Below, one piece after another: positions 1-64,000 of a DNA stretch of 64,000 bases. The position numbers and the translations under genes are program-made. The DNA comes from Lichenibacterium dinghuense (GTDB lineage: Bacteria; Pseudomonadota; Alphaproteobacteria; Rhizobiales; Beijerinckiaceae): NCBI RefSeq assembly GCF_021730615.1, contig NZ_JAJLMN010000001.1, forward strand, positions 5,175,501 through 5,239,500, read 5' to 3'. Numbering within the stretch: the stretch's first letter is position 1; each line of letters opens with the position of its first letter. Below the pieces are notes generated by a model. It had not been told where the DNA came from. It saw only the letters and a list, made by a program, of their open reading frames with translations, and did no database searches.

Positions 1-926
1 AAGCCGAGCTGGATCAGGTAGGGCTCGATGATGTCCTCGATGGCGTCGCGCGGCTCGCTCAGCGCCGCCGAGATCGTCTCGACGCCGACCGGCCCGCCGC
101 CGAAGGACAGCGCGACGATGTCGAGGTAGCGGCGATCCATCACGTCGAGGCCGATGTCGTCGACGTCGAGCAATCGGAGGGCGTTGTCGGCGATCTCTCG
201 CGTGATGGTGTCGGCGCCGTCAACCAGGGCGAAGTCGCGCACGCGCCGCAGGAGGCGGCCCGCGATGCGCGGCGTGCCGCGGGACCGGCGGGCGATCTCG
301 TTGGCGCCGTCCGGCGCGATGCCGATGCTGAACACGCGGGCGCCGCGCCGCACGATCAGCTCCAGTTCCGCCACGGTGTAGAACTGCAGGCGGATCGGGA
401 TGCCGAAGCGGTCGCGCAGGGGCGTGGTGAGCAGGCCCGCGCGGGTCGTGGCGCCGACCAGGGTGAACTTCGACAGATCGATCTTGACCGAGCGCGCCGC
501 CGGGCCCTGGCCGATGATGAGGTCGAGCTGGAAATCCTCCATGGCGGGATAGAGGATCTCCTCCACGGCCGGGTTCAGGCGGTGGATCTCGTCGATGAAG
601 AGCACGTCGCGCTCCTCGAGCCCCGTGAGCTGCGCCGCGAGGTCGCCCGCCTTGGCGATGACCGGGCCGGAGGTCGAGCGGAAGTTCACGCCGAGCTCGC
701 GCGCGACGATCTGCGCCAGCGTGGTCTTGCCGAGGCCGGGGGGGCCGACGAGGAGCACGTGGTCGAGCGCCTCGCCGCGGGCGCGCGCCGCCTCGATGAA
801 CACGCCGAGGTTCTTGCGCGCCGCTTCCTGGCCGGTGAAGTCGACGAGCGACAGGGGGCGGACGGAGCTGTCCGGGTCGTCGTCGCGCTTCTCGGGGCTC
901 GTGAGGCGTCGGGGAGGCGGGGGCAA
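1..926 (-). CDS. ruvB: Holliday junction branch-migration ATPase RuvB (C-terminus cut by window edge)
   Basis: RuvB is the hexameric AAA+ motor that drives branch migration with RuvA before RuvC resolves the junction. The reverse strand reads the typical N-terminus ([12 protein letters not shown]), then [13 protein letters not shown] and a Walker A motif in [13 protein letters not shown]. Near the window edge it reads [19 protein letters not shown], the classic winged-helix end of the family. About 308 codons are present, against roughly 345 in a full protein, so about 40 residues lie outside. No ATG gives a good start; a TTG at 924-926 puts the family motif about 6 residues in, but an upstream start is possible. 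Identity is firm, the start is not. Confidence 0.95.
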
Positions 927-1018
927 GGGGCGTCCGGGCTGTCGCGTGTCGAGGGGCAGTGATAGGCTCTGCGGCCGCGAAAAGCGACAGGCCCGCGCGG
1001 GGCCGGAGGGCGACGCCG

Positions 1019-1603
1019 ATGTCACGCCTGAACGACCAGTTCGACTACATGAGCCTCGACGACTTCGAGGAGCTGCTCGCCGACAAGCCGCGCGACGAGA
1101 AATGGGAGCTGATCGGAGGGCGCGTCGTCAAGATGATGACGGGCGCGCGCTGGGAGCATCATTTCATAGTACAGAACATGAACTTCGCTCTGAGCCGCCA
1201 TTTGCGCGAGAGTGGGTCACCCTGCCGCGTCTTCACCGAATCCTTCCGACTCAAGGAGGACGAACTCGACTCGTCGCTGCTCCCCAACGTCATCGTGCGC
1301 TGCGGCCCGATGGTCCCCGGCGCGACGTCGCTGAACGATCCCACGATCCTCGTCGAAGTGATGTCGTACGGCAGCGTCGGGCGGGACCGCGTCGAGAAGT
1401 GGCGCGTGTACCAGAAGCTCGCATCGCTCCAGCACTACGTCCTCGTCGAGCGGGACAAGCCCGTGATCGAGGTGTTCGACCGCGCCGGCGAGGCCTGGTT
1501 CTCCCAGCGCCTGATCGAGGGTCTCGACGCCACGCTCCACCTGTCCTCACTCGACCTGTCCATCCCCCTTGCCGAGATCTATCGCGACGTGCTCAAGCCC
1601 TGA
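1019..1603 (+). CDS. Uma2 family (DUF820) PD-(D/E)XK-like nuclease
   Basis: A 194-residue Uma2/DUF820-type protein. Visible family marks are [15 protein letters not shown] near the start, [22 protein letters not shown], the core [13 protein letters not shown] and [15 protein letters not shown]. In this fold the acidic residue of the P(D/N) segment, the E of LVEV and a following lysine form the nuclease-like site; here the first acid is Asn (LPNVIV), so activity is uncertain. The ATG at 1019 is preferred over the in-frame ATG at 959 because the extra residues are low-complexity. The family is widespread and its role is not established. It ends 3 bp before aroE, so the two may be co-transcribed. 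Confidence 0.85.
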
Positions 1604-1606
1604 GGC

Positions 1607-2443
1607 ATGACCGCCCCCCGCGCCTTCGTGATCGGCCACCCGATCAGCCATTCCCGCTCGCCCCTGATCCACGGCCATTGGCTGAAGCGCCACGGCCTGA
1701 CCGGCTCCTACGAGAAGATCGCCGTCGCGCCGGAGGATCTCGACGCGTTCGTGGCCGGGCTGCGAGCGTCGGGCTTCGTCGGCGGCAACGTCACGGTGCC
1801 GCACAAGGGCCGCGTGCTGGAGCTGGCCGACGCGGTGGACGAGGCGGCCGACGCCATCGGCGCCGCCAACACGCTGTGGTTCGACGACGGCGACCTCGTG
1901 GCCGGCAACACGGACGCGGAAGGCTTCGTGCTGAGCCTCGACGACGAGGCGCCGGGCTGGGACGGGCGCGGCGCCTCGGCGGTGGTGCTCGGCGCCGGCG
2001 GGGCCGCGCGGGCCGTGGTGCACGGGCTGCTCGAGCGCGGCTTCGAGGTGGCGGTCGCCAACCGCACCTTCCTGCGCGCCGCCGAGCTCGCCGAGGAGCA
2101 CGAGGGCGAGGTGTGGGCCTACGCCTGGGACGAGCTGCCGCCGCTGCTGCGCGCCGCCGACCTCGTGGTCAACACGACGACCCTAGGCATGGCGGGCCAG
2201 CCGCCACTCGCCGTCGACCTGTCGGGCTGCAAGCGCGACGCGCTCGTGGCTGACATCGTCTACACGCCGCTGGAGACGCCGCTGCTCGCGGCCGCGCGGG
2301 CGCGGGGGCTGCGCGCCGTCGGCGGCCTCGGCATGCTGCTGCACCAGGCCGTGCCGGGCTTCGAGCGCTGGTTCGGCGTGCGGCCGGAGGTGACGCCGGA
2401 GCTGCGCGCGCTGGTCGAGGCGGATGTGCGGGGCGCTCGATAG
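1607..2443 (+). CDS. aroE: Shikimate dehydrogenase
   Basis: AroE reduces 3-dehydroshikimate to shikimate with NADPH in aromatic amino-acid synthesis. The 278-residue product begins with the substrate-binding signature FVIGHPISHSRSPLIH, has the catalytic lysine and threonine in NVTVPHKG, the adenine-nucleotide-binding VVLGAGGAARAV in the middle, an NRT loop for NADP, and GLGMLLHQAVPGFERWFG near the end. Length is normal. It follows the Uma2 gene with a 3-bp gap and converges on the minus-strand pair at 2447-3191. No unusual residues were seen. Confidence 0.96.
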   Translation: MTAPRAFVIGHPISHSRSPLIHGHWLKRHGLTGSYEKIAVAPEDLDAFVAGLRASGFVGGNVTVPHKGRVLELADAVDEAADAIGAANTLWFDDGDLVAGNTDAEGFVLSLDDEAPGWDGRGASAVVLGAGGAARAVVHGLLERGFEVAVANRTFLRAAELAEEHEGEVWAYAWDELPPLLRAADLVVNTTTLGMAGQPPLAVDLSGCKRDALVADIVYTPLETPLLAAARARGLRAVGGLGMLLHQAVPGFERWFGVRPEVTPELRALVEADVRGAR

Positions 2444-2446
2444 CGG

Positions 2447-2869
2447 TCAGCCTGGCGCACTCTCCAGGGCCGCGCTGGCTTCTGACGGGAGACGTCGGAT
2501 CACCTTGAGGTAGCTGCGCACGGCTCTGCTCGGTTCGTCACGGCCGTCCTCCCAGGCTTCCAGGGCATCAACCTCAAGGCCATAGCGGATGGCGAACTCG
2601 CCGCGTGTGAGTCCGAGGCTTTCGCGCACAGCCCTCACGTCTTCATCGGGCTCCATGACGGCGACGCGCAGGCCCGCAGCCAAGAGTTCTTCGCCGAGCG
2701 CGCGCGCGTCGTCCAGCATCGGGACTCTGAGGACCGATCGCCCTGTCTCGACCGCTTCCTCAACGGCTCGCTTCGCAACTGGAAGGGGGACGTGTCGCCT
2801 CACGAGCGCGATCATGGCCGAGATGGTCAACAGGCCACGGAGGTCAGGGTCTGTCCGCAGAGCGATCAC
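2447..2869 (-). CDS. Helix-turn-helix (XRE-like) protein, second gene of an overlapping pair
   Basis: The product, about 140 residues from a GTG at 2869 (an ATG at 2953 would give 168), carries a C-terminal helix-turn-helix: VRAVRESLGLTRGEFAIRYG, then VDALEAWEDGRDEPSRAVRSYLKVI. This is the layout of HigA/XRE-type antitoxins and of stand-alone regulators. The N-terminal part (LLTISAMIALVRRHVPLPVAKRAVEEAV) looks alpha-helical and is not recognised. The GTG start leaves a 26-bp overlap with the upstream gene (2844-3191), against 110 bp with the ATG, so it is favoured. A toxin-antitoxin role is possible but not shown. Confidence 0.7.
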   Translation of the reverse strand: MIALRTDPDLRGLLTISAMIALVRRHVPLPVAKRAVEEAVETGRSVLRVPMLDDARALGEELLAAGLRVAVMEPDEDVRAVRESLGLTRGEFAIRYGLEVDALEAWEDGRDEPSRAVRSYLKVIRRLPSEASAALESAPG

Positions 2870-3191
2870 GGCGGGCAAACCGGAGGTCACCGGGTCGACG
2901 GCCCGGGACCGCTCCAGATGTTCGAATCGCTCCTCGTATGACGAGCTCGTCATAGCCCAGTCTCTCCATCACGAGGTCTGCGAGCACCCTGAGGTTCGCC
3001 GGTCCGACGCTGTTCGCGCCGATGCCGAACCCTTGAATGTGCGCGCCGTCTACCGTGAGCCTCGATCCCTCGCGCCTGGGGGAGCCCATCGCCATGATCA
3101 AACCCGCGGGGGTACGGATCAGCAGCGTCGTGATGCCCTCTCCGGAGAGATCGTCGACGAGGTCGATCGCGACGTCCTCGCTCCACCCCAT
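2844..3191 (-). CDS. Conserved hypothetical protein paired with the HTH gene
   Basis: A 115-residue protein starting MGWSEDVAIDLVDDL, with a compact alpha/beta pattern (GITTLLIRTPAGLIMAMGSP, then LTVDGAHIQGFGIG) and a basic tail PGRRPGDLRFARRDR. No catalytic motif is recognised. The same-strand HTH gene overlaps its 3' end, which implies translational coupling. It could be a toxin, a partner protein or neither; I have no family assignment for it. Confidence 0.6.
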   Translation of the reverse strand: MGWSEDVAIDLVDDLSGEGITTLLIRTPAGLIMAMGSPRREGSRLTVDGAHIQGFGIGANSVGPANLRVLADLVMERLGYDELVIRGAIRTSGAVPGRRPGDLRFARRDRSADRP

Positions 3192-3236
3192 CTTAATCCC
3201 CGGTCATCGGGCCGCAATGGAGCGCTGGCGCCGCCC

Positions 3237-4118
3237 TCACGCCTTGCCGGCGTCCGAACCGTGCCGGTTCTGCCGCGCGCGGAGCAGCGCGATGCCGAGC
3301 AGGGCCAGCGCGATCACCACGAAGCTCACGCCCGTCGTCGTGGTGCCGAGCGCGTAGATCATCGGCGTCGTCACGGTTGTGGTCAGCGCCTGGAGCTGCA
3401 GCGGCAGGGTGTTGTCGGACCCGATCGCTTGGCTGGAGCGCGCGATCTCGTCCCACGACAGGGTGAAGCCGAACAGCGCCACGCCGATCAGGGCGGGGAG
3501 GATCAGCGGCAGCACGACGTGGCGAAAGCTTTTCCAGGGCGTGGCGCCGAGGTCGCGCGCCGCCTCCTCCAGCCGCCCGTCGAAGCGGTTGAAGATGGCG
3601 AACATGATGAGCAGCCCGAAGGGCAGCGTCCAGGTGAGGTGCGCCGCGAGGCCGGAGGTGAAGAGGCCGGCGCCTGTCGTGTAGCTCTCGTTCAGCCAGT
3701 CCGGCCCGGCCTTCACGGCGGCGTCGATCAGCCGGAACAGCAGCGCGATGCCGAGCGAGGTGACGATCGAGGGCACGATCAGGCTGGCGATGGCGGTGAA
3801 GAACAGCACGTTCTGGCCGACGAACCTGCGGCGATAGGCGAGGCCCGCCAGAGTCGAGAGCACTACCGTGAGCACCGTGACGACGGCGCCGAGCTCCAGA
3901 GAGCGCCAGAACGCGGCGCCGATGTCGACGATGCCGCCGCCCTCCCACAGCTTGCCGAACCAGTGGGTCGACAGGCCGTTCAGCGGGAAGGTCATGCCGC
4001 CCTGGGGGCCCTGGAACGACAGCACGAAGATCACGATCATCGGCCCGTACAGGAACAGCACGTATAGGCCGAAGAAGCCGGCCAGCAGGTAGAAGGCGAG
4101 CGAGCGTCCTTCCCGCAT
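3237..4118 (-). CDS. ABC transporter inner-membrane permease, PotC/PhnV-like
   Basis: A 293-residue permease whose first membrane segment is FYLLAGFFGLYVLFLYGPMIVIFVL at residues 8-32. About six hydrophobic segments are visible. The EAA loop that contacts the ATPase is present as EEAARDLGATPWKSFRHVVLPLILP. It is the second permease of the operon, and its ATG shares one base with the upstream permease's stop codon (TGATG), so the two are translationally coupled. The family imports spermidine/putrescine, aminophosphonates or similar compounds; the substrate cannot be read from sequence. Confidence 0.9.
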   Translation of the reverse strand: MREGRSLAFYLLAGFFGLYVLFLYGPMIVIFVLSFQGPQGGMTFPLNGLSTHWFGKLWEGGGIVDIGAAFWRSLELGAVVTVLTVVLSTLAGLAYRRRFVGQNVLFFTAIASLIVPSIVTSLGIALLFRLIDAAVKAGPDWLNESYTTGAGLFTSGLAAHLTWTLPFGLLIMFAIFNRFDGRLEEAARDLGATPWKSFRHVVLPLILPALIGVALFGFTLSWDEIARSSQAIGSDNTLPLQLQALTTTVTTPMIYALGTTTTGVSFVVIALALLGIALLRARQNRHGSDAGKA

Positions 4119-5134
4119 CACAGCTCCTTGCGGATGTCGACCACCTTGGTCAGGGCGGTGATGATGAGCAGCGTCGCGGCCAGCAGGATCACGGCGTTGG
4201 CGGCGGCGGGCGGGAACTGGAGGGCGTTGAGGCGCGTCTCGATGATCTTGCCCGCCGAGGCGATCTGCTGGCCGCCCATCACGCCCACGGTGACGAAGTC
4301 GCCCATCACGATGGTGACGACGAAGATCGAGCCGATGACGATGCCCGGCCTGCACAGCGGGATCACCACGTTCCACAGCGTCTGCCAGCCGGACGCGCCG
4401 GCGTCGTAGGCGGCCTCGATCAGGCGCTTGTCGATCCGCACCATCGAGTTGAAGATCGGGATCACCATGAAGAAGGTGAACAGGTGCACGAAGGCCAGCA
4501 CCACGGAGAACTTGGAATAGAGCAGCCATTCCACCGGTACGTCGACCACCCCCGCGCCGATCAGCGCCTGGTTGACCAGCCCGTTGCGCCCGAGCAGCGG
4601 GATCCACGAGATCATGCGGATGACGTTGGAGGTCCAGAACGGCACGGTGCAGAGCAGCGCCAGCACGGTCTGCATCAGGACCGTGCGGACGTGGAAGGCC
4701 AGGAAATACGAGATCGTGAAGCCGATCACGAGCGTGAGCAGCCAGACGGTGAAGCACAGCTCCACCGTGGTCCAGTAGGTCTTCAGGATGGTGCAGAGGC
4801 CGGGCAGCTGGTCGTAGCAGCCCTCGAAGGTTTCCGTGTAGGACCGCAGCGTGAAGGACGGAACGATCTCGTAGTCATTGTAGTCCATCAGGCTCACCAC
4901 CGCCACGAGGGCGAGCGGCAGCACGAAGAACAGCGCGAAGACGAGGCCCATGGGCAGGGCCTGCAGCCATGCCGGGGGCGCCCAGCCGTGCCGGCCGCGC
5001 GGCCGGGCCGCGCGGGGCGCCGCCGCCGCGTCGGTGGCGGCGAGGGCGGTCGCCGCCGGGGCGCCGCCCAAGGCGGGCGGGGGGCACGCGGCGGAAGCCG
5101 CCCCCGCGCTGGACGGCCGGGCGAGGTCGGTCAT
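4118..5134 (-). CDS. ABC transporter inner-membrane permease, PotB-like
   Basis: A 338-residue permease. After an Ala/Pro-rich cytoplasmic leader of about 55 residues the first membrane segment is LPMGLVFALFFVLPLALVAVVSL. The EAA loop reads IEAAYDAGASGWQTLWNVVIPLCRP. The start at 5134 overlaps the binding-protein stop codon as ATGA, which fixes it; the unusually Ala-rich leader is therefore real unless the true start is internal. Family homologues work with a PotD-type binding protein and a PotA-type ATPase, both present here. Confidence 0.9.
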   Translation of the reverse strand: MTDLARPSSAGAASAACPPPALGGAPAATALAATDAAAAPRAARPRGRHGWAPPAWLQALPMGLVFALFFVLPLALVAVVSLMDYNDYEIVPSFTLRSYTETFEGCYDQLPGLCTILKTYWTTVELCFTVWLLTLVIGFTISYFLAFHVRTVLMQTVLALLCTVPFWTSNVIRMISWIPLLGRNGLVNQALIGAGVVDVPVEWLLYSKFSVVLAFVHLFTFFMVIPIFNSMVRIDKRLIEAAYDAGASGWQTLWNVVIPLCRPGIVIGSIFVVTIVMGDFVTVGVMGGQQIASAGKIIETRLNALQFPPAAANAVILLAATLLIITALTKVVDIRKEL

Positions 5135-6423
5135 GCCGCGATGAACTCGTTCCACTTGCGGACCATGTAGTCGTTCTCGTCCATGATGGCGTTCCAGCAC
5201 GCCACCTTGCCCATGCGGTCGTCGAACGAGCCGCCGTCGCGCACGTTGCCGGCCTTGTCGAGCAGCGTGCCGTCGGGCGCATGGATGTCCTTCTCGGCGG
5301 GCTTGCCCTCCATCCAGTAGGCCCACTCGTAGGGCTCCATGGCGGCCTTGGCGGTGGGCAGCACCGCCGAATAATAGCCCTGGCGGTTGAGGTAGGCGCC
5401 GGCCCAGCCGGACAGGAACCAGTTCACGAATTCGTAGGCCACGTCCTCCTTCATGCCGGTCACGCCCTTCGACACGGCGAAGCCCGAGGCCCAGGAACGA
5501 TAGCCCTCCTTCAGCGGCTGGAACACGCAGGGGATGCCCTTCGACTTCACCGCCGTCACGGCCGGCGACCACATCGACTGGATCACCGTCTCGCCCGAGG
5601 CCATCAGGTTGACCGACTCGTTGAAGTCCTTCCAGAAGGCGCGGAACTGGCCGTTCTTCTTGGCCTCCGTCAGCACCTTCATGGTCATGTCGATCTCGGG
5701 CTTCGTCATGTTGCCCTTGTCGGGGTACTTGTACTGGCCGGTGGCCTCGACCACCATGGCGGCGTCCATGATGCCGATCGACGGGATGTTCAGGATGGCG
5801 GCCTTGCCCTTGAACTCGGGGTTCAGGAGCTGCGCCCAGCTGTCGACCTTGGTCTTGATCAGGTCGGGCCGGATGCCGAGCGTGTCGGCGTTGTAGACGG
5901 TCGGGATCAGCGTCGCCCACTCGGTCACCTCGGGGGCGAACTTGGTCGACTTCTCGCCTTCGAGGAACATCACCTTCTTGGGCGCGGTGCCCTGGTCGCC
6001 GATCTTCTGCCCATCCGGCAGCTCGCACTTGGTGATGACGGGCGTGATGTTGCCGTATTCCTTGATCCTCTTGCCGTTCATGGCTTTGAGATTGCCGGCG
6101 GGGACCAGCTTCTTCAGCGAGAAATATTCCGTGTCGACGATGTCGTAGGAGTTCGGCTGCGTGATCACGCGCTTGGTCACGTCGTCGGTGGTGACGGCGA
6201 CGTATTCGATGGTGATGCCGGTGTCCTCCTTCACCTTCTTGGCGATGTCGGCCGACTGGTTCACGGCGGTGCCGAGGTAGCGCAGCACCTTCGGCTCCGC
6301 CGACCACACGGCCGGGAAGCCCGTGATCGCGCCCGAGCCGGCGGCGACGCCGGCCACCGCCGCGGAGCCCCGCAGCAGCGTGCGGCGCGACAGCTTCACG
6401 GTCGGCCTGATGTCCTGTGTCAC
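5131..6423 (-). CDS. PotD-like periplasmic substrate-binding protein with Tat signal
   Basis: A 430-residue extracellular solute-binding protein (family 1/PotD type). The N-terminus carries a twin-arginine signal, KLSRRTLLRGSAAVAGVAAGSG, then a hydrophobic stretch to about residue 40. Mature sequence starts near EPKVLRYLGTAVNQSADI. Features such as NSYDIVDTEYFSLKKLV and EDVAYEFVNWFLSGWAGAYL are typical of these lobes. It is the first binding component of the operon, lying between the ATPase gene upstream and the permeases, and overlaps the first permease by ATGA. Export folded through Tat is an inference from the RR motif. Confidence 0.92.
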   Translation of the reverse strand: MTQDIRPTVKLSRRTLLRGSAAVAGVAAGSGAITGFPAVWSAEPKVLRYLGTAVNQSADIAKKVKEDTGITIEYVAVTTDDVTKRVITQPNSYDIVDTEYFSLKKLVPAGNLKAMNGKRIKEYGNITPVITKCELPDGQKIGDQGTAPKKVMFLEGEKSTKFAPEVTEWATLIPTVYNADTLGIRPDLIKTKVDSWAQLLNPEFKGKAAILNIPSIGIMDAAMVVEATGQYKYPDKGNMTKPEIDMTMKVLTEAKKNGQFRAFWKDFNESVNLMASGETVIQSMWSPAVTAVKSKGIPCVFQPLKEGYRSWASGFAVSKGVTGMKEDVAYEFVNWFLSGWAGAYLNRQGYYSAVLPTAKAAMEPYEWAYWMEGKPAEKDIHAPDGTLLDKAGNVRDGGSFDDRMGKVACWNAIMDENDYMVRKWNEFIAA

Positions 6424-6451
6424 GGTGGTTCTCCTCAGGGTGGCTTCTGGA

Positions 6452-7465
<1,014 letters not shown>

Positions 7466-7603
7466 GGCGTGGTCCCGATCGCGTCGTCGGACATTTCCTG
7501 CAACACGCGTGCCAGCCCGTCGCGCGATGGAACTTTTTTCTGCGACCGCTCCGGGCGCTCAAAACGCGGGCTTGCGGCCGCAATCGTGCTCAATCGCGGT
7601 GCA

Positions 7604-7617
7604 GATCGTATACGATC
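7604..7617. promoter_or_regulatory. Perfect palindrome GATCGTATACGATC, probable GntR operator
   Basis: A 14-bp perfect palindrome with the GTATAC core typical of FCD/VanR-type GntR operators (consensus TNGTNNNACNA). It lies in the 234-bp divergent gap between the ABC operon (ends at 7465) and the GntR gene (GTG at 7700). The position suits control of both directions by the adjacent regulator. Binding is inferred. Confidence 0.6.
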
Positions 7618-7699
7618 CAGGGTTCTCCCGCTCCGGCGCCCGCCCGCCAAGGGCGGCAAGAAACATGCTTCTTCGAAGCCGGAGGAGTCGGAGACCGGT

Positions 7700-8422
7700 G
7701 TGAGCCTGAACGGAGCAGAGGAAGCGCGGGGCTTCCACGGGCGGACCGCCGAGCCGGCCGACCGCGCGGCGGAGATCCACGCCGCTATCCTGCTCGCCGT
7801 CGTCGAGCAGCGGCTGCCGCCCGGCACCAAGCTGCCCGAGGACCAACTCGCGGCGCATTTCGCGGTCAGCCGCACGCTGGTGCGCGGCGCCCTCCAGGCG
7901 CTCGCCGGCGACGGCGTCGTGATGCTGGCGCGCAACCGAGGCGCCGCGGTGGCGTCGCCCTCGCCGCAGGACGCGCGCGACCTGTTCGACGCGCGGCGCG
8001 TGGTCGAGGCCGCGACGGCGGCCCGCGCCGCGGAGCGGGCCGGGCCGGACGGCTGGGCCATGCTGGACCGCCTCACGGCCGAGGGTCGGGCGGCGCTGGC
8101 GGAGGGTGACAGGGGCCGGGCCATCCGCCTGTCCGGTGAGTTCCACGTCGCGCTCGCCCGCCTGGCCGAGCAGCCCGTGCTCGAGGCCTTCCTGGCCGAG
8201 CTGGTCGCGCGGTCGTCGCTGGTGATCGCGCTCTACGGGCACCGCGGCCGGTCGGACTGCGGCGACCACGACCATCTCGGCCTCGTGGCCGCGCTGCGCG
8301 ACAGGGACGCGGGCCGGGCCGTGCGCCTGATGACCGAGCACTTGCGCGAGATCGAGTCGGACCTCGACCTCGGCCGCGCCCGCCGGGTTCCGGTGTCCCT
8401 GGCGGAGGCGCTCAGGCGCTGA
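7700..8422 (+). CDS. GntR family (FCD) transcriptional regulator
   Basis: A 240-residue regulator. The winged helix is at about residues 22-85 (EIHAAILLAVVEQRLPPGTK, LAAHFAVSRTLVRGALQALA, GVVMLARNRGAAVA), followed by an FCD ligand domain (DARDLFDARRVVEAATAARA; FHVALARLAEQPVLEAFL; DHDHLGLVAALRDRDAGRAV). The Asp and His residues that bind metal in FCD domains are visible as FHVAL and HDHLGL. GTG at 7700 is chosen: GGAGGA sits at 7681-7686 and the preceding in-frame sequence is not protein-like. It most likely regulates the divergent polyamine-type transporter. Confidence 0.88.
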   Translation: MSLNGAEEARGFHGRTAEPADRAAEIHAAILLAVVEQRLPPGTKLPEDQLAAHFAVSRTLVRGALQALAGDGVVMLARNRGAAVASPSPQDARDLFDARRVVEAATAARAAERAGPDGWAMLDRLTAEGRAALAEGDRGRAIRLSGEFHVALARLAEQPVLEAFLAELVARSSLVIALYGHRGRSDCGDHDHLGLVAALRDRDAGRAVRLMTEHLREIESDLDLGRARRVPVSLAEALRR

Positions 8423-8437
8423 CCCCCGCGCGCGCCG

Positions 8438-9007
8438 TCAGTCCTCCGATTGGGCCGAGATCACGAAGGTGTGGTCGGCCTGCGTCCAGATTAGGCCGAG
8501 GTCCATGCGGTCCGCCTGATGGTACTCGACCTTGCCGGAGTTGTAGAGATCGCCGCGCTCGACCGAGGCGCGGAGGTATTCCCCGGCGTCGGCCGTCATG
8601 GCCCGCTCCACCGTCTCGGCTTTGGCGCGGTCCCAGCGGAACGCCGCCATCAGGGCCGCAATCTCGAACTTGTCGAGGTCGCCGAGGATCTTGGCGTCCG
8701 CGGGCAGGGTGGCGCGGAGCTCGAAGCGCAGGAAGCGGTCGTCCTTGCACTTCAGAGTGCCGTCGACCTTGGTGTCGCTCGACACCACGCGCACGTCGAT
8801 GCCGCTCATCATGTCGCCGAAGCCGCGCGCGATGGTGAGCGGCCGCTCGAAGGACACGCGGTAGCCCGCGGCGTCGGCCGGAAATTCCTTCATGAAGGCC
8901 TCGCAGCCCAGGCCCGCCACCGGAGCGGCCGCCGGCTTCGGCGCGGCCCGCGCGACCGAGGGCGCGACCGCGAGGCCGAGAGCGAGGAGGGCAGCGGCAG
9001 CTTTCAT
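8438..9007 (-). CDS. Exported hypothetical protein
   Basis: A 189-residue protein with a clear Sec signal peptide, MKAAAALLALGLAVAPSVARA, and probable cleavage after ARA. The mature part has two cysteines (LGCEAF and LKCKDD) that could form a disulphide, and no recognised catalytic motif. It lies between the convergent GntR gene and lepA. Function unknown; periplasmic location is inferred from the signal. Confidence 0.75.
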   Translation of the reverse strand: MKAAAALLALGLAVAPSVARAAPKPAAAPVAGLGCEAFMKEFPADAAGYRVSFERPLTIARGFGDMMSGIDVRVVSSDTKVDGTLKCKDDRFLRFELRATLPADAKILGDLDKFEIAALMAAFRWDRAKAETVERAMTADAGEYLRASVERGDLYNSGKVEYHQADRMDLGLIWTQADHTFVISAQSED

Positions 9008-9101
9008 CGCCTGAAGTCCGTCCGAGATGCGCCGCGCGGGGCCGGCTCCCCGACCTGCGCCCTAGATATGGATCGAACCTTAACGATTCCTGGCCGGGCG
9101 C

Positions 9102-10907
9102 TCAGGCGTCCATCTTCAGGGCGGCGATGAAGGCCGCCTGCGGGATCTCGACCTTGCCGAACTGGCGCATCTTCTTCTTGCCGGCCTTCTGCTTCTCCAG
9201 CAGCTTGCGCTTGCGGGACACGTCGCCGCCGTAGCACTTGGCCGTGACGTCCTTGCGCAAGGCGCGGATGGTCTCGCGGGCGATGATCTTGCCGCCGATC
9301 GCCGCCTGCACGGGGATCTGGAACATGTGCTGCGGGATCAGGTCCTTCAGCTTGTCCACCATGGCGCGGCCCCGCGCCTCGGCGCGGTCGCGATGGACCA
9401 GCATCGACAGCGCGTCCACCGGCTCGGCGTTGACCAGCACCTGCATCTTCACAAGGTCGCCGGCCTTGTAGTCGGTGATGTGGTAGTCGAACGAGGCGTA
9501 GCCCTTCGAGATCGACTTCAGCCGGTCGTAGAAGTCGAACACGACCTCGTTCAGCGGCAGCTCGTAGGTCAGCATGGCGCGCGAGCCGACGTAGCTGAGG
9601 TCGGTCTGGATGCCGCGCCGGTCCTGGCAGAGCTTGAGGATGCCGCCGAGGTAGTCGTCCGGCGTGAGGATCTTGGCCTGGATCCAGGGCTCGCGGATCT
9701 CCTCGATCTTCATCACGTCCGGCATGTCGGCCGGGTTGTGGAGATCGATGCTCGTGCCGTCGCGCAGGCCGATCTGGTAGACGACTGAGGGCGCGGTCGC
9801 GATGAGGTCGAGGTTGAACTCGCGCTCGAGCCGCTCCTGGATGATCTCGAGGTGGAGAAGCCCCAGGAAGCCGCAGCGGAAGCCGAAGCCCAGAGCGGCG
9901 GAGGACTCCATCTCGAAAGAGAAGCTCGCGTCGTTGAGGCGCAGGCGCCCCATGGCGGCGCGCAGGTCGTCGAAGTCGGCCGCGTCGACCGGGAACAGGC
10001 CGCAGAACACCACGGGCTGCGCGGGCTTGAAGCCGGGCAGGGCCTCGGCGGTGGGCTTGCGCTCGTCCGTGATCGTGTCGCCGACGCGGGTGTCGGCCAC
10101 GTCCTTGATCTGCGCCGTGATGAAGCCGACCTCGCCGGGGCCGAGCCGCTCGACGCCCGTCATCTTGGGCTTGAACACGCCGATGCGGTCGACCTCGTAG
10201 TGGGCGCCGGTCGCCATGGTCTGGATGCGGGCGCCCTTCTTCAGCGTCCCGTCGATGACCCGCACCAGCACGACCACGCCGAGGTAGGCGTCGTACCAGC
10301 TGTCGACGAGCAGGGCTTTCAGCGGCGCCTCGGCGTCGCCCTTGGGCGGCGGCAGCTTGGCCACGATGGCTTCGAGCACGCCCTCGATGTTGATCCCGGT
10401 CTTGGCCGAGATCTCGACGGCCTCGGAGGCGTCGAGGCCGATCACGTCCTCGATTTGCTGGCGAATGCGCTCGGGCTCGGCGGCCGGCAGGTCGATCTTG
10501 TTCAGCACCGGCACGATCTCGTGGCCGGCGTCGAGCGCCTGGTACACGTTGGCCAGCGTTTGCGCCTCGACGCCCTGCGAGGCGTCGACGACGAGCAGCG
10601 AGCCCTCGCAGGCCGCGAGCGAGCGCGACACCTCGTAGGCGAAGTCGACGTGGCCGGGCGTGTCCATCAGGTTGAGCACGTAGAGCTTGCCATCGGCCGC
10701 GACGTAGTCGAGCCGCACGGTCTGCGCCTTGATGGTGATGCCGCGCTCGCGCTCGATGTCCATCGAGTCGAGCATCTGCTCGGACATGTCGCGCAGCGCG
10801 ACCGTGCCGGTGTGCTGGATCAGCCGGTCGGCGAGCGTCGACTTGCCGTGGTCGATGTGGGCCACGATCGAGAAATTGCGGATGTTGTCGAGCGTCTTCG
10901 CGGTCAT
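9102..10907 (-). CDS. lepA: Elongation factor 4 (LepA), ribosomal back-translocase GTPase
   Basis: A 601-residue translational GTPase with G1 [14 protein letters not shown], the T-loop [16 protein letters not shown]3 DTPGHVDF and G4 LNKIDLP. It has the LepA-specific C-terminal domain with YYVGSRAML-type sequence ([20 protein letters not shown]) and the basic tail [21 protein letters not shown]. Full length. It acts on stalled or mistranslocated ribosomes. The ATG at 10905-10907 is the only start matching the family N-terminus. Confidence 0.98.
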
Positions 10908-11045
10908 GCGCGCGTCCTAGCAGGGCGGGTGGGATTTGCACAGGGCGGGGCCGCGACGGGCCGTCATCGCCGACGCGTTTCGGCGGGCGCGGCGCCTTGC
11001 GGGCCGGGCGGCGATGCGCTACTCCTGATTCGTCCGAGGCGACAC

Positions 11046-11122
<77 letters not shown>

Positions 11123-11169
11123 GTCTTTTCAACGACTTAGGCCTTCGGGCCTCGCGGGCCGCCGGGGGC

Positions 11170-11189
11170 GGGCTACCACGGGGCTACCG
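11170..11189 (+). repeat. Left arm-type repeat GGGCTACC-ACG-GGGCTACC-G
   Basis: Two direct copies of GGGCTACC with an 11-bp period, 47 bp inside the attL core. The identical 20-bp block recurs at 29173-29192 near attR. Short tandem repeats at both ends are what arm-type binding sites of tyrosine recombinases look like. The role is inferred. Confidence 0.6.
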
Positions 11190-11194
11190 AGAAC

Positions 11195-11977
11195 ATGGCC
11201 GACGGCGTCGCAGACAGCTCCATGAAGGTCCCGCCGAGGTATGCCGCCCCGGGCGAGATCGACCTCCTCGACGCCATCGAACGTTTCTGCGCCCGCCTGC
11301 CCGACGCCGCGACGGTCTCGCCCACGGCCTTCGCGTTGATGGAGCGCGGCGGGCCTGTCCGGGACGCGCTCGTGCTCGGCGACATCACGGCCGTGCTCAT
11401 CACCACGACCAAGCCCCCGGTGGATGTGCATCCGGCTGCTTTCAGGGACGACACGGTGTGGCAAGCCATCGCATGGGGGACGAACGCCTTCCCGACGCGG
11501 CCGGAATTCGGCATCGAGCCGGGCCGCCTCGTGGTCGACAGGGACGCGTTCGATGCGGTGATGAGGGTGGGAGGCGGCGAGGCTGCGGCGTCGTCTCAGC
11601 CCCCGAGGCCGCCTCAGAGGTACGTGCCACCATACATCCGGCTCGCGCTGGCAATCTCCGATCGCCTCGACCTTTCGGCCGACTACCTTTTCGGGATCGA
11701 GGCGATGAGGGATGCGATCCTGGAGATCGCCAAGGAGCCGAGGTGGAAGGGTCTGAATATCAGCCCAGCGATGGCCATGCAGTTGGCGAGAGCCATGAAC
11801 CACCCGCAGTTCGCGAACCGTGGTTATGACCCTGAGATGGACTTCTCAGACCCGGACCCCGTCGATCTCGATCCGGCGGAGGCCCGGAGGAACGATAGCC
11901 GCTTACCAGATCCAGCCAAGCCCCACAACGGTAGGCAGTTCATGGGTCCAAAGAAGGCGCTGCGAACCAACTCGTAG
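11195..11977 (+). CDS. Hypothetical protein, first gene of the island
   Basis: A 260-residue protein, not recognised. Visible stretches are GEIDLLDAIERFCARLPD near the start, a hydrophobic core DITAVLITTTKPP, then AFRDDTVWQAIAWGTNAFPT and an acidic region PEMDFSDPDPVDLDPAEA before a basic tail. No signal peptide or membrane segment. The start lies 6 bp after the arm-type repeat; the ATG at 11222 is an alternative. It is read away from the tRNA. Confidence 0.65.
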   Translation: MADGVADSSMKVPPRYAAPGEIDLLDAIERFCARLPDAATVSPTAFALMERGGPVRDALVLGDITAVLITTTKPPVDVHPAAFRDDTVWQAIAWGTNAFPTRPEFGIEPGRLVVDRDAFDAVMRVGGGEAAASSQPPRPPQRYVPPYIRLALAISDRLDLSADYLFGIEAMRDAILEIAKEPRWKGLNISPAMAMQLARAMNHPQFANRGYDPEMDFSDPDPVDLDPAEARRNDSRLPDPAKPHNGRQFMGPKKALRTNS

Positions 11978-12052
11978 TCGGCCTCGTAGGCCCTGAGGCC
12001 CAGCCTCGAAGGCTAAGAACCTTCCAACCCACTACGGGAAAGCTTTTCTTGG

Positions 12053-12376
12053 GTGCAAGGAGATGCCGTGAGCGCGGCATCCAGGAGCAGACCCATGGAA
12101 GCGCTTTCTACCCCGCACACTTCGCCGCCGGCCCGAGCGAGTTCGGACATGCTCCTCGACCATGTCGAGGCGGCTTCGTCCTTGAGGCTCGCGCCACGGA
12201 CGCTCGCCCGCCATCGCGCGGACGGCACTGGCCCCGTCTTCATCCGGCTCGGCCGCCGCGTGCTCTACCATCCCGACGACCTCATGGAATGGGCGCAGTC
12301 TCACCGGTATCGGAGTACGTCAGAGCCTACGAGCCGGCCCGCGGGCCTGCCGCTCAGGCCTCGCCGTCGGGCGTGA
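12053..12376 (+). CDS. AlpA/excisionase-like helix-turn-helix protein
   Basis: A 107-residue protein with a MerR/HTH_17-type DNA-binding unit: LLDHVEAASSLRLAPRTLAR, then GPVFIRLGRRVLYHPDDLME and a W in EWAQSH. This is the standard layout of AlpA-like regulators and excisionases that control integrase direction in islands. It sits just upstream of the RepA-type ATPase gene. The first 30 residues are low-complexity, so translation may begin at the ATG at 12095 or 12149. Confidence 0.75.
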   Translation: MQGDAVSAASRSRPMEALSTPHTSPPARASSDMLLDHVEAASSLRLAPRTLARHRADGTGPVFIRLGRRVLYHPDDLMEWAQSHRYRSTSEPTSRPAGLPLRPRRRA

Positions 12377-12657
12377 GGACACTCGGCCCGTCACCGACAT
12401 CAACGTCGAGCCGTGTCCGCCGCCTTCGAAGTCGTCGGCACGCCCGGCCTGTATCTGACGAGTGAAGCCAACTACCACATCTACGACGACGCCCACCTTT
12501 GCCGAGGTGGGCGCGTGCGGCCGAAGCCGTTACTGAGACAGTGTTGTGCCTCTCTCATAGCTCTTCGTCCTCGACTCCGCAAGCTAGAAGTCGAAATCGG
12601 CCCCGCCGATGAAGTCCGCACGCGCCCGCTCGCCGCCAAACAAGCGAGCCTATAGAC
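12377..12657 (+). other. Short stretch with a possible 80-residue ORF and a 9-bp hairpin
   Basis: A GTG-started ORF at 12413-12655 (MSAAFEVVGTPGLYLTSEAN...) fills most of the gap before the ATPase gene but resembles nothing I know. A perfect hairpin (CGCCCACCT, 6-nt loop, AGGTGGGCG) at 12490-12513 lies inside it. No T-run follows, so it is not a convincing terminator. The gap may hold a small gene or a leader. Confidence 0.35.
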
Positions 12658-14058
12658 ATGGACAGCAACGATTTTGACCTCGGCCGTGATCTGACCGAGT
12701 TGGAAGGGTCGAGTCTCGACGGGCTCGATGAACGTCCCTTGGAGGCGAGATCAGCGCCCCCCTCGCATCCGACGAGCGCGCGTTCCGACTCCGGAACGGC
12801 TTCGTCGTTCAGGGATCTGATCTGCAAGCCTCGGCCGGAGACGGTCTACCTTGGGAGGCGGGAGGACACGATCACCATGCCTCCGACGCTCGACCTCGAA
12901 CGGTCGTGGCATCGGCCGGAGGGTGACGGGGTCAGTGACTTCCTCATCGAGCATCGCAAGAACTACGAGGCCGATCGGCGCGCCGAGGCCGGCTACGGTT
13001 TTCCAACGTCAAGCGTGAAGGCGTTCATGTACGGAGGGCCTCGTGAACCGGATTGGGTAATTCCCGGCTTGGTTCCCCGCAAGGAAGTTTGCATTTTCGC
13101 TGCTGAGGCGGGTATTGGTAAAACGACCCTCTTGACTCAGATGCTTCTGTCTGTCGCTTCAGGCCAGCCTTTCTTCGGTCTTCCTGTCGGGAGTGGCGTC
13201 GTCGTAGGCTTATTCCACGAAGACTCATCGGCACACCTTCGTGGTCGTCTTGGTACGCTGTTCGAGGAGACGTCGACGGACCTCGACCGTCTCGACGAGA
13301 GCGGAAATCTGTTGTTCGAAACGCGAGATTACGATCCAGGGGCCGAAGACCGGCGCGTGCTTTGGGACAAGGGGCCTACTCCGAATTTCTTTGACCTCGA
13401 ACGCAAGATCGAAGCGGTCGGCGGTGTGAGGCTTTTGGTCATCGACACCATCAAGCGGGTTATTGCTGGTGATGTCGACAAGGGTGAGAACGTCAGACAT
13501 TTTCTTTCCGCGCTCCAGGGGCTTGCCGATCGACAGAACATCGCGATCGTAGCTTCTACGCATGTCAACAATCATGGAAAGACGGCGGGATCCTCGGAGT
13601 TTGTGAATCAAGGTCGCTCGGTCTTCCATCTCATCAGGAGTCCCAAGAACGGCACGCAGGCGACCTTGACCTCGATCAAGTTGAACTGCGGACCGGAACC
13701 GTCCCCTATCCTTCTTGAGAAGACCCTGAGTGGCTTTTGGCGCGTCCGCAGTACCACGGTTGAGCCTACCGCGCGCGCGAACGCGTTGATCGACGCGAGG
13801 GAGCGCGGCGAACGTCTCCGCGCCATCCTCTTCGACGTCATCGACAACCATCCGAAGAAGCTGTCCGTGCACAAGCAGGCGGAGTCTTACGCGCCGCGCT
13901 TCGCAGCCGGCACGTCTGAGGCTGAGGGATTAGGAGCATCGCCGGCCGAGTTCGAGGCGGTGATGGCTGATGCTCTCCTGAAGGGCGAGATTGAGGAGGT
14001 GCGGAAGGACACCCGCCATTCGACCAAGGTGTTGCGCGTCGTCGACAGGGGCGTGTGA
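12658..14058 (+). CDS. AAA family ATPase, RepA/RegA-like (AAA_25)
   Basis: A 466-residue ATPase of the KaiC/RecA-like AAA_25 group found with island and plasmid replication genes. Walker A is FAAEAGIGKTTLLTQMLL (about residue 150), an acidic catalytic segment is GLFHEDSS, Walker B is VRLLVIDTIKRV, and a sensor-like IAIVASTHVN follows. About 110 N-terminal residues are low-complexity and the last 100 look helical and basic. Homologues act as replicative-helicase-like motors of small plasmids and satellites. Immediately after its stop codon comes the inverted-repeat module at 14060. Confidence 0.85.
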   Translation: MDSNDFDLGRDLTELEGSSLDGLDERPLEARSAPPSHPTSARSDSGTASSFRDLICKPRPETVYLGRREDTITMPPTLDLERSWHRPEGDGVSDFLIEHRKNYEADRRAEAGYGFPTSSVKAFMYGGPREPDWVIPGLVPRKEVCIFAAEAGIGKTTLLTQMLLSVASGQPFFGLPVGSGVVVGLFHEDSSAHLRGRLGTLFEETSTDLDRLDESGNLLFETRDYDPGAEDRRVLWDKGPTPNFFDLERKIEAVGGVRLLVIDTIKRVIAGDVDKGENVRHFLSALQGLADRQNIAIVASTHVNNHGKTAGSSEFVNQGRSVFHLIRSPKNGTQATLTSIKLNCGPEPSPILLEKTLSGFWRVRSTTVEPTARANALIDARERGERLRAILFDVIDNHPKKLSVHKQAESYAPRFAAGTSEAEGLGASPAEFEAVMADALLKGEIEEVRKDTRHSTKVLRVVDRGV

Positions 14059-14059
14059 C

Positions 14060-14220
14060 GCACGAGGTCCAGCACAAGGCCCCCGCATTCAGACGAACCT
14101 CGTGCTGGACCTCGGCAAGGCATAAATACCTGTTTCGACTCAGCTTTCGCGGCGAGGTACACTGCCTGTGCTCGACCGCGAAGAAGAGTATTTCATCAAA
14201 AGACAAACGAGATCCGTAAC
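14060..14220 (+). promoter_or_regulatory. Compound repeat module, copy 1 (inverted 12-mers plus conserved block)
   Basis: Direct copies GCACGAGGTCC and AGCACAAGG (14060-14079) face inverted copies GAACCTCGTGCT and GGACCTCG (14095-14114), giving a 13-bp perfect inverted repeat CGAGGTCCAGCAC with 26-nt spacing. About 55 nt later a 50-nt block at 14171-14220 contains GCGAAGAAGAG, ATTTCAT and GAGATCCGTAAC. The same order recurs at 24370-24528. It could be an operator/promoter, a replication origin or a structured RNA leader. The HNH gene starts 36 bp downstream. Confidence 0.6.
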
Positions 14221-14255
14221 TCTAAGCCCCCTCGCGCGAGCCCGTCGATCCACCC

Positions 14256-15107
14256 ATGCCGAACACCCACTTTAGCACCGCGGCCGTCATCGCCGAGTTC
14301 CGTGCCCACGGCGCGGAGCCGACGTTCACAAGCTACACCGGCCCGAGCCAACGCCTGACCTTCCTGTGCTCGTGCCCCGACCGGCGGCCGGGAGAGACCA
14401 CCTTCCGCGCGCTCCACCACCAGGGCGTGGCCCCGCGGTGCCCCGAGTGCAGGACGCTGGCTCGCCAGGGCCGGATGTTGGGGAACCGCCGTACGCCGTC
14501 GACTCCCGCGGCGCCGAAGGCGGCACCGCCGACCGACCGGGACGGGGTCATCGCCGAGAAGTATCGGACGCTCCTTGCCCAGCACGGCGTCACGCCGCTG
14601 TCCGAGTACGGGGGCGCCAGGACGCCGATCATCTTCATGTGCCCCGGCCGCGAGTGCGGTGGCGCACGCCACTCGATCATGCCGGCCGCCCTCCGAAACG
14701 GGCAGCTCCCGCGGTGCCCTTCGTGCCAGAAGGCGGCTCGGCCGCGCGGGGCGGCCCATCACCGCTGGAACGACGAGCGGTCACCCGAAGAGCGGGAGAA
14801 CGACCGTTCCAAAGCGTGGGAGGTCGCTGTCCTTCGTGTCCACGACATGAGGTGCGTCATCACGGGACGCATCGGACGGGCGCCCCATCACCTGTACGGG
14901 CACGCTGCCTACCCGGAGTTCCGCCTCTTGCTCCAGAACGGCGTCTGCCTCACCCGCACGCTCCACGACGAGTTCACTGCGCGGCACCGCGACGGCCGGA
15001 ACACCTACGACGATTTTGCAACCTTCTATGCGGAAAAGACTGGCCGGGTCTGCCCGATCCTCGACCCCATGCTGCTCCGGATATCCGAGCGCGTTTTCGT
15101 CGAGTGA
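14256..15107 (+). CDS. Zinc-ribbon HNH-endonuclease-like protein
   Basis: A 283-residue protein with two zinc-ribbon-like units. The first has FLCSCPDRRPG and PRCPECRTLA (residues 35-70); the second has IFMCPGRECGG and PRCPSCQKAA (about 125-160). The C-terminal part resembles an HNH fold: MRCVITGRIGRAPHHLYG, then LLLQNGVCLTRTLHDEFTAR, with His pair, Asn and a final His in the expected order. Similar proteins occur as phage and island HNH nucleases. It directly follows the repeat module. Nuclease activity is inferred. Confidence 0.65.
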   Translation: MPNTHFSTAAVIAEFRAHGAEPTFTSYTGPSQRLTFLCSCPDRRPGETTFRALHHQGVAPRCPECRTLARQGRMLGNRRTPSTPAAPKAAPPTDRDGVIAEKYRTLLAQHGVTPLSEYGGARTPIIFMCPGRECGGARHSIMPAALRNGQLPRCPSCQKAARPRGAAHHRWNDERSPEERENDRSKAWEVAVLRVHDMRCVITGRIGRAPHHLYGHAAYPEFRLLLQNGVCLTRTLHDEFTARHRDGRNTYDDFATFYAEKTGRVCPILDPMLLRISERVFVE

Positions 15108-15118
15108 GGAAAAAGTTC

Positions 15119-15274
15119 ATGGTCCAAGTCGGCGAGGGCCGCCGCCGCTTCGCGTGCTTTCACGAAGCCCGCCATGCCGTTGTACGATGGTAGCTGGGGC
15201 ACGATGCCGACAACGCGGTGGTGATCTCGCGAGCGGCGGCATTGTGGAAGCCCTTCGATTTTATACCTCACTTA
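15119..15274 (+). pseudogene. Fragment resembling an M41/FtsH-like metallopeptidase N-terminus
   Basis: The ATG at 15119 follows GAGGAAAAA and reads RRRFACFHEARHAVVRW, stops at TAG (15191-15193), then continues in frame as LGHDADNAVVISRAAALW to the IS5 insertion at 15275. The run FHEARHAVV...LGHDADNAVVI matches the zinc-binding HExxH segment and following strand of M41-type peptidases. With an internal stop and an IS at its end it is best read as a remnant. The assignment rests on this short motif only. Confidence 0.4.
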
Positions 15275-16188
15275 GTGTCCGTCCGATAAGGGCACGTGGG
15301 GTTGAGTGGCCGGGGCTGAGATGATTCCAGGAGGGTGCTGAAACCTGATCTGGAACCGCCATGTGGACCCCGGCCACCCGCGAGCAGCATAGCCGCTCCG
15401 AACTCCGCTACTCAACCGATCTGACCGACGCCGAATGGGCCGTCATCGAACCGCTGTTGCCGCCCGGCAACCCGCTCGGACGGTCCCGGCTGTGGTCGTT
15501 GCGGGAGATTGTGAACGGCATTTTCTATGTGCTGCGGGGCGGCGTTCCCTGGCGCCTGTTGCCGAAGGACCTGCCCCCGAAGAGCACGGTGTACGGCTAC
15601 TTCAGCGCGTGGCGCGATGAGGGCCTGTTCGCCGGCATCAACCACCATCTCGTCATGCTGGATCGCGAGCGGGCCGGGCGAGAGGCTTCGCCCACCGCGG
15701 CCGTGCTCGACAGCCAGAGCGTGAAGACCACGGAGAGCGGCGGTCCGCGGGGCTACGACGCGGGCAAGAAGGTGAAGGGTCGCAAGCGCCGGCCCTGGTC
15801 GACACGGACGGCCGCGCCCTGGTGCTCGACCCGCAGCCGGCCGACGTGCAGGACCGCGACGGGGCCGTGCCGGTGCTCAAGCAGTCACGCCGTTCATATC
15901 CTTTCATCGCCAAGGCCTTCGCCGACGCGGGCTACGCCGGCGACAAGCCGGACAGCGCCACGCTCATCGCCGTCGAGATCCTCCGCAAACCACCCGGGCA
16001 GGTCGGCTTCGTGGTTCACCCCCGGCGATGGGTGGTTGAGCGCTTCTTCGCCTGGATCAGCCGCAATCGACGCCTCTGGAAGGATCCGGAGGCCACAATC
16101 GCATCCGCAAAGGCCTTCCTCTACGCTGCGTCCGTCATGATGCTGCTACGTCGCATAGGTTGCGCAGCCTGACTTCCCGGACGGACTC
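15275..16188 (+). mobile_element. IS5-family insertion sequence, copy A (914 bp)
   Basis: Ends are imperfect inverted repeats: GTGTCCGTCCGATAAG at the left and GAGTCCGTCCGGGAAG (reverse complement) at the right. TTA is duplicated at 15272-15274 and 16189-16191. The element splits a short minus-strand reading frame: joining the flanks gives an open frame ending L-S-E-V-stop. Confidence 0.88.
15361..16172 (+). pseudogene. IS5-family transposase, single frameshift
   Basis: The first part (15361-about 15790) reads the DUF4096-type start DLTDAEWAVIEPLLPP, VNGIFYVLRGGVPWRLLP and the first catalytic Asp in AAVLDSQSVKTTESGGPRGYDAGKKVKGRK. After one lost base near 15793 the frame continues as ALVDTDGRALVLDPQPADV, AFADAGYAGDKP (second Asp) and PRRWVVERFFAWISRNRRL (catalytic Glu region). 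One extra C in GCGCCGG would restore it. It could be programmed frameshifting, but the position is not the usual one. Confidence 0.85.
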
Positions 16189-16191
16189 TTA

Positions 16192-16442
16192 GATGAGCCT
16201 CAAACCCGTGGCGAATGCCGAGACTCTTGACGTAGGGAACGAAATCGCCTTGTGGCATGAAGTCGAGATTATAATTGCCGATCTCGCAAGAGAATAGTTG
16301 CCTAGCGAACTCGCTAAAATCCTCACCATCTTGAAATGATAGTGGTTTAGGATAGTTGATAACGTACTCGTTGGCCGAGTAAAATCTGACACCGATTCTC
16401 GAATATACAAATATATACGATGACAAACCGGCAATTCTAACC
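16192..16442 (-). pseudogene. Remnant of an unknown AT-rich gene between IS5 and IS21
   Basis: The minus strand is open from the IS21 edge: GLSSYIFVYSRIGVRFYSAN, then INYPKPLSFQDGEDFSEFARQ and DFMPQGDFVPYVKSLGIRHG. Skipping the IS5 and one TTA duplicate, it ends L-S-E-V-stop at 15262. There is no good start codon before the IS21 boundary, so the N-terminus is probably gone. The region is clearly AT-richer than its surroundings. Family unknown. Confidence 0.45.
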
Positions 16443-16560
16443 TGTGATTAGGCGTGGAATTTTGACCCCCATGTGAGGGGGATCGGCGTCCAACTTTGAC
16501 CCCCTCGAGTGCAATTCGAGCAAGCTGCACGTCCTTGTTGCGGGACGGGCGGTGGGGGGG

Positions 16561-18057
16561 ATGAAAGGCGTGGACACGATTGCGCGCATCAGGCGCGAGT
16601 TCTTCATTCGAGGCCGGTCCATCAAGGAGATCGTCCGGGATCTGCACGTGTCCCGGAACACCGTGCGCAAGGTGGTGCGCACCGGCCGCACCGCGTTCGA
16701 GTACGAGCGTGAGGTCCAGCCGATGCCCAAGCTCGGGCAGTGGCGGGCTGATCTGGACGAGATGCTGGCCGCCAACGACAGCAAGGCGGCCCGCGAGCGG
16801 CTCACCATGATCCGCGTGTTCGAGGATCTGCGCGGCCGCGGCTATGCGGGCGGCTACGACGCTGTCCGGCGCTACGCCCGGGGCTGGCGGCGCGAGCGGG
16901 TCGCGGTGACGGCCGCCGCCCACGTGCCGCTGAGCTTTGATCCGGGCGAGGCCTACCAGTTCGACTGGAGCCACGAGATCGTGCTGATCAACGGCACCAC
17001 CGTCACCATCAAGGTGGCCCACGTCCGGCTCTGCCACAGCCGCATGCTGTTTGCGCGGGCCTATCCGCGCGAAAGCCAGGAGATGGTGTTCGACGCCCAC
17101 GACAAGGCCTTCGCCTTCTTCGAGGCGCCTGCCGCCGCGGCATCTACGACAACATGAAGACGGCAGTCGAAACGATCCTCGTCGGCAAGGAACGACAATA
17201 TAACCGCCGTTTTCAGCAGATGTGCGCTCACTATCTCGTCGATCCCGTCGCCTGCACGCCGGCGTCGGGATGGGAGAAGGGCCAAGTCGAGAACCGTGTC
17301 GGCTGGTGCGCGAGCGCTTCTTCACGCCCCGCCTGCGCGTGAAGAGCATCGAGGAGCTGAACAGGTGGCTCCTCGATCAGTGCGTCGCTTACGCCAAGGG
17401 CCATCCCCATCCCGAGAACAAGGAGATCACGGTCTGGCAGGCGTTCGAGGCGGAGCGGCCGAGCCTCGTGCCCTATGTCGGCGCCTTCGACGGTTTCCAC
17501 GCCGTGCCGGTCTCGGTGTCCAAGACGTGCCTGATCCGCTTCGACAACAACCGTTACTCGGTGATGGCGAGCGCCGTCGGCCGCCCCGTCGAAGTGCGGG
17601 CCTATGCGGAGCGGATCGAGTTGCGCCAGGGCGGCCATGTCGTGGGCGAGCATGTTCGCAGGTTCGGCCGCAACGAGACCGTATTCGAGCCCTGGCATTA
17701 TGTGCCGGTGCTGGCCCGCAAGCCCGGCGCCCTGCGTAACGGGGCGCCGTTCAAGGATTGGTGCTGCCGCCCGCCTTCGAGCGCGTCCGGCGCAAGCTCG
17801 CCGGCGCCGACGATGGCGATCGCCAGATGGTGGGCCTGCTGACGGCCGCCATGGACGACGGGCTGGAGGCCGTCGAGGCTGCCTGCCTGGAGGCGCTCGA
17901 AGCCGGCGTCCACTCGGCCGACATCATCCTCAACATCCTGGCCCGACGCCGCGAACCCGCGCGCGTCATCACCATCGATACCCCTGACGCGCTGCGCCTG
18001 CAGCACGAGCCCGTCGCCGACTGCGCGCGCTATGACACTCTGAGGAGCATCATGTGA
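16561..18057 (+). pseudogene. istA: IstA transposase of IS21, three single-base frameshifts
   Basis: The frame starts MKGVDTIARIRREFFIRGRS with a helix-turn-helix (SIKEIVRDLHVSRNTVRKVV) and reaches the first catalytic Asp region YQFDWSHEIV. It then breaks near 17128 (TTCTTCGAGG, one G short), near 17302 (GTCGGCTGGTG, one T short) and near 17758 (GATTGGTGCTG, one G short). Pieces continue as GIYDNMKTAVETILVGKERQ, RERFFTPRLRVKSIEELNRW and LPPAFERVRRKLAGADDGDR. Each shift moves the frame the same way, as single-base losses would. IstB is intact. Confidence 0.88.
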
Positions 18058-18791
18058 TGGAACGTTCCGAAATCCTGGCCACGATGGTGGACCTGAAGCT
18101 TTACGGCATGAAGGCCGGCTACGACGAGATCATCACCACGGCGTTGAAGCGCCAGCACGAGCCGCAACGCATCGTCGGTGATCTGCTGCAGGCCGAGATC
18201 GCCGAGAAACAGGCGCGCTCGATCAAGTATCAGATCACCATCTCCAAGCTGCCTTTAGCCAAGGACATCGAGGATTTCCGGTTCGAAGGCACGCTCATCA
18301 ACGAGATGCTGGTGCGCGATCTCGCCGGCGGCGAGTTCCTTGCTCACCAGCGCAACGCTGTCCTGGTGGGCGGCACCGGGACCGGCAAGACTCACCTCGC
18401 CATCGGGATCGCCCGAGCCTGCATCCGCAACGGCGCCCGTGGCCGCTATTTCAACGTCGTCGACCTCGTGAACCGGCTCGAAGCCGAAGGCCGCGCCGGC
18501 CGCCACGGCCGCATGGCCGACTACCTGTCGCGCATGGACTTCATCGTGCTCGACGAACTCGGCTATCTGCCCTTTGCCCAGTCTGGCGGGCAACTCCTCT
18601 TCCATCTCATCAGCCGCCTCTACGAGCAGACCTCCGTCATCGTGACGACCAACCTGGCCTTCGGTGAATGGCCGAACGTGTTCGGCGATGCCAAGATGAC
18701 GACCGCACTGCTGGACCGGCTCACCCACCATTGCGAGATCGTCGAGACCGGCAACGAGAGTTGGCGCTTCAAAAACCGCGCCTCGGCCTGA
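18054..18791 (+). CDS. istB: IS21 helper ATPase IstB
   Basis: A 245-residue AAA+ protein with Walker [21 protein letters not shown], Walker [13 protein letters not shown] and sensor [17 protein letters not shown]. It has the family N-terminus ([20 protein letters not shown]). Its start overlaps the istA stop (ATGTGATGG), implying coupling. IstB oligomers select target DNA for IstA. Confidence 0.95.
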
Positions 18792-18924
18792 GCATCACGC
18801 CACCGCAGCCGCCCGGCTGCGCAACCCTGACCCGCTTCGCCGGGCGGCCGCTACCGCCTCAGATTGCAGCAAGGGGGTCAACATTGGACGCCGATAGGGG
18901 GTCAAATTTCAACGCCGATTGACA

Positions 18925-19158
18925 CCGTGGGCCGTCGAGGGCTCGGGGACGTTCGAAAAGGCCCTCGTGTCTGCCGTTTCGCTCGGGGGTGATGCCGATA
19001 GCGTGGGGGCCGTGGCCGGGGCGCTTGCGGGAGCCAAGTGGGGCGCGTCGGCCATCCCGAAAAGATGGCTCGAACCCCTCGCGTGGCGGAACAGGATCGC
19101 GGCTACAGCGATGAGCCTCGTGAGGGTGTCCAGCGAGGTCCATCTCGGCGAGTCGTGA
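18925..19158 (+). pseudogene. C-terminal remnant of an ADP-ribosylglycohydrolase (DraG-like)
   Basis: The frame enters from the IS21 right edge and reads PWAVEGSGTFEKALVSAVSL, then GGDADSVGAVAGALAGAKWG, SAIPKRWLEPL and a stop at 19158. The GGDADS-(V/T)-GAIAG-type motif with Mg-binding Asp residues is the hallmark of the last third of DraG/ADP-ribosylhydrolase proteins. No matching N-terminal part exists on the other side of IS21, so most of the gene is gone. Confidence 0.75.
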
Positions 19159-19468
19159 CCTTTCGCTGAGTTCCACCAAACCGCTCAGTAGATCGAGTGC
19201 CCAGACAGGAATCATCTTCATCGATGTGCGCAGCCCCGGGCACCAGGGAGTGGGCCGGAGCTGCGCGCCCTCAGCGATCTGAGCGCGTCGGGCTTCGCAT
19301 ATGGAAATGCTTATTCTTCATCGGTCTTCACCCAATCGGGTGAAGACCGCCCCAAGCGGTCCTTCTTAGCTTGTCCCCGCGACCAACGTCGCCGATCGGT
19401 GGGGGCCGGTCGTATGGATCACCACCGACCCGAGGACCCCGCGGGACGACGGGACGACGGGACGAACA
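19159..19468. other. 310-bp intergenic stretch upstream of the propeller gene, with a 12-bp hairpin
   Basis: It holds a perfect hairpin at 19322-19349: CGGTCTTCACCC, loop AATC, GGGTGAAGACCG. No T-run follows, so it may be a factor-assisted terminator or an operator; the propeller gene begins 120 bp later. No other gene is supported here. Confidence 0.55.
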
Positions 19469-21808
19469 ATGACCATCATCTCTCACGACACCGCGGGCCA
19501 AGCGGCGCGGTTGGCCTCAGACCCATCCATCTCGGCCGATGGCAAGTTGGCCGCCTTCGAAGCATACGACAGCAACGGGGTACGACAGGCCTACGTGACG
19601 TCGACCGCGGACGGGTCAGTTCCGTTTCTCGCGTCGCGTTCGACAGGAGGCGACGCCGCTAATGCTGCGGTCAACGGCGTGACACTGTCATCCGACGGTC
19701 GTTACGTCGTATTTGACACCCGCTCCACCGGTTTCACGACGGACCCGGTCAATGGGCACAACGAGGTATATCTACGCGACACACAGACCGGGACGACGCA
19801 ACTGGTCTCCAAGGTGACGGGCACCGCGATGGACGGGAACCAGTACGGCGCCGCGATCGCCTCAGCCGGAAGCGGCGCGCCCATCGTCGCGTTCACAAGC
19901 GAATCCACGAGCGTGACCGGATCCCCGGTCGCGCAGGCCGTCCAGAGGGACATGGCGACAGGCGCCACCACCGTCATCTCCGTCGGATCGCAAGGGGCGG
20001 CAAATGCCGCCGCATACCTCGACTCGATCTCCGACGCCGCCCACGACAGGGCAGCCTTCGAGTCCAGGGCTACCAATCTCGGATTTGCTTCCGGCGGAAA
20101 TGACGAGGTCTACATCAAGGATGTGGCATCTGGCGGGACTTCATTGACCCTCGCCTCGTCGATGGCCGACGGACGTACCGCGCTCGCAGGCGACAACGGT
20201 CAAGCCTCGATCTCAACTGACGGGGGCACCGTGGCGTTCGTCAACAGCCGCAATGGGCAGTCAGAAATCTACGTGAAACGGAACGGGAGCGGCGACCCGA
20301 TCCTGGTCTCCCTCGCCCCCGACGGCACAGCGGCGACCGGGATTAATTCGAACCCTATCATCTCGGCCGATGGCAAGTACGTCGAATTTACTAGCACGGC
20401 GACCAATCTTAACGGCGGCACCGGCGGCACTCAGGTCTACGTGGCCGACTTGACTGGCGCGGCTCCGAAGGTCACCCTGCTCTCGCGGGACGCGTCTGGA
20501 GCTCCCGGCCAGGGAGGCACGAGCACCTCTGGATCCACGACGGCCTTCGGTAACGGGACTCGCACGGCGGGACAAGCATTCACCTCCGACGATGCCACAC
20601 AAATCTATACCAGCGCGGCGGGATCGCTGACCGGAGGAATATCAGGGCTCCCGGAAGTAATCGCGGCCTCGGGTGCGGCTTCCGCGGCAGCCGACACAAC
20701 TCCGCCGGTCGTCGGGGCTGTCACAGTCACCGCCACGCCGGTCCCATCGGGCGCTTCCGGATTGACGGGCAGCAAGTCCATCACCTTATCAGTCAATGCG
20801 ACCGACAACATCGGCGTCGCGGGGGTCGAGTTTTATTCGGGTACTTCCAAGACACCAATCGCGCCCGGCATAATACAGGGAGACGGAAGTTACCAAGCGA
20901 CCGTGCAACTCCCCGATGGGATCTATGGACCGTTTCACGCTGAGGCGACGGACGCGGCGGGAAACCCTGGAGTGGGCACCACGGGCAATTCTACGCTGAC
21001 AGTCGACACCACCCCGACAGCGCCGACCTTCGATCCGAAAGTGACGCTGACCGGACCGAGGACGGTGACGTTCACCGGAACCGCGAGTGATCTAAATGGC
21101 CCTTCGTCGGTGAGCTTGTCGGAGAATGGCAGTTCCATCGGCACCCCGGTGACGACGGATGCCTCCGGAAAGTGGACTGGCACTGCGACGCTCAAGGCCG
21201 GACACCATGGGGATATTGTGGCGACCGCGACCGACGCAGCGGGGAACCTTTCAGGACAAACATCGAGCCTTATCGACCTTCGCCTACCCGGCAAGAAGGG
21301 CAGCGCTTCGGCCGACTATTACGCCGATGGTGGCAACACATATCTCGGCACGACTGACTTCAACCGGAACGGTTCGGTCAAGGACCAGTCAACGTTCAAG
21401 CAGCTCGACGACGGTGGTTTTGAGGTCGACCACGTGGCCGGCAGCGCGGTGGGAGCGAAGGGACTGAAGTCCTACTCAGACATCTATGACTCGGACGGCA
21501 ACCAGACCGAGATCCAGCGCGTGGCGTCCGGCGGCGAGAGGACTCTGACCGGAATCGGCGGGGGCGATACTTTCGTCTTTCAGCGGGGGCTGGCGCAGGA
21601 TGTGGTGACAAACTTTCTCGCGAAGGGTGACGCCCATGACACCTTGTCGTTCTCGCGATCAGAATTCTCGTCCTTCGCCGATGTGCTCGCAAGCGCGTCC
21701 CAAGTGGGAATGGACACCGTGATCACGGGTAATCACGGCGACAAGCTCACTCTGACTAACGTGGCCGTGGGTGACCTCTCCCGTTCGGACTTTAAGTTCC
21801 ACGCCTGA
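19469..21808 (+). CDS. Large secreted beta-propeller protein with Ig-like and RTX-type C-terminal domains
   Basis: A 779-residue protein without an N-terminal signal. Residues 1-400 hold repeated PD40/TolB-like blades (PSISADGKLAAFEAYDSNG; TLSSDGRYVVFDTRSTG; PIISADGKYVEFTSTATN). Residues 420-610 have two or three Ig-like units (DTTPPVVGAVTV; SITLSVNATDNIGVAGVEFY; DTTPTAPTFDPKVTLTGP). The last 80 residues read GGGDTFVFQRGLAQDVVTNF, then SFADVLASASQVGMDTVITG and a hydrophobic end (SDFKFHA), as in type I secreted RTX-type proteins. Export by a type I system encoded elsewhere and a role in adhesion are inferences. Confidence 0.75.
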   Translation: MTIISHDTAGQAARLASDPSISADGKLAAFEAYDSNGVRQAYVTSTADGSVPFLASRSTGGDAANAAVNGVTLSSDGRYVVFDTRSTGFTTDPVNGHNEVYLRDTQTGTTQLVSKVTGTAMDGNQYGAAIASAGSGAPIVAFTSESTSVTGSPVAQAVQRDMATGATTVISVGSQGAANAAAYLDSISDAAHDRAAFESRATNLGFASGGNDEVYIKDVASGGTSLTLASSMADGRTALAGDNGQASISTDGGTVAFVNSRNGQSEIYVKRNGSGDPILVSLAPDGTAATGINSNPIISADGKYVEFTSTATNLNGGTGGTQVYVADLTGAAPKVTLLSRDASGAPGQGGTSTSGSTTAFGNGTRTAGQAFTSDDATQIYTSAAGSLTGGISGLPEVIAASGAASAAADTTPPVVGAVTVTATPVPSGASGLTGSKSITLSVNATDNIGVAGVEFYSGTSKTPIAPGIIQGDGSYQATVQLPDGIYGPFHAEATDAAGNPGVGTTGNSTLTVDTTPTAPTFDPKVTLTGPRTVTFTGTASDLNGPSSVSLSENGSSIGTPVTTDASGKWTGTATLKAGHHGDIVATATDAAGNLSGQTSSLIDLRLPGKKGSASADYYADGGNTYLGTTDFNRNGSVKDQSTFKQLDDGGFEVDHVAGSAVGAKGLKSYSDIYDSDGNQTEIQRVASGGERTLTGIGGGDTFVFQRGLAQDVVTNFLAKGDAHDTLSFSRSEFSSFADVLASASQVGMDTVITGNHGDKLTLTNVAVGDLSRSDFKFHA

Positions 21809-22895
21809 TAGGCGAACCCACCGCCAACGACGCCAGCAGGGTCGTGAGGCCCTGTTGGGACGAGACCCCGGTCTTTCCTAGCACCGCCCGAAGTTGAGAG
21901 CGGACGGTCTCGCGGGAAAGGTCCAGAGCCTCCGCGACGGCGGGCACGCCACCGAGGGTCACGGTCGACCTCGCGACACGCGCCTCCGCAGGTGTCAGGC
22001 CGAACAACGAGACAAGCAGGCGCCCATCCGGGAATGAGAGCGGGGATGCGCGCGTGATCAGCACCAAGCATGCCGCGCCGACGAAAACCTCGCGCCCTTC
22101 CCCCGTCACCGGAAGAAGGTGCGCCACGGACGGGGTGCCACCGTGAGGAGCGGCGATGGGTATGGAACATCCCGCCGCGACTCCAGACCCTGCGCGCATC
22201 TCTTCGAGCGCCCGCACTAAGGCGGCGTCGCCGTCCCGATCGACGAACGTCAGGCGCCCACGAACCTCCCTCACCGTTCCGGGGGTGAGTGCTGCCAGGA
22301 GTTCGTTGCCGACGATCACGCGACCACGGGCCGAGAGGGAGCCGGCGGGGATGCCGAGCGCGGCGAGCGACTCCACCGCACCTCGGGAACGATCCAGGCC
22401 GAGCCTTGCGGAAATCAGAGCGGCCCGGGCGAGGTGTGGTCGCAGCGCCTCTGCGGTGGCGAGCGAGCGGGCATCTTGAGCGGGCGATCCGAACCGACGC
22501 TGGACTGAAACAACCATGAGGTCTCCGGTCGGCATGTCGAACAATGTCGCGAATTCAGCCCCGATGCCCCGTGGCAAATAAAAGCCTTCCAATGCGGGAT
22601 CAGTCAGTAATTCTTCGGGAGTGTAGATATCCTCGCCGGTGATGAACGCCTTTGGATTAAGCTTCACGGCACGTGGAATTTTGTCGCTGCGAGCTTCCCA
22701 CCCCTCGTGGAGGTAATCGCGCACGTAGTGATCATCACCGGTTGAAGTGGCCCACCGTACACCATCTGGCCCTCTTGCGATGAGAACCGCGCAAGGGCCA
22801 TCGAAGCGTCGAGCCAAGAGCGACAATGCTCGGGGCCAGAGGTCGGGCGCCAAAGCGGCTTCGTAGAAAAGGTCCGCCAAGTCCTGACTCTCCAT
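21792..22895 (-). CDS. LuxR-family transcriptional regulator
   Basis: A 367-residue regulator. The last 65 residues form a LuxR/GerE helix-turn-helix: LFGLTPAEARVARSTVTLGG, then VPAVAEALDLSRETVRSQLR and AVLGKTGVSSQQGLTTLLAS. The N-terminal 200 residues (MESQDLADLFYEAALAPDLW...) resemble the uncharacterised sensory part of rhizobial LuxR proteins of this size. It converges with the propeller gene, with 17 bp of overlap at the stop codons, and is the obvious local regulator candidate; this is inferred from position only. Confidence 0.85.
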   Translation of the reverse strand: MESQDLADLFYEAALAPDLWPRALSLLARRFDGPCAVLIARGPDGVRWATSTGDDHYVRDYLHEGWEARSDKIPRAVKLNPKAFITGEDIYTPEELLTDPALEGFYLPRGIGAEFATLFDMPTGDLMVVSVQRRFGSPAQDARSLATAEALRPHLARAALISARLGLDRSRGAVESLAALGIPAGSLSARGRVIVGNELLAALTPGTVREVRGRLTFVDRDGDAALVRALEEMRAGSGVAAGCSIPIAAPHGGTPSVAHLLPVTGEGREVFVGAACLVLITRASPLSFPDGRLLVSLFGLTPAEARVARSTVTLGGVPAVAEALDLSRETVRSQLRAVLGKTGVSSQQGLTTLLASLAVGSPIRRGT

Positions 22896-23031
22896 TCAAG
22901 CCTCCGCACGTCCGACCCCGATGGCAGGACACTTTGACGCACGAAGCGATGGTCTCGTCAACTTAGAGATAAGCTCATCGTGTAGTCTCCCGCTAAATTC
23001 AACATGTGCATGTTCGGCGTCGATTCTTAAC

Positions 23032-23952
23032 ATGAAGCCGGCGCCAGCCAGCCCAAACGTCCCGACGGCACGGACCGGCGAGACCACGGACCAGCTCGCC
23101 CACAGGATCCAGAACCTCAACCCCTCAATGAGGTCCGTCGAGTATGTCGGCCTCGCCTGGCAGGCGGCCGGGATCAAGGAGGGCTTCCGCGATTGGCGGG
23201 CGGGCGGGAAGGTCAGCGACGGCTCGATGCCGATCGGCACGCCCATCGCCACCTTCATGGACCGGCACGGCAACCAGAGCGACAGGTACGACGGCGGCTA
23301 GGGCGTCGGGGTCCACGCGCGGGACGTCATCGCCGCGAGCCATGGAAAGCTCGGGGCGGGGACCACGCACGCAGCCGCGCTCGCTGAATACGAGCGCGAC
23401 CGGGACGGCAAGGTCACCGGCATCAAGGTCCAGCAGCAGTGGATGGGCCGCCCATCAGGCCACGATCAAGGTCGGCGACCGGCGGGGCGGCGAGGCGGAC
23501 GCGGACAACTATCGCTCGGTGAACGGCAGGGACGGCCAGCCGCTCGGCGACATGAACCCGTTGAACCCGAACGCCAAGAACTACGCCGGGGCGCAGCCCG
23601 TCGCGGGTGGGACGCTGGGCGGCCTCCCGCCGGCCGTCGACTCGCCCAAGGCCGCCGCGACCAACAACCCCCAGGGCGGTCCCGCAGCCCCCGCCAACGC
23701 CGGAGCTGCGGCGGCTTCATCGTCCCAGGTGCCCACCGGCTCGAACCCGGCGGACAGGGTCAGCACCGGTTGGGACCCGGGCATGCGGTCCGCGTACGAC
23801 GCCCCGGCCACGCCCAGGTGCCCGGCGCCAAGGCCGACCCGAGCATGCGGTCCGCGTACGACGCCGCGCCCGCCGATCCCGGGATGCGGTCTGCATATAA
23901 TGCCCCGCCGCCCGCTTCATCGGTCGAGCAGCCTGCCGACGTCCCCGCCTAG
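23032..23952 (+). pseudogene. Decayed gene with NlpC/amidase-like N-terminus and C-terminal 12-residue repeats
   Basis: The frame reads TTDQLAHRIQNLNPSMRSVE, YVGLAWQAAGIKEGFRDWRA, GTPIATFMDRHGNQSDRYDG, then a TAG (23299-23301), then HARDVIAASHGKLG and KVTGIKVQQQWM. A frame change near 23450 leads to HQATIKVGDRRGGEADADNY and a long Ala/Pro linker; a second change near 23818 restores the first frame. Three repeats of DP(G/S)MRSAY(D/N)A follow. The layout resembles BPSL0067-type amidase folds, where a Cys precedes VGL; here it is Tyr (YVGLAW). With a stop and two shifts it is not functional as read. Confidence 0.5.
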
Positions 23953-24173
23953 ACGGCCAAGACCTCGGCGTCCATGAACGCGGCCTCGGCCCCTTCTCCA
24001 TCCGGCGGCGACTCGTCAGGCGGCTCTTCATCGTCCGGGGGTGGCGACTCGTCCGGCGAGTCCTCGTCCAGTTGCGGGGGCTTCTGTCGCTGTACCGGTG
24101 GCGGGTCCGGTGATGCTGGCGGTCGGATGGACGGCTTCGGCGAGAGCCCCATGATGCCGCTCCTCGCTATCAT
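23949..24173 (-). CDS. Possible small Pro/Asp/Glu-rich protein
   Basis: The minus strand encodes MIARSGIMGLSPKPSIRPPA then an acidic proline-rich tail (DSPDESPPPDDEEPPDESPP). The plus strand is also open (Ser/Gly-rich), so compositional bias alone may create both. No family recognised and no clear ribosome-binding site. Low confidence. Confidence 0.25.
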   Translation of the reverse strand: MIARSGIMGLSPKPSIRPPASPDPPPVQRQKPPQLDEDSPDESPPPDDEEPPDESPPDGEGAEAAFMDAEVLAV

Positions 24174-24369
24174 GAACACCACGTTGTTCAACAGGAATCG
24201 ACCGTGGGCAACCCGACGGGGACCTTCGCCGGCCGCATGGGGCGGTGACACCACGCCCATGTCGTCGGCCGATAGCGGGCTAGATGTTCACCTCCTCTGG
24301 CCACCGTTCGACAGAGTCTCAAGGCTGTCCGCGCCGAGCCAACCCGCTCTGCTCCGGTCACCGACATGC

Positions 24370-24528
24370 AGCACGAGGTCCAGCACGAGGTTCAGTTGTT
24401 CGAGGAGCCCCGTGCAGAACCTCGTGCTTTGCAACTGCATGCGTTTGAACAGGAATCCGGCATGCGTCAGGGTGAGGGGATCGACGCGAAGAAGAGGATT
24501 TCATGAAGACAGTTTGAGATCCGTAACC
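24370..24528 (+). promoter_or_regulatory. Compound repeat module, copy 2
   Basis: Two direct 12-mers AGCACGAGGTCC and AGCACGAGGTTC (24370-24393) and an inverted GAACCTCGTGCT (24417-24428) are followed after 50 nt by a block at 24479-24528 with GCGAAGAAGAGG, ATTTCATGAAGAC and GAGATCCGTAAC. Order, spacing and both sub-motifs match 14060-14220, 10.3 kb away. The next frame downstream is the broken gene at 24667. Confidence 0.6.
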
Positions 24529-24666
24529 CACGTGCGCCGTGCTGACCGCGGCAGGGATATTTCACTGACCCGCCTTCGGCCGGGCCTGCCCTCCACCGCC
24601 GCCTGTCGGCCCACGGCCCCGCCCCGGGTGCCGAACCCATCCGACAGCCCGAGGAGCCTCGTCGCC

Positions 24667-24887
24667 GTGCCGAGCATCCAGTCCGCCGAGACCATCCGGG
24701 CCAACGCGGACCTTCTCCGCCGCCTCGCAGCCGCCATCGCCCTCGCCGGTGAGCCTCTCGCGGAGGTGTGCGAGCGGATCGCGTTGGACATCCGGGCCGA
24801 GGCGGCCTCTCACTGGGGGATCGGCCGGCGGCGATCGACGGCATGGTGCGGCGCGACGCCGCGCCAGAAATCGCGTTCGAGGGCTGA
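24667..24887 (+). pseudogene. Small helical protein gene with one apparent frameshift
   Basis: From GTG at 24667 the frame reads SIQSAETIRANADLLRRLAA, AIALAGEPLAEVCERIALDI, RAEAASHW. At the G-run 24815-24819 a one-base shift gives RPAAIDGMVRRDAAPEIAFE and a stop at 24887, much more protein-like than the unshifted tail. One more G would restore a 73-residue gene. Family unknown. It is the first gene after repeat module copy 2. Confidence 0.4.
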
Positions 24888-25618
24888 GTCTGGGCTGTCG
24901 AAGGGCTCCGACGCCATGCCGAACCCGCTCTTCCTACCGCTTTTGCGGTGAAAATCGGCCCCGAAACTCTGGGAGCGCCGGGGTGATCTGCTCATCCCTT
25001 TCTCAGATTTCAGTGGGGAAGGGGCGGCGAGCAGCGTCGCCCCACCCCGAGATGGGGAGCCGGAGAAGGGGAGAGCCGGAGACCGGCCCCCGAGAGGGAG
25101 CCGCCCCGCCGCCGGACCCGCCGGGAGCGGAGCCGGGAGCCGCCCGCTGCCGCCGGCCCTGCCCGGGGACCGCCCGGGATCCCCCTGCCCCTCCCTTCCC
25201 ACCCCATTTGGCTATGCCTTCCGCTGCTGCCCTCCCCGAGCCGCCGCCCTCGCGGTGGACCGGAGGAGCCCCGGCACCGGATCCGGCCCGTCCCTCGATC
25301 CAGACTATCTGACCACCCTCACCGCGACCGGCGCCGCCCCGAGCCCGGCTTCGTGCAGGCATCCCGGATGGGGTTGGACAGCCCCGGCGACCACGGCCCG
25401 ACTCTCAAATGGTTTTCCGGCTGGAGATCTTCATATCCCGCAGGGGGTTACGCCGGGGCTTCCTCCACATCTGCACGTCTTTCCCTCCATTTGCGGCCCT
25501 TGAGCGCCTATCTGTCGCCGCTTCATGCGACGGCCGCACCGCCCGGGACAGGGTCGGACGCAACGCAACCGGGGCGGAGCTGAGGAGTTGGAAGACATCC
25601 CAGGGTGTGGAGGTTCTC
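24888..25618. other. Very GC-rich stretch with no supported gene
   Basis: About 730 bp. The middle (about 25040-25330) is a purine/pyrimidine-biased block of GGGAGCCGG, CCGCCG and CCCTCCC-like runs. Open frames exist on both strands but consist of Gly, Ala, Pro and Arg only. I see no gene, RNA or clear promoter before the small protein at 25619. Confidence 0.5.
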
Positions 25619-25870
25619 ATGCGTTCGCTCATCGCTGTCGCCGTGCTCGCCGGCTCGCTCGCCGCCGTCTCCACCGCCGCCGAGGCGCGGGGCTGCATCA
25701 CCGGCGCCATAGTGGGCGGCATCGCTGGTCACGCCGTCCACCACGGCATCGCCGGCGCTGCCGCGGGTTGTGCGGCCGGCTCGGGCGCCTCGCACTACTA
25801 CCGCACCCACAACAACGCCGCCGCCCTTCGCCGCAGCCAAGAGCAGGTCACGCCCAGCGTCGCCCAGTGA
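25619..25870 (+). CDS. Small exported glycine-zipper protein
   Basis: An 83-residue protein with signal peptide MRSLIAVAVLAGSLAAVSTA and likely cleavage after AEA. The mature part has a glycine-zipper-like hydrophobic run, CITGAIVGGIAGHAVHHGIA, then AGAAAGCAAGSGASHYYR, with two cysteines. Such proteins sit in or at the membrane; function unknown. GGAGG lies at 25608-25612. Confidence 0.65.
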   Translation: MRSLIAVAVLAGSLAAVSTAAEARGCITGAIVGGIAGHAVHHGIAGAAAGCAAGSGASHYYRTHNNAAALRRSQEQVTPSVAQ

Positions 25871-26123
25871 TCTTTCGACCGGCTATGAGGTCCAGCTCGT
25901 CCGGTTGGTCACCGTCGCCCGTCGAAAAGTTACTGGAGAGATCTCCCCCGATCGGATCGCCATGATCCTCGTGGAAGCTGGTACGGAGTGCACGCGTCAC
26001 GTGAGGTGAGCGAGGGTGAGGTCTCAGGCCCTCACCGCCGATGTGTTCATGGGGAGACCCAGACCGTCGGCATCTGCGGCGAGTAGAGGATCGACCGCTT
26101 CATGCGCCGGCCGCGCCGCCCGG

Positions 26124-26360
26124 CTACGGGTCCCGCGTGCCTTCGAACGTCAGCTTGCCGCGGTAGACGGTCCGATCCATCGCGTCGCGGACATCGCAGG
26201 CGACCGTGCGCTGCTCGCCGTCGGGCAGTTCATCCCGGGCGATATCTGGAAGGATGGTCTGGCAAAGCTCCCGGGCTTCATGGAAGCTGTCGAGGTCGTC
26301 GCCGACCTCGTCGCGGTGCAAGCCGTGGCTACCAGTAATGTCGAAGAAAAATCTCGGCAT
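26124..26360 (-). CDS. DUF6894 family protein
   Basis: A 78-residue protein, MPRFFFDITGSHGLHRDEVG, then LPDIARDELPDGEQRTVACD and VRDAMDRTVYRGKLTFEG. The MPRFFFD start and PDIARDELPDG segment are typical of DUF6894, small proteins abundant in Methylobacterium and Bradyrhizobium relatives. GGAGG is placed 5 nt before the ATG at 26358-26360, which fixes the start over the longer frame. Function unknown. Confidence 0.8.
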   Translation of the reverse strand: MPRFFFDITGSHGLHRDEVGDDLDSFHEARELCQTILPDIARDELPDGEQRTVACDVRDAMDRTVYRGKLTFEGTRDP

Positions 26361-26572
26361 ACCTGCCTCCCGCCGTACCGGCGAGGGCGCGAACCTCCCC
26401 CAACCGTCGAGTGCCTCGGGGTGGAGACGGCGGCGGGTTACACTCCCATAGTGCGACATTTCATACCAGTCCGAAACGCCCGCGCCCGGCGCCGTGAACC
26501 TTATTCCATCACGGTGTTGCAGCTTTGCATGCAGACGGTCGTAACCTCCGGGTGTCCGCAACCTGCCTGAGG

Positions 26573-26857
26573 ATGGAAGCCGTGTCGTCGATCGTCCCCG
26601 CCCAGATCCGCGGCGCCCGGGGCATGCTCGGATGGAGCATGATGGACCTCGCCAGAGCCGCCGGCCTGTCTGTGTCGACGGTCAAGCGCTTCGAGGACGC
26701 CGCACAGCCCCGACCTTCATCCAAGAAGGCCGAAGCCATCCGCGGGGCGTTCGAGGACCACGGCATCACGTTCGAAGCGATCGAGGGGGGAACGATCGGC
26801 TTGCGCTTCGACCCTCACGCCCGCCCCCGAGCCTCTGCCTTTTCCCGGTTCATGTGA
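26573..26857 (+). CDS. XRE-family helix-turn-helix protein
   Basis: A 94-residue protein with an HTH: IRGARGMLGWSMMDLARAAG, LSVSTVKRFEDAAQPRPSSK, KAEAIRGAFEDHGITFEAIE. This is a common stand-alone form in rhizobial genomes (often annotated as transcriptional regulator). A GTG at 26582 is an alternative start. It could be an island regulator. Confidence 0.75.
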   Translation: MEAVSSIVPAQIRGARGMLGWSMMDLARAAGLSVSTVKRFEDAAQPRPSSKKAEAIRGAFEDHGITFEAIEGGTIGLRFDPHARPRASAFSRFM

Positions 26858-27833
26858 TCCGCCGCGCCGCCGGCCACGGACCACCATCACCATTCATGGG
26901 GGAGAAGCATCCGAGGCGACGTGAGGCGGGTCACGACATAGGTCCCAGGGGCCATCGGGGGCACCGTGGACCGGGTGCACGCCCGGGTGGGTATCGACCC
27001 CCCCAGGCATCGGAAGGCCCCTCCATTTGCCTGTGAGGCGACCATCACGGCTTCGTCGAAGCCAGCCACCACCCATCGGTCACCCCACGGTCGGGAAGCC
27101 ATCCCGCTATCTGTGTGCCGACGGCCACGGCTTCGTGGAGGCCACCGGCACGGTGTCGGACATGGGCTGGATCGGATGGGCCACCACCCGGCCTCAATCT
27201 GTCGGATGAGGGCCCGATCGGGCACACGACCCCGCCCCAGGGTGCGGGGTGACCGACCCCAAGCCGTCTCGGCCACAAGTGTGGCGGTCCATCATGTCGG
27301 CCGCAGGCCGGACAGCGCCGGATCCCGGGCCACACGGGGCCACATCGCCTTCATGGGCGGCTTTCCCTCGTGCGCGATTAAATGAGCAAAATGAGCAAGC
27401 CGCCGGTCGGAAAATCCGCCCCCGTCGCTTCATCGCTCAGAACACGCGATCACGGCCTATATCCGTCCGGACGCGGCGCCATCGGTCGTGGCAAGGCTTG
27501 CCCCGATCGGTCGAGGCCGTGGCCCCGTATCGAGATCATCCGAGGGTGATTTGAGGTCCATCCGGCGATGGCCCGCCCCGCGACCAGCCCCGGGGGGGCG
27601 GTTCATGCGAGGACGGTCCTCCCCATCCTCGCCACCACGCGCCTCCCAACAAGGGCGCGGCGGGCCGGATGGACCTCTTCGTCCGGGACGCGGCTTCGAA
27701 AGCCAACCGGGCAGCAGCATCCTCGCCGATCTCGACCCGTCCCGCAAGGTCGGAGACACGTCATCTTGCAGTAGACCTCGGCTTCGTGGACCGGTCATAC
27801 GGCGGACTTACTCGGATTAACCATCTATCTGCT
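26858..27833. other. About 975 bp without a supported gene
   Basis: Both strands have open frames of 60-140 codons, but their composition (Arg/Pro-rich) and lack of recognisable motifs or ribosome-binding sites argue against them. A repeated phrase CACGGCTTCGT(C/G)GA(A/G)GCCA occurs near 27047 and 27130. It may be decayed sequence. Confidence 0.5.
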
Positions 27834-29159
27834 TTACTCCGCTCCGGATCTTTTCATCTGAGCGACGATCGATCGTGCCACGTTTTCGGCCGCCGCCTTC
27901 GCCGGGTCGTGGGCGACGTGGGCGTATCGTTGGGTCGTCTTGGGGTCTTTGTGGCCGAGGAGGAAACCGATCATGAGCAGGCTGCTGCCGGTCGACGCCC
28001 CCACGCTCGCGAACGAGTGCCGGAGGTCGTGGATCCGCGTCTTGGTTAGGCCGGCGCGGGCGTATAGCTTCGCCCACGCCTTCGGCAGGCCCTTGTAGGA
28101 GCCGTCGCCGCGTGTAGCGGGGAAGACGAAAGGCGAGCCGTTCAGCCTCGGCACCGCGCGGAGGAGGTCCACGGCCGGCTCGCCGAGTGGGATGTCCTTG
28201 GCTCCGGTCTTGCTGTCCGGGAGGTGGAGGTAACCTCGGTCGAGGTCGACGTGCGCCCACTCCAGGCCGAGGATCTCCGACCTGCGGGCGCCGGTGAAGA
28301 GGAGGAGCTTGATCGCCGCCAGAGCGGTCGGGCTCGCCGCATCTGGCGGGCGCGGTGACGCCCCTTTCCGTCCGGCGGCGATCCAGTCGGCGTGCATCGC
28401 CTCGAACTGGTCCCAATCCGCGTGGCTCGCCTCGAACGCTCCCCCGAGCCGCTCCAACTCCTGCCCGGACAGGAAGCGGGTGTTCTTGCCATCCTTGAAA
28501 CGCTGGACGCCCTTGACGGGGTTGTCCGACCGGAGCCCCTCCTTCATGGCGAAGGTCAAAATCCCGCCCAGGAGCCCGACGGTCCGTGTCGCGGTGCCCT
28601 TACCCCCCTCCACGATGGCGCGGCCGTGCTTGCCCGTCTTTTCGTCGACCGCGGTCTTGCCCGCCGCGACCGCGTGGAGGAAGTCCTCGACGTCCTTCCC
28701 GGTGAGCTTGCGGACGAGCTTCTTGCCGAGCAGCGGCTTGATGTGCCGGCGGATGCGCCCCTCGTCGGTGGCGAGCGTGCTGGCCTTCTTGGGCACGTCG
28801 AACTTGGTCAGCGTACGACCCGCCCGCGCCGCGGCGAGGTACTGATCGCAGAGGTCGGACACGGTGACCCCCGCCGCCTTCCGCTCGCGTGCGGCGTCCG
28901 CCGGGTCGATCCCGCTCCGGACTAGGCCGAGGACGTCCAGCGCTTCCTTCCGTGCCGTCTCGGGGGTCCACGGCGAGCCGTGCTTGCCGATCGTGTGCCA
29001 CTTCTGGCGCCCCTCGAAGGCGTACTTGAGGATGTAGGTCTTCGACCCGTCAACGTTCACGCGCAGGCCGAAGCCCTTCGTCGCGGTGTCCCACACGATG
29101 TACCGGGCCGGCTTGGCCTCGGCGGTCTTGACCGATTGCAGGGTCAGCTTGACGGCCAT
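27834..29159 (-). CDS. int: Tyrosine recombinase (island integrase)
   Basis: A 441-residue P4-type integrase. It starts with the DUF4102 arm-binding domain (KLTLQSVKTAEAKPARYIVW, GFGLRVNVDGSKTYILKYAF), then a core-binding SAM-like domain, then the catalytic domain: Arg in LLFTGARRSEILGLEWAHVD, Lys in PDSKTGAKDIPL, H-x-x-R in RIHDLRHSFASVG, His in GHKDPKTTQRYAHV with the nucleophile Tyr. Complete and intact. It lies 137 bp from attR and reads inward, the usual arrangement for tRNA-targeting islands. Confidence 0.95.
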   Translation of the reverse strand: MAVKLTLQSVKTAEAKPARYIVWDTATKGFGLRVNVDGSKTYILKYAFEGRQKWHTIGKHGSPWTPETARKEALDVLGLVRSGIDPADAARERKAAGVTVSDLCDQYLAAARAGRTLTKFDVPKKASTLATDEGRIRRHIKPLLGKKLVRKLTGKDVEDFLHAVAAGKTAVDEKTGKHGRAIVEGGKGTATRTVGLLGGILTFAMKEGLRSDNPVKGVQRFKDGKNTRFLSGQELERLGGAFEASHADWDQFEAMHADWIAAGRKGASPRPPDAASPTALAAIKLLLFTGARRSEILGLEWAHVDLDRGYLHLPDSKTGAKDIPLGEPAVDLLRAVPRLNGSPFVFPATRGDGSYKGLPKAWAKLYARAGLTKTRIHDLRHSFASVGASTGSSLLMIGFLLGHKDPKTTQRYAHVAHDPAKAAAENVARSIVAQMKRSGAE

Positions 29160-29172
29160 GTCCCATCTCCTC

Positions 29173-29192
29173 GGGCTACCACGGGGCTACCG
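29173..29192 (+). repeat. Right arm-type repeat, identical to 11170-11189
   Basis: Same 20-bp tandem block, in the same orientation, between the integrase start (29159) and the attR core. It also overlaps the likely integrase promoter, so it could let the recombinase control its own expression. Confidence 0.6.
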
Positions 29193-29296
29193 CGCGAGAT
29201 GATATCTGTGGCATCTATTGGCAACCGGAGGCAACGTAAGTCGTTGTTTTACCGCGGTGCCGGCATCTCGTGGCAGCCCATGGCAGGTCAGGCGTT

Positions 29297-29345
29297 TGCC
29301 CTCCGAAGGCAGAGGTCTCAGGTTCGAATCCTGACGGGTGCGCCA
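29297..29345 (+). repeat. attR core: 49-bp direct repeat
   Basis: Exact copy of the tRNA 3' half. There is no acceptor 5' strand or D-arm, so it is not a functional tRNA. It lies 137 bp from the integrase start and 91 bp before the start of a second integrase gene. Confidence 0.95.
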
Positions 29346-29913
29346 CCTTCTTGTGGCATTTCTGCTGTGTTTACAGCCCCTTAGATGCTCCTCGCGGACC
29401 ACTGAAAACCCCTGCGGTATCAAGCGGGGTATCACAATGTCCGTTGTCGTGCTCAAAGCGGGCGGCATGACCATCACCAATCGGAACGTCGTCCGCGGGA
29501 AGAGCGGGGTTTTTCACTGGCGGATGCGGGTCCCGAAGGGGCTTGAAGGGAATCAGGGCGGGAAGACCCATCTCGATTTCAGCTTGAAGACCAGGGACTC
29601 TCAGGAAGCCGCCCCGCGCGCCTCCAAGCTCACGGCCGAGCATGAAGCCCTTTGGGCCTCCCTGCGGTCCCCCGAGGTCGTCAGCGGCACCTACACGCCC
29701 CAGCAAGTGAGGGATGCGGCAAAGGCGCAGTTGATTGCCCTCGGGCTTCAGCCGGGCGGGGGGCGTGATGGCTCGGATGGGTGGTGGACCGTCCTCGAGT
29801 CATTTGAGCGGGAGCATGGGCGCGCCTTCCAGGAAGCCCGGCACCAAGACGGCGACGGGGCCGTGAACCGCCCCGGGTTTCCCGGAGGCTCCTGATCTTG
29901 CGAGACTGGAGCC

Positions 29914-31135
<1,222 letters not shown>

Positions 31136-31222
31136 ATTCCAAGCCAATCAGCCTCCGAGAAACCCGGGGCGGTTCACCGGCGCAAGTTCCTCACGCTTGT
31201 CAACCGGGAGGTGGAACGCCTC

Positions 31223-32386
31223 CAGGGCTATCGTATTTGGGCGAGGATGGATCGTGCGAAGGCGTCGGACCATCCGGCCCTTTTGCGTTTACGCTTGATC
31301 GAGATGTCCGGCCTCGCCGTGCGCAGGACGTTGAGGGCCAAGCGACGCAGCACGGCGAGATTTTCCGGGCCGTTGTCCTTGCGGTTGCGTGCGCGGTCCT
31401 CGTCGAAGGTCGTGTCCAGCACCCAGTGCTGGCTGTTCTCGATGCTCCAATGCGCCCGTACGGCAGCGGCGAAACGCTCGGGCGCAAGGCACGCCGAGGA
31501 CAGATAGTAGCGTCGCGAGCGGCTCGTCTGTCTGTCGCGTTCCACAGTGCTGTCCACCACGGCGACGGTGGTCAGGCCCGGCATGGCGGGTTCGCCCGCA
31601 TAGCGCCGGTCGGAAAACAGCCAGGACACATCCTGCGTGGTCGCGTGACGCCGCCGCTCGATGCGTCCGTGGTCGGCATCCACCGTCTTGTGCCAGTTCA
31701 GCGCGTTCCGCGTGTCGGGCGCGGCAAAGAAGGCTTCGACATCGGCCAACATGGCGGGGCTGTTGGCCTTGAGCGAGAACAGATAGTCGCCGCCCCGCTC
31801 CAGCACGGCCGCGGCCGTGTCGCGCTGGCAGTGGATCGCGTCGGCTGTCACCAGCGTGCCGCCGAGATCCAGGCAGCCCAGAAGGGCGCGGGCCGCCACG
31901 ATCTCGTTCTCGCCCGCCGCCATCGCGCGATGACCCAGCACGAGCCGCGCGTCGGCCGCAAAGGCCGTGACGACGTGCAGCGGAGAGGCGCCGGCCGCCC
32001 GGTCAAAGGAACGTCGCAGCGTTTTGCCGTCCACGGCCAGCACGCCTGACCCGTCTGTGCCGACATGGTCCAGAAAACGTCCAAAACAGCGCGACAAAGC
32101 TTCAGGGTCGAGCAGACGGAATAGCCGCGAGAACGTGTCGTGGCTCGGCAGACCGTTGCTCAGCTCCAGAAACTCGCGGAAAAGATCTTCTCGGGCCTCG
32201 GCAAAGTCAGCGAAATCGACGCAGCTTTCGCAGCCGCAGATCGACGCCACGAGCGCGATCGTCAGCACGTCGAGAAGGCTGTGACGCGTCGCGTTGCCGG
32301 TGCGCGGGTCGGGAACGTCCCGAAGCATCGAGATCACAAAGTTCATCAACGGCCTCCATCGGCCATCTCAAACCACTCAAGGCACC
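31223..32386 (-). mobile_element. ISAs1-family insertion sequence (right end approximate)
   Basis: The left limit is set at CAGGGCTATCGTATTTGGGC just before the transposase stop. The right limit, around 32380-32390, is uncertain because the ends match poorly and no clean target duplication is visible. It interrupts the second integrase gene. Confidence 0.7.
31228..32349 (-). CDS. ISAs1-family transposase
   Basis: A 373-residue DDE transposase, intact. It shows the H-repeat family start SMLRDVPDPRTGNATRHSLL, VASICGCESCVDFADFAEAR, the catalytic Asp in VLAVDGKTLRRSFDRAAG, the second Asp in LVTADAIHCQRDTAAAVLER and the C-terminal HWSIENSQHWVLDTTFDEDR. Confidence 0.95.
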   Translation of the reverse strand: MMNFVISMLRDVPDPRTGNATRHSLLDVLTIALVASICGCESCVDFADFAEAREDLFREFLELSNGLPSHDTFSRLFRLLDPEALSRCFGRFLDHVGTDGSGVLAVDGKTLRRSFDRAAGASPLHVVTAFAADARLVLGHRAMAAGENEIVAARALLGCLDLGGTLVTADAIHCQRDTAAAVLERGGDYLFSLKANSPAMLADVEAFFAAPDTRNALNWHKTVDADHGRIERRRHATTQDVSWLFSDRRYAGEPAMPGLTTVAVVDSTVERDRQTSRSRRYYLSSACLAPERFAAAVRAHWSIENSQHWVLDTTFDEDRARNRKDNGPENLAVLRRLALNVLRTARPDISIKRKRKRAGWSDAFARSILAQIR

Positions 32387-33283
32387 ACCACGCTACCCCA
32401 GAACTTCAAATGCGATTCCCCTGGGAACGCCTCTACCGCGATGGCGAGGCCCCGGAGGAAATCACCCTCACGGATGCCCGCGCGACGTACTTCCGGCTGC
32501 ACAAGGAAGGTGGGGAGGAGCGCTTCCAGCGGGACACCAATCTGCCGGTGGATGCCTTCATGGCGCTGGCCGGTGACCGCCCGTTGCCCAGCTACACGCG
32601 CGACCAAGCGAACTGCTACCGGGACGCAATGACCGCGAAGGGCAACAAGACCGCGACCGTTCGGCGGCGCCTCCGGGTCCTGTCGGCCGTCTTCAACATG
32701 GCCAAGCGGGAACACTCCCTCACCATGGTCAACCCGTTCGAGGGCATCATCATCGCCCGAGATGGCATCGACGCCACGCCCCGCCTCCCCTTCAGCCTTG
32801 AGGAACTGCGGACCCTTATGGTCGCTTGTCGGAAGTCTGACGACGACCGCCGCCACATCCTGTCCATCCAACTCGACACCGGGGCGCGGCTCAGCGAAAT
32901 CGTGGGCCTACGGCGGGAGGACGTGTTCCTCACCGATACCATCCCCCACATCATCATTCGCGCGAACCGTGCCCTTGGCAGGCGCGTGAAGACGGAAGTG
33001 AGTGCTCGGCGTGTCCCCCTGGTGGGCGAAGCGCTTTGGGGCACCACTCGGGCCATGGCTGAAGCTGCGAAGGTGAAGGACCACGGTGAGTGGTTGTTCC
33101 CCCGCTACGCAACGGACGGGAAGGTCAAGGGCAATCACGCCTCCGCCACTCTGAATAAGTGGATGAAGACGCTTCCCGGAGTGGAGGGCACCACCCACAG
33201 TTTCCGGCACGCCATGCGGGACCGGATGCGGGAGGCTGGCATCCCGGAGGACATTCGAGACGCCATCGACGGCCACGGCACTA

Positions 33284-34160
33284 GGCCGTGTGGACGAATT
33301 TAGAGCAGCAACGCTTTTGGGGATTCCCTTGCTGGCTCAGGTCTGATTCTCATGCCCCGAGGCATTCGGGGGGTGAGATCGATGTCGACGCGAATGACGG
33401 AGCAAGACTGGACGCATACACTCGCGGTGTTCCGCGCCTGCCTTCCCCGGCGGGGACGGAAGGCAACAGATGATCGGCTTTTTCTTGAAGCGCTTCATTT
33501 TTTCAGCGTCGAAAATGTTCGCTGGCGCGCTTTGCCCGAGCGCTTCGGTTTGTGGAACAGCGTGTGGAAGCGGTTTGATCGGTTAAGCCAGGCCGGCGTG
33601 TTCGAAGCCTTCTTCGACACGCTCGCGTCGATGAGCGACACCGCTCATCTCGTTCAGATGTTCGACTCGACTATCGTGCGCGCCCATGTGTCGGCAGCCG
33701 GCGCAAAAGGGGGCAGCACGGACAAGCCCTCGGTCGCTCTCGCGGCGGCTTCACCACGAAGATCCATGCCAAGTCCGACGCTTCCGGCGACATCATCGCC
33801 TTTGATCTGACCGGCGGTGAAGCTTCCGACGGGCAACACTTCGAAACCCTGCTCGACATCGGCCCCGATCTTCAGCCCCGTGCCGTGATCTGCGACAAGG
33901 GCTATGCCAGCAAAGCCAACCGAGACGCCGCGAGGACGCGCGGTATCGCCCCTGTGATCCCCCACAAAGCGAACGAGAAGAACAAGCCGGCCTTCTTCGC
34001 TCGCACCCTTTACAAGGCCCGGGCCCGCATCGAGCAGGGCATCGGTCGGCTGAAGCGCTTCAAGCGCGTCGCCCTCCGATGCGAGAAGACCGCAAGAAAC
34101 TTCCGATCCATCGTCGCTTTCGCCGCAGGACTGTGCTTGGTCAAATTCGTCCACACCGCC
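33284..34160 (+). mobile_element. IS5-family (IS427-like) insertion sequence, copy B (877 bp)
   Basis: Inverted ends GGCCGTGTGGACGAATTT and GGCGGTGTGGACGAATTT, one mismatch in 18. TA is duplicated (33282-33283 and 34161-34162). Precise removal restores the host integrase frame. Not the same element as copies A and C. Confidence 0.93.
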
Positions 34161-34163
34161 TAA
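33382..34163 (+). pseudogene. IS427-type transposase in two frames
   Basis: The first frame reads HTLAVFRACLPRRGRKATDD, WRALPERFGLWNSVWKRFDR and the catalytic Asp in MFDSTIVRAHVSAAGAKGG. At the G-run near 33710 it must shift to QALGRSRGGFTTKIHAKSDA, FDLTGGEASDGQHFETLLDI and ARIEQGIGRLKRFKRVALRC. IS427-group elements often express the fusion by programmed frameshifting at such runs, so it may be functional. The stop codon TAA (34161-34163) lies outside the element, in the target duplication. Confidence 0.85.
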
Positions 34164-34257
34164 GTCCGTTGGCGAGCGGTACGGAAGCGGCCACTCGCTG
34201 AAGACGCTCCGGGAGCACATGGTCAAGGTGGTCATTTCCCCGGAGAGGGCTTCCTGA

Positions 34258-34475
34258 ACTCCTGCGGAGCCTATTGGCGGCTCTCACCGCTCGCAGGCGG
34301 TCATTGGACGGCATCCCCATTGCCCTCTCACAACAGCCCCGAGGCCCCAGGCACCCGTTCGGTATCCGAGGTGTCGTGGGCGCTTCGGTCCCATCCTAAC
34401 CATCTACACCGATAGGAAAATCTCGCCTTGGACCGAACGGCTTACTGCCTTGATTCGACCTCTGCATCCCAATCA
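34258..34475. other. Short stretch after the broken integrase, no feature recognised
   Basis: About 218 bp. No open frame with family signature, no strong hairpin. It separates the end of the second integrase from a small unknown ORF. Confidence 0.4.
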
Positions 34476-34643
34476 ATGACCACAATCGAGACACAATCCT
34501 TCCCGGACCACCTGGCTGTCGACGCTCCATCCATCATCAAGCCGATCTACGCGCGGCTGGCAGACTCGCCCGTTACCGATGAGGCCCGAGCCCTGGTGGA
34601 TGCCGTCCTGGCGCTGGTGGACGCCTATGAGAGCCTTCTCTGA
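34476..34643 (+). CDS. Small unknown ORF truncated at the IS1111 junction
   Basis: The frame MTTIETQSFPDHLAVDAPSI, IKPIYARLADSPVTDEARAL, VDAVLALVDAYESLL looks like a real helical protein. Its last five codons and stop lie in the sequence shared by both arms of the inverted repeat, so the native C-terminus may be lost. An upstream ATG at 34428 is possible. Confidence 0.4.
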   Translation: MTTIETQSFPDHLAVDAPSIIKPIYARLADSPVTDEARALVDAVLALVDAYESLL

Positions 34644-36076
34644 TTGGGGCTCTGGAGGTCAAGCGCTCCTGTCAGGTTTTTTGTCCCGTTCCCGCGGGTC
34701 ACACGCTTCTCTTCGCGGTCGGCGTTTCGCCGCCGCATGATGGGGTCAGTCCGGCTCGGTCCCTCGATCTGTTTCACGACCTCGCGACGTCGCCGCGGGC
34801 TCAAGACTCTCAACGAGGTGGCCTTACCGATCGTCCCCACGGGAACGGTCCACATCACCCTTTCAGGTGAAGCTCGTGCGGGTGGCGGCCCGCGGTGTCC
34901 TCCGAGCGTCAGGCAACTACGGTGGCGGGCGCGGTGGTCGGCCCGGTGCCGAACCGAAAGTCGGTACCGTCGCTCCACATCCGGTGCAGGACCACGGCCA
35001 GCTTTCGGGCTACGGCAACGCGCGCCCGCGCCATGCCGCGATGCTTGGCGATCGTCATGCCCCAGGCCCGCAGGCTGGACCATTTCTGGCTGCGCACGAG
35101 CAGCGCGTTAGCGGCCTCGTACAGGGCCGTTCGCGCCAGTTCGTCGCCGCATCGGCTGATCTTGCCCTGAATGTCGGTCTCGCCCGACTGGTAGCGCGAG
35201 GGCGTCAGGCCGAGATGGGCACCGACGTCGCGCGAATGGCCGAACCGATCGGGTCGGTCGATCGTGGCGCGAAACGCCAGGGCGGTGATCGGGCCGACGC
35301 CGGGTGCGCTCATCAGCCGCCGACAGATCTTTTCCTCGCGCACGATCTTCAGCACCTGTTTTGTCAATCGGGCGAGCTGCTGGATCATCGTCGACAGTAC
35401 AGTGAGCAACGGCTCCACCATCGCCAGCAACGCTGTGTCGTCCGAGCAGAGTTCGCGCACACGCTTGTCGAAGGCCGCCCGGCTCGGCGTGCCGACCTTC
35501 AGCCCGGCTTCCCGAAGCATGGCCCGAACGACGTTCTCGATCGACCGCATCTCGTTCAGCACCGTGCGGCGTGCGACCAGCAGCGAGCGCCACAGCCGGC
35601 ACTGCTGCGACTTGACGTGCACCTGCCGGAACCAGCCGGTGCGCATGATCTGCGCCAGGGCACGCGCGTCGTTGCGGTCGGTCTTGTTGGGCATGGTCTT
35701 CATGGCGGCGTTGGCCTGCCGTGTCTCGATGCAGACCGCCGCCAGCCCCGCCGCGCGCAGGCCCTCGTGCAGCCAAGCCGTCAACGAGCAGGCTTCGAGG
35801 CCGATCCGCTCGATCGGCAGCTTCAAGCCCTGCAGGGCCGCAACCAGCGGCCCTGGCGCGCTCGCGGCGCGCAGCTCCTTCACGATCCGACCCGCGTCAT
35901 CGACCACGCAGATCGCGGTCTCTTCCAGGGACACGTCCAGTCCGGCATAGTACGTCATGGTTGCTCCTGTCGCGATGCTTGTGGCCGCTCGACACGGACC
36001 ACGTTGAACCATCCGGGCAGGAGCAGCCACCGTTGGGCCTGGGCTGGAGCCCCAATCACCCCATCTGACCCAAAAG
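34628..36076. repeat. Left arm of a 1449-bp inverted repeat (IS110/IS1111 element)
   Basis: The arm is repeated in reverse at 36996-38444. Inside, TGATTGGGGCTC (34641-34652) and GAGCCCCAATCA (36047-36058) form the 12-bp subterminal inverted repeats typical of the IS1111 group. Identity extends 13 bp outside (TGAGAGCCTTCTC) and 18 bp inside (CCCCATCTGACCCAAAAG), which looks like a split terminal repeat of the enclosed IS5. Confidence 0.88.
34909..35958 (-). CDS. IS110/IS1111 transposase, left copy
   Basis: A 349-residue DEDD transposase. N-terminal RuvC-like domain MTYYAGLDVSLEETAICVVD (Asp), IERIGLEACSLTAWLHEGLR (Glu) and MPNKTDRNDARALAQIMRTG (Asp pair). The C-terminal transposase_20 domain reads LMSAPGVGPITALAFRATID then GAHLGLTPSRYQSGETDIQG. 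Intact. The protein is the same as that of the right copy at 37114-38163; I noticed one synonymous difference (CTG/TTG in the NALLV codons). Confidence 0.96.
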   Translation of the reverse strand: MTYYAGLDVSLEETAICVVDDAGRIVKELRAASAPGPLVAALQGLKLPIERIGLEACSLTAWLHEGLRAAGLAAVCIETRQANAAMKTMPNKTDRNDARALAQIMRTGWFRQVHVKSQQCRLWRSLLVARRTVLNEMRSIENVVRAMLREAGLKVGTPSRAAFDKRVRELCSDDTALLAMVEPLLTVLSTMIQQLARLTKQVLKIVREEKICRRLMSAPGVGPITALAFRATIDRPDRFGHSRDVGAHLGLTPSRYQSGETDIQGKISRCGDELARTALYEAANALLVRSQKWSSLRAWGMTIAKHRGMARARVAVARKLAVVLHRMWSDGTDFRFGTGPTTAPATVVA

Positions 36077-37013
36077 CCTACGATCGCGCGAGTCGCCGGA
36101 TGCCGAACTGGATGGCAGCGAGGGTGACGAAGGCGAGCAGGGTCGAGGCGAGGTTTTCGAAATCCTTGGCCAGGCGCCGGTTCCGCCCGAGCCAGGAGAA
36201 GGTCCGCTCCACAACCCACCGGCGCTTGATCACCTCGAAGCCGACCGCCTTGGGATTGCGGCGGACCACCTCCAGCCGCAGCCCATTGCTCGCTGCCGCC
36301 TCATAGGTCTGTTGCGCATTATAGCCCGCGTCGGCGAATACACATTCCAGCCACGGAAACCGGAGCTTGATCTTGTCGAACAGAAGCGCCGCGCCGTCGC
36401 GGTCCTGAACGCCTGCCGAGTGGACGACGAGGCGGATCGGCAAACCCAGTGTGTCGACGAGCGCGTGGATCTTGCGACCTTTCACCTTCTTTCCAGGCTC
36501 GTAACCCACCGCGTCGGCTGCGTCGGCGGTCTGTTTCTCGGCTTTACAGCCCCTTTTTCGGCCGACTTGATCGTCTGGCTGTCGATGATGCCGGCGGAAG
36601 GGGAACCTTCACGGTCCTCGCGCTCCCGCAGCATCGGGTAAAGCTGGTCCCAGATCGCATGCCACGTGCCGTCAGCCTGAAACTTGCGGAAGATGTTGTA
36701 CACCGTCGAACGCGGAGGAAAGCCATCCCGCGGCAGATAGCGCCACGGGCAGCCGGTTCGCAGCAGAAACAGGAGCGCGTTCATCGCCGACCGCATGTCG
36801 GTCTTGCGGGGCCTGCCACCCGGAGTGGCATCCGGGATCAGCGGCCCCAGCACGGCCCACTCCGCATCCGTGACATCGCTCGGAAAGCCGCCACCCAGGC
36901 GCCTGTAGGTTTTTCGTTGCTCGTCGGTCCACATGGTGATCCTGCCCGCTCGCTCGCCGGCTCTGAATCACACAACCAGGACGACGTCATCCATCCTTTT
37001 GGGTCAGATGGGG
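36059..37013 (-). mobile_element. IS5-family insertion sequence, copy C, at the centre of the inverted repeat
   Basis: The body lies between inverted CCCCATCTGACCCAAAAG copies, read here as the inner parts of its terminal repeats. If the outer 13-bp TGAGAGCCTTCTC copies (34628-34640 and 38432-38444) are the outermost parts, each end was split by an IS1111 insertion. No target duplication is visible outside. Confidence 0.7.
36078..36934 (-). pseudogene. IS5-family transposase, copy C, single frameshift
   Basis: From 36934 the frame reads MWTDEQRKTYRRLGGGFPSD, LLFLLRTGCPWRYLPRDGFP and the catalytic region GIIDSQTIKSAEKG. At a G-run (36551-36555 region) one missing G takes it out of frame; the continuation is CKAEKQTADAADAVGYEPGK, ECVFADAGYNAQQTYEAAAS and IKRRWVVERTFSWLGRNRRL. 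Element edges run to about 36077 and 36995, flanked on both sides by CATCTGACCCAAAAG in inverted orientation. Confidence 0.88.
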
Positions 37014-38444
37014 TGATTGGGGCTCCAGCCCAGGCCCAACGGTGGCTGCTCCTGCCCGGATGGTTCAACGTGGTCCGTGTCGAGCGGCCACAAGCATCGC
37101 GACAGGAGCAACCATGACGTACTATGCCGGACTGGACGTGTCCCTGGAAGAGACCGCGATCTGCGTGGTCGATGACGCGGGTCGGATCGTGAAGGAGCTG
37201 CGCGCCGCGAGCGCGCCAGGGCCGCTGGTTGCGGCCCTGCAGGGCTTGAAGCTGCCGATCGAGCGGATCGGCCTCGAAGCCTGCTCGTTGACGGCTTGGC
37301 TGCACGAGGGCCTGCGCGCGGCGGGGCTGGCGGCGGTCTGCATCGAGACACGGCAGGCCAACGCCGCCATGAAGACCATGCCCAACAAGACCGACCGCAA
37401 CGACGCGCGTGCCCTGGCGCAGATCATGCGCACCGGCTGGTTCCGGCAGGTGCACGTCAAGTCGCAGCAGTGCCGGCTGTGGCGCTCGCTGCTGGTCGCA
37501 CGCCGCACGGTGCTGAACGAGATGCGGTCGATCGAGAACGTCGTTCGGGCCATGCTTCGGGAAGCCGGGCTGAAGGTCGGCACGCCGAGCCGGGCGGCCT
37601 TCGACAAGCGTGTGCGCGAACTCTGCTCGGACGACACAGCGTTGCTGGCGATGGTGGAGCCGTTGCTCACTGTACTGTCGACGATGATCCAGCAGCTCGC
37701 CCGATTGACAAAACAGGTGCTGAAGATCGTGCGCGAGGAAAAGATCTGTCGGCGGCTGATGAGCGCACCCGGCGTCGGCCCGATCACCGCCCTGGCGTTT
37801 CGCGCCACGATCGACCGACCCGATCGGTTCGGCCATTCGCGCGACGTCGGTGCCCATCTCGGCCTGACGCCCTCGCGCTACCAGTCGGGCGAGACCGACA
37901 TTCAGGGCAAGATCAGCCGATGCGGCGACGAACTGGCGCGAACGGCCCTGTACGAGGCCGCTAACGCGTTGCTCGTGCGCAGCCAGAAATGGTCCAGCCT
38001 GCGGGCCTGGGGCATGACGATCGCCAAGCATCGCGGCATGGCGCGGGCGCGCGTTGCCGTAGCCCGAAAGCTGGCCGTGGTCCTGCACCGGATGTGGAGC
38101 GACGGTACCGACTTTCGGTTCGGCACCGGGCCGACCACCGCGCCCGCCACCGTAGTTGCCTGACGCTCGGAGGACACCGCGGGCCGCCACCCGCACGAGC
38201 TTCACCTGAAAGGGTGATGTGGACCGTTCCCGTGGGGACGATCGGTAAGGCCACCTCGTTGAGAGTCTTGAGCCCGCGGCGACGTCGCGAGGTCGTGAAA
38301 CAGATCGAGGGACCGAGCCGGACTGACCCCATCATGCGGCGGCGAAACGCCGACCGCGAAGAGAAGCGTGTGACCCGCGGGAACGGGACAAAAAACCTGA
38401 CAGGAGCGCTTGACCTCCAGAGCCCCAATCAGAGAAGGCTCTCA
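36996..38444. repeat. Right arm of the 1449-bp inverted repeat (IS110/IS1111 element)
   Basis: Reverse complement of 34628-36076 and the same length. The near-identity of the two arms implies a recent duplication or gene conversion. Such an inverted pair can flip the enclosed segment by recombination. Confidence 0.88.
37114..38163 (+). CDS. IS110/IS1111 transposase, right copy
   Basis: Intact 349-residue DEDD transposase, the same protein as the left copy, facing away from it across IS5 copy C. Confidence 0.96.
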   Translation: MTYYAGLDVSLEETAICVVDDAGRIVKELRAASAPGPLVAALQGLKLPIERIGLEACSLTAWLHEGLRAAGLAAVCIETRQANAAMKTMPNKTDRNDARALAQIMRTGWFRQVHVKSQQCRLWRSLLVARRTVLNEMRSIENVVRAMLREAGLKVGTPSRAAFDKRVRELCSDDTALLAMVEPLLTVLSTMIQQLARLTKQVLKIVREEKICRRLMSAPGVGPITALAFRATIDRPDRFGHSRDVGAHLGLTPSRYQSGETDIQGKISRCGDELARTALYEAANALLVRSQKWSSLRAWGMTIAKHRGMARARVAVARKLAVVLHRMWSDGTDFRFGTGPTTAPATVVA

Positions 38445-38962
38445 GAACGTCGCCGCGCTCGCCCTTCGGCAGGTCGATCGTGCCTTCCTCGAAGGCGGAG
38501 TTCCCGTCGTCTCCGGTCCAGATGCGTACGCAGCGGATCATCGTTCCGAGCTCCTGTTGGAAGCGCTTGAGGGAGGGACGTTTCGGCCCACGCGAGATGG
38601 GTCTCGGCGTCTCCGAAAGACCAGTCCTCGCGGCCGACCTCGACGAGGTTGACCACCACGTCCTCTCGACGGAGGCCTACCGCAGCGTGGAATGCGTCGG
38701 CCAGCGCCGCGAAGAAACGGCGCTCGTTCTCGGCATCCCGCCCGTGGTTGAGGGACACCTGGATGCTCACCGCCTCGGCCGAGCGCGCCACGTCGAGGTA
38801 GCCGGGATCGATCACCAGGCCGCTCGGCCCGTGCTCGGCGATGACCTGGAAGCGCTCGGCCATCGGCACGCCGAGCGCCTCATACAGGGCGTGCTGCACG
38901 GCGTCGCCGAAGGCGGCGCGGTACTCGGGCGAGCGACCGGCAGGTAGGTCGATCCGGGTCAA
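38429..38962 (-). CDS. Tautomerase_2 family protein (C-terminus reads into the IS)
   Basis: The first 115 codons are a clear tautomerase_2 (MIF-like) domain: MTRIDLPAGRSPEYRAAFGD, ALYEALGVPMAERFQVIAEH, VSIQVSLNHGRDAENERRFF, DVVVNLVEVGREDWSFGDAE. After that the frame becomes Arg-rich (HLDRRRRELRLRG) and overlaps the cupin start in another frame, ending inside the IS1111 arm. A natural stop near 38550 may have been lost through a frame change. The domain itself looks complete, though the usual catalytic N-terminal Pro is replaced: the start reads M-T-R. Confidence 0.7.
   Translation of the reverse strand: MTRIDLPAGRSPEYRAAFGDAVQHALYEALGVPMAERFQVIAEHGPSGLVIDPGYLDVARSAEAVSIQVSLNHGRDAENERRFFAALADAFHAAVGLRREDVVVNLVEVGREDWSFGDAETHLAWAETSLPQALPTGARNDDPLRTHLDRRRRELRLRGRHDRPAEGRARRRSESLL
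38445..38541 (-). pseudogene. N-terminal fragment of a cupin-like protein
   Basis: From ATG 38541 the frame reads MIRCVRIWTGDDGNSAFEEG then TIDLPKGERGDVLRAFSD and runs into the IS1111 edge at 38444. VRIWTG-(D/E)-(D/N)G-x-S-x-FEEG is the start of small single-domain cupins seen in rhizobial genomes; the metal-binding part is missing. The other side of the IS structure does not hold the rest, so it was deleted. Confidence 0.55.
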
Positions 38963-38999
38963 CGGCTTGCGAGGCTCCTGCCGTCGCAGGCGTCCTACC

Positions 39000-39262
39000 T
39001 CAACGGAGGAAGCTCGACAGCGTGTTGGTGCGGGCGAAGTCGATCACCTCGTCGCCGCGCTCGTTCAGCACCGCCTTGACGACCCACAGGCTGAAGCCGA
39101 CCGCCTTCTTCACGGTGATCTTCGGCGGCATGGTCAGCTCGGCCCGGTTCGTCACCACGTCGACCAGCGCCGGGCCGAGGTGCGCGAAGGAGACCTCCAG
39201 CGCGCCGCGCAGAGCGCCGGGATCCCCGACCCGGGCCGCGTGCACGCCCATCGCGGTGCGGG
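39000..39262 (-). pseudogene. C-terminal fragment of a PoxB-like pyruvate dehydrogenase (quinone)
   Basis: The minus strand reads AMGVHAARVGDPGALRGALE, GPALVDVVTNRAELTMPPKI, VKKAVGFSLWVVKAVLNERG, DEVIDFARTNTLSSFLR-stop. PALVDVVT and (L/M)PPKI are typical of the last third of ThDP-dependent pyruvate oxidases/dehydrogenases. The N-terminal 450 or so residues are missing: at about 39263 the sequence switches to a histidine kinase on the other strand. Confidence 0.75.
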
Positions 39263-39630
39263 CCCCCGACGTCCTGCCGACGCGCTTTGATCCCGAGCGC
39301 CTGCGCGACGCGCTCGACAACATCGTCAGCAACGCGGTGAAGTACAGCCCCCTCGGGGCGGAGATCGTCACCGAGGCGGCGCGGGACGGCGACGGCGTTG
39401 CGCTCCGCGTCACCGATCGGGGCTCCGGCCTCAGGCCGGAGGACTTCGGGCGAATGTTCGGCCGCTTCCAGCGGCTGTCGGCCAAGCCGATGGGCGGCGA
39501 AAGCTCGACCGGCCTCGGGCTGTTCAGCGCCAAGCGGATCGTCGACCTCCACGGCGGCGCGCTCCTGGCGGAGTCTGACGGCCCGGGCCGCGGCACGAGC
39601 TTCGTGCTGCGACTGCCCGCGACGGCGTGA
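39263..39630 (+). pseudogene. C-terminal fragment of a sensor histidine kinase
   Basis: Reads FDPERLRDALDNIVSNAVKY (N box), VALRVTDRGSGLRPEDFGRM (G1), FGRFQRLSAKPMGGESSTGL (F box) and GLGLFSAKRIVDLHGGALLA (G2), ending at a TGA at 39628-39630. The ATP-binding domain is complete but dimerisation, phosphoacceptor and sensor domains are gone. The response regulator follows 11 bp later. Confidence 0.8.
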
Positions 39631-39641
39631 GGAGAACGGCA

Positions 39642-40189
39642 TGGACGCCGAGGCGAGAGGCACGGAGGCCAAGGGCGGGCGGCACGTCGCCGTGGTGGAC
39701 GACGAGGCCGCGACGCGCGCCATGGTGGGCGACTACCTGGCCCTGCAGGGCTTCGACGTGTCGGCGCTCGACGGCGGCGCGGCGCTGCGCGGCCTGATGG
39801 CCGAGCGCCCGCCCGACCTCGTGCTGCTCGACCTCAACATGCCGGACGAGGACGGCCTGTCGCTGGTGCGCTTCGTGAAGGGCACCAGCGCCGTGCCCGT
39901 CATCCTGCTCACCGCGACGGCCAGCCCCGTCGACCGCGCGGTTGGGCTGGAGAGGGGCGCCGACGACCACCTCACCGAGCCCTGCGACCTCCGTGAACTC
40001 CGGCACGCGTGCCCGCCGACGGAAAGGCTCTGTCGAGGTTCCTCCGGCTGCGAGGGCAGGGAGCCGTCCGGGCCAGCACCCATGCTTCGCCAAAACGAAC
40101 GCAGCGTTCTTTTTTTCAGTCCGCGCCCCTTGCCTCACCGGCCGGGAGGCGTAGAACTCTCCCCACGCAACCCATCGAGCCCGCCATGA
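39642..40189 (+). pseudogene. Receiver-only remnant of an OmpR-type response regulator
   Basis: Residues 15-120 form a receiver: HVAVVDDEAATRAMVGDYLA (acidic pair), DLVLLDLNMPDEDGLSLVRF (phospho-Asp), VILLTATASPVDRAVGLERG, ADDHLTEPCDLRELRHA. The conserved Lys of the usual T-K-P is Glu (TEP). After about 40010 the frame is unlike any output domain and crosses a terminator-like hairpin at 40097, so the DNA-binding domain has been lost. Confidence 0.7.
40097..40116 (+). terminator. Small intrinsic terminator-like hairpin
   Basis: GAACG, loop CAG, CGTTC, then seven T. Preceded by AAAA, so it could work from both strands. It lies between the receiver remnant and metZ. Confidence 0.6.
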
Positions 40190-41403
40190 CCGACCGGAAG
40201 TCCCTCCACCCCGCCACCCGCCTCGTCCACGGCGGCACGCTGCGCACGCCCTTCGGCGAGACCTCGGAGGCGTTGTTCCTGACGCAGGGCTTCATCTACG
40301 ACACGGCCGAGGCCGCCGAGGCGCGCTTCAAGGGCGACGACCCCGGCTTCATCTACGCGCGCTTCTCCAACCCCACCGTGCGGATGTTCGAGGAGCGCAT
40401 GGCGCTGCTGGAGGGCGCCGAGGATGCGCGCGCCACCGCCTCCGGCATGGCGGCCGTCACAGCGGCCATGATGGGGCAGGTCAAGGCGGGCGACCACGTC
40501 GTCGCCGCCAAGGCCCTGTTCGGCTCCTGCCGCTACATCGTCGAGGACCTGCTGCCGCGCTTCGGCGTCGACTGCACGCTGGTCGACGGCGCCGACCTCG
40601 ACCAGTGGCGCGCCGCCCTGCGGCCCAACACGGTGACGGTGTTCCTCGAATCGCCCACCAACCCGACGCTGGAGATCTACGACATCGCCGCCGTCGCGGA
40701 GATCGCCCACGCGGGCGGCGCGACGCTGGTGATCGACAACGTCTTCGCCACCCCCATGCTGCAGAGCCCGCTCGAGCTCGGCGCCGACTGCGTGATCTAT
40801 TCGGCGACCAAGCACATCGACGGGCAGGGCCGCTGCCTCGGCGGCGTCATCCTGGCCAGCAAGGCCTTCATCGACAAGAACGTCCACAACCTCCTGCGCC
40901 AGACCGGCCCCTCCATGTCGCCCTTCAACGCCTGGGTGCTGCTGAAGGGGCTGGAGACGCTCGGCGTCCGGGTGGCGGCCCAGACCGCCGCGGCGGCCCG
41001 CGTCGCCGACGCCCTGGCGGAGCTGCCCGGCGTCACCAAGGTGCTCTACCCCGGCCGGCCCGACCACCCGCAATACGCGCTGGCGCGGCGGCAGATGAAG
41101 GGCGGATCGACGCTGGTGGCCTTCGAGGTCGCGGGCGGCAAGGCCGGCGCCTTCCGCTTCGCCAACGCGCTGGAGGTGATCGGCATCTCCAACAACCTCG
41201 GCGACGCGAAGAGCCTCGTCACCCACCCGGCTACGACGACGCACCAGCGCCTGTCGCAGGAGGTGCGCGAGGGCCTCGGCATCTCCGAGGGCATGCTGCG
41301 CCTGTCCGTCGGCCTCGAGGACGTCGAGGATCTGATCGACGATCTGCGCCGCGGAGCCGCGGCGGCGAGCGGCGGCGCGCCGCTGGCCAGGGCCGCCGAA
41401 TGA
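40186..41403 (+). CDS. metZ: O-succinylhomoserine sulfhydrylase
   Basis: A 405-residue PLP enzyme of the Cys/Met metabolism family. It makes homocysteine from O-succinylhomoserine and sulphide. Visible motifs are FIYARFSNPTVRMFEERMAL, LFGSCRYIVEDLLPRFGVDC, TVFLESPTNPTLEIYDIAAV, the PLP lysine in VIYSATKHIDGQGRCLGGVI, and GDAKSLVTHPATTTHQRL. The first residues SLHPATRLVHGG match the family start. Full length. Confidence 0.95.
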   Translation: MTDRKSLHPATRLVHGGTLRTPFGETSEALFLTQGFIYDTAEAAEARFKGDDPGFIYARFSNPTVRMFEERMALLEGAEDARATASGMAAVTAAMMGQVKAGDHVVAAKALFGSCRYIVEDLLPRFGVDCTLVDGADLDQWRAALRPNTVTVFLESPTNPTLEIYDIAAVAEIAHAGGATLVIDNVFATPMLQSPLELGADCVIYSATKHIDGQGRCLGGVILASKAFIDKNVHNLLRQTGPSMSPFNAWVLLKGLETLGVRVAAQTAAAARVADALAELPGVTKVLYPGRPDHPQYALARRQMKGGSTLVAFEVAGGKAGAFRFANALEVIGISNNLGDAKSLVTHPATTTHQRLSQEVREGLGISEGMLRLSVGLEDVEDLIDDLRRGAAAASGGAPLARAAE

Positions 41404-41457
41404 GGTGACGGCCGGGGCGGGGCGCGGCATGATAGCCCGCCTGCCCCGGGGTCGACC

Positions 41458-41850
41458 ATGTACACAGCCGTCACGCGCGACATCCAGATCACGGTGATGC
41501 CGCAATACCTCGCCGACCAGTCGGCGCCCGACGAGGGCCGCTACGTGTGGGCCTATACGGTCGAGGTCGCCAATCTCGGGCGGCGCACCGTGCAGCTCGT
41601 GGCGCGCCACTGGATCATCACCGACGCCGCCGGCAAGGTCGAGACCGTGAGCAGCCTCGGCGTGGTGGGGGAACAGCCGGTGCTGAACCCCGGCGAAACC
41701 TTCCGCTACACCTCGGGATGCCCGCTCACGACCTCGTCGGGCGTGATGGAGGGGCATTACCGCATGGTCGACGACCGGGGCGGCTCCTTCGACGCCGAGA
41801 TCCCGGCCTTCTCGCTCGACTGCCCGCAGGCCAAGAGGGTGCTGAACTGA
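41458..41850 (+). CDS. apaG: ApaG protein (Co2+/Mg2+ efflux-associated)
   Basis: A 130-residue single-domain protein: MYTAVTRDIQITVMPQYLAD, RYVWAYTVEVANLGRRTVQL, VARHWIITDAAGKVETVSSL, GVVGEQPVLNPGETFRYTSG, MEGHYRMVDDRGGSFDAEIP. The GEQP and YTSGCPL-T motifs are diagnostic. Biochemical role is not settled. It follows metZ by 54 bp. Confidence 0.96.
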   Translation: MYTAVTRDIQITVMPQYLADQSAPDEGRYVWAYTVEVANLGRRTVQLVARHWIITDAAGKVETVSSLGVVGEQPVLNPGETFRYTSGCPLTTSSGVMEGHYRMVDDRGGSFDAEIPAFSLDCPQAKRVLN

Positions 41851-41876
41851 TGGAGCCGGATCCCGGGTGCCCCGGC

Positions 41877-41979
41877 CGTCATCGAGGCGGAGCGAAGCGA
41901 TCCAGACCGCACGTCCCGCCCGGCGCACACCGGTGGCAGCTCTCGACGGCCGGACCGCTTAGCTGCGCTCGCGATGACG
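41877..41979. repeat. REP-like imperfect inverted repeat between convergent genes
   Basis: Left arm CGTCATCGAGGCGGAGCGAA (41877-) pairs with right arm GCTGCGCTCGCGATGACG (-41979); arms are about 27 nt with a 48-nt centre. The CGTCATCGCGAGCG-type phrase is a common dispersed repeat in rhizobial genomes. Located between apaG and pepF stops, it may also terminate both. Confidence 0.6.
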
Positions 41980-41993
41980 GCGGCAGGGCACCG

Positions 41994-43835
41994 TCACGGC
42001 GCCGGCAGCCTCTCCAGCTCGTCGATCAGCCCTTCGATGACGCCGAGGCCGATGCTCCAGAAGCCGGGGTCGTGCGCGTCGAGGCCGAAGGGCTTCAGCA
42101 GCTCCGAATGGTGCTTGGTGCCACCCGCGGCCAGCAGCGCGAGATAGCGCTCGGCAAAGCCCTCCGGCGACGCGCTGAACACGCCGTAGAGCGAGTTCAC
42201 CAGGCAGTCCCCGAACGCGTAGGCGTAGACGTAGAAGGGCGAGTGCACGAAATGCGGCACGTAGCTCCAGAACGTGTCGTAGCCCGGCCCGAGCCGGATC
42301 GCCGGACCCAGGCTCTCGGCCTGCACGCTCATCCACAGCTCGCCGATCCGCGCCGCCGTCAGCTCGCCCGCGATGCGCTCCTCGTGCAGCCTGCGCTCGA
42401 AGGAGTAGAAGGCGATCTGCCGGACCACCGTGTTGAGCATGTCCTCGACCTTGGCGGCCAGCAGCGCGAAGCGCGCCGCCGGCGTGCTCGCGCGCGCCAC
42501 CATGGCCCGGAACGTCAGCATCTCGCCGAACACCGAGGCGGTCTCGGCTAGGGTCAGCGGCGTCTGCGCCATCAGGGCGCCGCGCGGCGCCGCCAGCGTC
42601 TGGTGGACGCCGTGGCCGAGCTCGTGCGCCAGCACCATCACGTCGCGCGGGCGGCCCCCGTAGTTCATCAGCACGTAGGGGTGCACGGCCGGCACGGTCG
42701 GGTGCGAGAAGGCGCCGGGCGCCTTGCCGGGCCGGATCTCGGCATCGATCCACCGCTCGTCGAAGAAGCGCCGCGCGATGTCGGCCACCACCGGCGAGAA
42801 GCCCCGGTAGGCGTCGAGCACCGTGTCGCGCGCCTCCGCCCAGGGCACGATGGCGGGCGCCGCCGCGGGCAGGGGCGCGTTGCGGTCCCAGTGGTTCAGC
42901 TGCTCGCGGCCGAACCAGCGCGCCTTCATGCGGTAGTAGCGGTGCGACAGCCGCGGATAGGCGCCCCGCACGGCCGCGACCAGCGCGTCCACCACCTCGC
43001 GCTCGACGCGGTTCGACAGGTGGCGCGAGTCGGCCACGTCGGCGAAGCCGCGCCAACGGTTGGAGATCTCCAGGTCCTTGGACAGCGTGTTGGTGATCAG
43101 CGCGAAGGTGCGCCCGTTCGCGCCCAGCGTCTCGGCCAGGGCCGCGGCGGCGCTCTCGCGGGCGCGGCCGTCCGGGTCCTGGAGGAGGTTCAGCGTCGGC
43201 TCGAGCGCCAGCTCCGCGCTGTCGACGGTGAAGCGCAGCGACGTGATGGTCTCGTCGAACAGCCGCGTCCAGGCGGCGCGGCCCGTCACGGCCTTCTCGT
43301 GGAAGAGCTGCTCCAGCTTGGTGTCGAGCTGGTGGGGCCGGTCCTTGCGGATGTCGTCGAGCCAGGGCCGCCAATGCGCGAGCGGCTCCTCGGCGGCGAG
43401 CCGGTCGAGCGTCGCGTCCGGGATGCCGTTCAGCTCCAGCGTGAAGAACAGCAGGTTCGACGACACGGCGGTGACGCGGTCGCCGGCGTCGGCCATGAAC
43501 TTGGCTCGGCCTGCGTCGGCCGTGTCCTCGGTGTAGAGGAGCTGCGCGTAGGAGGCGGCGCGCCCGAGCGCCTCGTCGAGCCGCTCGTAGCGCCCGACCG
43601 CCTCGGCGAGGCGGGATGCGGCGTCGGGCCGTTCCGCGATCGCGGCGAGCTGCCCGCGGTAGTCGGCCGCGAAGGCTTCCGCGCCGCGCGCCGCGTCGGC
43701 GAGGTCGCCCGCGAAGCCGGGCGCGTCCATGGCGGGGTAGAGGTCGGCGAGGGACCAGCGCGGCACGTCGCCGAGCGCGGCGGCGTCCGCGCCGGTGCGG
43801 GCCTGATGCTGGGCGGGACGGCGGGTGGGGAACAT
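41994..43835 (-). CDS. pepF: M3 family oligoendopeptidase F
   Basis: A 613-residue zinc peptidase. The active site VMVLAHELGHGVHQTLA carries HExxH, and the third ligand Glu is in LAETASVFGEMLTFRA. The N-terminal helical domain and SFFHSP-like stretch FVHSPFYVYAYAFGDCLVNS are typical. It cleaves short peptides in the cytoplasm. The start at 43835 (MFPTRRP) is preferred over 43877. Confidence 0.93.
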   Translation of the reverse strand: MFPTRRPAQHQARTGADAAALGDVPRWSLADLYPAMDAPGFAGDLADAARGAEAFAADYRGQLAAIAERPDAASRLAEAVGRYERLDEALGRAASYAQLLYTEDTADAGRAKFMADAGDRVTAVSSNLLFFTLELNGIPDATLDRLAAEEPLAHWRPWLDDIRKDRPHQLDTKLEQLFHEKAVTGRAAWTRLFDETITSLRFTVDSAELALEPTLNLLQDPDGRARESAAAALAETLGANGRTFALITNTLSKDLEISNRWRGFADVADSRHLSNRVEREVVDALVAAVRGAYPRLSHRYYRMKARWFGREQLNHWDRNAPLPAAAPAIVPWAEARDTVLDAYRGFSPVVADIARRFFDERWIDAEIRPGKAPGAFSHPTVPAVHPYVLMNYGGRPRDVMVLAHELGHGVHQTLAAPRGALMAQTPLTLAETASVFGEMLTFRAMVARASTPAARFALLAAKVEDMLNTVVRQIAFYSFERRLHEERIAGELTAARIGELWMSVQAESLGPAIRLGPGYDTFWSYVPHFVHSPFYVYAYAFGDCLVNSLYGVFSASPEGFAERYLALLAAGGTKHHSELLKPFGLDAHDPGFWSIGLGVIEGLIDELERLPAP

Positions 43836-44004
43836 CGGTCCATCCGGTTCGGCTTCGTCGGCCTCCCATAGGCCCATCCCGTGGCGGCGTCACGGCGGGG
43901 GGCGGTGCATCGGATCGCCCGTTAAGTGCGGGTTTACCCTCGTGGACGATGTTGCCGTGGCCGAGGGCGGCGAGGCCCGAGGGTCAGGGCCACATCGGGG
44001 ACGC

Positions 44005-45474
<1,470 letters not shown>

Positions 45475-45579
45475 CCCGAACCTGTCATCGCGACACCACG
45501 GTGCCGCGCGGATGCGTCCTTCGACATCTTTTCCGCGCGGGCCGGCGTTGCTTTCCCGCCCCGGGCGGCGTTTGACCTC

Positions 45580-47598
45580 ATGCAGATGAACGCGGGCAGG
45601 CTCGGGACGGCGCGGCGCCGTCCCGGCCGGGCCTCGGACGGGGATCCCTCCGGGATGACAGCGCAGCGCGGCCGCTCGGCCTTCCTCACCTCAACGGCGC
45701 TGCTGTTCGCCGGCGCGCTGCTCGCGCCCGGCGGCGCCGCGGCCGCGCCGCGCAAGCCGCATCCCGCGGGGGCGCAGTCGGCCATGCTGCCGGACGCCTC
45801 CGACTACATGCCGGGCGACGAGGCGCGCGGCGCGCTGTCGCGGATCGTCGCCGAGCCGGGCTCGGTGCTGGACGCCTACGCGCCGACCAAGTCCGGCGAC
45901 GGGGCCGGCCTGTGGCCCGACGACCTGCCGAAGCCCCTCGCCTCGGCGACGCCGGACGCGGCCTCGACCGGCAGCGTGCCGCCGACGCGCGCGGCGGGAT
46001 CGCCGGCCGCCGCGCCCGCGACGGCGCCGGCCACCGCGCCGGTGGCCGGGCCGGCCGGTCCCGATCCGCTGGCCTACGGGCCCGTGTCGCCCGACGCGCC
46101 CGTGCTCGACGCCGCGACGCTTCAGCGAGCCATCGAGGATTGGCTCGGCCCCGAGCCGCTCCGCGGCCTGCGCTCCATCCCGGCCGCCGCGGCCGAGGAG
46201 AAGCGCTACGACGCTCGCACGGCCGTGCGCGACTTCTACGCCGCGCGCGGCTTCGCGCCGATCTGGGTCGTGGACGGGCACTTCGACGCACCGGCCCGCT
46301 CCGCCCTCGCCCGCATCGACCGCGCCGCCGAGGACGGGCTCGACCTCCGCTCGGCGCGCGTCGACGTGCCGGACGGGGGCGACCCCGCCGCGCTGGCGAA
46401 GAGCGAGCTGTCGCTCACGGAGGCGGTCGTCGAATACGCGCGGCAGGCGAGCGGCGGCCGGGTCGACCCGTCGCGCATCGACGCGCTCGTGGCCGCCAAG
46501 CCCGACGTGGCGCCGCCCGGCCGCGTGCTCGCGGCGCTGCGCGACGCGGCCGACCCCGGGGAAGCGCTGCGCGGCTTCAACCCGCCGCACAAGGGCTACC
46601 TCGCCCTGCGCGCCAAGCTCGCGGAGGTGCGGCGCGCCTCGGAGATGACGGCGGGCGGCCCCATCCCGGCCGGCCCGGCCCTGAAGCCCGGCATGAAGGA
46701 CGCGCGCGTGCCGCTGCTGCGCGCGCGCTTCGGGCTCGACATCGGTGCCTCCGCCGGGGCGGACGGGCAGGTCTACGACACGCGCGTCGCCAGCGCGGTC
46801 GCGGACTTCCAGCGCGCCCACGGCATGCCGGCCTCCGGCGTGCTCACGCCGCGCACGGTGGCGAGCCTGTCGGGCGGGCAGCCGCGCCGTTTGGAGAACG
46901 AAATCCTCGCCAACATGGAGCGCTGGCGCTGGCTGCCGCGCGACCTCGGGCAGCGCTACGTCGTGGTGAACATCCCCGACTACTCGCTCGACGTCTTCGA
47001 CGGCGACCGCCCGATCCACCACGCCCGCGTCGTGGTCGGCAAGCCCGACCACCAGACGCCGATCTTCTCCGAGACGATGAAATACATCATCGTCAACCCG
47101 TACTGGAACGTGCCGCTCTCCATCGTCGAGAAGGAGATGATGCCGAAGCTCGCCGCGGATCCGAACTACTTCGCGGATCACGGCTATGAGGTGGTGCGCA
47201 AGGGCGGGGAAACCTACGTGCGCCAGCCGCCGGGCGACAGCAACGCGCTGGGCCGCATCAAGTTCCTGTTCCCGAACAAGTTCTCCGTCTACCTGCACGA
47301 CACGAACGCGAAGGGCTACTTCAGCCGGGACGCGCGGGCGCTGAGCCACGGCTGCGTGCGCGTCGACCAGCCCTTCAAGCTCGCCGAAGCCGTGCTCGGC
47401 CGCGACCGCGGCTGGAGCGAGGCGCGCGTCGAGGGCATGGTGGGCGGCGGCGAGCGCACCGTGAACCTGCCGCGGCCGGTGCAGGTCCACATGAACTACT
47501 TCACGGCCTTCGTGGACGAGGCGGGCCAGCTCCGCCTGCGCGACGACGTCTACGGCTATTCCGCCAAGGTGCGGGCGGCGCTCGGCCTGTCCGGCTGA
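45580..47598 (+). CDS. L,D-transpeptidase (YkuD/YcbB-like) with peptidoglycan-binding domain
   Basis: A 672-residue exported enzyme. A signal-like segment is STALLFAGALLAPGGAAAAP (about 40-60), followed by an Ala/Pro-rich linker, a scaffold region, a PG_binding_1 domain (ASAVADFQRAHGMPASGVLT) and the YkuD domain YVVVNIPDYSLDVFDGDRPI with the catalytic Cys motif ALSHGCVRVDQPFKLAEAVL. It forms 3-3 peptidoglycan cross-links or attaches lipoproteins in the periplasm. The start may be the ATG at 45655. Confidence 0.93.
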   Translation: MQMNAGRLGTARRRPGRASDGDPSGMTAQRGRSAFLTSTALLFAGALLAPGGAAAAPRKPHPAGAQSAMLPDASDYMPGDEARGALSRIVAEPGSVLDAYAPTKSGDGAGLWPDDLPKPLASATPDAASTGSVPPTRAAGSPAAAPATAPATAPVAGPAGPDPLAYGPVSPDAPVLDAATLQRAIEDWLGPEPLRGLRSIPAAAAEEKRYDARTAVRDFYAARGFAPIWVVDGHFDAPARSALARIDRAAEDGLDLRSARVDVPDGGDPAALAKSELSLTEAVVEYARQASGGRVDPSRIDALVAAKPDVAPPGRVLAALRDAADPGEALRGFNPPHKGYLALRAKLAEVRRASEMTAGGPIPAGPALKPGMKDARVPLLRARFGLDIGASAGADGQVYDTRVASAVADFQRAHGMPASGVLTPRTVASLSGGQPRRLENEILANMERWRWLPRDLGQRYVVVNIPDYSLDVFDGDRPIHHARVVVGKPDHQTPIFSETMKYIIVNPYWNVPLSIVEKEMMPKLAADPNYFADHGYEVVRKGGETYVRQPPGDSNALGRIKFLFPNKFSVYLHDTNAKGYFSRDARALSHGCVRVDQPFKLAEAVLGRDRGWSEARVEGMVGGGERTVNLPRPVQVHMNYFTAFVDEAGQLRLRDDVYGYSAKVRAALGLSG

Positions 47599-47611
47599 GC
47601 GGGACCGGCGC

Positions 47612-48346
47612 TCAGCCCCCGCGGGTGGCGAGCTCTTGCACCCGTGCGGCGATGTCGGCCGCCTTGGGCCGGCCCCGCCGCTCCTTCCCCAGCGCGTCGC
47701 GCCGATCGCCGTCCGCGGCGCGGGCCAGCACCGCGGCGAGCTGGTCGGCCAATGGCGTCGATGGGTCCCAGGTCTCGAGCACGGCGCCGGTCTGGGCGAG
47801 GTTGTCGAGGCCCGGTGCGAAGACCGGGGTCGACTGCGCCTTCTCCTTCAGCACCTCGACCGACAGCTTCGTGACCCGGCTCATCGACGGCAGGTCCATG
47901 ACCTCCGGCTCGGCGCCCGGCAGCGCGACGAGGACGCGCGTGGCCAGCGCGGTCGCGATGAAGGCGCCCGCCGCCGTGTGGCCGTAGAGCACACCGACCG
48001 TCGGCCGGCCTTCGAGGTCGGCGACGATCAGGCACTTGGCGAGGTGCGCCAGAAACTCGTTCAAACCGAGCAGCTCGTCGCGCCGGCTCATGCGCTGGCT
48101 GTCGCTGTCGACCAGCACCACGACCGGGCCTCCTCCGCCGCGCTCCAGCGCGTCGAGCACGTGAGCAGCCAGCGTCAGGGCGCCGTCGACGCCGAGCGGC
48201 GTGCGCCCCTCGACGCCGACCACGACCGCCGTGCCGCCGTCCTTCAGCGTCGCCGTGCCGGTCAGCAGGCCGCCCGCGCGGGCGACGGCGTGGCCGTTGG
48301 GGAACAGCGAGGGCAGAATCTCGTCGAGCGTCATGCTATCGGGCAT
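47612..48346 (-). CDS. mdcE: Biotin-independent malonate decarboxylase, gamma subunit
   Basis: A 244-residue protein with the MdcE pattern: RAGGLLTGTATLKDGGTAVV, VVVLVDSDSQRMSRRDELLG, LNEFLAHLAKCLIVADLEGR, GHTAAGAFIATALATRVLVA, LPSMSRVTKLSVEVLKEKAQ. With MdcD it decarboxylates malonyl bound to the acyl carrier subunit. It is the last gene of the operon and overlaps mdcD by 11 bp. Confidence 0.93.
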   Translation of the reverse strand: MPDSMTLDEILPSLFPNGHAVARAGGLLTGTATLKDGGTAVVVGVEGRTPLGVDGALTLAAHVLDALERGGGGPVVVLVDSDSQRMSRRDELLGLNEFLAHLAKCLIVADLEGRPTVGVLYGHTAAGAFIATALATRVLVALPGAEPEVMDLPSMSRVTKLSVEVLKEKAQSTPVFAPGLDNLAQTGAVLETWDPSTPLADQLAAVLARAADGDRRDALGKERRGRPKAADIAARVQELATRGG

Positions 48347-49295
48347 TCAGGGCGGGCTCCGCGACGCGCGACGCGAGGGCGATGAAGTCGTCGGGCGCCA
48401 TGCCGGGCACGGCCGCGGCGTCGTCGACGCCCCCGGCGGCCCAGACGTCCCGGGCGTCCGCGCAGGCGCCGTAGCGGTCGAGCCGAGCGCGCAGCCGGTC
48501 CTGCTCGTTCCTCAGCGTGGCGAGGGTCAGCGGCGCGGCATCGCCGAGCAGTCTCACTGCGGCGGCGCGGAAGGCCTCGACCGTGTCGTCCGCGAAGGCG
48601 TCGGCGCCGCCGATCAGGCGGCGGTGCTTGCCGCCCATCGTGCGCCACACGAGCGGCCTGTCCCTGGCGTCGAACTCCTCGACGCCCCGGTTGGTCTCGA
48701 TGACCTCGGGGCCCGTCACGCCGATGCGGCCCTGCTCGGACACGGCGAGCGCCGCGCAGCAGCCGGCGATCAGCCCGCCGCCGCCGAAGCAGCCGGCGCG
48801 GCCGCCGACGAGGCCGACCACCTTGGCGCCGGCGGCGCGCGCCTCGATCATGGCCCGCATGATCTCCGCGATGGCGAGCTCGCCGGCGTTGGCCTCCTGC
48901 AGCCGCACGCCGCCCGTGTCGAACAGGATCAGCACCGGCACGGCCTTCCCGGCGCGGGCGAGGTCGCGCGCGGCGCGGAGCAGGCCGGTGAGCTTGGCGC
49001 CGTGGACCTCGCCGAAGGCGCCGCCCATGAAGCGACCCTCCTGCGCGGCGACCAGCACGGGCGCGCCCTCCAGGAGGCCGCGCCCGGCCACCATGCCGTC
49101 GTCGAACTGCTCGGGCAGGTCGAAGACGTGCAGGTGCGGGCTCGTCTCGCGCTGCTCGGGGCCGACGAACTCGACGAAGCTGTCCTCGTCGAGCAGCAGG
49201 CGAAGGCGCTGGCGGGCCGAAGCCTCGTACCAGCTCACGCCGCCGCGGCCGCGCTCCGAGGCGCCCCCCGGCGCGGCGTTCGGGGCGGGACTCAT
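48336..49295 (-). CDS. mdcD: Biotin-independent malonate decarboxylase, beta subunit
   Basis: A 319-residue carboxyltransferase-fold protein: SWYEASARQRLRLLLDEDSF, VVAGRGLLEG-type strand (MVAGRGLLEGAPVLVAAQEG), GGAFGEVHGAKLTGLLRAAR, LILFDTGGVRLQEANAGELA, GRAGCFGGGGLIAGCCAALA. The crotonase-like oxyanion-hole glycines are present. Its start overlaps the mdcC stop by ATGA. Confidence 0.93.
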   Translation of the reverse strand: MSPAPNAAPGGASERGRGGVSWYEASARQRLRLLLDEDSFVEFVGPEQRETSPHLHVFDLPEQFDDGMVAGRGLLEGAPVLVAAQEGRFMGGAFGEVHGAKLTGLLRAARDLARAGKAVPVLILFDTGGVRLQEANAGELAIAEIMRAMIEARAAGAKVVGLVGGRAGCFGGGGLIAGCCAALAVSEQGRIGVTGPEVIETNRGVEEFDARDRPLVWRTMGGKHRRLIGGADAFADDTVEAFRAAAVRLLGDAAPLTLATLRNEQDRLRARLDRYGACADARDVWAAGGVDDAAAVPGMAPDDFIALASRVAEPALNAR

Positions 49296-49606
49296 CGGCC
49301 GTCCTCCAGCGAGCGCACGGCCTGCGACAGGCGCAGCGCCACGGTGTCGGGGCGCGCGCCGCCGTCGTTGATCGACAGGCGCAGCCCGCCTGGCGAGCGG
49401 CGCTCGACGAAGTCCGCCACCACGGCGGCCCACACGTCGCCGAACCCCTTCGCGGTCGTGGCGATCGACACCTCGCAGTCGGTGTCCGCCAGCACGCGCT
49501 CGGCCAGGACTTCGAGGTTGCCCGACGCCACGACGCCGACGAGCGCCGACGGCTTTGAGCCGGGCGCGCGGGCCCTGGCCTTGTGGCGGTAGGTCAGATT
49601 CTCCAT
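49292..49606 (-). CDS. mdcC: Malonate decarboxylase acyl carrier protein (delta subunit)
   Basis: A 104-residue carrier. The serine in ALVGVVASGNLEVLAE is the attachment point for the phosphoribosyl-dephospho-CoA group in this family. It then shows FGDVWAAVVADFVERRSPGG and the conserved ending INDGGARPDTVALRLSQAV. Its prosthetic group requires MdcB and MdcG, whose genes are not in this window. Confidence 0.93.
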   Translation of the reverse strand: MENLTYRHKARARAPGSKPSALVGVVASGNLEVLAERVLADTDCEVSIATTAKGFGDVWAAVVADFVERRSPGGLRLSINDGGARPDTVALRLSQAVRSLEDGR

Positions 49607-49615
49607 CGCCGAGCC

Positions 49616-51262
49616 TCACCAGTTCCGGAACTTCGCCGGCGGGGCGTAGAGCCCGCCGGACCAGTGGACGAGGTCCTTGATCGAGCGCGCCGCGAGCAGG
49701 CTGCGGTCGGCGTCTAGCGGGTCGACGCCGAGGTCCTCGGGCCGCTGGATGACCTTGCGCTCGCGCAGGCGCTCCACGAAGGCGCGGTCGCGCTTGCGTC
49801 CGATCTCCGTGTAGCCCGCCACGCCGCGGATGGCCTGCTCGCGCTCGGCGGCGTCCCGGCAGAGCAGGAGGTTGGCGACGCCTTCCTCGGTCACGACGTG
49901 GGTCGTGTCGTCGGCGTAGACCATCACGGGGGCGAGTTCGAGGTCGAGCTTCTCGGCGAGGTTCAGCGCGTCGAGGGTCTCGACGAAGAGCGGCGCGTTG
50001 TTCTCGCCGAAGGTTTCGCCGATCTGCACCACGAGCTTGCGCCCGCGGCGGAGCGGCGCCGGAGCGTCCGGGTCGGCTTCGGCGCCCGCCTTGAGCCAGG
50101 GACCCGAGGGGTGGCGGCGCCCGCGCGGGTCCGACCCCATGTTGGGCGCGCCGCCGAAGCCCGCAACCCGGCTCGTCGTCACTGTGGAGGAATGGCCGGC
50201 GAGGTCGATCTGCAGCGTCGAGCCGATGAACATGTCGCAGGCATAGAGGCCGGCCGTCTGGCAGAAGGCGCGGTTGGAGCGCAGCGAGCCGTCGGCGCCG
50301 GTGAAATACACGTCGGGCCGGGCCCGGATGTAGTCGTCCATGCCGACCTCCGACCCGAAGGAGTGGATCTGCTCCACCCAGCCCGCCTCGATGGCGGGGA
50401 TCAGCGTCGGGTGCGGGTTCAGCGCCCAGTGGGTGCAGATCTTCCCCTTCAGCCCCAGGCGCTCGGCGTAGGTCGGCAGCAGCAGCTCGATCGCCGCCGT
50501 GTTGAAGCCGATGCCGTGGTTCAGCCGGCGCACCGCGTAGGGCTCGTAGATGCCCTTGATGGCCAGCATGGCGGTGAGGATCTGGGTTTCCGTCACCGCG
50601 CCGGGGTCGCGGGTGAAGAGCGGCTCGACGTAGAAGGGCCGGCCGGCCTCCACCACGAAATGCACGCGATCGCCGGGGATGTCGACGCGCGGCACGCGGT
50701 CGACGATCTCGTTCACCTGCGCCACCACGACGCCGTTCTTGAAGCTGGTCGCCTCCACGACGGTCGGCGTGTCCTCGGTGTTGGGCCCCGTGTAGAGGTT
50801 GCCGTCGCGGTCGGCCGACACGGCGGCGATCAGCGCCACCTGCGGCGTGAGGTCGACGAAGTAGCGGGCGAAGAGCTCGAGGTAGGTGTGCACCGCCCCG
50901 AGCTCGATCTTCCCCCCGAACAGCATCCGCGCGATGCGGGCCGACTGCGGGCCCGAATAGGCGTAGTCGAGGCGCTTGGCGATGCCCGCTTCGAACACGT
51001 CGAGGTGCTCGGGCAGCACGACGCCGGACTGCACCATGTGGAGGTCGTGCACGCGTGCCGGGTCGACCCGCGTGAGCGCTTCCGCGAGCAGGTCGGCCTG
51101 CTTCTGATTGTCGCCCTCCAGGCACACGCGGTCGCCGGGCCTGAGCAGCGCTTCGAGCAGCTTCGCCGCGTCGTCGCGGTGCACCGCCTTGCCGCGCGCG
51201 AACCTCCGGCCCGCGGCGACGCGCTCGTCCCTGGCCGTCCCGTCCCGGCTCCAGTCCCGCAT
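49616..51262 (-). CDS. mdcA: Malonate decarboxylase alpha subunit (acetyl-S-ACP:malonate ACP transferase)
   Basis: A 548-residue CoA-transferase-like protein: VHRDDAAKLLEALLRPGDRV, CLEGDNQKQADLLAEALTRV, VHDLHMVQSGVVLPEHLDVF, FGGKIELGAVHTYLELFARY, NLYTGPNTEDTPTVVEATSF, LQIDLAGHSSTVTTSRVAGF. It exchanges acetyl for malonyl on the carrier. First gene of the mdcA-C-D-E operon, divergent from the MFS gene at 51547. Confidence 0.95.
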   Translation of the reverse strand: MRDWSRDGTARDERVAAGRRFARGKAVHRDDAAKLLEALLRPGDRVCLEGDNQKQADLLAEALTRVDPARVHDLHMVQSGVVLPEHLDVFEAGIAKRLDYAYSGPQSARIARMLFGGKIELGAVHTYLELFARYFVDLTPQVALIAAVSADRDGNLYTGPNTEDTPTVVEATSFKNGVVVAQVNEIVDRVPRVDIPGDRVHFVVEAGRPFYVEPLFTRDPGAVTETQILTAMLAIKGIYEPYAVRRLNHGIGFNTAAIELLLPTYAERLGLKGKICTHWALNPHPTLIPAIEAGWVEQIHSFGSEVGMDDYIRARPDVYFTGADGSLRSNRAFCQTAGLYACDMFIGSTLQIDLAGHSSTVTTSRVAGFGGAPNMGSDPRGRRHPSGPWLKAGAEADPDAPAPLRRGRKLVVQIGETFGENNAPLFVETLDALNLAEKLDLELAPVMVYADDTTHVVTEEGVANLLLCRDAAEREQAIRGVAGYTEIGRKRDRAFVERLRERKVIQRPEDLGVDPLDADRSLLAARSIKDLVHWSGGLYAPPAKFRNW

Positions 51263-51371
51263 GGCGCTCTTTCGCGATGGGCCGCCGGTGCGGCCGTTCC
51301 ATCCCGCAAACTACGGCGATCGAAGCCGAGATCAAGCCGCATTGCATTCTTCGACATCGGCGCGGCCCCGG

Positions 51372-51384
51372 TCCGTATACAGGA
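51372..51384. promoter_or_regulatory. GTATAC-centred site in the mdcA/MFS divergent gap
   Basis: TCCGTATACAGGA in the 284-bp gap. The malonate regulator MatR of rhizobia binds a TTGTATACA-like sequence, so this is a plausible operator for the adjacent GntR protein. It is not a perfect palindrome. Confidence 0.45.
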
Positions 51385-51546
51385 TTGCGGCCGACCCGAA
51401 ATCGTGCATGCTGATCTGCGGCAGGCGCAGACCTGCGACGGGTGCAGCACGCGCCGCGGGGACGGAAACGCAGCTTCGACGCGGCCGAGGGGATCGGCCG
51501 CGTCCGAGTCCGTGCCCGTCGTCGCGGTGGCCGAAGAGGTGGCGCG

Positions 51547-52857
51547 ATGACGGGACTGGTCGGCGGCATGGAGCACCTGCGCCCGCGGCGGACTCCGCTC
51601 AACAGGGACCAGATCGTCGGGTTCTGGGCCGCCTGGGCGGGCTGGCTGCTCGACGGCATGGACAGCGTGATCTACGCGCTCGTGCTCATCCCCGCGCTGA
51701 CGGAGCTGCTGCCGCGCTCGGGCATCGAGGCCACGCCGGCCAACACCGGCTACATCGGTTCCGTCCTCTTCGCCCTGTTCCTGGTCGGCTGGGGGCTGTC
51801 CTTCGTGTGGGGCCCGATCGGCGACCGCTTCGGCCGCACGCGCACCCTGGCCGCCACGGTGCTGATCTACTCGGTCTTCACCGGCGCCGCCGCCTTCTCG
51901 CAGAACGTCTACGAGCTGGCGCTCTTCCGCTTCCTGGCCGGCATCGGCATCGGCGGCGAATGGGCCATGGCGGGCACCTACGTGGCCGAAGCCTGGCCGG
52001 AGGACCGGCGCAAGATGGGCGCCGGCTACCTGCAGAGCGGCTATTACTTCGGCTTCTTCGCCGCTGCCGCGCTCAACGCCACGGTCGGCGCCGCCTTCGG
52101 CTGGCGCGCCATGTTCCTGTGCGGCCTCTTCCCCGTGGTCGTGTCGCTCGTCACCCTGTTCAAGGTCAAGGAGCCGGAGCGCTGGGAGGCCGTGCAGGAC
52201 GCGGCGGCGAAGCGCGTCAGCCCGCTGAAGGAGATCTTCGGGCCGCGCTACCGGGCGCGCACGCTCGTCATGTCCACGCTGCTGACCGTGGCCATCATCG
52301 GGCTCTGGGCCGGGTCGGTCTACGAGCCGGCCGCGGCCATCACGCTCGCCAAGCAGGCCGGCTACGCGCAGGTCGACGCCGTGCGCTTCGCGTCCTACGG
52401 CACCGCCATCCTGTCGATCGGCACGGTGCTGGGCTGCCTCGCCCTGCCGCTCATCGCCGAGCGCCTCGGCCGGCGCGCCACCCTGGCGCTGTTCTTCTGC
52501 GGCATGCTGGTCTTCATCGCCCTGTCGTTCGGCTGGGCCTTCTACCTGCCGGGCGAGCGCGCCCTGCCGACGTTCCTGACCCTGCTGTTCTTCCTCGGTT
52601 TCTCGGGCGCCAACTTCGCGCTCTTCTCGCTGTGGCTGCCCGAGCTCTTCGGCACGGAGGTGCGCGCCACGGCCTTCGCGTTCTGCACCTCGGTCGGGCG
52701 CTTCATCGGGGCGGGCGTCAACTTCGCGCTCGGGGCCGCCGTGCACGGCATGGGGACGCTCGGCACGCCGGTCGCCTGGACCGCGGTGGCCTTCGGCATC
52801 GGCCTGATCGTCATCCCCTTCGCGGTGGAGACGCGCGGCCGGCCGCTGCCCAAGTGA
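51547..52857 (+). CDS. MFS transporter, candidate malonate carrier
   Basis: A 436-residue major-facilitator protein with about 12 membrane segments. The A-motif between segments 2 and 3 reads GPIGDRFGRTRTLAATVLIY, the first segment has GWLLDGMDSVIYALVLIPAL (a D-GMD motif typical of sugar-acid and aromatic-acid carriers) and segment 4-5 has FRFLAGIGIGGEWAMAGTYV. No MdcL/MdcM or MdcF type malonate transporter is nearby, so this carrier may fill that role. It diverges from mdcA and precedes the GntR gene by 7 bp. Confidence 0.88.
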   Translation: MTGLVGGMEHLRPRRTPLNRDQIVGFWAAWAGWLLDGMDSVIYALVLIPALTELLPRSGIEATPANTGYIGSVLFALFLVGWGLSFVWGPIGDRFGRTRTLAATVLIYSVFTGAAAFSQNVYELALFRFLAGIGIGGEWAMAGTYVAEAWPEDRRKMGAGYLQSGYYFGFFAAAALNATVGAAFGWRAMFLCGLFPVVVSLVTLFKVKEPERWEAVQDAAAKRVSPLKEIFGPRYRARTLVMSTLLTVAIIGLWAGSVYEPAAAITLAKQAGYAQVDAVRFASYGTAILSIGTVLGCLALPLIAERLGRRATLALFFCGMLVFIALSFGWAFYLPGERALPTFLTLLFFLGFSGANFALFSLWLPELFGTEVRATAFAFCTSVGRFIGAGVNFALGAAVHGMGTLGTPVAWTAVAFGIGLIVIPFAVETRGRPLPK

Positions 52858-52864
52858 TCGGCCG

Positions 52865-53530
52865 GTGAGCGAGGCCGGCGACGGGACGCTGCTGTCCGAC
52901 CGCATCCGCAACGCGCTGACGGACGAGATCGCCTCGGGGGTGCTCGCAGCCGGCACAAGCCTCGACGAGCAGCACCTCGCCGACCGCTTCGGCGCCTCCC
53001 GCACGCCCGTGCGGGAGGCGCTGCGGCAGCTCGCGGTGTCGGGCCTCGTCGAGATGCGCCCGCGGCGCGGCGTGCTGGTGACGCGGCTGACCTCGGCCCG
53101 CATGATGGACATGTTCGAGACCATCGCCGAGGTCGAGACCCTGTGCGTGCGCCTCGCCACATACCGGATGACGCCGCTGGAGCGCTGCCGCCTCAGCGAC
53201 CTCCACGAGGCGTCGAAGGCCCTGGTGGCCGCCCGCGACCTCGACGGCTACGAGAGCTTCAACCGCGACTTCCACGGGTCGCTCTACGCCGCCACCCACA
53301 ACGGCTTCATGGCCGAGCAGGCCCTCGCCATCCGGTCGCGCCTCGACGTGTTCCGCCGCACCCAGCTCCGCCACGAGGGCCGCATGGCGGCCTCGCACGA
53401 GGAGCACGGGCAGGTGCTCGCCGCCATCGCGGAGGGCGACGGCGAGCTCGCGGCGCGGCGCATGCGAGCCCACATGCTCAACGCCGCCAGCGCCCTCGGC
53501 CGCTATATCGCGGACACGGTCGAAGGCTGA
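52865..53530 (+). CDS. GntR family (FCD) regulator, MdcY/MatR-like by context
   Basis: A 221-residue regulator. Winged helix: LSDRIRNALTDEIASGVLAA, LADRFGASRTPVREALRQLA, GLVEMRPRRGVLVTRLTSAR. FCD domain: LDGYESFNRDFHGSLYAATH, HEEHGQVLAAIAEGDGELAA, RRMRAHMLNAASALGRYIAD with metal-ligand His residues. GTG start at 52865. MdcY of Acinetobacter and MatR of rhizobia are GntR proteins controlling malonate use; the location beside mdc supports the same job here. Confidence 0.85.
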   Translation: MSEAGDGTLLSDRIRNALTDEIASGVLAAGTSLDEQHLADRFGASRTPVREALRQLAVSGLVEMRPRRGVLVTRLTSARMMDMFETIAEVETLCVRLATYRMTPLERCRLSDLHEASKALVAARDLDGYESFNRDFHGSLYAATHNGFMAEQALAIRSRLDVFRRTQLRHEGRMAASHEEHGQVLAAIAEGDGELAARRMRAHMLNAASALGRYIADTVEG

Positions 53531-53610
53531 CCCGTCGCGGGTTGCGCGTCCGCAAAAATATTGTCGCGAGTCGCCGTCCGGCCGATTGCGGTCCGCCGCG
53601 ACCGCATCTA

Positions 53611-53620
53611 TTGCATGCAA
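53611..53620. promoter_or_regulatory. Palindrome TTGCATGCAA upstream of the oxalate decarboxylase gene
   Basis: A 10-bp perfect palindrome 55 bp before the ATG and 81 bp after the GntR stop. TTG-N4-CAA fits FCD-type GntR operators. Binding by the neighbouring regulator is inferred. Confidence 0.4.
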
Positions 53621-53674
53621 CGACCGTTCAAGAGCCCGCTTCGGCGACGGCCGCGGACGACGAGGGAGGATCAC

Positions 53675-54880
53675 ATGGACACCAGCAGGCGCAATTTCCT
53701 GGGTACGGCCGCGCTCGGCGCCGGAGGCCTGGTTGCACTGACGGGCGCGGCCGCTGCCGCGACCCCGACCACCATTGACGACAAGGGCACGCCGGGGCAG
53801 GGCGGCTTGGGCCGCGACGTCCAGCAGTTGCAGCCGGGCGCGCCGGTCGCCTATCACGACGCCAAGGACATCGGCGAGATGCCGGCCTTCACGCGCTCGC
53901 TCGACGGCTCCAAGCCCAAGATCACCTCGGGCGGCTGGGCCAAGGAGACCACGGTCCACTCGCTTCCGATCGCGACCGGCATCGCGGCCGTCCACATGTT
54001 CCTCGACCCCGGCGCGTCGCGCGAGCTGCACTGGCACGCCATCGCGGCCGAGTGGGCCTACGTGATCGACGGCCAGTGCCAGACGGTCGTGCTCGACCCG
54101 TCGGGTCAGACCGAGGTCAACAACTACAAGCCCGGCGACCTGTGGTTCTTCCCGAAGGGCCACGGCCACTCGATCCAGACCATCGGCGACAAGCCCTGCC
54201 ACTTCATCCTGAACTTCGACAACGGCGCCTTCTCCGAGCACGGCACGTTCTCGATCACCGACTGGGTGGACGTGACGCCGCACGACGTCCTGGCGAAGAG
54301 CCTCGGCCTGACGCCGGCCGCCTTCGACGCCTTCCCCAAGGGTGAGACCTACATCCAGGCCGGTCCGGTCGTGCCGGTGTCGGAGGCGCGCGACGCCCCC
54401 TGGCCGAAGGAGTCGACCCACAAGTTCCGCCTGCTCGACGACCCGCGCGCCAAGCGCGACTTCGATGGCGGCACCTTCCACCTCGCCACCGTGGACGAGT
54501 GGCCGATCTCCGCGACCATGTCGGGCGCCCGCATGGTCATCAAGCCGGGCCAGGTGAAGGAGCTGCACTGGAACCCCAACGCCGACGAGTTCCAGTACTA
54601 CCTCAAGGGCAAGGGCCAGATCGTGCTGTTCGGCTCGGGCGGCCGCGGCAAGACCGCCGAGGTCAAGGCCGGCGACTCGGCCTACGTGCCCCAGGGCTAC
54701 GGCCACGCCATGATGAACACCGGCGACGAGGATCTGGAGATCATCCAGACCTGGAACGCCGGCAAGTTCGAGGAGATCACCCTCAAGCACTGGATGGCGA
54801 CGGCGCCGAAGTACCTCCTGTCGAACAACCTCGCGGGCGTGCCGGCCGCGACGATCGACAAGCTCGACAGCCAGGCCTGA
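53675..54880 (+). CDS. Bicupin oxalate decarboxylase-family protein with Tat signal
   Basis: A 401-residue protein starting with a twin-arginine signal, MDTSRRNFLGTAALGAGGLV, and cleavage near AAA-ATP. Cupin 1: Mn ligands in RELHWHAIAAEWAYVIDG and PKGHGHSIQT; the lid loop is FSEHGTFSITDW, keeping the Glu of the Bacillus SENS lid as SEHG. Cupin 2: KELHWNPNADEFQYYLKGKG, where the second His of HxH is Asn, and PQGYGHAMMN. The reaction would be oxalate to formate and CO2 in the periplasm. GGGAGGA at 53664-53670 supports the start. Confidence 0.88.
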   Translation: MDTSRRNFLGTAALGAGGLVALTGAAAAATPTTIDDKGTPGQGGLGRDVQQLQPGAPVAYHDAKDIGEMPAFTRSLDGSKPKITSGGWAKETTVHSLPIATGIAAVHMFLDPGASRELHWHAIAAEWAYVIDGQCQTVVLDPSGQTEVNNYKPGDLWFFPKGHGHSIQTIGDKPCHFILNFDNGAFSEHGTFSITDWVDVTPHDVLAKSLGLTPAAFDAFPKGETYIQAGPVVPVSEARDAPWPKESTHKFRLLDDPRAKRDFDGGTFHLATVDEWPISATMSGARMVIKPGQVKELHWNPNADEFQYYLKGKGQIVLFGSGGRGKTAEVKAGDSAYVPQGYGHAMMNTGDEDLEIIQTWNAGKFEEITLKHWMATAPKYLLSNNLAGVPAATIDKLDSQA

Positions 54881-54911
54881 TCGACTCGGGCCGGGTCCCA
54901 CACATCGGCGG

Positions 54912-54940
54912 AAGGGCCGGCCCCCGCGGGTCGGCCCTTT
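54912..54940 (+). terminator. Intrinsic terminator after the oxalate decarboxylase gene
   Basis: AAGGGCCG-GCCC, 4-nt loop, GGGT-CGGCCCTT then TTT. A 12-bp stem with one G-T pair, 32 bp after the stop codon. Confidence 0.75.
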
Positions 54941-55069
54941 CGCTGTGGGGCTGCCCGTCCATCGGCGGTCGGAACCCGTCCCCTGGCGCCCGTTTCCGCC
55001 GGCCGGAAAAGCGCGCTAGCCTGCATGCGACGGGGCCGGCCACGGCGGCGCCGGATCGGAGGGGCGCCC

Positions 55070-56530
55070 ATGACATCCACGACCTCGGCTGGCGCGCAGC
55101 CGGCGCGCAGCCTCATCCCCGCGCGGATGGACCGCCTGCCCTGGGCGCGGTTCCATTGGATGGTGGTGGTCGGCCTCGGGGTGAGCTGGATCCTCGACGG
55201 CATCGAGATCCAGCTCGTGTCGGCCTCGGGCTTCAAGGACAGCCTCGGGATGAGCTCCGAGGACGTCGGCTTCACGGGCACGATCTACCTCATCGGGCAG
55301 GTGGTCGGCGCGCTGGTGTTCGGCCGCCTCACCGACCGCTGGGGCCGCAAGAAGCTCTTCATCACCACGCTGGCCATCTACCTCGTCGGGTCGGGTGTGG
55401 CGGGCTTGGCCTTCGCGCCCTGGTTCCTCTATCTCTGGCGCTTCGTCGCGGGCCTCGGCATCGGCGGCGAATACACGGCGATCAATTCCGCCATCGACGA
55501 GATGATCCCGTCGAAATACCGCGGCCGGGTCGACATCGCGGTCAACGGCACCTACTGGGCCGGCGCGATGCTCGGCGCCCTCGGCAGCTTCGTTCTGCTG
55601 AACCACAGCGTCCTGCCCGAGAACGTCGGCTGGCGCGTGGCCTTCTTCATCGGTCCGCTGCTCGGGCTGGTCATCATCTTCCTGCGGCGGCACATCCCGG
55701 AGTCGCCGCGCTGGATGCTGGTCCACGGCCAGGCCGAAGCGGCCGAGCGGATCGTCGACGAGATCGAGGCGAGCGTGCGCCACGAGGGCGCCGCGCTGCC
55801 GCCGGTCGACGAGGAGCGCGCCATGGCGGTCGAACCCGAGAAGGCGGTGCCCTTCGCCCGGCTGGTCGAGGTGTTCTTCAAGATCTACCCTTCGCGGACC
55901 TTCCTCGGCCTGACGATGATGATCACGCAGTCGTTCCTGTACAACGCGATCTTCTTCACCTACGCGCTGGTGCTGCAGAATTTCTACGGGCTCGACGCGT
56001 CCAGTGCGGCGCTGTACTTCTTTCCCTTCGCGATCGGCAACCTGCTCGGGCCCCTTCTGCTCGGGCCGCTGTTCGACACGATCGGCCGCCGCCGCATGAT
56101 CTTCGGCACCTACGCGCTGGCCGGGGCGATCCTGCTCGCCTCGGCCTATCTGTTCAAGATCGGCGCGCTGACGGCGGGAACGCACACGGCCTTCTGGTGC
56201 GCCTCGTTCTTCTTCGCCTCCGCCGGGGCGTCCTCGGCCTATCTCACGGTCAGCGAGATCTTCCCTCTGGAGGTGCGCGGGCAGGCCATCTCGTACTTCT
56301 TCGCGGTCGGCCAGGTCGTCGGAGCCCTCGGGCCGATCATCTTCGGGCACCTCGTCGGCGACGGCACGGCGCGCGATCCGCTGTGCTGGGGCTACGTGGT
56401 CGGCGCCGTCGTCATGGTGTTCGGCGGCATCGTCGCGCTGGTGTTCGGCGTCGACGCGGAGGGCCGCGGCCTCGAGGACGTCACCGATCCGCTGTTCCGG
56501 CGCGGGAAGGCCGCGGCCCAGCCGACCTGA
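55070..56530 (+). CDS. MFS transporter
   Basis: A 486-residue major-facilitator protein with 12 predicted segments. Segment 1 is WMVVVGLGVSWILDGIEIQL, the A-motif GRLTDRWGRKKLFITTLAIY, segment 4 FVAGLGIGGEYTAINSAIDE and an SP-type PESPRWMLVHGQAEAAERIV cytoplasmic loop. This is the metabolite:H+ symporter/sugar-porter-like branch. Its place after the oxalate decarboxylase makes a carboxylate substrate plausible, not proven. GGAGGGG lies at 55058-55064. Confidence 0.88.
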   Translation: MTSTTSAGAQPARSLIPARMDRLPWARFHWMVVVGLGVSWILDGIEIQLVSASGFKDSLGMSSEDVGFTGTIYLIGQVVGALVFGRLTDRWGRKKLFITTLAIYLVGSGVAGLAFAPWFLYLWRFVAGLGIGGEYTAINSAIDEMIPSKYRGRVDIAVNGTYWAGAMLGALGSFVLLNHSVLPENVGWRVAFFIGPLLGLVIIFLRRHIPESPRWMLVHGQAEAAERIVDEIEASVRHEGAALPPVDEERAMAVEPEKAVPFARLVEVFFKIYPSRTFLGLTMMITQSFLYNAIFFTYALVLQNFYGLDASSAALYFFPFAIGNLLGPLLLGPLFDTIGRRRMIFGTYALAGAILLASAYLFKIGALTAGTHTAFWCASFFFASAGASSAYLTVSEIFPLEVRGQAISYFFAVGQVVGALGPIIFGHLVGDGTARDPLCWGYVVGAVVMVFGGIVALVFGVDAEGRGLEDVTDPLFRRGKAAAQPT

Positions 56531-56537
56531 GCCGCGG

Positions 56538-58163
56538 TCAGGCAGCGGGCCTGAGCCCCTGGCCGACGAGGCGCGCGGCGGATTCGAACGGCATGGGCTT
56601 GCCGAACAGGTAGCCCTGGCCCTGCTCGCAACCGTTGGCGGAGAGCGCTTCGAGGACGGCCTCGTCCTCGATGCCCTCGGCCGTGACGGCGAGGCCGAAG
56701 CTGCGGGCGAGGTGCAGGATCGCCTCGACGAGCTTCCGGCTCTCGTCGCTCTCCAGCACGGTCCCCACGAAGGAGCGGTCAATCTTGAGCTTGTCGAACC
56801 TGAGCCTGCGCAGGGTCGACAACCCCGAGAAGCCGGTGCCGAAGTCGTCGAGGGCGATCGTCATGCCGCTCGCGCGGAAGGTCGCGATCACGGCCGCGGC
56901 GAGGTCGATGTCCCTGATCAACGCGTCCTCCGTCAGCTCGATCTCGACGCGGCTCGCCGATACGCCGGCCGCGCGGACGATGTCGATCAGGCGCTCGGCG
57001 AGGAGCGGCTCGGAGAACTGGGTCGGCGACACGTTGATGGCGAGGCGCAGCGATGCGGGCAGCCGGCCGATGTCGCCGCACGCCTGCCGGAGGAGGCTCT
57101 CGGTCAGGGCGGTGATCTGGCCCGACGCCTCCGCGAGGCCGATGAACTCGCTCGGCGGCAGCAGCCCGAGCCGCGGGTGCATCCAGCGCGCCAGGACCTC
57201 GAAGCCGCAGATCCCACCGTCCGCGAGGCGGACGATCGGCTGGTAGAAGGGGCGCACCTCGCCGCCGTCGATGCCGCTGCGGAGTTCCGCCTCGCGCCGC
57301 CGCCTCTCCCCGCGCTCGGCCTCGAGCCTCGGGTCGAAAAAGCGCAGCGCGTCCCCGCCTTCCCGCCTGGCCGACGACATGGCGGCGTCGGCCGCCTGCA
57401 GCAGCGCCTCCGCGTCGCCGCCGTCGAGCGGGAAGATCGCAGCGCCGATGCTGGCCCGCGGGCCGGCCGTCGCGCCCGACGTCGCCGGCGACCGCAGGCC
57501 CGCCGTCAGGCGCTCGACGGCCTCGTGGGGCGGCGTTGCCGGGGCCGCGTTGCGGATCAAGGCGGCGAACTCGTCGCCGCCGAGGCGCGCCGCCAGCCCC
57601 CCCTCGCCGACGGCCTCCGCCAATCGGCGGCCGACGGACTGGAGGGCGGCGTCGCCCGACGCGTGGCCCTGGAGGTCGTTGATGGTCCGCAGATCGTCGA
57701 CGTCGAGCAGCACCATCACGAAGCCGTCGCCCGGCATGGCGACCGCGGCCCGGAGCTCGTCCATGAAGGCGCGCCGGTTCAGGAGGCCGGTGAGGACGTC
57801 GGTGCGGGCGAGGCCGAGCGCGCGCGTCTCCGCTTCCTCGCGCGAGGCCATCTCCATCCGGAGCTTCCGGCCGCGGTGGAAGGCGAGGACCAGCCAGCAG
57901 AACGACAGGGCGAGGTAGGTCATCAGGCCTTCGTGGACCGAGGGGCTATACGGCTCTCGGTCGAGGTCGCAGACCTGATCGAAGAAGCGGTCTCCATTCC
58001 AGCCGTAGAGCATGAGAAGCAGGACGGACCCCGTCGTCGCGACGAACGTCACCAACGCCTTGGTTTCGGCACGTCGATAGATTTCGCGAAATCTAACATA
58101 CGATATCGTTCGCCTCGGCTCTCGCATGCTGCACCTGTGCAGAAATAACAAATGATGTTTCAT
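56538..58163 (-). CDS. Membrane GGDEF-EAL protein (cyclic-di-GMP turnover)
   Basis: A 541-residue protein. Two membrane segments ([20 protein letters not shown] and [20 protein letters not shown]) flank a small periplasmic loop. GGDEF domain about 115-275: [20 protein letters not shown], intact active site [17 protein letters not shown] domain about 290-540: the EAL motif reads EVL in [18 protein letters not shown]; catalytic [49 protein letters not shown] are present. EVL variants can be active. The start may be 58127. Confidence 0.9.
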
Positions 58164-58409
58164 CTCTCGATATCAATACCGGAGGTGCGCGGTAAAGAAA
58201 GATTGTCATCCCTCGATTGTGGTCGAGCGATCTCGACTGTCCTCGCGTCCATCGCCCCGCCGTCAGCCATGCCGGGACGGGTGCCGCTCTCCCTCGCCCG
58301 CTCGGCCCAGCGAGGGAGATTCCCAGGTTCCGGCCGACCGGGAAGCGCGCTAGAAGCCGGCACCTCGCGGCAGACTCGCCGCGCCGCTCACATCGGAGTT
58401 CCCGCCCTC

Positions 58410-59132
58410 ATGCGTCCCTCGAACCGCGCGTCCTCCGCGCTGCGCCCCGTGACGATCGAGCGCGGCGTGGCCCGCTACGCGGAAGGCTCCTGCCTCGTGA
58501 AGTTCGGCGACACGCACGTGCTCTGCGCAGCCTCGCTGGAGGACAAGCCGCCGCCGTGGCTGCGCGGGCAGGGGCGCGGCTGGGTCACGGCCGAATATGC
58601 CATGCTGCCCCGCGCCACCGCGTCCCGCACCAAGCGCGAATCGACCTCCGGCCGCCCGTCCGGCCGCACGCAGGAGATCCAGCGCCTGATCGGCCGCAGC
58701 CTGCGCGCCGTGGTGGACCTGCAGAACATGGGCGAGCGCCAGGTGGTGGTCGACTGCGACGTCATCCAGGCCGACGGCGGCACCCGGACGGCCGCCATCA
58801 CGGGCGCCTGGGTGGCGCTGCACGACTGCTTCGCCTGGATGCACCGCCGCTCCATGGTCAAGCACATGCCGCTGCGCGACCACGTGGCCGCAGTGTCCTG
58901 CGGCGTGGTCAAGGGCGAGGTGGTGCTCGACCTCGACTACGCCGAGGACTCGACCGCCGAGACCGACGCCAACTTCGTGATCACCGGCGCGGGCGGCCTC
59001 GTCGAGGTCCAGGCCACGGCCGAGAACGCGCCCTTCACCGAGGAGCAGCTCGGCGCCATGCTGGGCCTCGCGCGCGCCGGCATCGCCGACCTCGTGGCGC
59101 TGCAGAAGGCCGCCGTGGCCAAGGCGGGCTGA
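58410..59132 (+). CDS. rph: Ribonuclease PH
   Basis: A 240-residue phosphorolytic exonuclease that trims tRNA 3' ends. [120 protein letters not shown] are all diagnostic. Full length; ATG at 58410 fits the family start. First of a rph-to-purH gene run. Confidence 0.97.
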
Positions 59133-59163
59133 GGCCGATGACCGTTTCGACCAGGAGGATGCC

Positions 59164-59598
59164 GTGCTGAAGGGACTCGACCCGCTGCTGACGCCGGAGC
59201 TGCTGTCGGCGCTGCGCGCCATGGGCCACGGCGACGAGATCGCCATCGTCGACGGCAACTATCCCGCGACCTCGGCCGGGCCGCCCGTCATCCGGCTCGA
59301 CGGCGTGCCGGCCGACGCGGCGCTCAACGCCGTCCTGTCCGTGATGCCGCTCGACGACTTCGTGCCCGAGGCCGCGTGGTGCATGGCCGTGGTGGGCGAC
59401 CCCGAGGCCGAGCAGCCCATCTTCGACAGCTTCCGCGCCGCGCTGGCGCGGCACGAGAGCGCCGAGTTCACCCTGAACAAGGTCGAGCGCTTCGCCTTTT
59501 ACGCCCGCGTCGCGTCGTGCTTCGCGGTGGTGGCCACGGGCGAGCGGCGCCTCTACGGCAACGTGATCCTGAAGAAGGGGGTGGTAAGGACGAATTAA
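59164..59598 (+). CDS. RbsD/FucU family protein (sugar mutarotase-like)
   Basis: A 144-residue protein: MLKGLDPLLTPELLSALRAM, GHGDEIAIVDGNYPATSAGP, catalytic His in GHGD, and RVASCFAVVATGERRLYGNV at the end with the conserved Tyr. FucU-type proteins interconvert sugar anomers. GTG start at 59164 has GGAGG 5 nt upstream. It lies between rph and the heparinase-like gene. Confidence 0.9.
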   Translation: MLKGLDPLLTPELLSALRAMGHGDEIAIVDGNYPATSAGPPVIRLDGVPADAALNAVLSVMPLDDFVPEAAWCMAVVGDPEAEQPIFDSFRAALARHESAEFTLNKVERFAFYARVASCFAVVATGERRLYGNVILKKGVVRTN

Positions 59599-59664
59599 CC
59601 CTGTCCGACGATCCTGCACGAGGGCCGCCCCGCGTCGGGCGTCGATCGCGCGGGGTGGGGCGGG

Positions 59665-61362
59665 GTGAAGGACGAGACCGTCGCCGACCAAGCCCGTCTG
59701 GCGGTCCTCGTCCTCCAGCGGGGGCTGCGCGGGCTCGACCGCGCGATGCGGCGGCCCGTGCGCGTGCTGGCGGCGCGGCGCTGCCGCGTGCCCGAAAGGC
59801 TGGTCATCGCGCCCCAGGACATCCGAACTGCCGACCCGACGGTCGCCGAGGACATCTATTCCGGCTACTTCGTCTTCGACGGCAAGGCGGTGAACACGCG
59901 CGGCGCCTCGCCCTTCGAGGTCGAGCCGCCGTCCGAAGCCTGGGCGGCCGCGCTCGCCGGCTTCGGCTGGCTTCGCCACCTCCGCGCCGCCGACACGGCG
60001 CTCGCCCGCGTCAACGCCCGCGCGCTCGTCGGCGACTGGATCGTCGGGCGCGGCGGCGGAGCCGCGCCGAACTGGCCGCCCGAGGTGGTGGCGCGACGGC
60101 TGCTGTCCTGGCTCAGCCAGGCACCGCTGATCCTCGAAGGCGCCGACGGCGTCTTCTACCGGCTCTTCACCCGCAGCCTCGCCCGACAGGCCGACGCGCT
60201 GCTCGCCGCGATCGACCGCGGCCTCGCCGGCCTGCCGCGCCTCACCGCGGCGGTGGCCCTGTGCCAGCTGTCGCTCTGCGCCGAGGGCCTCGGCCGGCTG
60301 CAGCGGCGGGCGTCCCGCCTCCTCGTCGGGGAGCTCGGCCGGCAGATCCTGCCGGACGGGGGCCACGCGAGCCGGAACCCGCAGGCGCTGCTCGACCTGC
60401 TGCTCGACCTCCTGCCGCTGCGGCAGTCCTACGCGGCGCGCGGCCTGCCCCCGCCCACGCCGCTGCTCGACGCCATCGACCGCATGATAGCGATGGTGCG
60501 CCGCCTGCGCCACGGCGACGGCGCCCTAGCCCTATTCAACGGCATGGGGACGACGCGGCCCGACGTCGTCGCCACCGTGCTGGCCTACGAGGAGGCGCGC
60601 GGGGCGCGGCCGGCCGAGATCGGCCCGTCGGGCTACCTCCGCCTCGCGGCAGGGAGCGCGACCGTGATCATCGACGCGGGCCCGCCGCCGGCCCCGGCCT
60701 ACGCGGCCGCGGCCCATGCCGGGACGCTGGCCCTGGAGTTCTCACACGGCGCGCAGCGGATCGTCGTCAACTGCGGAGCGCCGACCGTCGCCCAGCCGGC
60801 GGCGCGCGAGGCGTCGCGCGCCACGGCGGCCCATTCGACGCTGGTGCTCGACGGCCGCTCGTCGTCCCTCTTCGCGCGGCTCGGCCCATTGCGCGGGCTG
60901 CTCTATGCCGGCCCGCGCAGGGTCTCGGTCGAGCGTGACGCGGGACCGGACGGCCCGGTCACCCTGTCGCACGACGGCTACGCCCGCCCCGCCGGCCACC
61001 TTCACCTGCGCCGATTGTCGCTGTCGCCCGACGGGCTTCGCCTGTCCGGCGAGGATCGGCTGGAGCCGGCGCCGGGCGCCCGCCCGCGGCGCCTCGGCTT
61101 CGCGCTCCGCTTCCACCTGCACCCCGCTCTGCGTTCCGTGCCGGCGCGCCGCGGCTCGGCCGTGCTGATCGCCTGCCCGGACGGCGGGCGCTGGCTCTTC
61201 GAGGCCGGCGGCCTGCCCCTCGCCATCGAGGAGAGCATCTCCTTCGCTCAGGCCGAGGGGCCCCGGCGGACCGAGCAGGTCGTGCTGCACGGCCACGTCC
61301 CCGACCTGTCCGCGGTCGCCTGGTCGCTGTCGCGCGTCGACGGCGACCTCACGGACTCGTGA
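59665..61362 (+). CDS. Heparinase II/III family protein
   Basis: A 565-residue protein. The N-terminal helical toroid includes GFGWLRHLRAADTALARVNA, WPPEVVARRLLSWLSQAPLI and GGHASRNPQALLDLLLDLLP; the C-terminal beta domain includes ALEFSHGAQRIVVNCGAP and HLHLRRLSLSPDGLRLSGED. The family includes polysaccharide lyases, but this rhizobial form, usually found upstream of purH, has no known substrate. No signal peptide is visible. GTG start at 59665. Confidence 0.85.
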   Translation: MKDETVADQARLAVLVLQRGLRGLDRAMRRPVRVLAARRCRVPERLVIAPQDIRTADPTVAEDIYSGYFVFDGKAVNTRGASPFEVEPPSEAWAAALAGFGWLRHLRAADTALARVNARALVGDWIVGRGGGAAPNWPPEVVARRLLSWLSQAPLILEGADGVFYRLFTRSLARQADALLAAIDRGLAGLPRLTAAVALCQLSLCAEGLGRLQRRASRLLVGELGRQILPDGGHASRNPQALLDLLLDLLPLRQSYAARGLPPPTPLLDAIDRMIAMVRRLRHGDGALALFNGMGTTRPDVVATVLAYEEARGARPAEIGPSGYLRLAAGSATVIIDAGPPPAPAYAAAAHAGTLALEFSHGAQRIVVNCGAPTVAQPAAREASRATAAHSTLVLDGRSSSLFARLGPLRGLLYAGPRRVSVERDAGPDGPVTLSHDGYARPAGHLHLRRLSLSPDGLRLSGEDRLEPAPGARPRRLGFALRFHLHPALRSVPARRGSAVLIACPDGGRWLFEAGGLPLAIEESISFAQAEGPRRTEQVVLHGHVPDLSAVAWSLSRVDGDLTDS

Positions 61363-61442
61363 CGCGACAGCGCCGCCGCGCGGGTGTTCCCTGTGGTCGG
61401 CGTCGGTGCCCGTCCATGAGGCCCGCGCTGGAGGGGACGGCC

Positions 61443-61583
61443 ATGATGATGGTCGCTGCGACACCGTTCGCCGGTCTTCTGGAGCTCTTCGTCGTCGTGC
61501 CGCTCGGCATCATCGCCGCCATCTGCGGGGTCGAATGTGCGGGGGCCTACCGACGGCGTCCCCGGCGGCCCTGGGGCCGCTGA
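61443..61583 (+). CDS. Small single-span membrane protein (46 aa)
   Basis: MMMVAATPFAGLLELFVVVP, LGIIAAICGVECAGAY, then a basic tail RRRPRRPWGR. One hydrophobic segment with the basic end probably inside. GGAGGGG at 61431-61437 is well placed for the ATG at 61443. Not recognised; it fills the gap between the heparinase-like gene and purH. Confidence 0.45.
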   Translation: MMMVAATPFAGLLELFVVVPLGIIAAICGVECAGAYRRRPRRPWGR

Positions 61584-61665
61584 GGGGCCCTCCGCCAGGG
61601 TTCGCACCGCTGCCGCACCGTGCTAAGCGCCCCTGATCTCGACGGACTCTGGGGAACTCCACGGC

Positions 61666-63258
61666 ATGGCAACGGATCTGCGCCGCATCGAACGCGCGCT
61701 GCTCTCGGTTTCGGACAAGACGGGCCTCGTCGACTTCGCGCGCTTCCTGCACGGGCGCGGCGTGGCCCTCGTGTCCACGGGCGGCACGCGCGACGCGCTG
61801 GCGGCGGCCGGCCTGCCCGTCACTGAGGTCGCCGACCTGACCGGCTTCCCCGAGATGATGGACGGGCGGCTGAAGACGCTGCATCCGCTGGTGCACGGCG
61901 GGCTCCTCGCCATCCGCGAGAACCCGAGCCACGAGGCCGCGATGCTGGCCCACAACATCCGGCCGATCGACCTCCTCGTGGTCAACCTCTACCCGTTCGA
62001 GGCCACGGTGGCGCGGGGCGGCAGCGTCGCCGACTGCGTCGAGAACATCGACATCGGCGGGCCCGCCATGATCCGTGGCGCGGCCAAGAACCACGACGAC
62101 GTGGCCGTGGTGGTCGACGTCGCCGACTACGCGCGGGTCCGCGACGAGATGGAGGCCAACGACGGCGCGATCACGCTGAAGACCCGCCGCGGCCTCGCCC
62201 AGAAGGCCTACGCCCGCACGGCCGCCTACGACGCCGGCATCGCCAGCCACCTGGCCGCGACCGCGCTGGAGGAGGCGCCCGCCTTCCGGGCGCTCGGCGG
62301 CACGCTCGGCGAGGCCCTGCGCTACGGCGAGAACCCGCACCAGAAGGCGGCCTTCTACCGCACCCTCGACGCGCGCCCCGGCGTCGGCTCGGCCGAGCTG
62401 ATCCAGGGCAAGGCGCTGTCTTACAACAACATCGGCGACGCCGACGCGGCCTTCGAGATGGTGGCGGAATTCGACCCCGCCGGGCCGGCCGCCGTCGCGA
62501 TCATCAAGCACGCCAATCCCTGCGGCGTCGGCACGGGCGCCACCCCGGCCGAGGCCTATGCCCGCGCGCTGCGCTGCGATCCCGTGTCGGCCTTCGGCGG
62601 CGTCGTGGCCGTGAACCGCGCCGTCGACGCCGCGCTGGCGGCCGAGCTCGCCAAGATCTTCACGGAGGCCATCATCGCGCCCGACGCCGACGAGGAGGCG
62701 CGCGCGATCCTGGGTGCCAAGAAGAACCTGCGCCTGCTGCTCACCGGCGGCCTGCCGGACCGCCGTGCCGCGGGCCAGGTGTGGCGCACGGTGGCGGGCG
62801 GCTTCCTGGTGCAGGACCGGGACGGCGCCACCGTGGACGACCTCGACCTCAAGGTCGTGACGAAGCGCGCCCCGACGTCCGAGGAGATGGAGGACCTCGC
62901 CTTCGGGTTCCGGGTGGTGAAGCACGTCAAGTCCAACGCCATCGTCTTCGCCCGCGGCGGCGCCACGGTGGGCATCGGCGCCGGGCAGATGAGCCGGGTC
63001 GACTCGGTCCGCACCGCGGCGTGGAAGGCCGAGGAGGCCGCCAAGGCGGCCGGCGCGGCGGAAAGCCTCGCCCGCGGCGCCGTCATGGCGTCCGACGCCT
63101 TCTTCCCCTTCGCGGACGGGCTCGAGGCCGCGGTGGCGGCGGGCATCACGGCCGTGATCCAGCCCGGCGGTTCCCTGCGCGACGCCGAGGTGGTGGCGGC
63201 GGCCGACAAGGCCGGCATCGCCATGGTGCTGACCGGCGTGCGCCACTTCAAGCACTGA
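61666..63258 (+). CDS. purH: Bifunctional AICAR formyltransferase/IMP cyclohydrolase
   Basis: A 530-residue enzyme for the last two steps of IMP synthesis. Cyclohydrolase half (1-200): [60 protein letters not shown]. Transformylase half: [40 protein letters not shown] (catalytic KH), [20 protein letters not shown] and [20 protein letters not shown]. Full length. Confidence 0.98.
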
Positions 63259-63341
63259 GGCGACTCCGCCGCGAGGACGGTTGCGCGTGACGGCGTCTGC
63301 CACGAAGGTGGCGGCCCGTTCACGACCGGAGCCAATCCTCG

Positions 63342-64000
63342 ATGCCGCTCAAACCCGCCGCCGAACGTGCTGACGCATCTCCGACGGGTCACGCCGCACG
63401 ACCGGCGGCGCGCCTGCGCGCCGGCCGGCAGCCCGATCTGCCGATCGGCGGCCTCGCAGGTCCGTTCCGCCGCGGGCTCGTCCGCCTCGGGCTTGCCGCC
63501 GCGTCGGTGGCGCTCGGCTGGGCCGCGCCCGCCCTCGCGCAGGAGCCCGCCGCCGAGCCGCCCAAGGCCTACGTGGTCATGGACAACGACTTCGCCGGGC
63601 CTGGCGGCACCGACATGCAGGCGCTGCTGCCGCTGATCTCCGATCCCACGGTGAGCGTGCTCGGCCTCACCGTGGTCACGGGCGACGGCTGGGAGAACGA
63701 GGAGGCGGCGCGGCTGCTGCGCTTCCTGGAGATCGCCGGCCGGCCCGACATCCCGGTCGTCAACGGCGCCACCTACCCGCTGATGCGCACCGCGTTCGAG
63801 ATGAAGCTCTGGGAGCAGCGTTTCGGCAAGATTCCCTGGAAGGGCGCCTGGGGCGGGCTCGGGCCCATCGACAAGGCGCCGCAGCAGCAGCCGGCGCTCC
63901 CCCACCTCGACGAGGGCCTGCCCACCACGCCGCCGGCGAGCGGGCTCGCGGCCAACTTCCTCATCAAGCAGGTCCACGCCCACCCGCATCAGGTGACGGT
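63342..64000 (+). CDS. Exported nucleoside hydrolase-family protein (cut by window end)
   Basis: The first 219 codons are present. A signal-like segment LVRLGLAAASVALGWAAPAL is followed by AQEPAA. The Ca-binding motif of inosine-uridine nucleoside hydrolases appears as YVVMDNDFAGPGGTDMQALL, with the DxDxxxxxxD spacing enlarged by two residues relative to the classical DTDxGxDD. SVLGLTVVTGDGWENEEAAR, LLRFLEIAGRPDIPVVNGAT follow the family. Secretion suggests scavenging of external nucleosides. Confidence 0.8.
   Translation, partial: MPLKPAAERADASPTGHAARPAARLRAGRQPDLPIGGLAGPFRRGLVRLGLAAASVALGWAAPALAQEPAAEPPKAYVVMDNDFAGPGGTDMQALLPLISDPTVSVLGLTVVTGDGWENEEAARLLRFLEIAGRPDIPVVNGATYPLMRTAFEMKLWEQRFGKIPWKGAWGGLGPIDKAPQQQPALPHLDEGLPTTPPASGLAANFLIKQVHAHPHQVT

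Follow-up and report, generated by a model that had tools for sequence, protein, structure and literature searches.

The two composites of repeats and a conserved block in this DNA might be a cis-control module of cargo genes in a family of tyrosine-integrase islands of Lichenibacterium-type bacteria; this is our tentative reading of the sequence. Three copies occur in the Lichenibacterium dinghuense genome (W1, W2 and W3) and four in Lichenibacterium minor (Lm1-Lm4), and these seven are what we read as four islands in two species. W1 and W2 lie where the initial annotation had placed a repeated composite, within the 64,000-nucleotide stretch analysed here (the window), among the following features:

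11074..11122, + strand: left att core, the 3' part of tRNA-Arg(CCG) 11046-11122
12053..12376, + strand: AlpA-like HTH protein (HTH_17; phrog_66 excisionase/regulator)
12658..14058, + strand: AAA_25 / RepA-like ATPase, with a modelled C-terminal winged helix; stop 1-3 nt 5' of W1
14060..14221, + strand: module W1 (hairpin, spacer and block); covariance model 132 bits, 14062-14221
14062..14116, + strand: W1 hairpin; boxes 14061-14070 (+), 14095-14104 (-) and 14107-14116 (-); z -6.4
14178..14220, + strand: W1 conserved block, GCGAAGAAGAGTATTTCAT..GAGATCCGTAAC; pattern matches
14256..15107, + strand: HNH-type protein with a Cys-rich N-terminal part; phrog_144 HNH, E 2.6e-5
15134..15244, + strand: gene fragment, longer in L. 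minor (L046:3302-3985)
18949..19146, + strand: ADP-ribosylglycohydrolase C-terminal fragment; whole-length gene match in three related islands
24370..24528, + strand: module W2; covariance model 129.9 bits, 24373-24528
24370..24428, + strand: W2 hairpin; boxes 24372-24381 (+), 24384-24393 (+) and 24417-24426 (-); z -5.0
24486..24527, + strand: W2 conserved block; pattern matches
24667..24951, + strand: small helical ORF with a GTG start, 140 nt 3' of W2; gene status uncertain
27834..29159, - strand: tyrosine integrase (Arm-DNA-bind_3 and Phage_integrase)
29297..29345, + strand: right att core, identical 49 nt

The repeats and the block, described initially as two sub-motifs of a composite, are both present and form one larger unit of ~158 nt and nearly fixed total length (156-160 nt for full-length matches of the covariance model, n=6). 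It consists of a hairpin whose arms carry tandem 12-bp boxes of the CCCGAGGTYC type, a spacer that keeps its length and poorly keeps its sequence, and a block that terminates in AGATCCGTAAC and measures 42-43 nt, not roughly 50. In all six aligned hairpins the boxes recur at a 12-bp interval. The proposed 12-mers in both orientations are a property of the composite, but in W1 the exact 12-mer is inverted only and the first direct copy starts CGCACG.

The occurrence of the composite at two places is not random, as had been argued, given motif counts above expectation and five further copies elsewhere. The window contains exactly five GCACGAGGTYC motifs, each of them inside W1 or W2. With <=3 mismatches GCGAAGAAGAGNATTTCAT gave two matches, both exact, where 0.01 were expected; GAGATCCGTAAC with <=1 mismatch also gave two exact matches (0.19 expected), a count reached by 2 of 100 shuffles. 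Locally aligned, W1 and W2 score 44, against a maximum of 32 in 500 dinucleotide shuffles and of 42 in 988 random window pairs; for these two copies by themselves, the lead over real window pairs is narrow. The objection that the module would not recur in related islands falls away because the five further copies exist. Two independent chance motifs are ruled out by the motif counts, the alignment and these copies, and tblastn near W2 found no remnant of the ATPase or HNH gene that would make W2 an old duplication of either unit.

W3, the third copy in the same genome, lies near an integrase ~76% identical to that of the window. The window island and each L. minor stretch carry two modules and the region around W3 carries one; the ends were mapped for the window island, while the other three are stretches around modules. 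Lm1 scores 38 bits only with the covariance model and lacks the long hairpin. When 377 family genomes were searched with this model, no module was found in the remaining 375, and at E<=1e-60 the island integrase was found only in the same two of 6 genus genomes that carry modules.

Other searches covered different ground. An exact pattern had no match in the genome contig collection, L. minor included, which says little because the pattern fits just the two window copies and misses L. minor. A 19-base half-pattern that allowed 2 mismatches had matches in 101 of the 397 family genomes, above its reversed control, an excess that is perhaps due to codon usage. Module DNA compared with plasmids (W1, Lm2 and Lm3) and with phages (Lm3) aligned over only 11-15% of the query, to unrelated records. 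The IMG/VR pattern matches L070 and L071 were dismissed as chance, as by eye there was no hairpin upstream; L071 has a covariance-model match of 18.9 bits across 42 nt. A literal literature search with three module stretches returned a single match, an unrelated sea-cucumber paper, and the available text of PMC12595487, on AlpA islands, describes no such module.

All comparative figures are small-sample, drawn from six or seven sequences. Among six copies the mean pairwise identity is 0.71 in the arms and 0.71 in the block, rising to 0.97 in the last 11 nt of the block, and it is 0.34 in the loop and 0.39 in the spacer. Judged by such comparison, the arms and the block are under constraint and the loop and spacer are not. 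The proposal that W1 and W2 are one kind of functional site gains support because five more copies share the constrained parts. The further proposal of a single island regulator for both fares unevenly. The arms give it a weak plus, as they are closest within an island in both comparable same-island pairs (W1-W2 and Lm3-Lm4, 0.83 each, the top two of 15 pairs; next 0.78), but blocks from one island are not particularly alike, with the same-island pair Lm1-Lm2 at 0.57 the lowest of 21 pairs and Lm3-Lm4 at 0.71 nothing special. The idea that each island has its own "dialect" of arms and block is thereby weakened: it is true of the arms in two pairs and not of the block.

The modules are located between unrelated genes, with a sharp right edge and 1.5-kb flanks that are unrelated in every pair but W1/Lm1. 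Such a discrete unit, together with the transposase-type gene near the right edge in three of seven copies, would suit a small mobile repeat of MITE or REP type or a recombination site spread within islands without control function. We consider this improbable, since each genome holds just 3-4 copies and the last 11 nt are kept while the spacer is randomised, which is hardly expected of a neutral sequence. REP elements and the CGTC and GTAG palindromic repeats are likewise palindromic extragenic repeats of proteobacteria, but as far as the available part of PMC3733652 describes them they are 20-40 bp long, high-copy and tagged GTAG or CGTC, so the module does not qualify as REP/BIME. An integron-like attC site was set aside by eye, against the known attC features.

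Five hairpins fold better than their own shuffles (z -3.3 to -6.4), with 0 of 200 shuffles folding as well for four of them and 1 of 200 for W3. The arms pair and covary weakly. In the five-sequence alignment 6 of 19 pairs show a double change. With six sequences, covariation is 0.216 against 0.140 (5 of 500 shuffles as high) and paired cells make up 84.2% against 79.7 (4 of 500 as high; slid controls 21-42%), while pairs with a double change, 4 of 17, were matched in 74 of 500 shuffles and are not unusual. An RNAalifold pairing inside the block (columns 122-126 with 157-161) was dropped for its five broken cells and lack of compensatory changes, and a hairpin that the eye picks out in the W2 block is not preserved in the other copies.

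These folds could belong to a structured RNA leader of cargo mRNAs, with the arms as hairpin and the block as a single-stranded signal. We give this little probability. Rfam has no match at the modules (two matches below threshold fall in other parts of the loci), the count of double changes is ordinary, the long hairpin is missing at Lm1, and concerted change in symmetric protein sites would yield the same covariation. Moreover, a DNA-binding site fits better than a leader RNA because the box recurs outside the hairpin, as an extra CCGAGGT four nt 5' of the block in all four L. minor modules.

The cis-control reading builds on what was observed, namely the unit, its seven copies, their constrained parts and the gene neighbourhoods. 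A DNA-binding protein, perhaps island-encoded, would read the 12-bp boxes in the arms, two direct and two inverted; boxes and fixed block would jointly control the following cargo gene, and the module would act as an operator or leader located 5' in each cargo unit. We infer the binding to the boxes, the gene that encodes the protein and the transcriptional effect; no reader protein was found that the four islands share. On the side of cis-control we counted the match of module spread with integrase spread, the constraint pattern, the repeated boxes and the within-island likeness of the arms.

The neighbouring genes were counted on both sides. W1 does sit between the ATPase and HNH genes, as first noted. 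A co-oriented gene follows five of the seven modules (HNH-type twice, sorbosone-dehydrogenase-like twice, patatin once), and between W1 and Lm1 the downstream HNH protein is better kept (60% identical) than the upstream ATPase (30%); both observations were entered for cis-control. Entered against it were the intervening transposase/IS-type genes in three of those five (W3, Lm3 and Lm4), the split L. minor dehydrogenase homolog, the variable distance from block to start codon (36 nt at W1, 43-46 nt at Lm1, ~92 and ~260 nt with the IS uncounted, and 1.7 kb at Lm4), and the lack of within-island likeness of the block. Both at W3 and at Lm3 a transposase gene separates the module from the sorbosone-dehydrogenase-like gene, and at Lm4 the patatin lies past a transposase-like frame. 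The downstream context of Lm2 and W2 was also entered against: Lm2 has no clear co-oriented gene, its next gene, a NUDIX, being convergent, and the small helical gene proposed after W2 is there as an ORF, but its gene status is doubtful. A scan of W1 and W2 for sigma-70-like promoters and terminators found none at either, and both absences were counted likewise.

The main rival, possible if somewhat unlikely, is a replication site of the excised island, where the ATPase would use its C-terminal winged helix to bind the boxes and would open the AT-richer block. The two sites per island would then act in the manner of ori and crr in satellite P4, or of the stem-loop that follows the rep gene in plasmid pRN1. 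W1 begins directly past the ATPase stop, and Lm1 lies directly behind a homologous ATPase gene. The profile of this ATPase matches RadA (1.5e-9), RSF1010 RepA (1g8y, E 2.9e-4) and phage primase-helicases, with no primase-domain match of its own. Its last ~100 residues were modelled as helices and a two-strand wing (mean pLDDT 79), the full-length model being too poor for use (pLDDT 41.6), but Foldseek with the C-terminal model gave no match at E<=0.001, the best being MarR-type winged helices (E 0.07). Direct and inverted boxes accompany an AT-richer core at W1, W2 and Lm2 (lowest 40-nt GC 0.35, 0.42 and 0.40), whereas the Lm1 core, at 0.53-0.57, is not AT-rich. Two modules are present in three of four islands, but tblastn (E<=1e-3) detected no homolog of the ATPase in the 39 kb that surround W3 (one module) or along the 40-68 kb stretch of L. 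minor (two modules), and the unrelated genes flanking the modules also weigh against a replication site. ATPase relatives were found only in this genome and L. minor among 397 family genomes (E<=1e-20), only in this genome among 397 order genomes (E<=1e-30), and neither in the plasmid and phage collections (tblastn) nor in IMG/VR.

Satellite P4 has two sites per element (ori and crr), repeats in both orientations, an integrase and an AlpA-like gene, all paralleled in the window island. Its origin repeats are bound by the winged helix of the helicase-type protein alpha, according to the available text of PMC4234260, and a winged helix is modelled in the ATPase here. The system differs from P4 in its boxes within hairpin arms, its fixed 42-nt block, an ATPase without primase-domain match and two module-bearing islands without a detectable ATPase. 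The same source, as far as available, compares P4 alpha with the crenarchaeal plasmid pRN1, where a stem-loop lies behind a helicase-type rep gene with a C-terminal winged helix (PMC4234260); that plasmid has a single stem-loop of ~100 nt and lacks iterons, whereas here the fixed block is a separate element and there are usually two sites. The PLE satellite resembles the present system in an island-encoded initiator (RepA_N; here a putative one) and semi-palindromic repeats of an iteron origin, but the initiator family and repeat layout are other ones, and the accessible portion of PMC7145576 describes no comparable fixed block.

A combination of replication and control is very improbable: a paired island signal of a new class, with a box array in hairpin arms and, a constant distance away, a near-invariant core of 11 nt, at which one initiator-like island protein would start replication of the excised island and activate the cargo after each site, which comprises nuclease, phospholipase and further genes of defence type. 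If the cis-control reading is true, the module would be a marker to find and delimit a little-known island family, and cargo expression, defence-type genes included, would be tied to a single type of cis-site. Paired modules beside a RepA-like ATPase would connect satellite-type replication sites with the control of cargo in Alphaproteobacteria, a connection that can be tested.

Among the cargo genes, the HNH-type protein has no Pfam match; its search of the genome contigs gave one locus, in L. minor, and none in IMG/VR. The L. minor counterpart of the gene fragment behind it has a weak M41-like match under Pfam's cut-off. The L. minor dehydrogenase homolog is probably not intact, because it is split over two frames.

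The composite that the initial annotation described as present twice was borne out: both copies were found in place, at window 14060-14221 (W1) and 24370-24528 (W2), and all five exact occurrences of GCACGAGGTYC in the window lie inside them. Their local alignment score of 44 exceeded the best of 500 shuffles (32) and, by a narrow margin, the best of 988 random window pairs (42). The surrounding island is bounded by identical 49-nt tRNA-Arg(CCG) cores (window 11074-11122 and 29297-29345) and encodes an integrase, an AlpA-like protein, a RepA-like ATPase and an HNH-type protein; between these genes lie IS elements' genes and fragments of others.

The recurrence expected of such a module in related islands was also found, with five copies beyond W1 and W2. 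In L. minor RmlP026, of the same genus, the AlpA-like, ATPase and HNH genes have an identical order, and the conserved block sits between the ATPase and HNH genes (Lm1). A position-weight scan gave a second copy in that stretch, 3' of an ADP-ribosylglycohydrolase gene. A short pattern scan of six genus genomes returned six matches, all of them modules, and a second scan added one. In total, the window's own genome has three modules and L. minor four.

C1:3120472-3120629, minus strand, W3, third copy in the own genome
C119:2238-2279, plus strand, block of Lm1, L. minor
C119:11497-11654, plus strand, Lm2, L. minor
C119:47458-47616, plus strand, Lm3, L. minor
C119:55966-56122, plus strand, Lm4, L. 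minor

A covariance model trained on six modules, with Lm1 left out, recovered Lm1 at 38 bits, the match extending back into the ATPase gene. It gave no extra module in the six genus genomes (E<=1, up to 150 candidates scored per genome) or, with stricter filters, in 377 family genomes including these six (E<=0.01, 7 candidates scored per genome). Its minus-strand matches at module positions are due to the palindromic arms. A narrower pattern matched only W1, W2 and Lm1 in 387 family genomes. We consider it improbable that these copies represent a mobile repeat.

Module length is nearly constant (156-160 nt). Among six aligned copies, arms and block each have a mean pairwise identity of 0.71, compared with 0.34 for the loop and 0.39 for the spacer; the last 11 nt of the block reach 0.97. 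The invariant columns of the seven blocks are G.G.AGA.........CAT......A......AGA.CCGTAAC. CCGAGGT lies four nt 5' of the block in all four L. minor modules vs none of the three own ones. The arm boxes stand in tandem at 12 bp spacing in 6/6 copies, and every module has 3-4 boxes with at least 8/10 matches; at least three such boxes occur in 94 of 1979 random 190-nt windows, the consensus being derived from the modules and hence biased to them. The hairpins fold better than shuffles. Their covariation is present and modest (paired cells 84.2% vs 79.7, 4/500 shuffles as high; score 0.216 vs 0.140, 5/500 as high), in a test where the structure comes from the same sequences and the shuffle control takes no account of relatedness. 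Pairs with a double change are ordinary (74/500 shuffles equal). A leader RNA is, in our estimate, just as improbable as a mobile repeat; Rfam gave no fitting family at module positions.

The suggestion of an operator shared by one island regulator was weakly supported. Of 15 pairs compared in the arms, W1-W2 and Lm3-Lm4 are the most similar, both at 0.83, followed by the between-species pair W1-Lm3 (0.78), but the Lm1-Lm2 blocks are the least alike of 21 pairs (0.57). In the block, W1-W2 ranks highest (0.81) and Lm3-Lm4 is ordinary (0.71); in the loop, Lm3-Lm4 is highest (0.62); in the spacer, both pairs are below top rank. The six-sequence alignment agreed with this. Since the arms are alike within islands but spacer and block are inconsistent, a putative island-specific reader protein is only possible.

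Because the module is a constrained site on the 5' side of cargo genes, it may best be explained, tentatively, as a control element to which a DNA-binding protein would attach. Neither W1 nor W2 showed a sigma-70-like promoter. The HNH gene starts 36 nt past W1 and 43-46 nt past Lm1, and between these loci the upstream ATPase is 30% identical and the downstream HNH protein 60%. The main rival is a replication site, since a RepA-like ATPase with a modelled C-terminal winged helix adjoins the module, which suggests an analogy with P4 and pRN1 (PMC4234260). However, the winged-helix model had no PDB match at E<=0.001 and two module-bearing stretches have no detectable ATPase. We rate this function as rather unlikely, somewhat below the control element. 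The remaining share goes to other, hypothetical roles in cis, for instance in transfer or packaging. We rate the module as a variant and not a wholly new kind, because known operator or iteron arrays follow the same logic; searches of a plasmid collection (W1, Lm2, Lm3), a phage collection (Lm3) and the literature text (three module stretches) gave no real or relevant match.

The initial annotation had copy 2 precede a small helical gene; a 94-aa ORF is there, but its gene status is doubtful. Lm2 has no gene-like co-oriented ORF before the convergent NUDIX gene. Three different transposase-type genes, two of them typed by eye, lie just 3' of other modules, possibly through target preference or selection for silencing.

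L054:14245-15381, DDE_3 transposase 3' of W3
C119 47737-49016, IS256-type frame (by eye) 3' of Lm3
C119 from ~56196, IstA-like frame (by eye) 3' of Lm4

The first, presumably IS630-type, is a 1137-bp repeat ~92 nt past the block, and its distal edge abuts the start codon of a sorbosone-dehydrogenase-like gene. The Lm3 frame has inverted repeats near 47737 and 49016; beyond it, from 49159, a homolog of this dehydrogenase-like gene is split across two frames and is therefore probably not intact. Beyond the Lm4 frame, 1.7 kb from the block, comes a patatin-like gene. Defence-type cargo was seen in L. minor (C119, 57-65 kb), where the PLD/DrmC-like protein has dsRNA-binding motifs; the own genome encodes two further proteins of note near W3.

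L056:17820-19469, patatin-like phospholipase, L. minor
L073:764-3883, 1039-aa caspase-domain + DEAD-box helicase protein, L. minor
L073:4094-6409, PLD/DrmC-like protein, L. minor
L054:5377-6171, Abi_C/AbiJ-like protein, near W3
L055:1949-3154, ArdC-type anti-restriction protein, near W3

GC on C119 is low over 0-18 kb, rises to ~0.7 over 18-40 kb and then mostly drops until the contig end, and the contig is therefore read as two putative islands. The W3 stretch holds the sorbosone-dehydrogenase-like gene, an ADP-ribosylglycohydrolase homolog and, ~14 kb from W3, an integrase ~76% identical to the window's. ADP-ribosylglycohydrolase is common to all four module stretches.

L046:9088-11454, ADP-ribosylglycohydrolase
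L054:17735-18679, ADP-ribosylglycohydrolase
L073 7238-8176, ADP-ribosylglycohydrolase
window 18949-19146, fragment only

Upstream of it in L. minor lies a 437-aa protein without Pfam match, with piecewise matches in two other module stretches. Among the six genus genomes, the integrase (E<=1e-60) is present only in the two with modules: three matches in the own genome (100, 77 and 47% identity) and one in L. minor (76%), on contig C114 and not the module contig. As the 16 kb examined there contained no module, integrase and module co-occur by genome, yet not at each integrase.

Window 12490-12634, 5' of the ATPase gene, is 71% identical over 147 nt to L046:771-915 and may encode a small protein. 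A 21-nt repeat of the GGGCTACCACGGGGCTACCG type lies near both island ends (window 11169-11189 and 29172-29192) and directly 5' of the second own integrase start (L072:14967-14987); it probably marks arm-type binding sites of the integrase, or else an operator of int. An ALIL pseudoknot (RF01497), which we take to be a frameshift signal of IS3-type transposases, lies at window 30195-30311, just beyond the right att site.
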